From positions 1-21,922 of the IMG/VR virus record IMGVR_UViG_3300032284_001621: a stretch of DNA of 21,922 nt; one strand, 5' to 3'. This document shows, one piece after another, positions 1 through 21,922 of this stretch. Made by a program: the position numbers and the translations under genes. This stretch comes from a virus. The notes under the pieces were generated by a model. It was not told where the DNA came from. It saw only the letters and a list, made by a program, of their open reading frames with translations, and ran no database searches. Position 1 is the stretch's first letter, and every line of letters starts with the position of its first letter.

Positions 1-36
1 CGACACTTAGTACAACCAACTAGGAAAGAAAAAACA

Positions 37-84
37 ATGCGCTACGACGACTACGCCGAGGCTATGGCGGACGTTGCTGATTAG
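37..84 (+). CDS. possible 15-aa peptide
   Basis: A short open frame begins with ATG about 10 bases after a purine-rich TAGGAAAG sequence and stops at TAG. It encodes an acidic peptide (MRYDDYAEAMADVAD). It lies upstream of the promoter at 112-141, so it would belong to the preceding transcript. No family is recognisable. It may be a real micro-protein or chance. The spacing of the purine-rich sequence from ATG is the only support. Confidence 0.2.
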   Translation: MRYDDYAEAMADVAD

Positions 85-111
85 GCGTTGGAAGAAAATC
101 CTCGGAATAAC

Positions 112-141
112 TTGACAGATGTAACAGCCATACTGTACACT
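112..141 (+). promoter_or_regulatory. sigma70-type promoter of the first early module
   Basis: A perfect -35 box TTGACA (112-117) is followed after 18 bases by TACACT (136-141), which fits the actinobacterial TAnnnT -10 pattern. The start codon of the next gene is 41 bases downstream. An 18-base leader, repeated at 19810-19827, lies between promoter and gene. Confidence 0.6.
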
Positions 142-162
142 GGTTGAGTAGCAGAAAACATC

Positions 163-180
163 CAACTGATTAGGAGAAAA
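163..180 (+). repeat. repeated translation leader, copy 1
   Basis: CAACTGATTAGGAGAAAA occurs here and identically at 19810-19827, in each case just before an ATG (at 182 and 19830). It contains the Shine-Dalgarno core AGGAG. In both places it begins 20-21 bases after a predicted -10 box. The identity extends well beyond the ribosome binding site, suggesting a shared early-gene leader. Confidence 0.75.
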
Positions 181-181
181 G

Positions 182-799
182 ATGACCACCATCCAGAACC
201 CAGCAACCGAGAAGCAGGTTGCGTTTGCCAAGGCACTGCTCGAACAGCGTGTCGTCCCCCAGAGCCTTCTCGCTCAGGCAGAGGAAGCACTGCTCAGCAA
301 GGCAACCGCCTCGCAGTTCATTGGTCTGCTCACCGCCCTTCCTCGCAAGGTCGGCTCGGGTCGCCCAGCCAGCACCACCACTACCGTAGTCGCCCCTGCT
401 CCTATGCGTGAGTTGGCTGTGGGGTTCTACACTGTCGCCCATGAGGGCGGTCACACAACCTTTCGTATCAGCAAGGCGTCGTGGGCAAATGGCAAACTGA
501 CACTTGGCATTCTGGTTGGCTCGAATAACGAGCGTTCATATAAGGACGTTGCGTTCATCACCCCTAACGGCTTTAAGTTCTTTTCTGCCCACGCTGGCAA
601 CCAGAAGTTGATTGCCACCGCCCAGTTTCTTCTTACTGGTTCAGTGGACGAGGCTCGTGCTGAGTTCATGAACCAAGCCGAAGCGAACGCTATGGCAAGC
701 AACACCTGCCTATGTTGCCTAAAAACATTGACGGTTCCTGCGTCCGTTAGTCGTGGGCTTGGACCAATCTGCGCCAAGCGTTACGGCTATGGTCTGTAG
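182..799 (+). CDS. DUF6011-like Cys-motif protein, 205 aa
   Basis: The start is set by AGGAG six bases upstream of ATG. The C-terminal end carries C-L-C-C-L-x-x-L-x-V-P-x-S-V-x-x-G-L-G-P-I-C, which matches the DUF6011-type pattern CxxCgRxLtdPxSvxxGiGPxC known from many actinophage proteins and thought to bind metal or an iron-sulfur cluster. The N-terminal third (about 1-60) is helical and begins T-E-K-Q-V-A-F-A-K-A-L-L, a common start for this protein type. Residues about 60-75 are a Ser/Thr/Ala/Pro linker. Residues about 80-160 look like a beta-rich domain. It is the first gene after the promoter at 112 and is followed three bases later by the next ORF. Function is unknown; a role in early DNA metabolism is only a guess. 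Confidence 0.85.
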   Translation: MTTIQNPATEKQVAFAKALLEQRVVPQSLLAQAEEALLSKATASQFIGLLTALPRKVGSGRPASTTTTVVAPAPMRELAVGFYTVAHEGGHTTFRISKASWANGKLTLGILVGSNNERSYKDVAFITPNGFKFFSAHAGNQKLIATAQFLLTGSVDEARAEFMNQAEANAMASNTCLCCLKTLTVPASVSRGLGPICAKRYGYGL

Positions 800-802
800 T
801 CA

Positions 803-1156
803 ATGCTGACACCCTTTGAGATACAAGAAGCCATAGAAACAGAACTGGGACGCATGGATGGACTTGTGTCCCAGTTGGGCGAAGCGGTCAGAGAACAGGC
901 ACAGGCGGAAACCGACTTTAAGGTCGGTTACGCCCAAGCCCGATTAACTATTCGTTCTGAGGCATTTGAGAGTGGCACAAAAGTCACCATCGACCACGCC
1001 GACGACTACGCCACCGTGACTACGGCGGACGCTCGCTACAGAAGCAACTTAGCAACCAACAATGTAATGACCCTACGAGAGGCAATCCGTGTCTCACAGG
1101 CGCATATAGACGGACTGCGCACCCTTGCGGCGAGCCACAGGAGCGTGACCCCATAG
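803..1156 (+). CDS. helical phage protein, 117 aa
   Basis: The ATG lies three bases after the previous stop, so translation is probably coupled. The protein is almost entirely helical, with two long amphipathic stretches (about 5-60 and 75-110). It contains A-x-x-D-F-K-V-G-Y-A-Q-A-R-L-T-I-R and ends with L-R-T-L-A-A-S-H-R-S-V. That pattern is familiar from small actinophage proteins of unknown function encoded near SSB or recombination genes. No catalytic residues, signal peptide or membrane segment are visible. Association with the replication module is inferred from the SSB gene downstream. Confidence 0.75.
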   Translation: MLTPFEIQEAIETELGRMDGLVSQLGEAVREQAQAETDFKVGYAQARLTIRSEAFESGTKVTIDHADDYATVTTADARYRSNLATNNVMTLREAIRVSQAHIDGLRTLAASHRSVTP

Positions 1157-1194
1157 CAATAAAAAAAAGAGTTAGCAAACGAACTTTAATAGCA

Positions 1195-1332
1195 TTGGGA
1201 AAAAGATGCCCCCGTTGCTCAATACATTACGCCGACGAGGGCTACATTTCTCCGTGTTGTGAGATTGGCGAACCTTGTTGGGACAGGTGCCCCGTTTGCC
1301 ACCCAAACTTGTACAACGTATATGTAATGTAA
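1195..1332 (+). CDS. small Cys-rich zinc-ribbon-like protein, 45 aa
   Basis: From a TTG codon this frame encodes 45 residues with CPRC near the N-terminus, CC and a single C in the middle, and CPVCH near the C-terminus: seven Cys in 45 residues. Paired CxxC knuckles spaced like this normally mean zinc binding. The same frame is open further upstream to at least the end of the previous gene but offers no ATG or GTG. An AGGAG at 1139-1143 lies nine bases before an ATA codon, so a non-standard start cannot be excluded. Otherwise 1157-1366 would be an unexplained gap. Start choice is weak; the Cys pattern is the evidence. Confidence 0.5.
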   Translation: MGKRCPRCSIHYADEGYISPCCEIGEPCWDRCPVCHPNLYNVYVM

Positions 1333-1366
1333 TAGCACGGTCTATTGACCGCCGTTTGTTCCAAAG

Positions 1367-1645
1367 ATGCGTGTATGGTTGAGACAAATGGAAGCACCAC
1401 CAATCACCGCCGAAGAAATAAGGCTTATAGCCTTAGAAGAGGGTATGCGTTCTGCCATTGCGCTGGACAAACTTCGCCTACAGATGCTCAACGAAGCCGT
1501 TGATTGGATTTGCAACATCACAGACCTACCTTTAATGGAAGTTCGCCGAGAAATTTCCCTAAAAAAGGGTGGACAAGTGGCACGCAACCTTGCTACAATA
1601 AATGCTGTTCGTTCACTCGTTAAAAGCGATGGCGAAACAAAGTAG
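1367..1645 (+). CDS. hypothetical protein, 92 aa
   Basis: Unrecognised. It is predicted to be mainly helical, with a Lys/Arg-rich C-terminal half (L-K-K-G-G-Q-V-A-R-N-L-A), and has one Cys and no membrane segment. The upstream sequence lacks a strong ribosome binding site. Internal Met codons at positions 8 and 27 are alternative starts, the former giving an 85-residue product. It sits between the small Cys-rich ORF and SSB in what appears to be one early transcript. A nucleic-acid role is possible from the basic helices and context, but this is inference only. Confidence 0.6.
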   Translation: MRVWLRQMEAPPITAEEIRLIALEEGMRSAIALDKLRLQMLNEAVDWICNITDLPLMEVRREISLKKGGQVARNLATINAVRSLVKSDGETK

Positions 1646-1719
1646 TTCAGCAGTACCGCAGTACCCAAACCAAAAGTCAGAAAAAACCTAACTGACAAAA
1701 CTTAGAAAGCGAGACAGAA

Positions 1720-2166
1720 ATGTCAGACACAAGCATAACTATTATTGGAAACATCACCAAAGACCCTGAGGTTCGTTTTACTAACAACGGTAACGCAATG
1801 GTTTCGTTTTCGGTGGCAGTAAACAAGTCCAAAAAAGTCAAGGAAACCGGCGGTTGGGAAAACGAAGTTCACTACTTTGACTGCAATGTTTTTGGCGAAA
1901 CCGCTAACAATTTTGCTACTTCCTTGAGTAAGGGCAACCGTGTCATTGTTTACGGCGAACTCCAACAGCGTAAATTTCAGGCTCAAGACGGAACAGAAAA
2001 AGTCAAGGTTGAACTGCTTGTTCAAGAAATTGGCGTGGCGTTGCGCTGGGCCACCACGGTGATTACTCGTACCGAGCGTGGTGAGGCTGGTTACAAACCA
2101 TTGGTAAAAGAAAGTTTGACGGAAAACGCCCCAAAGCAATACGCCTTTGCGGAAGAGCCGTTCTAA
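1720..2166 (+). CDS. ssb: single-stranded DNA-binding protein
   Basis: An OB-fold SSB of 148 residues. The N-terminal signature I-I-G-N-I-T-K-D-P-E-V-R-F-T-x-x-G is followed by V-S-F-S-V-A-V-N and, at about 45-60, by H-Y-F-D-C-N-V-F-G-x-x-A. Next comes the K-G-N-R-V-I-V-Y-G-E-L strand, all in family order. The OB fold covers about 1-108. The linker is short, and the C-terminus ends in E-E-P-F, a compact version of the acidic D-D-I-P-F tip that bacterial SSBs use to recruit replication and repair partners. It coats ssDNA in the cytoplasm during phage replication. It is the last gene before the strong terminator at 2188-2240. Confidence 0.95.
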   Translation: MSDTSITIIGNITKDPEVRFTNNGNAMVSFSVAVNKSKKVKETGGWENEVHYFDCNVFGETANNFATSLSKGNRVIVYGELQQRKFQAQDGTEKVKVELLVQEIGVALRWATTVITRTERGEAGYKPLVKESLTENAPKQYAFAEEPF

Positions 2167-2187
2167 ACCAAGTTCCCCCCAGCGGAA

Positions 2188-2240
2188 AAAACGAAAACCG
2201 TCAGTCTCTTAAAGGGATTGGCGGTTTTCGTTTTGTATTT
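2188..2240 (+). terminator. strong intrinsic terminator after ssb
   Basis: A 13-bp perfect inverted repeat (AAAACGAAAACCG at 2188-2200, CGGTTTTCGTTTT at 2222-2234) has a 21-base interior that can pair further. The T-rich right arm continues TTTTGTATTT. The A/T outer arms would also work on the opposite strand. It separates the early module from the head operon. Confidence 0.92.
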
Positions 2241-2289
2241 CTAACCGAAACTACACCCTTGTAATTCATCTGTAGTAGAGTTTCCAAGC

Positions 2290-2508
2290 GTGGACATACC
2301 GAATAACACGCCAGATGACTTTGACAAAGACATCACCTCCGAATCTATTTTGGAAAATTCTGAGCCCACCCTAGAACAGGGCGACTTTCTTATTATGGCT
2401 TTTGCCGAAATGCACGAAACGTTTTTGGCAATGTGTGCGGTTGGATTTACTGAGAATCAAGCATTAAAGTTTTTGTCCTACGTCACAAAAGATGATGGCG
2501 AAAAATAA
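2290..2508 (+). CDS. small acidic protein preceding WhiB, 72 aa
   Basis: It starts at GTG and its stop overlaps the WhiB start (TAATG), so the two are coupled. The N-terminal 30 residues are acidic and disordered-looking (many Asp/Glu). The C-terminal half is a predicted helical pair with M-H-E-T-F-L-A-M-C-A-V-G-F-T-E-N-Q-A-L-K-F-L. That fits a pattern I know from small actinophage proteins (mFxxmxxaGFteeqAlxl) of unknown function, often encoded just before portal or terminase genes. It is the first gene after the terminator at 2188-2240, and a TAGTAG sequence (2273-2278) is the only promoter-like signal seen upstream. Confidence 0.7.
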   Translation: MDIPNNTPDDFDKDITSESILENSEPTLEQGDFLIMAFAEMHETFLAMCAVGFTENQALKFLSYVTKDDGEK

Positions 2509-2888
2509 TGAGCGAGTTTGAGTTTGACGGCTTTGCTGTTGACGCCCCAGACGACCTCATACCTATTGAATACGATTTAGCCAAACTAATTAATCGTCCT
2601 TGGTGGTTCAAAATGGCACAATGTCGCACCGAAGACGCCTCTCTTCTTGACACTTTTTATCCAGAAACAGGAACACACGGGGGTAATCACCTCGCACCCG
2701 CCCGAAAAATATGTTTTGATTGTGCCGTTCGATACGAATGTTTGGAATATGGGCTGGACGAACAGTGGGGCGTTTGGGGCGGACACTCGCCAAGCCAACG
2801 ACGCAAACTTAGTTTTTTAGTGAAAAAAGGTAGTAGCCTTATAGAAGCAAGCGAAGCAATAGACGCACGGAGTAGAGATGGCAGATAA
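2508..2888 (+). CDS. WhiB-like iron-sulfur transcription factor
   Basis: The 126-residue protein has the four Wbl cysteines C39, C69, C72 and C78 in the standard C-x29-C-x2-C-x5-C arrangement, the F-Y-P motif at 50-52, and the G-V-W-G-G turn at 88-92. A basic segment follows (S-Q-R-R-K-L) that in this family contacts DNA. Wbl proteins hold a [4Fe-4S] cluster and bind the primary sigma factor, and are essentially restricted to Actinobacteria and their phages. The extended N-terminus (about 38 residues before the first Cys) is acidic. The gene overlaps its upstream neighbour by one base and the portal gene by 11. It may control late transcription or host genes; this is inferred from family and position. 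Confidence 0.93.
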   Translation: MSEFEFDGFAVDAPDDLIPIEYDLAKLINRPWWFKMAQCRTEDASLLDTFYPETGTHGGNHLAPARKICFDCAVRYECLEYGLDEQWGVWGGHSPSQRRKLSFLVKKGSSLIEASEAIDARSRDGR

Positions 2889-4515
2889 CGAAAAGGTGCC
2901 ACTGCCCCAACTGGATAACTTCAGCGAACTGGGCGCCACGGGTCTTTGGCGCACGGGCGGATTCGTCATTGATGACATCCTTCCCCAACTTCGGGGTCGC
3001 CAATCTCTTACAGCCTACCGTGACATGGCTGAAAACGACCCCGTAATTGGGGCAATAATCTTTGCCATTGAGCGTGTAATCCTTCAGGTTGACTGGCGGG
3101 TTGACCCCCACACCGACCCAACTGGTGAAACCCCAAACAATAACGACCAGTTAGCAGCCGACTTTGTTCAGGAGTGCATGGACGACATGAGCCACTCGTG
3201 GCACGAACTAATGATTGCCATCACCTCGTTTCTTGTGTACGGCTGGTCATACTTCGAGATTGTCTACAAGCAACGCAAGGGACCTGACCAGAAAGACCCC
3301 TCAAAGCGCTCCAAGTTCAACGACAACAAGGTTGGCTGGCGCAAGATTGTTATGCGTGCGCAGGACAGTTTGTGGCAGTGGCAGTTTGACGAGAGTGGTG
3401 GAATCAAGGCCATGGTGCAACGTGACCCCACGACGGGTCGCTTGAATGTTATTCCAATTGAGAAGTCGCTCCTGTTCCGCACCACGTCGGCTCGTGGCAA
3501 CCCCGAAGGTCGCTCCGTCCTGCGTTCAGCATTCAAGGCGTGGTACTACAAGCGACGTATCGAAGAGTTTGAGGCAGTTGGCGTTGAGCGTGACCTCGCT
3601 GGACTTCCCGTCGGCTACGTCCCAGCCGAGTGGCTTGCCGCAGACGCTACGCCTGCTGAAAAGTCGTCGTTGAACGCCATGGAGCGCATTGTTCGAGGTG
3701 TAAAGCGCAACGAAACTGAAGGCATAGTCCTTCCGATGATGTTTGACGAGAACGGTAAGCAGTTGATTGACTTCAAGTTGCTGAACTCCGGAGGCGCTCG
3801 CCAGTTCAACACTGACCAAATCATCTCTCGCTACAACCAGCAGATTGCGATGACCTGTTTGGCAGACTTCATCATGCTGGGACACGAGGCCGTTGGCTCG
3901 TTCGCCCTTGGCGCTTCCAAAGTAGACCTCTTCATGGCAGCAGTGGAATCTTGGATTCGCCTTATTGCCGAAGTGTTCAATAGCCACGCCATTCCACGCT
4001 TGATGGCACTTAACGGATTTGACACCGCACACTGCCCGACCCTAACTTACGGACAAGTAACCCAAGTGGACTTGGTGGAATTGGGCGCATTCCTCACGAA
4101 CCTGACCCAGAGCCAGTTGCTTACGCCAGACAACAACCTCGAAGATTACTTGCGTGAACTTGCTGGGATGCCAGCGTTCCGCCCTGAGGAAAATGGTTTG
4201 GCACATAACGTTCGTTATGGTGGAAACCAAATTCAACCCGACCCAGAAATGGCAGACCCATCTAAGGCGTTCATCGGCGCTCGTGGTTCAGCATCCACCG
4301 TCGCCACCGCCCAAAGCAACACCGAGCCCACGGGCGTTCAAAACCCACAGGGTGGGACTAACGACCAGTCGGGTGGCTCGGGCATTCAAGCGGACATTTC
4401 CTCGCAAGGTTATCCGGGGCAAACTGGTGAAATCCCACCGTCGGCTGGCGGACAGACCCGAAACACGACTGGTCAGAACGGCCCCCTAACAAACAACCAA
4501 GGACCGACTTCGTGA
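2878..4515 (+). CDS. portal protein, Mu gp29/DUF935-type
   Basis: This 545-residue protein fits the DUF935/Mu gp29 portal family. It has Y-R-D-M-A-E-N-D-P-V-I-G-A near residue 45, followed by W-R-V. Later come L-L-F-R-T-T-S-A-R-G-N-P-E-G-R-S-V-L-R, A-W-Y-Y-K-R-R-I-E-E-F, and the crown-region segment G-S-F-A-L-G-A-S-K-V-D-L-F. Twelve copies of such a protein would form the DNA entry/exit vertex of the capsid and nucleate assembly. The last 90 or so residues are Gly/Asn/Gln/Thr-rich and look disordered. It overlaps whiB by 11 bases and the next small ORF by four (GTGA). No terminase gene lies immediately upstream, which is unusual for this position. Confidence 0.92.
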   Translation: MADNEKVPLPQLDNFSELGATGLWRTGGFVIDDILPQLRGRQSLTAYRDMAENDPVIGAIIFAIERVILQVDWRVDPHTDPTGETPNNNDQLAADFVQECMDDMSHSWHELMIAITSFLVYGWSYFEIVYKQRKGPDQKDPSKRSKFNDNKVGWRKIVMRAQDSLWQWQFDESGGIKAMVQRDPTTGRLNVIPIEKSLLFRTTSARGNPEGRSVLRSAFKAWYYKRRIEEFEAVGVERDLAGLPVGYVPAEWLAADATPAEKSSLNAMERIVRGVKRNETEGIVLPMMFDENGKQLIDFKLLNSGGARQFNTDQIISRYNQQIAMTCLADFIMLGHEAVGSFALGASKVDLFMAAVESWIRLIAEVFNSHAIPRLMALNGFDTAHCPTLTYGQVTQVDLVELGAFLTNLTQSQLLTPDNNLEDYLRELAGMPAFRPEENGLAHNVRYGGNQIQPDPEMADPSKAFIGARGSASTVATAQSNTEPTGVQNPQGGTNDQSGGSGIQADISSQGYPGQTGEIPPSAGGQTRNTTGQNGPLTNNQGPTS

Positions 4516-4625
4516 CCATCCGCATTCGTAAGGTGAAAGCCTCGAAGCAAAAGGGTCAAGCGGTAATGCGCACCCGTTCCGCCATCCCCACCCCCAAACC
4601 TGCGACCCGACCAAAGGGTAAATAA
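4512..4625 (+). CDS. 37-aa basic peptide coupled to portal
   Basis: The GTG start overlaps the portal stop as GTGA, a typical coupling arrangement. The product is very basic: about 12 Lys/Arg in 37 residues, no acidic residue, and a Pro/Thr-rich C-terminal half (P-T-P-K-P-A-T-R-P-K-G-K). It resembles no family I can name. Such a peptide could bind DNA or the acidic surfaces of other head proteins. The overlap and uninterrupted frame are the evidence; function is unknown. Confidence 0.55.
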   Translation: MTIRIRKVKASKQKGQAVMRTRSAIPTPKPATRPKGK

Positions 4626-4645
4626 CCGTAGTTTTGGAAACTGTA

Positions 4646-4656
4646 GGGTAGCATTT
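4646..4656 (+). promoter_or_regulatory. TAGYATTT box upstream of the protease gene
   Basis: GGGTAGCATTT lies 33 bases (counted from TAG) before the start codon at 4682. Related boxes occur before the genes at 8248 and 10262. TAGCAT fits the relaxed TAnnnT -10 consensus of actinobacteria. No good -35 hexamer is visible, so this could be an extended -10, an activator-dependent late promoter, or an RNA-level element. Confidence 0.4.
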
Positions 4657-4681
4657 ACGCTAAGGCACGAAGGAGCCAGCC

Positions 4682-6511
4682 GTGGAACAAATTAACGTAC
4701 TTGATGTAGTACCCAACGTTTTGTTGAGTGAAATCATTGCGAACAAATCTGTTGCTTTTGAGGTTCGCCAAGGAGCAGCAGACCTTACGCAGGACGGATA
4801 CGTTTCAGCCGACCTCATGGCTCTTAACAAAGAGGGGGAAAGTGGCGTTTCCATTGTCCTAGTTCCAAACGCCAAAGACAGCAACCCAATCTGGGAGCGA
4901 CTCTCAAAGCGTGTTTTTGGTGAAAAAAATGTTTCCCATCAGGCTGAGCAACGACTTATTTCTCGCAATATTGCTAAAGGATTAGCCGAAATACCGCACC
5001 CTTTCACCAAGAGCAAAAACGTTTTTGGCGACACACACGCCTGTGTTATTTGCGGTTCTGTGGTGGAAAAATCAGTTTGTGAACCATTAGACAAAGCAAT
5101 TGGCTTCCCGTTTTCCTTTGTAAATGCCCCCGTACAGCCCCAAGACGAGAGCACCGATGACAGCACCACTGACGGTGCCGTACAGGTGGAACTAGACCCC
5201 AGCACGGTTGCCGCAATACTTCAGGCGGTTCAGGGGGGTGAGGATGAAAGTTCTAGTTCCTCATCCAGTTCTTCTACCGACGACGATAGTTCCTCGTCTT
5301 CCAGCAGTTCTAGTTCCTCATCCAGTTCCTCTAGCGACAGCAGTTCTAGTTCATCATCTAGTTCGTCCTCGTCAAGCAGTTCCTCGTCCAGTGACAGCAG
5401 TTCATCGTCCAGTTCATCGTCCTCTAGTGACAACAGTTCCTCATCCTCGTCTAGTTCCTCGTCCAGTTCCTCGTCCTCATCGGTTGACGACAGTGAAATC
5501 TTGGGTGAGAATTGGAAAGACGGACTTGACCCGTGGCAGGTTGAACTTGCTGAGGCGTTGGACGACATGGTTGGTGAACTGGGTCGTATTCCGACGACGG
5601 ACGCTGCCTATACGGATTTTTCCCCATACCTTGCTCAGGGAATGACGTGCGGAAACTGTATTGCTTCTGGTGAAAATGGTTGCGACTGGGTTGCCATTTC
5701 TTGTACGCCCAACGGATGGTGCAAATTCAACGTCGTTCCCGCACTTGACGCACACACCACCGCAGTCAACCTTTATTACAAGAGCCGTCGTAAGGCTCCT
5801 AAAGACTTGTATGTAACTGACGGCACTAACGCAGACACGTCCGAAGAAGGTTCGGGCGTAGAGGGCGGTGGTGAAAACGTTGAAATGGCAAAAGACGTAA
5901 GTGTTAATTCCGTTCACGTCGACGGCGCAGATGGGATTGGAATGTTCTCGTCGGGCAAAAAGCGACCAAAAGTTGTTCCACCAAACATGACTGTCATTGA
6001 GGAAAATGCGCCGGAAATGGTAAATCCTGCGGTTGTGCAGGACGCAAACCTTCTGCAAAAGTCAGACGCAATACCAAATCAAATCAAAAAAAATGCTGAA
6101 ATGCGCTACACGCTTGGACCGTGGTACGTTCCAAATCGTGCCGACGCACACAACGAATGGACCGACCCCGAAGAGTTGCAAAAAGCATTATGGGGATACA
6201 TTGAAAACGGCGACCGTGACATTCGCCTTCAGCACAATGTAGAAATTGTGGCTGGCAAATGGGTCGAGGCAATGACGTGGCCTCACGATGTTGAGGTTCC
6301 AATGCTCAACGCCGAAACGGGTGCCATTAACAAGACATCCTTTCCCGCCGGAACCGTATTTCTCGGCGTTCAGTGGGAACCGTGGGCTTGGGACTTGGTG
6401 AAAAAGGGCAAGATTAGGGGCTACTCCATTGGCGGAACAGGCTCTGGCGTAAATGTTGACCTTCCCACCGAGTTTGATAAGCCAGCAACCTTCTTAGGGG
6501 GAAGCAACTAA
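4682..6511 (+). CDS. XkdF-like prohead protease with Ser-rich linker, 609 aa
   Basis: The C-terminal domain (about 470-605) follows the XkdF/Peptidase S78_2 pattern. The segment around R-L-Q-H-N puts a candidate catalytic His at 518, then come F-P-A-G-T-V-F-L-G-V and G-K-I-R-G-Y-S-I-G-G with candidate nucleophile Ser582. Family members mature procapsids by cutting scaffold and head proteins. Upstream, residues 1-150 form a separate domain ending in H-A-C-V-I-C-G plus another Cys. Residues 190-267 are nearly pure Ser with scattered Asp. Residues about 320-355 hold C-x2-C-x8-C-x7-C, ending in G-W-C-K-F, like a small Cys-rich (HiPIP-like) domain. The GTG start follows AGGAG. Its stop overlaps the next start (TAATG). 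Protease activity is inferred from pattern only. Confidence 0.8.
   Translation: MEQINVLDVVPNVLLSEIIANKSVAFEVRQGAADLTQDGYVSADLMALNKEGESGVSIVLVPNAKDSNPIWERLSKRVFGEKNVSHQAEQRLISRNIAKGLAEIPHPFTKSKNVFGDTHACVICGSVVEKSVCEPLDKAIGFPFSFVNAPVQPQDESTDDSTTDGAVQVELDPSTVAAILQAVQGGEDESSSSSSSSSTDDDSSSSSSSSSSSSSSSSDSSSSSSSSSSSSSSSSSSDSSSSSSSSSSSDNSSSSSSSSSSSSSSSSVDDSEILGENWKDGLDPWQVELAEALDDMVGELGRIPTTDAAYTDFSPYLAQGMTCGNCIASGENGCDWVAISCTPNGWCKFNVVPALDAHTTAVNLYYKSRRKAPKDLYVTDGTNADTSEEGSGVEGGGENVEMAKDVSVNSVHVDGADGIGMFSSGKKRPKVVPPNMTVIEENAPEMVNPAVVQDANLLQKSDAIPNQIKKNAEMRYTLGPWYVPNRADAHNEWTDPEELQKALWGYIENGDRDIRLQHNVEIVAGKWVEAMTWPHDVEVPMLNAETGAINKTSFPAGTVFLGVQWEPWAWDLVKKGKIRGYSIGGTGSGVNVDLPTEFDKPATFLGGSN
5249..5482 (+). 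repeat. poly-Ser/Asp coding tract
   Basis: These 234 bases consist of shuffled TCC/TCA/TCG/TCT/AGT Ser codons broken by occasional GAC, ACC or AAC, encoding residues 190-267 of the protease gene. Codon usage is mixed rather than a pure trinucleotide repeat. This suggests selection for the amino-acid composition rather than simple replication slippage, although blocks such as AGTTCCTCATCCAGTTC recur. The acidic residues are spaced every 8-15 Ser. Confidence 0.9.
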
Positions 6512-6810
6512 TGGCTGACGGTCACGTCAATACAAACGCCTCGCAGACAAACGGTACCAACGGAAACGTTGCCGTAAGTGCGAACACCTCAGTTCTGGTT
6601 CTTCCCGCCCCGACGACTATCCACCCCCGTCTTCAGACGTGGATTTACAATGCGTGCAGCGCCACCGCCTACATCAACTTTGGAACCACTGCCGTAACTG
6701 GCACGGGTATCCCGTTGGCACAGGGCGCAAACATCACGTTCACCACATACGGTGGCGCAATCTCAGCCATTTCCTCGGGAACTGGCACGATTATCTACGC
6801 TTGGGTCTAA
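6511..6810 (+). CDS. small beta-rich protein, possible capsid decoration, 99 aa
   Basis: The start overlaps the protease stop (TAATG). After an Asn/Thr/Ala-rich first 25 residues the chain has alternating hydrophobic beta-strand patterns (V-L-V-L-P, I-Y-N-A-C, A-Y-I-N-F-G, I-T-F-T-T-Y-G, G-T-I-I-Y-A-W-V). This is typical of small phage beta-sandwich or beta-tulip proteins. It has no helix, catalytic motif or membrane span. Position right after the prohead protease is where decoration or head-stabilising proteins often sit. That assignment is inference; a receptor-binding or fibre-tip role is less likely here. Confidence 0.6.
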   Translation: MADGHVNTNASQTNGTNGNVAVSANTSVLVLPAPTTIHPRLQTWIYNACSATAYINFGTTAVTGTGIPLAQGANITFTTYGGAISAISSGTGTIIYAWV

Positions 6811-6813
6811 ATC

Positions 6814-7548
6814 ATGTCGAGCCTCGACAGTGAAATCTTTTCTTGGGTTCGGATTGCCAAAGGCGATGTAGCGGGACACGCCTTTCATGGAAACCAATAC
6901 GAGACTGGCTCGGGCGGTTCTTCAACAAGTACATTGATTCGTGAGGCACATCGAGTTGCCAGCCTTTTAGAGGTTCGTGCCAATAAAAATGAACCTGAAA
7001 TTTCAAGAGAAATTAAAGAATCGTGCGAGCAATTTGGCGGAACCCAAATAAAGCCCGAAAGTTCAGTAAAAACGGCGAGCAGTATTGAGCGAAAACTTAT
7101 TTTAGACAGCAAGGAATACCTCGATACCGCCAAAGGTTCAATTCAGGATGCCGCTACAAACTTGGGGGACACGGTTCGTTACACCATTCAGTTTTCGGCG
7201 GACAAATTTGCGGACGGCGTTTCCAAAACTCTTGATGATTTCAAGAGTGAGGGTTTTGAAGCAGTTAAGGTGAAAAACTTTTTTAACAACGACCCCCAAA
7301 ACTCTTATCGGGGAATCAACTGCGTTTTTCGTGACACCTCAAGTAACCAATTATTTGAGGTTCAATTTCACACCCCAGAGAGCAGTTTTGCCGTAAGCGT
7401 CGCACACCCGTTATATGAGGCCGCCCGCCTTCTAGACCCCTCCACTCCCGAATACGCTTCAGAACAGCAAAAAATGATTTCGACGTGGCAGGGCGTTCCA
7501 ATTCCCCCCGGCGTTGAGAACATAGGCAAACTATCGGTTAAGAGGTAA
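6814..7548 (+). CDS. tagged RelA/SpoT-fold protein, 244 aa
   Basis: The N-terminus has the D-S-E-I-F-S-W-V-R-I-A-K-G-D segment and then the GHxFHGNQY tag (K16-Y29). After a Gly/Ser linker, residues about 85-200 follow the RelA/SpoT nucleotidyltransferase layout. S-S-I-E-R-K-L is followed by G-D-T-V-R-Y-T (D119, R122), like the D-x-x-G-x-R region of synthetases. Then come S-Y-R-G-I-N (Y165) and F-E-V-Q-F-H-T (E182, Q184), like GYRxIH and ExQIRT, and finally H-P-L-Y-E. Relatives make (p)ppGpp, or (p)ppApp in the toxin Tas1. The same domain occurs as C-terminal toxin modules in phage and polymorphic-toxin proteins. Activity and substrate are not determinable here. It begins three bases after the previous stop and belongs to the head operon. 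Confidence 0.72.
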   Translation: MSSLDSEIFSWVRIAKGDVAGHAFHGNQYETGSGGSSTSTLIREAHRVASLLEVRANKNEPEISREIKESCEQFGGTQIKPESSVKTASSIERKLILDSKEYLDTAKGSIQDAATNLGDTVRYTIQFSADKFADGVSKTLDDFKSEGFEAVKVKNFFNNDPQNSYRGINCVFRDTSSNQLFEVQFHTPESSFAVSVAHPLYEAARLLDPSTPEYASEQQKMISTWQGVPIPPGVENIGKLSVKR

Positions 7549-7550
7549 CT

Positions 7551-8183
7551 GTGGCTTGGACTTTCTACCAGTTGACCGCTATTGACGGCACCAACCGACC
7601 CCTTGCTTGGTATCGCTATGACGGAAAGTCCCCCCAATATTGGGACGGGTCATCGTGGCAAAAATCAGAAACGTTGCTGGAAAAATTAAACGAAGGCGAC
7701 CCCATGCTGGACAAACTTGACAAAAATCCCGTAACTAAAACTAAGGAGAAAATTATGTCCGACTCCAGTAGTGAAATAACCAAAGGCGACGTTCCGGGCC
7801 ATCCTTTTCACGGGAATCAATACACGGGTGGAAATGCCGGAGCCCACTTTGACGGCTTTCGCCCAATTAACCCTCAAGAAACTATTGCCCAAATTGGAAA
7901 AATGAACATCCTCGGCATTTCGGGCGGTCGTGTCAATGCCCTAAAAAACAGTCATGGTGAAACCGTAGGCATTCAATTACCAGTTGGGCACGGATACGGT
8001 GTAAACGTTTTGCTCCACCCAAACGACACGTACACAGTTCAGCGCACATATACCCGCTCTGGAACCACGACTATAAAGGGTCAAGAAGAAGAGGTTTACG
8101 CCGACCAACTCGGTGACGCCGCTTATCGTGCTGGAATGTATGTCAACGTTCCCTTCGGCGGACACAAGGGTACGTTGGGCTAA
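7551..8183 (+). CDS. tagged conserved actinophage protein with two possible starts, 210 or 142 aa
   Basis: The frame opens at GTG (7551) and encodes about 65 residues rich in Trp/Tyr (A-W-Y-R-Y-D-G-K-S, Y-W-D-G-S-S-W). An in-frame ATG at 7755 has a much better ribosome binding site (AAGGAG) and begins M-S-D-S-S-S-E-I-T followed directly by the KGDVPGHPFHGNQY tag. The start at 7755 therefore looks like the tagged protein proper, and the upstream part may be a separate or fused product. The C-terminal domain (N-I-L-G-I-S-G-G-R-V, L-P-V-G-H-G-Y-G-V-N-V, Y-A-D-Q-L-G-D-A-A-Y-R-A-G) matches a pattern I know from many actinophage proteins of unknown function. Confidence 0.75.
   Translation: MAWTFYQLTAIDGTNRPLAWYRYDGKSPQYWDGSSWQKSETLLEKLNEGDPMLDKLDKNPVTKTKEKIMSDSSSEITKGDVPGHPFHGNQYTGGNAGAHFDGFRPINPQETIAQIGKMNILGISGGRVNALKNSHGETVGIQLPVGHGYGVNVLLHPNDTYTVQRTYTRSGTTTIKGQEEEVYADQLGDAAYRAGMYVNVPFGGHKGTLG
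7743..7757 (+). promoter_or_regulatory. internal ribosome binding site and start
   Basis: AAGGAG (7743-7748) stands six bases before ATG at 7755, in frame with the longer ORF from 7551. This is among the strongest Shine-Dalgarno sequences in the head operon. The protein it would start has the tag placed nine residues from its N-terminus, as in neighbouring tagged genes. Confidence 0.6.
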
Positions 8184-8188
8184 ACCAT

Positions 8189-8215
8189 AGATTTATAAAT
8201 CTAAGGGTAGTATTT
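8189..8215 (+). promoter_or_regulatory. palindrome plus TAGYATTT box
   Basis: A perfect 14-bp palindrome AGATTTATAAATCT (8189-8202) is followed by GGGTAGTATTT (8205-8215) and then TTCACCAGAA, 40 bases before the next start codon. The box and the TTTCACCAGAA sequence recur at 10225-10243. It is either an internal promoter with an operator-like palindrome or a weak hairpin. Confidence 0.45.
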
Positions 8216-8247
8216 CACCAGAACGTTTTGCTAAGAAAGGCAACGCA

Positions 8248-8841
8248 ATGACTGACAATCTTGACATTGTTCCTGAATGGGTTATTACTTTGGAAAAGGG
8301 CGGACCCGGTTCGGGGGAAAATCCAGGACACCCTTTCCGTGGCAACGGCGCTACTGGTGGTGTTTTTCAGGCTGGTGCCCATAACCCACGTGGCGAGCAG
8401 AACTGGTCACACCACGACCACTTAAACGCAGCCACAGGTCACGTCAATGCCGCTATTGCCGCTTTGCACGCTGGGAAGTTTGGAGATGCTCGGGCCCACT
8501 TTAATGAGGCCGCTTACCATATGGCTCAAGCGACAACTTTATTGAACAAAAACGGTGCGGATACTTCGCTTCATCAGATGTCGAAGGCCGGGTACGCCGC
8601 CAACCACACCGCTGGTGACATGGCTGAACTCGCTAATAAGGCTACCAACGATTACGCCCGAGCCCTTCGTGCTGGTGTCGACCAGAATACCCTATCTATG
8701 TTGGCGCTCCACGCAAACCTTGCCCAGCAGGGTGCAATGAACGCTGGGGACACGGCTTCTTCAAACTTGAACCAAGTCACCTCGCAACGTGTTGGTCAGG
8801 CTATGTTAGCCGCCGCTAATCAGGGGCAACAGGCTTCGTAA
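8248..8841 (+). CDS. tagged helical-bundle protein, 197 aa
   Basis: It starts at ATG after AAGAAAGG. The first 16 residues (with D-I-V-P-E-W-V-I) lead into the glycine variant of the tag, K-G-G-P-G-S-G-E-N-P-G-H-P-F-R-G-N (17-33). The remainder is Ala-rich and helical with many His and Asn, e.g. H-H-D-H-L-N-A-A-T-G-H-V-N-A-A. It has TPR-like spacing of small residues (G-K-F-G-D-A-R-A-H-F-N-E-A-A) and ends in a low-complexity Gln/Ala tail. No enzyme motif is visible. It may be a head-interior structural or scaffold-like protein. It is followed 12 bases later by the Dps gene. Confidence 0.72.
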   Translation: MTDNLDIVPEWVITLEKGGPGSGENPGHPFRGNGATGGVFQAGAHNPRGEQNWSHHDHLNAATGHVNAAIAALHAGKFGDARAHFNEAAYHMAQATTLLNKNGADTSLHQMSKAGYAANHTAGDMAELANKATNDYARALRAGVDQNTLSMLALHANLAQQGAMNAGDTASSNLNQVTSQRVGQAMLAAANQGQQAS

Positions 8842-8853
8842 GGTTATTTCACT

Positions 8854-9315
8854 GTGGACATCTCAAAAGACGCCAATCAAGACCTTTCGGTAGCACTCGC
8901 TACCTTGCTTGCTGACGCTACCGTGATGTATCACCGTGTTCACGGCTTCCATTGGAACGTCGTGGGGACCGACTTCCCCCAGTACCACGCAAAGTTTGAG
9001 GAAATCTACACAGACGTGTACGAGAGCCTCGACCCCATTGCTGAAAACTTGCGCAAGTTGGGTGTATTCGCCCCCTTTCGCCTAATGGACTTGGCTCGTA
9101 TGGCATCAGTTGCCGACGGTGCCGTGTCGGATTATCACCACGACACGCTTGTTCAATCACTTCTTGCAACAAACACTGGCGTGCTGGCGACCCTGAACAA
9201 GGCGTTCGCCCTAGCCACGAGTGCCAATCAGCAAGGCATTGCGAACTTCCTCGCAGACCGTATTGACCACCATCAAAAGTGGGCGTGGCAGTTGTCCGCC
9301 TCACTACAAGGATAA
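8854..9315 (+). CDS. dps: Dps-like miniferritin
   Basis: The 153-residue four-helix-bundle protein carries the Dps ferroxidase set in correct spacing: H33-W34-N35, H45, E49, D60 and E64, within F-H-W-N-V-V-G-T-D-F and H-A-K-F-E-E-I-Y. These correspond to E. coli Dps H51, H63, D67, D78 and E82. Dps dodecamers oxidise Fe(II) with peroxide, store ferric mineral, and often bind and protect DNA. The N-terminal tail is short (about 10 residues with two Lys), so strong DNA binding is not obvious. It lacks the GHxFxGNQ tag of its neighbours. It starts at GTG 12 bases after the previous stop. A virion-borne or infection-stage oxidative protection role is inference. Confidence 0.9.
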   Translation: MDISKDANQDLSVALATLLADATVMYHRVHGFHWNVVGTDFPQYHAKFEEIYTDVYESLDPIAENLRKLGVFAPFRLMDLARMASVADGAVSDYHHDTLVQSLLATNTGVLATLNKAFALATSANQQGIANFLADRIDHHQKWAWQLSASLQG

Positions 9316-9327
9316 GGAACCGACATT

Positions 9328-10203
9328 ATGTCAGAAAATCTAAACACCGAAATTGCCTCGTGGCTCGCCAAGGCTACCGCTGTTGGCACGCCTTTCAAGA
9401 CGGACGGCATCGACCACGTTGCGATGGCGAGCAAGCACGACGCCCTTGCTGAAAAGCACTCCAAGATGGCTGACGTTTTGGACGGCGCATCGAAGGCGAC
9501 CTCAGACAGCCGTTCGTCGCACTTTTTTGCCAACGCTTCCAAGGCTCACGCTCACGCCTCAGACCTGCACGCTAAGGCATCTGACGCTCACCGTTCAGGG
9601 AACCTTGAGGCTTCACAAGACGCTACAAAGTTGGCTATGGACGCTTCCAAAACTGCCGACGAAACGAATGACGCCGCTCAAAAGATTGCCGAGGCTCAGG
9701 CTAGGGGCAAGGAAATCGTTGCTCAGGCTGTTGCCGATGACGCTTCTAAGGTGGGCAAAGACGCTGGTTTCATGTTTGATGGTTCAGCAGATGACAGTTC
9801 CGACGGCGACGACACCACGGAGGACAGTTCGGCGAGCGACGACAGTTCCGTCGGTGACGACGACAGTTCGGTCAGCCTGTCCGACCTTGTAATCGCAGCC
9901 GAAAAATCTGCCGACGCTGGTGAAAACTACAAAAAACAGTCCGCTCAGGCGTACATGAATAACGACACCGAGGGTGCTATGCAGTTATCGCTTCTCGCCT
10001 GTGACGCCTATCAAACCGCCCACGCTTACCTGCGTCAGGCCGCTTTGGTTGCTGGAATGAATGGTGGGGTTGTTAAGGGCGCAGTTCTCGATGACGACCA
10101 CCCACTTGCCTCACTCGCAAATGTTAACCGCCCCTTTTCCCCAATGAGTGGTGAAAAGATTGTTGATGACGACCACCCACTTGCCTCACTTTTGAACAAG
10201 TAA
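9328..10203 (+). CDS. Ala-rich helical protein with acidic linker and duplicated C-terminal motif, 291 aa
   Basis: It begins L-N-T-E-I-A-S-W-L-A-K-A, the E-I-x-x-W segment shared with tagged neighbours, but has no GHxFxGNQ motif. Residues about 25-145 form long Ala/Lys/Asp helices with frequent His (coiled-coil-like). Residues about 150-185 are an Asp/Ser linker. Residues about 190-245 are helical again. The last 45 residues contain D-D-D-H-P-L-A-S-L twice, encoded by a perfect 26-bp DNA repeat, the second copy being almost at the C-terminus. The terminal short motif resembles a docking peptide. A scaffold or internal head protein is plausible from composition and neighbours; no family recognised. 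Confidence 0.72.
   Translation: MSENLNTEIASWLAKATAVGTPFKTDGIDHVAMASKHDALAEKHSKMADVLDGASKATSDSRSSHFFANASKAHAHASDLHAKASDAHRSGNLEASQDATKLAMDASKTADETNDAAQKIAEAQARGKEIVAQAVADDASKVGKDAGFMFDGSADDSSDGDDTTEDSSASDDSSVGDDDSSVSLSDLVIAAEKSADAGENYKKQSAQAYMNNDTEGAMQLSLLACDAYQTAHAYLRQAALVAGMNGGVVKGAVLDDDHPLASLANVNRPFSPMSGEKIVDDDHPLASLLNK
10090..10190 (+). repeat. 26-bp direct repeat encoding DDDHPLASL
   Basis: The same 26 bases occur at 10090-10115 and 10165-10190, starts 75 bases (25 codons) apart. Both are read in the same frame at the C-terminal end of the 291-aa gene. Exact DNA identity points to a recent duplication or to strong selection on both copies. Confidence 0.9.
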
Positions 10204-10224
10204 TCAGGCATTTACAAATATCGG

Positions 10225-10243
10225 TGTAGCATTTTCACCAGAA
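10225..10243 (+). promoter_or_regulatory. TAGYATTT box upstream of the 455-aa gene
   Basis: TGTAGCATTTTCACCAGAA stands 35 bases (counted from TAG) before ATG at 10262. It shares TTTCACCAGAA with the block at 8213-8223 and TAGCATTT with 4649-4656. A TTTACA at 10211-10216 is too close to be a normal -35. Confidence 0.4.
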
Positions 10244-10261
10244 GCGAAAGGCAAGGAAACT

Positions 10262-11629
10262 ATGATTTCTGTTCCTAATAACACTCCAAAGACCGTCTCG
10301 TTCACGCAGACCGTGGACAACAACACCACCGACATTGCCAAGTCTCAGATTGGCAAGTTGGCTCTTGCTGAGACGCTTGCTTTGGGTGAGAAGGAGAACG
10401 CAGATTTCCACCTTGCCAAGGCAACGGAAACCCTGCGCCTCGCCGAAATCGCCTACCGTGAGAGCATCAGCAAGTCGGTTTGGAACAAGGAAGAACTGCG
10501 CAAGGCGTACAACAACGCTATCGCTGGTTACCGCCTTGCCGACCAGAAGGCTCAGAAGGCTGCGGAAGAGTTGACGCTCGCTAAGAACGCTTTGGCTGGC
10601 ACCCGTGCCGTTGCCAATGGTGAAATCCTTAAGCGTGAGTTCTCGGACGACAAGCGTCAGGAACTCGCCTCGAAGGGCAAGGCTATGCCCGACGGCTCGT
10701 ACCCAATCGAAACCAAGGCTGACCTCGCTAACGCCATTCAGTCCTATGGACGTGCCTCTGACCCCAAGGCGGTCAAGGCGCACATCATTACTCAGGCTAA
10801 GGCTCTCGGTGCCTCCGACGACCTGCCCGAAGATTGGAAGGACGCTGAGTCACTTTCCACCGCAGTGCCGACCACCAAATCCGTTCTCAGAAAGGACGCT
10901 TCAATGTCAATGACCGATTACCCAGTAGACCCCAGCATGGGCATTCCCGTGATGGCTGGACAGACCGACGATGACGCTTCAGCACCCTACGACAAGATTC
11001 TCTGCCCCGACTGCCTCGGTTTTGACGGTAACGAGGGTTGCCCCACCTGTGACGGCGTGCAGTTCATTGCGGTCATGAAGGAAGCCCCCCGCACGGCTAA
11101 CCCCTTCGCCACTGACGAGTTGCTTACCCGTCAATTCCAAAAGTCGAGTGCTTACCAGAACTACATCATGAAGGGTGGACCAGGTTCGGGCGCCCAGGTG
11201 GGACACTCCTTTAACGGTAACCAATGGACGGGCGGTATGCGTTCGTTCACTCGTGGTGAAATGGCTGGCAGGCGTGAGGGCTGGAAGCAGACCCTCAAGC
11301 GTTACGAAGGCGCTCACGACCAGCACCTTGCTGCTGGACGACAGGCCAGTGCCGACGCCCGTGCTTTGGAGCAGGCTGGTAGGTTGCGTGAGGCTGCGGA
11401 CAAGCACGAGGAAGCCAACGGTCACCTCATGAAGGCCCACGGCGCACTCAAGGGTATGCAGAACGTTATGCAACGTGAGACGGACAACGGCTCACACGGC
11501 GCTTCGCAAGACCAAGTTGCTGGCTACGCAGGACGTGCCTCGTCAATCCGTGCCGAGGCAAATGCTGCTGCGGACAATGTTGCTCGTTTGAACCCGTTGG
11601 CTGACGCACAAAACCTTGCCCGTGCATAG
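10262..11629 (+). CDS. modular tagged head-region protein with CxxC motif, 455 aa
   Basis: The ATG follows AAGGCAAGGA. Residues about 20-120 are long helices. About 128-190 contain K-G-K-A-M-P-D-G-S-Y-P-I and a D-L-A-N-A-I-Q-S-Y-G-R-A-x-D segment ending in L-P-E-D-W, a recurring small domain of phage head/scaffold-region proteins. A DnaJ-like C-P-D-C-L-G-F-D-G-N-E-G-C-P-T-C-D-G lies at about 245-262, then N-P-F-A-T-D-E-L-L at about 280, then the glycine variant of the tag (K304-W322). The last 130 residues are Ala/His-rich helices. Codons for Lys are almost all AAG, suggesting high expression. Function is unknown; the order suggests a scaffold or cargo carrier. Confidence 0.75.
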   Translation: MISVPNNTPKTVSFTQTVDNNTTDIAKSQIGKLALAETLALGEKENADFHLAKATETLRLAEIAYRESISKSVWNKEELRKAYNNAIAGYRLADQKAQKAAEELTLAKNALAGTRAVANGEILKREFSDDKRQELASKGKAMPDGSYPIETKADLANAIQSYGRASDPKAVKAHIITQAKALGASDDLPEDWKDAESLSTAVPTTKSVLRKDASMSMTDYPVDPSMGIPVMAGQTDDDASAPYDKILCPDCLGFDGNEGCPTCDGVQFIAVMKEAPRTANPFATDELLTRQFQKSSAYQNYIMKGGPGSGAQVGHSFNGNQWTGGMRSFTRGEMAGRREGWKQTLKRYEGAHDQHLAAGRQASADARALEQAGRLREAADKHEEANGHLMKAHGALKGMQNVMQRETDNGSHGASQDQVAGYAGRASSIRAEANAAADNVARLNPLADAQNLARA

Positions 11630-11631
11630 TC

Positions 11632-12111
11632 ATGGGCAATCCCTTCTCCACTGAAAACTTGCTTGAAGGTCAGGGAATTTACGCAGTCGTCAAGGCTGAT
11701 AAGTGCCCACTTTGCAAGGGAACGGGCAAAATCCGTGGTGGAAACGTAACTTGCCCTAAGTGCGGTGGCAAAAAGGCGGTTACCAAAGGCGACGTACCCG
11801 GACACGAGTTTCACGGGAATCAGTACGAAGCGGGGCAAGGTGGTGGTGGAAACCTCACCCCTTCAGGGCACCGACCACTGAACGAAATTGCTCGTGACAT
11901 CGAAAAGGTTTGGAATGCGAACAGCAAGAAGGGCGTGTACTTCGGTGCTAAGCCCTACCTTGACGCAATGAAAAGCCTGCACGACATCAAGGACAACTAC
12001 TACCAAGACACCGCCAAGAGCATCGTGAACTACCTTCTTGCCAACATGGGTACTTTCCGTGGTGATGGTGCTGCGCCGTTGAGGGCAGAACTGAAGGCTT
12101 TGGTCAAGTAA
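11632..12111 (+). CDS. tagged zinc-finger protein, 159 aa
   Basis: It starts three bases after the previous stop with M-G-N-P-F-S-T-E-N-L-L, nearly the sequence found inside the preceding protein and at the start of the next mini-ORF. Next is a DnaJ-like zinc knuckle (C25, C28, C41, C44; CxxCxGxG then CxxCxG), then the tag K52-G-D-V-P-G-H-E-F-H-G-N-Q-Y65. The C-terminal 85 residues are a helical domain with A-K-P-Y-L-D-A-M-K-S-L-H-D-I-K-D-N-Y-Y-Q-D, a pattern I associate with conserved actinophage proteins of unknown role. The stop overlaps the next start (TAATG). Confidence 0.75.
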   Translation: MGNPFSTENLLEGQGIYAVVKADKCPLCKGTGKIRGGNVTCPKCGGKKAVTKGDVPGHEFHGNQYEAGQGGGGNLTPSGHRPLNEIARDIEKVWNANSKKGVYFGAKPYLDAMKSLHDIKDNYYQDTAKSIVNYLLANMGTFRGDGAAPLRAELKALVK

Positions 12112-12182
12112 TGTCAAATCCCTTCTCAACCGACAACCTCATCCCGCTTTGGAAACTCGGCGCTCCCTACTACGGGGGCTAA
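12111..12182 (+). CDS. 23-aa mini-ORF with NPFST N-terminus
   Basis: The ATG overlaps the previous stop, and the peptide begins M-S-N-P-F-S-T-D-N-L, nearly the same as the start of the 159-aa gene just upstream (MGNPFSTENL). It then ends in W-K-L-G-A-P-Y-Y-G-G before TAA. The next gene starts three bases later. It may be a remnant of a duplicated gene that lost its body, or a coupling peptide. Sequence similarity to the neighbour argues against chance. Confidence 0.5.
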   Translation: MSNPFSTDNLIPLWKLGAPYYGG

Positions 12183-12184
12183 CC

Positions 12185-12631
12185 ATGTCTGACGACATTC
12201 TTTCTTGGGTCAAGTTTGCCCGTGAGGTGGAAATCCACAAAGCAGGCAACGCTCAAGGTTTGATTGACTGGTACAACAACGGTGCCGACGGACAAATCAA
12301 CTGGGGTGCAGAAGGCGACTTCGCAGACTGCGTGGCGATTGCTGGAAAACACCTTGACAACCCTGAAGGGTTCTGCCAACTACGCCACATTGACGCTACA
12401 GGTGCGCCAACAGGACACGCTTCTGGTGAAATCGCTAAAGCAGACAAGCCTGACTACACGAAGTTAATTTCTGACCGCAAGGGCGAGCCAAGCGACCAAG
12501 ACTTGTACAACCAAGTCAAGGCAGACGCACAGAAGAAGTTTGATGTCTACCCTTCAGCAGTCGCCAACGGCTGGGTCGTGCAAGAGTACAAGCGTCGTGG
12601 TGGGACGTACCATAAGCCTGCAAAGGCGTAG
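12185..12631 (+). CDS. two-domain conserved phage protein, 148 aa
   Basis: I choose the ATG at 12185, three bases after the mini-ORF stop and preceded by GGGGG. The N-terminus then reads S-D-D-I-L-S-W-V-K-F-A-R, matching the E-I-x-x-W-V segment of its neighbours. Residues about 35-75 contain G-A-D-G-Q-I-N-W-G-A-E-G-D-F-A-D-C-V and G-F-C-Q-L-R-H, a module recurring in phage head proteins. Residues about 105-140 contain K-K-F-D-V-Y-P-S-A-V-A-N-G-W-V-V-Q-E-Y-K-R, another widespread module of unknown function. A GTG/TTG-type start further upstream (12149) would overlap the mini-ORF and has no support. No GHxFxGNQ tag is present. Confidence 0.78.
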   Translation: MSDDILSWVKFAREVEIHKAGNAQGLIDWYNNGADGQINWGAEGDFADCVAIAGKHLDNPEGFCQLRHIDATGAPTGHASGEIAKADKPDYTKLISDRKGEPSDQDLYNQVKADAQKKFDVYPSAVANGWVVQEYKRRGGTYHKPAKA

Positions 12632-12633
12632 TC

Positions 12634-13335
12634 ATGTCCGTCACGGACGGTGAAATCCTAGAGTGGATTGAGTTCGCCAAAGGCAAGCCAAAAACGGTCA
12701 AGTCAATCGCTTCTAAGCACAAGGCGCACGTAAAAACAGCACTCGTAGGAAGCATTGTCGGTATCCCTGCCGGTATCGCTCTAGCAAATGCGGGCAAAAA
12801 CCCCAAAGATGCTCTGTCGGTAAATAACGACCAAATGAATATCGCCCTGACAAACCTTTACGGGGACGCAGTTCCAGCAGGGTCAAGTCACGGTGGCGTT
12901 CTTCTCGCACTTGGCATTGGCACACTATGGGGGCTTGCGTCGGCGATGCAAAGTATTGGAAAAGACTTGAGCAACATCACCTCGGGTATCGGCAACACGA
13001 GCCTCAACATTGCTACATCTCAAATAATGCAGGGCGTGGGTAACGGGTCAAGCGCAGACCAAATCACCAGCGACGCAAACAACGCCATAACGTCCCCAGA
13101 GCGCCTCAGCATGATTGCGACCACCGAAGCCTCTCGTGGGTTCAATGCGGGCGTTGTAGAGGCTTTCAAGGCGAACAACATTCAGCAGTTTAAGTGGATA
13201 AACATTGAGGGCGTCTCGTGCCCCGAATGTACCGCAATGGCGGGCGCACACGACATCACGGACCCGATTCCACCACTCCACCCTGACTGCCTCTGCACGG
13301 TGGAGCCAATCAAAAACCTTGAAGTATCCTTGTAG
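12634..13335 (+). CDS. Mu F-like minor head protein, 233 aa
   Basis: The C-terminal 80 residues fit the Mu gpF head-morphogenesis family. An A-T-T-E-A-S-R-G-F-N-A-G helix is followed by F-K-W-I and a Cys/His pattern C196-P-E-C199 ... P-P-L-H216-P-D-C219-L-C221, the usual zinc-like end of this domain. The N-terminus has D-G-E-I-L-E-W-I-E-F-A-K-G, the shared short segment. Residues about 35-110 have two hydrophobic, Gly/Ala-rich stretches (V-G-S-I-V-G-I-P-A-G-I-A-L-A and G-V-L-L-A-L-G-I-G-T-L-W-G-L) that could be membrane-active. Mu F-like proteins are ejected minor head proteins in several phages. Here the gene is short and about 8 kb from the portal, where it normally follows directly. Confidence 0.82.
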   Translation: MSVTDGEILEWIEFAKGKPKTVKSIASKHKAHVKTALVGSIVGIPAGIALANAGKNPKDALSVNNDQMNIALTNLYGDAVPAGSSHGGVLLALGIGTLWGLASAMQSIGKDLSNITSGIGNTSLNIATSQIMQGVGNGSSADQITSDANNAITSPERLSMIATTEASRGFNAGVVEAFKANNIQQFKWINIEGVSCPECTAMAGAHDITDPIPPLHPDCLCTVEPIKNLEVSL

Positions 13336-13336
13336 T

Positions 13337-13735
13337 ATGGATTTCACCACCGACGCACTCTTGTATCCAATCACAAAGGGCGACCTAAGGGGTCACGTCT
13401 TTCGTGGGAACCAGCACTCTCGTGGTGGACTGAACGCCTTTGACGCCAAGAACTTGCTTTTCACTGCGACCTGTGCGTCAGGACATTCCAATACCATCAA
13501 AGTCCCCGACACTTGGGTTGAGCGCAACCCCGACGGGTCAATAACGGGTCAGTTTGCCGCTTCGTCGCAATCACGCTTATGCGCCACTTGCTCTCGCCCC
13601 ATTGACAACCGTTGGTCGCTTGTCGCAGGTCAAAAAATCCTTCCAAATCCTGACACAAATGCCCCTTCGCAGTATCAGCAGTGGGGCGTGGGTGGACAAA
13701 AGTACGTTCAAACTACTTCTACCCCTTCTAAGTAG
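13337..13735 (+). CDS. tagged protein with CxxC, 132 aa
   Basis: The ATG at 13337, one base after the previous stop, gives M-D-F-T-T-D-A-L-L-Y-P-I-T and then K14-G-D-L-R-G-H-V-F-R-G-N-Q26, matching the tag position of its neighbours. The frame is open further upstream inside the Mu F-like gene, but that part is not needed. The body is about 100 residues with C-A-S-G-H and C-A-T-C, a possible zinc ribbon. The chain ends in a Gln/Tyr/Thr/Ser-rich tail (Q-Q-W-G-V-G-G-Q-K-Y). No known family; probably another cargo-type protein from its tag. Confidence 0.7.
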   Translation: MDFTTDALLYPITKGDLRGHVFRGNQHSRGGLNAFDAKNLLFTATCASGHSNTIKVPDTWVERNPDGSITGQFAASSQSRLCATCSRPIDNRWSLVAGQKILPNPDTNAPSQYQQWGVGGQKYVQTTSTPSK

Positions 13736-13770
13736 TCGTAGTAAACTTTGGTAAAACAAAAGAAGGCAAA

Positions 13771-14046
13771 ATGCGTATTTCCAACATCATCTCAAACGTT
13801 GTAAAAACGCAGGACACAAAGTCCTTGTACTTTTATAGTGTTCAGGCAACTAGAGACTGCCTCGGCGTAGCCACCCTCAGTGGTGGAAAGTTTGTTGCGC
13901 TCACTGGCGAAGCCAAATTCTGGGTAGACAACGACAAACAACTCGCAAAGAAAATCCTCAATAAGGACATCACGGACGAGGAAGTTTACAACGACTTGGC
14001 TGGGTGGAGCAACGGCGAAATATTTACCACGGTTACCCCTCGGTAA
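13771..14046 (+). CDS. small protein paired with kinase-like gene 1, 91 aa
   Basis: The ATG follows AGAAGG by five bases. A TAGTAA box lies 32 bases upstream. The protein is alpha/beta: beta-strands over the first 50 residues (L-Y-F-Y-S-V-Q-A, G-V-A-T-L-S-G-G-K-F-V-A-L), then a helix, and an end reading G-W-S-N-G-E-I-F-T-T-V. The 74-aa gene before the second kinase-like gene ends in N-W-S-N-G-Y-Y-L-T-F, so the pair appears related in arrangement and possibly fold. Role unknown; it could be a partner or inhibitor of the kinase-like protein encoded five bases downstream. Confidence 0.68.
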   Translation: MRISNIISNVVKTQDTKSLYFYSVQATRDCLGVATLSGGKFVALTGEAKFWVDNDKQLAKKILNKDITDEEVYNDLAGWSNGEIFTTVTPR

Positions 14047-14051
14047 ATGCC

Positions 14052-15056
14052 ATGGATTTTGATGCCATCATCAACATTCTCAAGGGTGACTATGTAGGTC
14101 ACAACTTCCACGGCAACCAGTGGCTCAATTTGAACGGTCAGTTTGACCCCAACGCCCAAGGTGGAATACGCCCTCGACGGGGTGGCGGTGCCCAGCCTAA
14201 GCCCGCACGGGCGAGGAAGCCTGTTGCGGTGCGTCAGCCTAAGCCCGCACCGGCTCCGACGCCAGTTCAGCAATCGCCTGTCACGCCCCCCGTGGAAGCG
14301 CCAAAACAAGATGTCAAGTTGGACGGTATTGGAACGGGCAAGCAGTATCTCGGCCCATCAAGCAAGAACATTACCAAGGTAGACGAAGACCTTTCCAATT
14401 TGGGTGGAGCACAACAAAAAAGTATGCAACTTGTGACCCTTGACGACGGCTCGAAAGCAATAGTGAAAACCATTGGACGATGGGGTTCGCAAAGTGGGGC
14501 AGACCTTGCAGAAAACGAGGTATTAGCATCAAAAATTGGCGAAGCCATGGACATCCCAATTCGGGGCGCAGTTATGAAAGACGGAACAAAAGATACCATC
14601 ATTCAGCCATTTATTAACGGTCAACGATGGGGCAGGTTGAGTGACGTTAACGATAGTCCCGGCGACACCCGAGTAAGCAAATTGCCAACAGAGTGGGTTG
14701 AGCCAATGGGTGAGGTGAAATTGTTTGACCAACTTTCGGGAAACCCTGACCGCCATGCCGGAAACCTAATGGTTTCTGGCGTTCCTAGTGATTTCAGAGG
14801 AACTATGCAAGAGGCCGCAAACATGGGCGCAACAATTGTTGGCATCGACCACTCGTTGTGTTTTACCTATGGTCCAAGTAATTTTGGACTACAAAATATC
14901 GTTAATAACTACGGCATTCCACCGGAGCGATTGAGCCAAATGGCTTCTGGTCTTACAACCCTTCAATCGAGTGGAGCATTATCTTCCCTTGAGCAAGGCA
15001 AGGTTGACAATATAGTTGAGGCGTTTAATAGGGTATTCCCAGAGGCGTTTAAGTAA
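14052..15056 (+). CDS. tagged HipA/PI-kinase-like protein 1, 334 aa
   Basis: The ATG at 14052 is chosen because M-D-F-x-x-I-x-x-I-L-K-G-D and the tag (K11-W24) then align with the paralogue at 15285. A Pro/Ala/Lys linker (about 40-85) leads to a kinase-like domain. L-D-D-G-S-K-A-I-V-K has K139 as the likely ATP-binding Lys. G-N-P-D-R-H-A-G-N-L has D233 and N238 as the likely catalytic loop, and G-I-D-H-S-L has D266 as the likely metal-binding Asp. This is the HipA/phosphatidylinositol 3/4-kinase-like fold seen in bacterial and phage proteins. Substrate is unknown. The Pro-rich linker contains a 16-bp DNA repeat. The stop overlaps the next start (TAATG). Confidence 0.78.
   Translation: MDFDAIINILKGDYVGHNFHGNQWLNLNGQFDPNAQGGIRPRRGGGAQPKPARARKPVAVRQPKPAPAPTPVQQSPVTPPVEAPKQDVKLDGIGTGKQYLGPSSKNITKVDEDLSNLGGAQQKSMQLVTLDDGSKAIVKTIGRWGSQSGADLAENEVLASKIGEAMDIPIRGAVMKDGTKDTIIQPFINGQRWGRLSDVNDSPGDTRVSKLPTEWVEPMGEVKLFDQLSGNPDRHAGNLMVSGVPSDFRGTMQEAANMGATIVGIDHSLCFTYGPSNFGLQNIVNNYGIPPERLSQMASGLTTLQSSGALSSLEQGKVDNIVEAFNRVFPEAFK
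14193..14250 (+). repeat. 16-bp direct repeat in the Pro-rich linker
   Basis: CAGCCTAAGCCCGCAC occurs at 14193-14208 and 14235-14250, starts 42 bases (14 codons) apart, encoding Q-P-K-P-A twice in the linker between tag and kinase-like domain. It is probably a local duplication that lengthened the linker. Confidence 0.8.
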
Positions 15057-15280
15057 TGACACAGACAATTATTTTTGTACCCCAAGACGCCACCTCCCCC
15101 AGCGAGAGTGAAGGCTCCGTCACAATTGACAACGGCAAAATCACCTTGGTTGAGGGAGTTGCCACGGGGTTTGTTCGTCGCTACCGTGACTTGATGGGTA
15201 TGTCTGACCAAGACACGTTCAATGTCCTCAGCAACAACTGGTCGAACGGGTATTACCTAACTTTCCCCAAACCCGAGTAA
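15056..15280 (+). CDS. small protein paired with kinase-like gene 2, 74 aa
   Basis: The start overlaps the kinase-like 1 stop. The protein has beta-strand segments (T-I-I-F-V-P; G-S-V-T-I-D-N-G-K-I-T-L-V-E-G-V-A) and a C-terminal helix followed by S-N-N-W-S-N-G-Y-Y-L-T-F. The W-S-N-G-Y ending is familiar from small actinophage proteins of unknown function encoded in the head region. It is placed before a kinase-like gene just as the 91-aa protein is, with only four bases between. Confidence 0.7.
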   Translation: MTQTIIFVPQDATSPSESEGSVTIDNGKITLVEGVATGFVRRYRDLMGMSDQDTFNVLSNNWSNGYYLTFPKPE

Positions 15281-15284
15281 TGAC

Positions 15285-16130
15285 ATGGATTTCCGTTCAA
15301 TTTTCACCATTCTCAAAGGGGACGTGGTAGGTCACTCCTTCCACGGAAATCAATGGTTGACGGTTGAGGGGAAGTTTAATGCTGGAAACGTCCGTGTTCC
15401 ACGTGTTCCAAAACCCGCACCCGCAAAGCCGGTTCCTGCCGCTTTGGGCAAAGGTCATTTTATTGCCCTGAAAACAGGTGAAATAGCCAAGCCAATCGGT
15501 GGCACCATGAACATGGGTGGCGCTTACAACAAGGGTTGGCAGAAGGTGGAAATGAAGGACGGTTCCATTGCGGGCGTGAAGACCGCCAGTGACAAAATGG
15601 GCAATGGTGGACAAAGCGGAGCAAAGCAAGACGTTCAAAACGAAATCCTCTCTGCGACAGTTGGGAAAGCGCTGGACATTCCAATTCGTGACGCACTCCC
15701 CGTTGCCGGACACCCCGACCAGTGTGTATCACCATGGATTGAAGGCTCGCCCGTTGGGAAAATGCCATACGCAGCGAACGTAAGTACAGCCGACGACCCC
15801 GAACTAAACAAACTCCGCTTCTTTGACCAGTTGGTAGGAAACCCAGACCGTTTTGACGGCCATGGTGAAATAGTAAACCCAGCCAACATTCTTAGGAACG
15901 TGGCGGACGGGTCACTCGTAGGGATTGACAACGCTATGGCGTTTCACACCGGATACGGCGGTATTCCAAACTTTTCACTGCTAGGCAATCCTTCGCAAGA
16001 CACAATCAAAGGTATGTTTGCCAGCCTCACTAGCCTGCAACCAACCTTTGCTTCGGCTGGGCGCATTGACTCTTACAACGCCATGATGGACAGGTTCAGG
16101 ACGGGGTTTGTGAACTATGTTCCAGCCTAA
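15285..16130 (+). CDS. tagged HipA/PI-kinase-like protein 2, 281 aa
   Basis: A paralogue of the previous kinase-like gene: M-D-F-R-S-I-F-T-I-L and the tag K11-G-D-V-V-G-H-S-F-H-G-N-Q-W24. A shorter linker follows, then the kinase-like domain with K99 in G-V-K-T, D188 in G-N-P-D-R-F-D-G-H-G, and D215 in G-I-D-N-A-M. The catalytic-loop region differs from copy 1: H-A-G-N-L is replaced by a longer F-D-G-H-G-E-I-V-N-P-A-N-I-L, so the Asn that should follow the Asp may be supplied later. It also has I-P-I-R-D-A, like I-P-I-R-G-A in copy 1. Its 3' end overlaps the next gene by 14 bases. Confidence 0.78.
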   Translation: MDFRSIFTILKGDVVGHSFHGNQWLTVEGKFNAGNVRVPRVPKPAPAKPVPAALGKGHFIALKTGEIAKPIGGTMNMGGAYNKGWQKVEMKDGSIAGVKTASDKMGNGGQSGAKQDVQNEILSATVGKALDIPIRDALPVAGHPDQCVSPWIEGSPVGKMPYAANVSTADDPELNKLRFFDQLVGNPDRFDGHGEIVNPANILRNVADGSLVGIDNAMAFHTGYGGIPNFSLLGNPSQDTIKGMFASLTSLQPTFASAGRIDSYNAMMDRFRTGFVNYVPA

Positions 16131-18549
16131 CTTCGTAAAGTTCACCAACACCCAAATTGTCAGTCGTGACCCAATGGGCGGAGATTTCAAAGGTAATCAA
16201 AACGAAGGACTTAACTTCGTGCAGTTTGCCGACGGCTCGGGCGGTCTAGAAAAGCAGATGAAGGACTGGATTGGAAACAAAACGGGTCGTCTGTACCGTG
16301 CTGAAATCCTTGCCTCGCAGGAGTACCTCGCTTCCCGTGTGGGCGAAGTAATGAACGCTCCAATCCGTGACTGCCTGTTCACCTCACCTGACGCAAAGAC
16401 CATTGTCATGCCCTTTATTCACGGGCAATCGGGCGAAGAGTGTGGCAAAGATGAGTGCTACCCAGAAAACGCTCAAGGTGGAAACCTACGCCTGTTTGAC
16501 TACTTGACCGCCAACGCAGACCGTCGCCCCAAGAACCTGATGTTCACCTCGCACGGCATTGTGGGCATTGACCACGCCTTGTGCAACTTCCGCCCCCGTG
16601 AAGCCACCCCAGAGGTCGTCTCGTTTCTTTGGAACCGTGGGCTAACCACTGACGCTTTGCTCACCTTACGCCCCAAACTAGAGGCTCTACAGGGCATTTT
16701 CCACCAACTAGGCATGGACGACAAGCACCAGAACTTGCTTGACAACCTTGACCGCCTCATCAAAGCCTTCCAAATCGTCTCGCAGTTTGCTGTGGTGGAA
16801 AAAGGAGATGTCGCTGGTCATGAGTTTCACGGCAACCAGTACCAACAGGTTGCCTCGGAGCCAGAACACATGAGCCTGTACAGGAGCAACCTAAAGAAGT
16901 TCTACGACGCTGGTGGAAAAATTGAGCGCATTGACAACCCCGACAAGATGCTTGACGTTTACCACGAGGCACAAGCACTTCGTGAAACCCCCGAGTACAA
17001 GCAAGCAGATGAACGAACCCAACAGGGCATTCGTTTCATCAACGAAGCAGCCATGTATGCCACCGCCGACGCTAGGGCAACACAGTCAGATAGCAACCCC
17101 CACGATGTTGTAAGTTCCCACCTTCTTGTAGCCCGTGACGCAGACGGGAAACTTTTGGGCGCAGTGAACGTCAGCATTCGTGACAACTACGCCCTTAACG
17201 AACAAGAGCATCAGATTGACCCCAATTCACCAGCCATGAGGGTCGTCTACGGTGGCTACCTAGGCTCTACGGGTGAGGTCGCAGGCACAGGAACCGCCTT
17301 AATGGAACAGCAAATCCAGTTTGCAGGCGACCACGCAATGCCATTGTTGTACGAAACGACAGCCGACAGCAATCCATACCACACGATGCTTGGCGCTACC
17401 AGTTTTGGTCGAGGACTGTTTGGTTTCACCGCACAAGAGGCTCAGACCATTGGCGCTATTCCAAATCCCGAAGCCAAGGTCATAAAAGATACGTTCACCC
17501 CACCGCAGGGGGTGCAAGAGGCCGCTAAGCGAGCATTGGAATGGATTGCCGATGGCAAGGCAGGCTCAGGGTTCACCAACGTTGGGCGTAAGCGAGCCTC
17601 AGACCTCGGTAATGGGCACGCAGTATCCATCGACACCCTGAAGCGCATGAAGGCGTATTTTGACCGTCACCAGCCCGATAAAAAGGCGGAAGGTTTCCGT
17701 CAAGGCGAACACGGGTACCCCTCGCACGGACGTGTGGCGTGGGATGCGTGGGGCGGAGACGCAGGCTACTCATGGGCAAAGAAAATGGTCGCACACTTCA
17801 ATAGCCAAGAGGTAAAAAAAGGCGATGTTGAGGGTCACGAATTCCACGGCAACCAGTACACAGGTGGTAGCGGTTCAGCAGAAGGCGCACTGCTCACTGG
17901 CGACCAAGTGAAGTCAGCCATTACATCTCCGCAAGGAATTGACAAATTCAACAGCATTATGTCAAAGCAAGGGTTTCTAACCTACCCAGTAAATCAACCC
18001 CTTTACGGTGGATGTGGCGTGGTTATGAAGGCACTACAGAACATCTATCCCAACGGCAAGCCCGTTGCTATTGGTGAACCGATTACGCCGGAAGAGGGCG
18101 AGGACTACCCACCCGTTTTTGTTCAGCACTACGCAATCCAAATCGGTGACGATAAGTTTGTTGACAGCGCAGGCGTTCGTTCCTTTGCTGAAATCGCAGA
18201 GACAGGTGTATTGGGTAAGTATTGGAAGGTCTTTCCAGCCACCCCCGAACTTATTGGTCGCTTCCAAAACATTGCCACTTGCTCCGACGCTGAAGCCAAG
18301 GACTACGCCAACGCCCTACTTCAGGCGAGCGGAAGCAACCAAGTGGTGAAGTCGGTTTCCAAAGTCGCTGGCGACATCTGGGCACGGTTCGCCTTACTCC
18401 CGTTCCAAAAGGCGAAGAAGCCCAAGGACGAACACCTCAGTGACAAGGCAGTCAAACTGCTCGCCCAAGAGCAAGAGGCGCACGAGGCAGGCGACGATGA
18501 CAAGGCAAGCCAACTCCACTACCAAGTGCTGAACGAGGTCTACAAATAG
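16117..18549 (+). CDS. 810-aa multidomain protein: kinase-like, GNAT-like and Cys-protease-like modules joined by tags
   Basis: Domains in order: a degenerate tag (D18-P-M-G-G-D-F-K-G-N-Q28); a third kinase-like domain, about 30-220, with A-N-A-D135-R-R-P-K-N and G-I-D152-H-A-L; a full tag (K229-Y242); a GNAT-like domain, about 300-455, with L-L-G-A-V-N-V, G-Y-L-G-S-T-G and G-T-G-T-A-L-M; a module about 480-562 with D-T-L-K-R-M-K-A-Y-F-D-R-H and W-D-A-W-G-G-D-A-G-Y-S-W-A, recurrent in phage head proteins; a second full tag (K568-Y581); and a domain with C633, H671 and D683, laid out like a papain-type hydrolase. A Lys/Glu-rich helical tail ends the protein. The N-lobe ATP-binding Lys of the kinase-like part is not clear, so that unit may be inactive. 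Tags falling exactly at domain borders suggest a fusion or a cleavable polyprotein. Confidence 0.8.
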   Translation: MFQPNFVKFTNTQIVSRDPMGGDFKGNQNEGLNFVQFADGSGGLEKQMKDWIGNKTGRLYRAEILASQEYLASRVGEVMNAPIRDCLFTSPDAKTIVMPFIHGQSGEECGKDECYPENAQGGNLRLFDYLTANADRRPKNLMFTSHGIVGIDHALCNFRPREATPEVVSFLWNRGLTTDALLTLRPKLEALQGIFHQLGMDDKHQNLLDNLDRLIKAFQIVSQFAVVEKGDVAGHEFHGNQYQQVASEPEHMSLYRSNLKKFYDAGGKIERIDNPDKMLDVYHEAQALRETPEYKQADERTQQGIRFINEAAMYATADARATQSDSNPHDVVSSHLLVARDADGKLLGAVNVSIRDNYALNEQEHQIDPNSPAMRVVYGGYLGSTGEVAGTGTALMEQQIQFAGDHAMPLLYETTADSNPYHTMLGATSFGRGLFGFTAQEAQTIGAIPNPEAKVIKDTFTPPQGVQEAAKRALEWIADGKAGSGFTNVGRKRASDLGNGHAVSIDTLKRMKAYFDRHQPDKKAEGFRQGEHGYPSHGRVAWDAWGGDAGYSWAKKMVAHFNSQEVKKGDVEGHEFHGNQYTGGSGSAEGALLTGDQVKSAITSPQGIDKFNSIMSKQGFLTYPVNQPLYGGCGVVMKALQNIYPNGKPVAIGEPITPEEGEDYPPVFVQHYAIQIGDDKFVDSAGVRSFAEIAETGVLGKYWKVFPATPELIGRFQNIATCSDAEAKDYANALLQASGSNQVVKSVSKVAGDIWARFALLPFQKAKKPKDEHLSDKAVKLLAQEQEAHEAGDDDKASQLHYQVLNEVYK

Positions 18550-18550
18550 A

Positions 18551-18990
18551 AAATCCCCCCAGCCTTTGCTGAGGGGAAATCTACGCTGGGCTACTTATCG
18601 GACTTCCCTTTTCCTTGGGCTAACCGCTTCGCTCCCAACTTCCTGACCTGCTTGACACCCCTACAAGTGCCACCGCCGAGGCTTGCCACGCCACTTGCGC
18701 AACGTGACTTTCAAGAATGTGGTGATACTGGCGGACTGCCCGTTTCCCAACGAGCGCCCGACCCTACCCCTTACGGTTCGGTGGTTTGCGCTTTTCCTCA
18801 CGCCTAACACTCACCCCCGCAGAGGCTCCGTACCCACCTTCGCCGTAGTTCGCTCCGAACTCCCTACAGCCTTACTGAGTGCGCCCGTGTCGCAAACAGG
18901 TGGTACGGCTCACAGACTGGCCTTCGGCTTGCTCGACCACTTACTCGTGGGGACTTTACAAGCGCACCTCGGCACTGCTGTTTTCTTACA
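18551..18990 (-). ncRNA. candidate large structured ncRNA, about 440 nt
   Basis: No convincing protein gene lies in 18550-19159. On the - strand there is a promoter (-35 at 19025-19020, -10 at 19001-18996), then GC-rich sequence, then an intrinsic terminator. Stems visible in the RNA include an 8-bp helix with one bulge joining 18962-18970 to 18877-18884; AGTTCG-gag-CGAACT at 18861-18847; GCTCGTT-GGGA-AACGGGC at 18755-18738, a 7-bp stem closed by a GNRA loop; and TTGGG/CCCAA at 18638-18615. It does not carry RNase P, tmRNA or tRNA signatures I can recognise. Large ornate RNAs (e.g. GOLLD, ROOL) are known from phages, but I cannot assign this one to any. Boundaries are estimated. Confidence 0.6.
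18555..18576 (-). terminator. intrinsic terminator of the candidate ncRNA
   Basis: Read on the - strand, CCCC-T-CAGC pairs with GCTG-G-GGGG around a four-base AAAG loop (one mismatch in the stem), followed by ATTTTCTATTT. The T-tract is present only on the - strand side. The hairpin sits six bases after the stop of the convergent 810-aa gene and may also help to end that transcript. Confidence 0.75.
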
Positions 18991-18995
18991 TAACC

Positions 18996-19025
18996 AGTAT
19001 GGCATATCCCTGTAACACTTGTCAA
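18996..19025 (-). promoter_or_regulatory. minus-strand promoter of the candidate ncRNA
   Basis: On the - strand TTGACA (19025-19020) is followed by 18 bases and CATACT (19001-18996). The perfect -35 and the 18-base spacing are the same as in the early promoter at 112-141. No ORF begins downstream of it on this strand. Confidence 0.55.
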
Positions 19026-19101
19026 GTCTTTTTGATTATTATTTCCTAATCACCTTGACGGTAGGGTAAAACCCTTTATTTACAAGGAAAAAACCCAATA
19101 C

Positions 19102-19130
19102 TTGCCATGTAGTTCACATTTGGATAAACT
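19102..19130 (+). promoter_or_regulatory. promoter of the lysis gene
   Basis: TTGCCA (19102-19107), 17 bases, then TAAACT (19125-19130). It lies 37 bases before the first possible start codon of the lysozyme-like gene region. It diverges from the ncRNA promoter at 18996-19025. Confidence 0.4.
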
Positions 19131-19166
19131 TTACTATCCCCCAATGGGCAACCAAAGGAGTGCGTT

Positions 19167-19226
19167 GTGTCCAGCAACCCAATAGCGGTACCGTTCTATC
19201 CCTCTATCAAGGCAGGCTCGTGCTAG
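19167..19226 (+). CDS. possible 19-aa leader peptide overlapping the lysis gene
   Basis: The best ribosome binding site here (AAAGGAG, 19154-19160) is correctly placed for GTG at 19167, whose frame encodes only 19 residues (begins M-S-S-N-P-I-A-V-P-F) and stops at 19226. The lysozyme-like frame has a GTG at 19220 inside this stop region, so the small ORF may couple translation of the lysis gene. The peptide itself has no recognisable family. Confidence 0.3.
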   Translation: MSSNPIAVPFYPSIKAGSC

Positions 19227-19753
19227 GCACGGTGCGAGGGGGATTCCTCGCACTAACAGTCGTGGTGGCGTTGGTGGTTAGCGTGTTCACCACGCACCCC
19301 ATCGTCAAACATCACGCCAGCCAGACTCTCGTTCCCAAGATGATTACTATACGGTGGTACGGCGACAGTCGCCCCAAACCTCATGCAAGGGTTTATCACC
19401 CGACCATGCTCGTGGTACACACTGCTATTAAAAGACCTCGCCCCGAACCAGTTGCCTCGCCAATGCAATTGCTACCGCTATCTAGTCGTGCTGGTTTCAC
19501 CTGCATTATGTGGCACGAAAGTCGCTCTACCCCGACAGACGTACACCCGAACGACTACAACGCCTCACAGGGGGCTGGGGGCGTCTTTCAGTTTATTCCA
19601 TATATTTGGCAGTATGGCGCAAAGGCTTTGGGTATAAAAACCGTTTACGCCCAAGAAGCAAGCATTACCGACCAGTTCCGTGTCGCCTCTTTTTATTACA
19701 AGCGCAACGGTGGCTTTTACCCTGAGTGGGCTGGTGATTCAAGTTGTTTCTAG
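19220..19753 (+). CDS. membrane-anchored lysozyme/transglycosylase-like protein, 177 aa
   Basis: From GTG at 19220 the protein starts with one basic residue and a hydrophobic segment (G-G-F-L-A-L-T-V-V-V-A-L-V-V-S-V-F) typical of a signal-anchor. After a basic linker, the last 85 residues read F-T-C-I-M-W-H-E-S (E100, expected catalytic acid), G-A-G-G-V-F-Q-F-I-P, then I-W and P-E-W-A-G-D-S-S-C, the layout of Rpf/SLT-type peptidoglycan-cleaving domains. It would cut cell-wall glycan at lysis or entry. The same frame is open to a GTG at 19160, but that codon overlaps the ribosome binding site. Position after the head operon and ncRNA fits a lysis role. Confidence 0.75.
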   Translation: MLGTVRGGFLALTVVVALVVSVFTTHPIVKHHASQTLVPKMITIRWYGDSRPKPHARVYHPTMLVVHTAIKRPRPEPVASPMQLLPLSSRAGFTCIMWHESRSTPTDVHPNDYNASQGAGGVFQFIPYIWQYGAKALGIKTVYAQEASITDQFRVASFYYKRNGGFYPEWAGDSSCF

Positions 19754-19759
19754 GTAATG

Positions 19760-19789
19760 TTGCTATTAGTGACTATACTATGGTATAGT
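19760..19789 (+). promoter_or_regulatory. early promoter with overlapping palindromic operator
   Basis: TTGCTA (19760-19765), 18 bases, TATAGT (19784-19789). A perfect inverted repeat ACTATAC-TATG-GTATAGT (19772-19789) covers the spacer and the -10, the usual place for a repressor operator. The gene at 19830 follows, with the shared 18-bp leader between. Confidence 0.55.
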
Positions 19790-19809
19790 TGTAATGTACC
19801 AATAAAACT

Positions 19810-19827
19810 CAACTGATTAGGAGAAAA
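19810..19827 (+). repeat. repeated translation leader, copy 2
   Basis: Identical over 18 bases to 163-180 and likewise placed directly before an ATG, with AGGAG as ribosome binding site. It links the two early-type modules at the two ends of the window. Confidence 0.75.
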
Positions 19828-19829
19828 AA

Positions 19830-20153
19830 ATGGCAACAAAGACTGAGGTGATTGCGCCGGTAACCCCAATGGGTAAGGCGTTTGTTTTGGACATGGGAAG
19901 TGGTCGTGGCTATGTAGTTGTAATGACCGAGTGTTGCGACGCATCAACAACTTACGTTGAGGATGTCCACGTTTGTAAGGGTTGTTACGAGGAAGTTGAC
20001 GACCGCTACGGCTGGGGCTTCTACCTTGACGAAGCAGTTACCGATAAGAACATCGAAGTTGTATCCATGATGTTCTTTGACGGGGACATTGACGCAACAA
20101 AGTCGTTCATCACGGAGTGCGAGTTTTATTGGAACGCAAAGGCAGGTGCGTGA
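19830..20153 (+). CDS. small Cys-containing acidic protein, 107 aa
   Basis: It starts at ATG after AGGAG in the repeated leader. Beta-rich N-terminal half (K-A-F-V-L-D-M-G, G-Y-V-V-V-M). T-E-C-C-D-A and V-C-K-G-C-Y-E-E supply two pairs of Cys (CC and CxxC), suggesting a zinc site. The C-terminal half is acidic. The following gene has a similar C-L-H-R-D-L-S-V-C-D-D-C segment, so both may be small zinc-ribbon proteins. It is probably an early regulatory or host-takeover protein by position; no family identified. The stop overlaps the next start (TGATGA). Confidence 0.72.
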   Translation: MATKTEVIAPVTPMGKAFVLDMGSGRGYVVVMTECCDASTTYVEDVHVCKGCYEEVDDRYGWGFYLDEAVTDKNIEVVSMMFFDGDIDATKSFITECEFYWNAKAGA

Positions 20154-20446
20154 TGAAAGTAGCAATCAACGCACGAGGGCAGTACCAGTTTGGAGACAAG
20201 GTACTGGTCTACAACAGCGACAAGCCGTTCCTCGCTCGTAAGCCAAAGGGTTGGACGAGTGGCTATGACGGCAACATCGCCTGCCTCCACCGTGACTTGT
20301 CTGTCTGCGACGACTGCGCCACCAAGTACGGCAACGTCTACGAGGTCTACAGTCAGCACTACTGGGCAATCGACCTTGCTGACCTTCAGGACGTAATTGA
20401 GCAGATTGTTGGCAACATGGAGCAGATGGAAATGGAAGGTGCGTGA
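20153..20446 (+). CDS. small Cys-containing protein, 97 aa
   Basis: The ATG at 20153 overlaps the previous stop and gives M-K-V-A-I-N-A-R-G-Q-Y; an upstream in-frame start inside the previous gene is not needed. Central C-L-H-R-D-L-S-V-C-D-D-C could bind zinc (C, H, CxxC). The C-terminal 30 residues are a Met/Glu/Gln-rich helix (Q-I-V-G-N-M-E-Q-M-E-M-E). Unrecognised; its coupling and Cys/His pattern suggest it works with the preceding protein. Confidence 0.68.
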   Translation: MKVAINARGQYQFGDKVLVYNSDKPFLARKPKGWTSGYDGNIACLHRDLSVCDDCATKYGNVYEVYSQHYWAIDLADLQDVIEQIVGNMEQMEMEGA

Positions 20447-20499
20447 TGGAGACTAAAACGTTTGTAGCCGAGTGTGAGAAGGCGTGGGCTGGACGGTAA
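20446..20499 (+). CDS. possible 17-aa peptide
   Basis: ATG overlaps the previous stop (TGATGG) and the peptide reads METKTFVAECEKAWAGR. An even shorter frame follows with another TAATG overlap. These may be remnants or translational coupling peptides ahead of the methyltransferase; overlap pattern is the only support. Confidence 0.25.
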   Translation: METKTFVAECEKAWAGR

Positions 20500-20544
20500 T
20501 GAATTACGCCCCACTGGGGTACTAAACCCTGATAAGTTGTTTGA

Positions 20545-21651
20545 GTGTCCAACGCTCGAATACTGATTGGCAACGCTAACAAGCGACTAAAGGAACTTGA
20601 AACTGGCTCCGTGCAAACCGTAATCACCTCACCGCCCTATTTCGGGCTTCGTGACTACGGAACGGGCGATTGGCAAGGTGGTGACCCCGATTGTTCGCAC
20701 CAACGTGACAACAAGCGTGGCAAGGCTACCACTACAGGTCACGCCAACGAGTTGCTTACCGTAGGCGACGCTATCTACAAGACCGTCTGCCCACGTTGCG
20801 GTGCTATCCGTGAAGATGAACAGATGGGCTTGGAAGAAACACCAGAAGAATTTGTCAATGCCCTTGTTGTTTTATTCCGTGAAATTCGCCGAGTTCTAGC
20901 AGACGATGGAACGGTCTGGCTCAACATCGGGGATAGTTACGCCGGTTCTGGCAAAGGGCGCAACGGCGATGGAAGCGTCAACGTTGACTCCAAAAGCAAG
21001 CAGGCGACCAGCCAAGGAACTTTGGAGGGCACGCTAGTTAAATCGGGCGTAGACCTGCCAGCCAAGAACATGATTGGTATTCCGTGGCGACTTGCCTTTG
21101 CCTTACAGGATGACGGCTGGATTCTGCGTCAGGACATCATCTGGGCGAAACCAAATCCAATGCCCGAATCGGTATTGGACAGGTGTACCAAATCGCACGA
21201 ATACATCTTCCTACTTTCCAAATCACCACGCTATTACTTCGACAATGAAGCAATCAAGGAACCAGCCGTTACACCAATAGATACGAAAGCGGCCCAATCA
21301 TTTAAGGCTCCTGGAGGTAAAGCAAGGGAAAATTATGGAACTAATGAAGATAATTGGGAACCAAACGGTCTACGAAACAAGCGTGACGTGTGGACGGTTT
21401 CCACCAAGCCGTACAGGGGTGCGCACTTTGCTACCTACCCCGAAGAACTGATTACGCCGTGTGTCCTTGCCGGTTCAGCAGAAAGCGATACTGTCCTCGA
21501 CCCCTTTACGGGCTCCGGCACAACAGCCGTGGTAGCACTACGCTATGGTAGAAACTTTGTGGGAACAGAACTGAACCCCGAATACGCCGAACTTGCAAGA
21601 AACAGGATTATTAGTGATGCCCCCTTATTCAACACAGTTGAAATGGAATAA
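20545..21651 (+). CDS. DNA methyltransferase, N4-cytosine/N6-adenine beta type
   Basis: The 368-residue protein has the catalytic motif T28-S-P-P-Y32 near the N-terminus (motif IV) and the AdoMet-binding motif D319-P-F-T-G-S-G-T-T near the C-terminus (motif I), the IV-then-I order of beta-class amino-methyltransferases. W-L-N-I-G-D-S and G-W-I-L-R-Q-D-I-I-W-A-K-P-N-P-M-P-E-S are also family-typical. TSPPY is shared by N4-C and N6-A enzymes, so the base modified is uncertain. An insertion at about 50-95 has C-S-H and C-P-R-C-G, a likely zinc-binding element. No restriction endonuclease is adjacent, so it is probably an orphan enzyme shielding phage DNA or marking it. GTG start with weak ribosome binding site. 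Confidence 0.93.
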   Translation: MSNARILIGNANKRLKELETGSVQTVITSPPYFGLRDYGTGDWQGGDPDCSHQRDNKRGKATTTGHANELLTVGDAIYKTVCPRCGAIREDEQMGLEETPEEFVNALVVLFREIRRVLADDGTVWLNIGDSYAGSGKGRNGDGSVNVDSKSKQATSQGTLEGTLVKSGVDLPAKNMIGIPWRLAFALQDDGWILRQDIIWAKPNPMPESVLDRCTKSHEYIFLLSKSPRYYFDNEAIKEPAVTPIDTKAAQSFKAPGGKARENYGTNEDNWEPNGLRNKRDVWTVSTKPYRGAHFATYPEELITPCVLAGSAESDTVLDPFTGSGTTAVVALRYGRNFVGTELNPEYAELARNRIISDAPLFNTVEME

Positions 21652-21686
21652 TAAAAACGTCGGCTTACGCTTTATGGGGCAAAACC

Positions 21687-21839
21687 GTGGCTAGTTGCGC
21701 CTTCCATAAGTGGATTTTGATGAACGCAGGCGCTAAGACCTACGTCATGTGCCAGAAGTGCTCGGCACGATTCCCGTTCACCTCAGACCTAAACGGCGCT
21801 CCGTACACAGGAAAGGTGCCAGAGAAATATCGTGCGTAA
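21687..21839 (+). CDS. small zinc-finger-like protein, 50 aa
   Basis: From GTG the frame encodes 50 residues with C-A-F-H near the start and M-C-Q-K-C-S-A-R-F-P-F in the middle, i.e. C, H and CxxC, a compact zinc-finger layout. It ends with G-K-V-P-E-K-Y-R-A. The next ORF overlaps its stop in another frame. Start is uncertain (an ATG lies at codon 12). No family identified. Confidence 0.5.
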   Translation: MASCAFHKWILMNAGAKTYVMCQKCSARFPFTSDLNGAPYTGKVPEKYRA

Positions 21840-21922
21840 GAGTGAGCAAATCACAGAATTGGAAGAAAATATTAATCACCTGCGCAGTAACATGGCTAGT
21901 CTGGTCGCCAAGCACGACAGTA
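21832..21922 (+). CDS. partial coiled-coil protein, runs off the window
   Basis: GTG at 21832 overlaps the previous stop. The 30 visible residues include E-Q-I-T-E-L-E-E-N-I-N-H-L-R-S-N-M-A-S-L, with a clear heptad pattern of a coiled coil, and stay open to the window end. An alternative GTG at 21842 in another frame would give a hydrophobic N-terminus (I-L-I-T-C-A-V-T-W-L-V-W); the coiled coil looks more gene-like because of the overlap with the previous stop. Confidence 0.4.
   Translation, partial: MRKSEQITELEENINHLRSNMASLVAKHDS

Follow-up and report, generated by a model that had tools for sequence, protein, structure and literature searches.

It has long been asked which proteins a phage carries inside its head and injects into its host, and most answers so far have come from the proteomics of a few isolates. 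The processing sites of phage T4 read (L/I)-x-E. Internal proteins of T4 carry capsid-targeting sequences, of which 10 residues are enough for IPIII, and the protease gp21 cuts these sequences behind a glutamate that belongs to a short motif (PMC9026906). In SPN3US, N-terminal propeptides are removed at A-x-E, two of them of 20 and 24 residues (PMC10052503), and numerous internal head proteins of SPN3US and phiKZ are trimmed at a P3-x-P1 motif (A-x-E, S/A-x-E); the accessible text of these sources gives few determinants past P3 and P1 and describes neither a portable core tag nor a polyprotein separator (PMC10052503, PMC9026906). MuF polymorphic toxins join a phage head domain to variable effectors, alarmone synthetases included (PMC12691689, PMC5576092). 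Polyvalent proteins are large multidomain phage proteins (ARTs, 2H, RelA) predicted to be packaged and processed, and the accessible part of Iyer et al. 2017 proposes processing via embedded metallopeptidases or assemblin-like domains and makes no mention of the tag considered here (PMC5512222). Both MuF toxins and polyvalent proteins count as established classes of effectors predicted to be delivered by phages (PMC5576092, PMC5512222, PMC9503650).

The tagged proteins described here share features with these systems. As in the T4 IPI-III and Alt propeptides (PMC9026906), a short N-terminal leader is common to unrelated proteins and, as T4-type propeptides require, a maturation protease gene lies beside the carriers. 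Unlike in T4, the element, known here from sequence, has a constant core after the site, is repeated between domains and is found on many more proteins per genome, with a P1 residue that depends on the genome. Compared with MuF toxins, leader and tag stand in for the MuF domain in most carriers, and the several effector domains typical of polyvalent proteins are found in polyprotein carriers and not in solo carriers.

Ten tags in the head operon

The window, i.e. the whole stretch of DNA analysed, is the IMG/VR virus record IMGVR_UViG_3300032284_001621 with a length of 21,922 bases. It encodes an SSB, a WhiB, a portal protein, an XkdF-type protease and a head-decoration-like protein, followed by a gene array. 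All ten full GHxFxGN copies, distributed over nine genes, lie in the stretch that immediately follows the genes for the portal and the XkdF protease. The untagged members of the operon considered here are:

2878..4515, + strand: portal protein (Mu/P23-45-like), untagged, anchoring the head operon (Pfam Portal_Mu 1.3e-33, phrog_113 3.6e-82)
4682..6511, + strand: XkdF-like (S78_2) maturation protease (Pfam PF14550 2.6e-12, residues 469-587)
9328..10203, + strand: helical cargo-like protein with leader MSENLNTEIASWLAKA and without tag
12185..12631, + strand: leader-only gene with leader MSDDILSWVKFAR and a C-terminal DUF5872 (Pfam DUF5872 5.4e-9)
12634..13335, + strand: MuF-like minor head protein with leader MSVTDGEILEWIEFAKGK and no tag (Pfam Phage_Mu_F 1.3e-6, at 29.5 bits just below the cut-off of 29.6)

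The XkdF-like protease contains a long Ser/Asp linker and is the candidate for a trans-acting factor that reads the tag. All ten full copies reported in the earlier note were recovered in frame on the + strand. Together with the leader of the first carrier, the tags are:

6814..6858, + strand: N-terminal leader MSSLDSEIFSWVRIA, with a short helix predicted by AlphaFold (residues 3-9, low confidence)
6859..6900, + strand: tag 1 KGDVAGHAFHGNQY, gene 6814-7548, followed by an alarmone-synthetase-like domain
7782..7823, + strand: tag 2 KGDVPGHPFHGNQY, gene 7551-8183 (GTG start), internal and preceded by a conserved WTFYQL segment
8296..8349, + strand: tag 3 KGGPGSGENPGHPFRGNG of the KGGPGSG type, gene 8248-8841 (His/Ala-rich helical cargo), after leader MTDNLDIVPEWVITLE
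11171..11227, + strand: tag 4 KGGPGSGAQVGHSFNGNQW, internal in gene 10262-11629
11785..11826, + strand: tag 5 KGDVPGHEFHGNQY, gene 11632-12111, internal and preceded by a DnaJ/anti-TRAP-like zinc ribbon (weak Pfam matches)
13376..13417, + strand: tag 6 KGDLRGHVFRGNQH, gene 13337-13735, 13 residues from its start
14082..14123, + strand: tag 7 KGDYVGHNFHGNQW, gene 14052-15056 (HipA/RIO-like atypical kinase), 10 residues from its start
15315..15356, + strand: tag 8 KGDVVGHSFHGNQW, gene 15285-16130 (paralogous kinase), 10 residues from its start
16801..16842, + strand: tag 9 KGDVAGHEFHGNQY, polyprotein 16117-18549, at the boundary between a kinase-like domain and a GNAT-like segment
17818..17859, + strand: tag 10 KGDVEGHEFHGNQY, polyprotein 16117-18549, ahead of its C-terminal (YunG/papain-like) domain

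The segments around tag 9 have homologous tagged segments in the contigs L022, L056 and L073, and homologous segments of tag 10 occur elsewhere as well. The labels helical cargo-like (9328..10203), GNAT-like and YunG/papain-like come from a reading of the sequence, as does the impression that the small protein at 6511-6810 looks like a head decoration protein. The product of gene 6814 models as a small alarmone synthetase: residues 1-36 have a pLDDT < 50, a folded domain begins at residue 37, and among PDB entries an exported small alarmone synthetase matches best (E 3e-12). In the product of gene 14052-15056, the K, E, DR and ID residues are conserved and RIO, CtkA and HipA folds are among the best PDB matches, and gene 15285-16130 matches Pfam HipA_2 at 6.7e-4, under the curated cut-off. 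Such tagged enzymes (the alarmone synthetase and the atypical kinases) have no obvious structural role, and PF04233 (MuF) had no match in the nine tagged genes.

Several details of the earlier note change. Its eleventh, degenerate copy at about 16177 (GGDFKGNQ) has to be discarded as a tag, because an alignment of paralogues puts GGDFKGNQ on GGAQQ, followed by a DGSxxxxK strand, and hence on the glycine motif of a kinase. The nine carrier genes stand, but they had been described as sharing no domain, and the alignment shows that 14052, 15285 and, in its N-terminal part, 16117 encode paralogous atypical kinases, which keep catalytic-type residues. The internal start at 7755, considered for the second carrier, is contradicted by conserved coding sequence upstream of it: the 68 codons at 7551-7755 encode the conserved 'WTFYQL..' segment, which L126 and L064 carry as an in-frame fusion C-terminal to the alarmone-synthetase domain. 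Without this start, the tag is N-terminal in five genes and internal in four, instead of six and three.

As degenerate DNA, GHxFxGN has 10 matches in the window versus 0.01 expected from 100 dinucleotide-preserving shuffles, and the copies differ at synonymous positions, as had been proposed, with third bases about as variable as the background. The shuffles and the free third bases exclude chance or a DNA repeat as the source of the tags. The third-base entropy of the core glycines is 1.94 and 1.89 bits, compared to a background of 1.91; as synonymous sites are not conserved, it is the protein sequence of the tag that is maintained. The tag is clearly a site of cargo-module shuffling, which could point to a DNA-level recombination or homology element aiding module exchange, but with core third codon positions as free as the background and copies of one genome differing in their DNA, this reading is largely refuted by the codon data and is scarcely credible.

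Distribution and modular use of the tag

Written as degenerate DNA, KGDxxGHxFxGNQ has at least 119 matching stretches in viral contigs, and more than 100 IMG/VR contigs carry the tag; a control pattern with reordered residues had zero matches in viral contigs, and the pattern read backward had none in the whole contigs. The phage association implied in the earlier note is supported by the absence of the exact tag pattern from 84,980 prokaryote genomes. Among the matches listed plus the window, we counted 365 copies in 261 frames, with up to 25 (G001, 69 kb) and 24 (G008, 121 kb) copies per whole contig; most contigs are incomplete metagenomic assemblies, and gene starts in our own gene calls are approximate. 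A tblastn search with the bare tag against isolated phages and plasmids gave one convincing match, in Xanthomonas phage Rb1, but the BLAST low-complexity filter probably hides others, so that these negatives weigh little. The Rb1 protein is annotated as 'internal head protein' and has matches to DarB-like families and to families labelled 'released from the phage upon host infection'. The tag strings are undescribed in the literature searched, which largely excluded subscription journals; the generic GGPGSG alone matched, in unrelated subjects.

The tag is portable. Segments flanking it form 171 clusters, 113 of them singletons, and it can follow a short N-terminal leader or a portal, MuF or XkdF domain, or separate the domains of polyproteins of up to 3016 aa. 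Family searches with 148 segments identified portal, MuF, XkdF and other head proteins, Zeta toxin, GNAT, topoisomerase IB, pentapeptide repeats and ADP-ribosyltransferases (three Pfam families), along with many unknowns; the neighbours of the tag are mainly enzymes, such as alarmone synthetases, HipA/RIO-like kinases, ADP-ribosyltransferases, GNATs and Zeta toxin. Multidomain polyprotein carriers include 16117-18549 of the window and a protein of 3016 aa in L262 (GNAT, DRAT, HD, and MuF plus an intein). In G008, G028, G030 and G022, a tag array again follows the portal and protease genes, with the capsid-like protein, the decoration-like proteins and most tail-like genes untagged, and XkdF lies directly upstream of the carriers in the window and its relatives G008, G028 and G030. 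XkdF is found in 24 of 42 tag contigs versus one of 46 random viral contigs drawn with a single 15-base pattern (P = 4e-9), an enrichment beside XkdF-like proteases that the earlier note had anticipated. MuF is encoded in 20 of the 42 tag contigs and in 4 of the 46 random ones; some carriers are MuF-tag-effector fusions, while most have no MuF domain.

Near-N-terminal (n = 118) and interior (n = 78) copies share one consensus, hydrophobic-x-K-G-D-x-x-G-H-x-F-[HR]-G-N-Q-[YW]-T-x-G, and both include the hydrophobic residue two before K; loci had to contain KGD and Q in one copy or more, so conservation at those positions is inflated. Copies within one protein are spaced by about 100-580 aa, i.e. 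by the size of a domain (one pair by 23). Moreover, 79 homologous pairs with at most 90% identity combine a tagged protein that stands alone in one phage with part of a polyprotein in another, and the product of window gene 6814 belongs to these pairs. The tag is glycine-rich, is followed by Gly/Ser-rich sequence and lies between domains, as would a flexible linker with a sticky consensus that spreads by module shuffling and has no trans-acting reader. Linkers do not usually keep H, F, N and Q invariant, however; the unconserved synonymous sites indicate selection on the protein sequence, and the genome-typed P1 and P3 residues described below require a reader, making a mere linker quite improbable.

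Leaders before N-terminal tags comprise about 10-22 residues and are alike within a genome, recurring on unrelated cargo, e.g. in five 'xSGFxxxxLLYPLT-K' genes of L022 and three 'MxIINRFG' genes of L122. Three window genes, MuF included, have a leader-like N-terminus without a tag, indicating that the leader can be separated from the tag. In L247 and L233, a near-identical leader (LTYREKLAFL-L) precedes GDVEGHPFRGNQW in one protein and GGAGSGNFGHAGRPGEVGGS in another, so the tag is one of at least two cores. The sister motif, GGxGSGNFGHxGRPGxxGGS, is also glycine-rich and is found in phage portal-like and other head proteins and in portal-like genes of prokaryote contigs; no description of it was found in the literature searched. 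It shares leader and genomes with GD..GHxFxGNQ but differs in core sequence, and the two are apparently interchangeable.

The residue before G-D and the protease family

The residue before the constant G-D (P1) is nearly uniform within a genome and varies between genomes, being K, L/A, F or E. The types other than K were obtained by a second scan for GHxFxGNQW, which left the upstream residues free. With copies that have S at P1 (the KGGPGSG variant) excluded, P1 equals the majority residue of the genome in 94.8% of copies, compared to a maximum of 79% in 2000 permutations; for genomes of the unconstrained scan, uniformity is 87.5% vs. at most 72.9% (5000 permutations). In KGGPGSG-type variants, the residue before GG is likewise genome-typed (K in K-type genomes, L in L231). 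P3 covaries with P1, although the copies are non-independent: it is hydrophobic in 238 of 244 unique K-type copies ([VILFM]-x-K) and basic in 30 of 48 L/A copies, and all six E-type copies read [VL]-x-E, the same hydrophobic-x-E form as the T4 gp21 site at the presumed cut. The hydrophobic-x-charged form was not encountered in L/A-type genomes, where P3 is mostly basic.

Concerted homogenisation was rejected as the source of uniform P1 residues, given a within-genome excess of 0.01-0.22 at synonymous third bases vs. about 0.6 at P1. GC content does not account for K vs. L/A either, as K is kept in K-type loci over 38-71% GC and non-K loci have no K copies. Position +4 (H/R) shows an unexplained genome-specific excess of 0.44, with most other variable positions far lower.

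The type of P1 appears to follow the protease family. XkdF is present over the cut-off in 24 of 42 K-type contigs vs. none of 33 second-scan contigs (P = 2e-8 for K vs. non-K, phylogeny uncontrolled); a few of the latter lack a clean type, such as L230, a K variant. Conversely, L/A goes with phrog_12864, labelled head maturation protease, which is found in 8 of the 33 second-scan contigs vs. none of the 42 K-type contigs, mostly as weak matches and again with phylogeny uncontrolled (P = 8e-4). This association may partly stem from shared ancestry of the K-type phages, and 18 of the 42 K-type contigs are without XkdF, some of these 18 being fragments. The E-type contig L258 encodes a polyprotein of 1038 aa with a protease domain (phrog_15531) and a coiled-coil, scaffold-like C-terminus; tags lie between the modules, and all tag sites read [VL]-x-E|GD. 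As for the shell itself, the major capsid protein of L208, a related phage, has no clear site that would make it a K-type substrate, and an LQE|AMS at the start of the capsid domain of L258 is suggestive only.

A putative processing junction on head cargo

We propose that the tag is a processing junction for the maturation protease on proteins packed inside the phage head, with a probability of roughly 0.65. The short N-terminal leader, or a portal, MuF or protease domain, would carry the protein into the prohead, where the maturation protease would cut after the three-residue site ahead of G-D ([VIL]-x-K|GD in the window phage). In polyproteins, cutting at the interdomain junction would free the individual enzymes, which would probably be ejected into the host along with the DNA. 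This proposal builds on the location of tag genes beside XkdF, MuF and portal genes, the single consensus, the domain-length spacing, the solo/polyprotein pairs and the predicted disorder of the tag region in two proteins. Further support comes from the genome-typed P1, its covariation with P3 and its match to the protease, the arrangement in L258, and the T4 and SPN3US precedents. By analogy, we infer an element like the propeptides of T4 and SPN3US, but with a constant core, use as a separator and a genome-typed lock added. The earlier note had suggested a portable sorting or processing signal. Portability and processing both fit; sorting is less favoured, since the same consensus is used at N-termini and between domains, fusion and fission are equivalent at the tag, and the upstream residue is matched to the protease family. 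Sorting may instead be done by the separate N-terminal leader.

Besides the possible shared ancestry, the K-type contigs without XkdF and the L208 capsid protein, other observations speak against a junction. The constant core GHxFxGNQ would follow the cut and greatly exceeds in length what T4- or phiKZ-type sites need, suggesting a second function, e.g. in docking or after cleavage. In addition, a few copies stand at the end of a protein (L031), and cutting there would release only about 15 residues. Another reading is a late or ejection-stage signal, in which the common mature N-terminus GD..GHxFxGNQ guides unfolding or threading through portal and tail, or has a binding partner in the host. 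The core is constant though the proteases differ, and GSGNFGHxGRPGxxGGS takes its place behind the same leader in the same genome; yet a prime-side contact with the protease would explain the core equally well, and we regard an ejection signal as highly improbable.

Alternatively, the tag could be an encapsidation (cargo-loading) peptide that binds the prohead interior and is itself uncut, like the cargo peptides of encapsulins or the T4 capsid-targeting sequence. Its position on cargo-like enzymes near a head protease, the accessibility implied by its predicted disorder and the constancy of the core over phages with different proteases would all suit this role. However, the tag also follows portal, MuF and XkdF domains, which are already head-localised, multiple copies per polyprotein would be redundant, and MuF and two more operon proteins have the leader without the tag. 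Genome-typed P3 and P1 residues would also be unexpected for binding to the shell (presumably HK97-type in related contigs), unless the shell varies in step. Thus, we consider a pure loading peptide unlikely.

Extending the processing junction further, the tag may act as a cargo code: the constant core would make any protein or segment virion-delivered, the P3-x-P1 lock would match it to the phage's own protease, and up to about 25 effectors would be freed per genome. We hold this extension tentatively, at somewhat less than even odds. If true, interchangeable cores would offer a general readout of phage-injected effectors from sequence. The P1 code leads to testable substrate specificities for three maturation protease families, and the tag might be used as a handle to load chosen reporter proteins into phage heads. 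If the tag marks cargo, injected effectors, including unknown domains, could be listed straight from metagenomic sequence, among them alarmone synthetases, ADP-ribosyltransferases, kinases, acetyltransferases and possible anti-defence enzymes.

Core variation, tag position and a shared leader

Among all tag copies, the choice between H and R at core position +4 is also genome-specific (excess 0.41–0.44), and in this respect +4 ranks second, surpassed only by P1, the residue just before the constant G-D. Two proteins of the tag-bearing locus L031 carry the tag at their C-terminal end (VGAQEGHPFYGNQHASGN-stop), a placement that is unexplained by a simple model in which the protease would cleave just before G-D, ahead of the cargo.

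In loci L247 and L233, a nearly identical leader, LTYREKLAFL-L, lies upstream of copies of both the GHxFxGN core and its sister motif GSGNFGH, and is followed by either GDVEGHPFRGNQW or GGAGSGNFGHAGRPGEVGGS. The GGAGSGNFGHAGRPGEVGGS motif is also present in contigs of Clostridia, Desulfosporosinus, and Terriglobus, where the residue before its GG is D in four of the five readable cases.

Tagged genes outside the window

L262:676-9726, polyprotein of 3016 aa with eight A/L-type tags (A or L at P1)
L211 (G008:14001-34000), further, smaller set of tagged genes, >50 kb from the main array

The L262 polyprotein contains GNAT, HD-phosphohydrolase, and DRAT domains and a MuF region split by an intein, and an adjoining tagged protein matches 2'-5' RNA ligase/Acb1-like families. 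A ParB-like gene and tail-like genes are found near the L211 set.

Genes and domains of the window

4682-6511, XkdF-type protease, its N-terminal part joined to the protease domain by a long Ser/Asp repeat linker
8854-9315, Dps/ferritin-like gene (Pfam Ferritin, 5e-17) that lacks the tag although tagged genes of the array flank it on both sides

The Dps/ferritin-like gene is conserved in the same position in the tag-bearing contigs G008, G028, and G022. Many of the tag carriers are His/Ala-rich helical domains with H-x3-A repeats, which recur both on their own and within polyproteins; such domains are seen at window 8248-8841 and 9328-10203 and in many loci.
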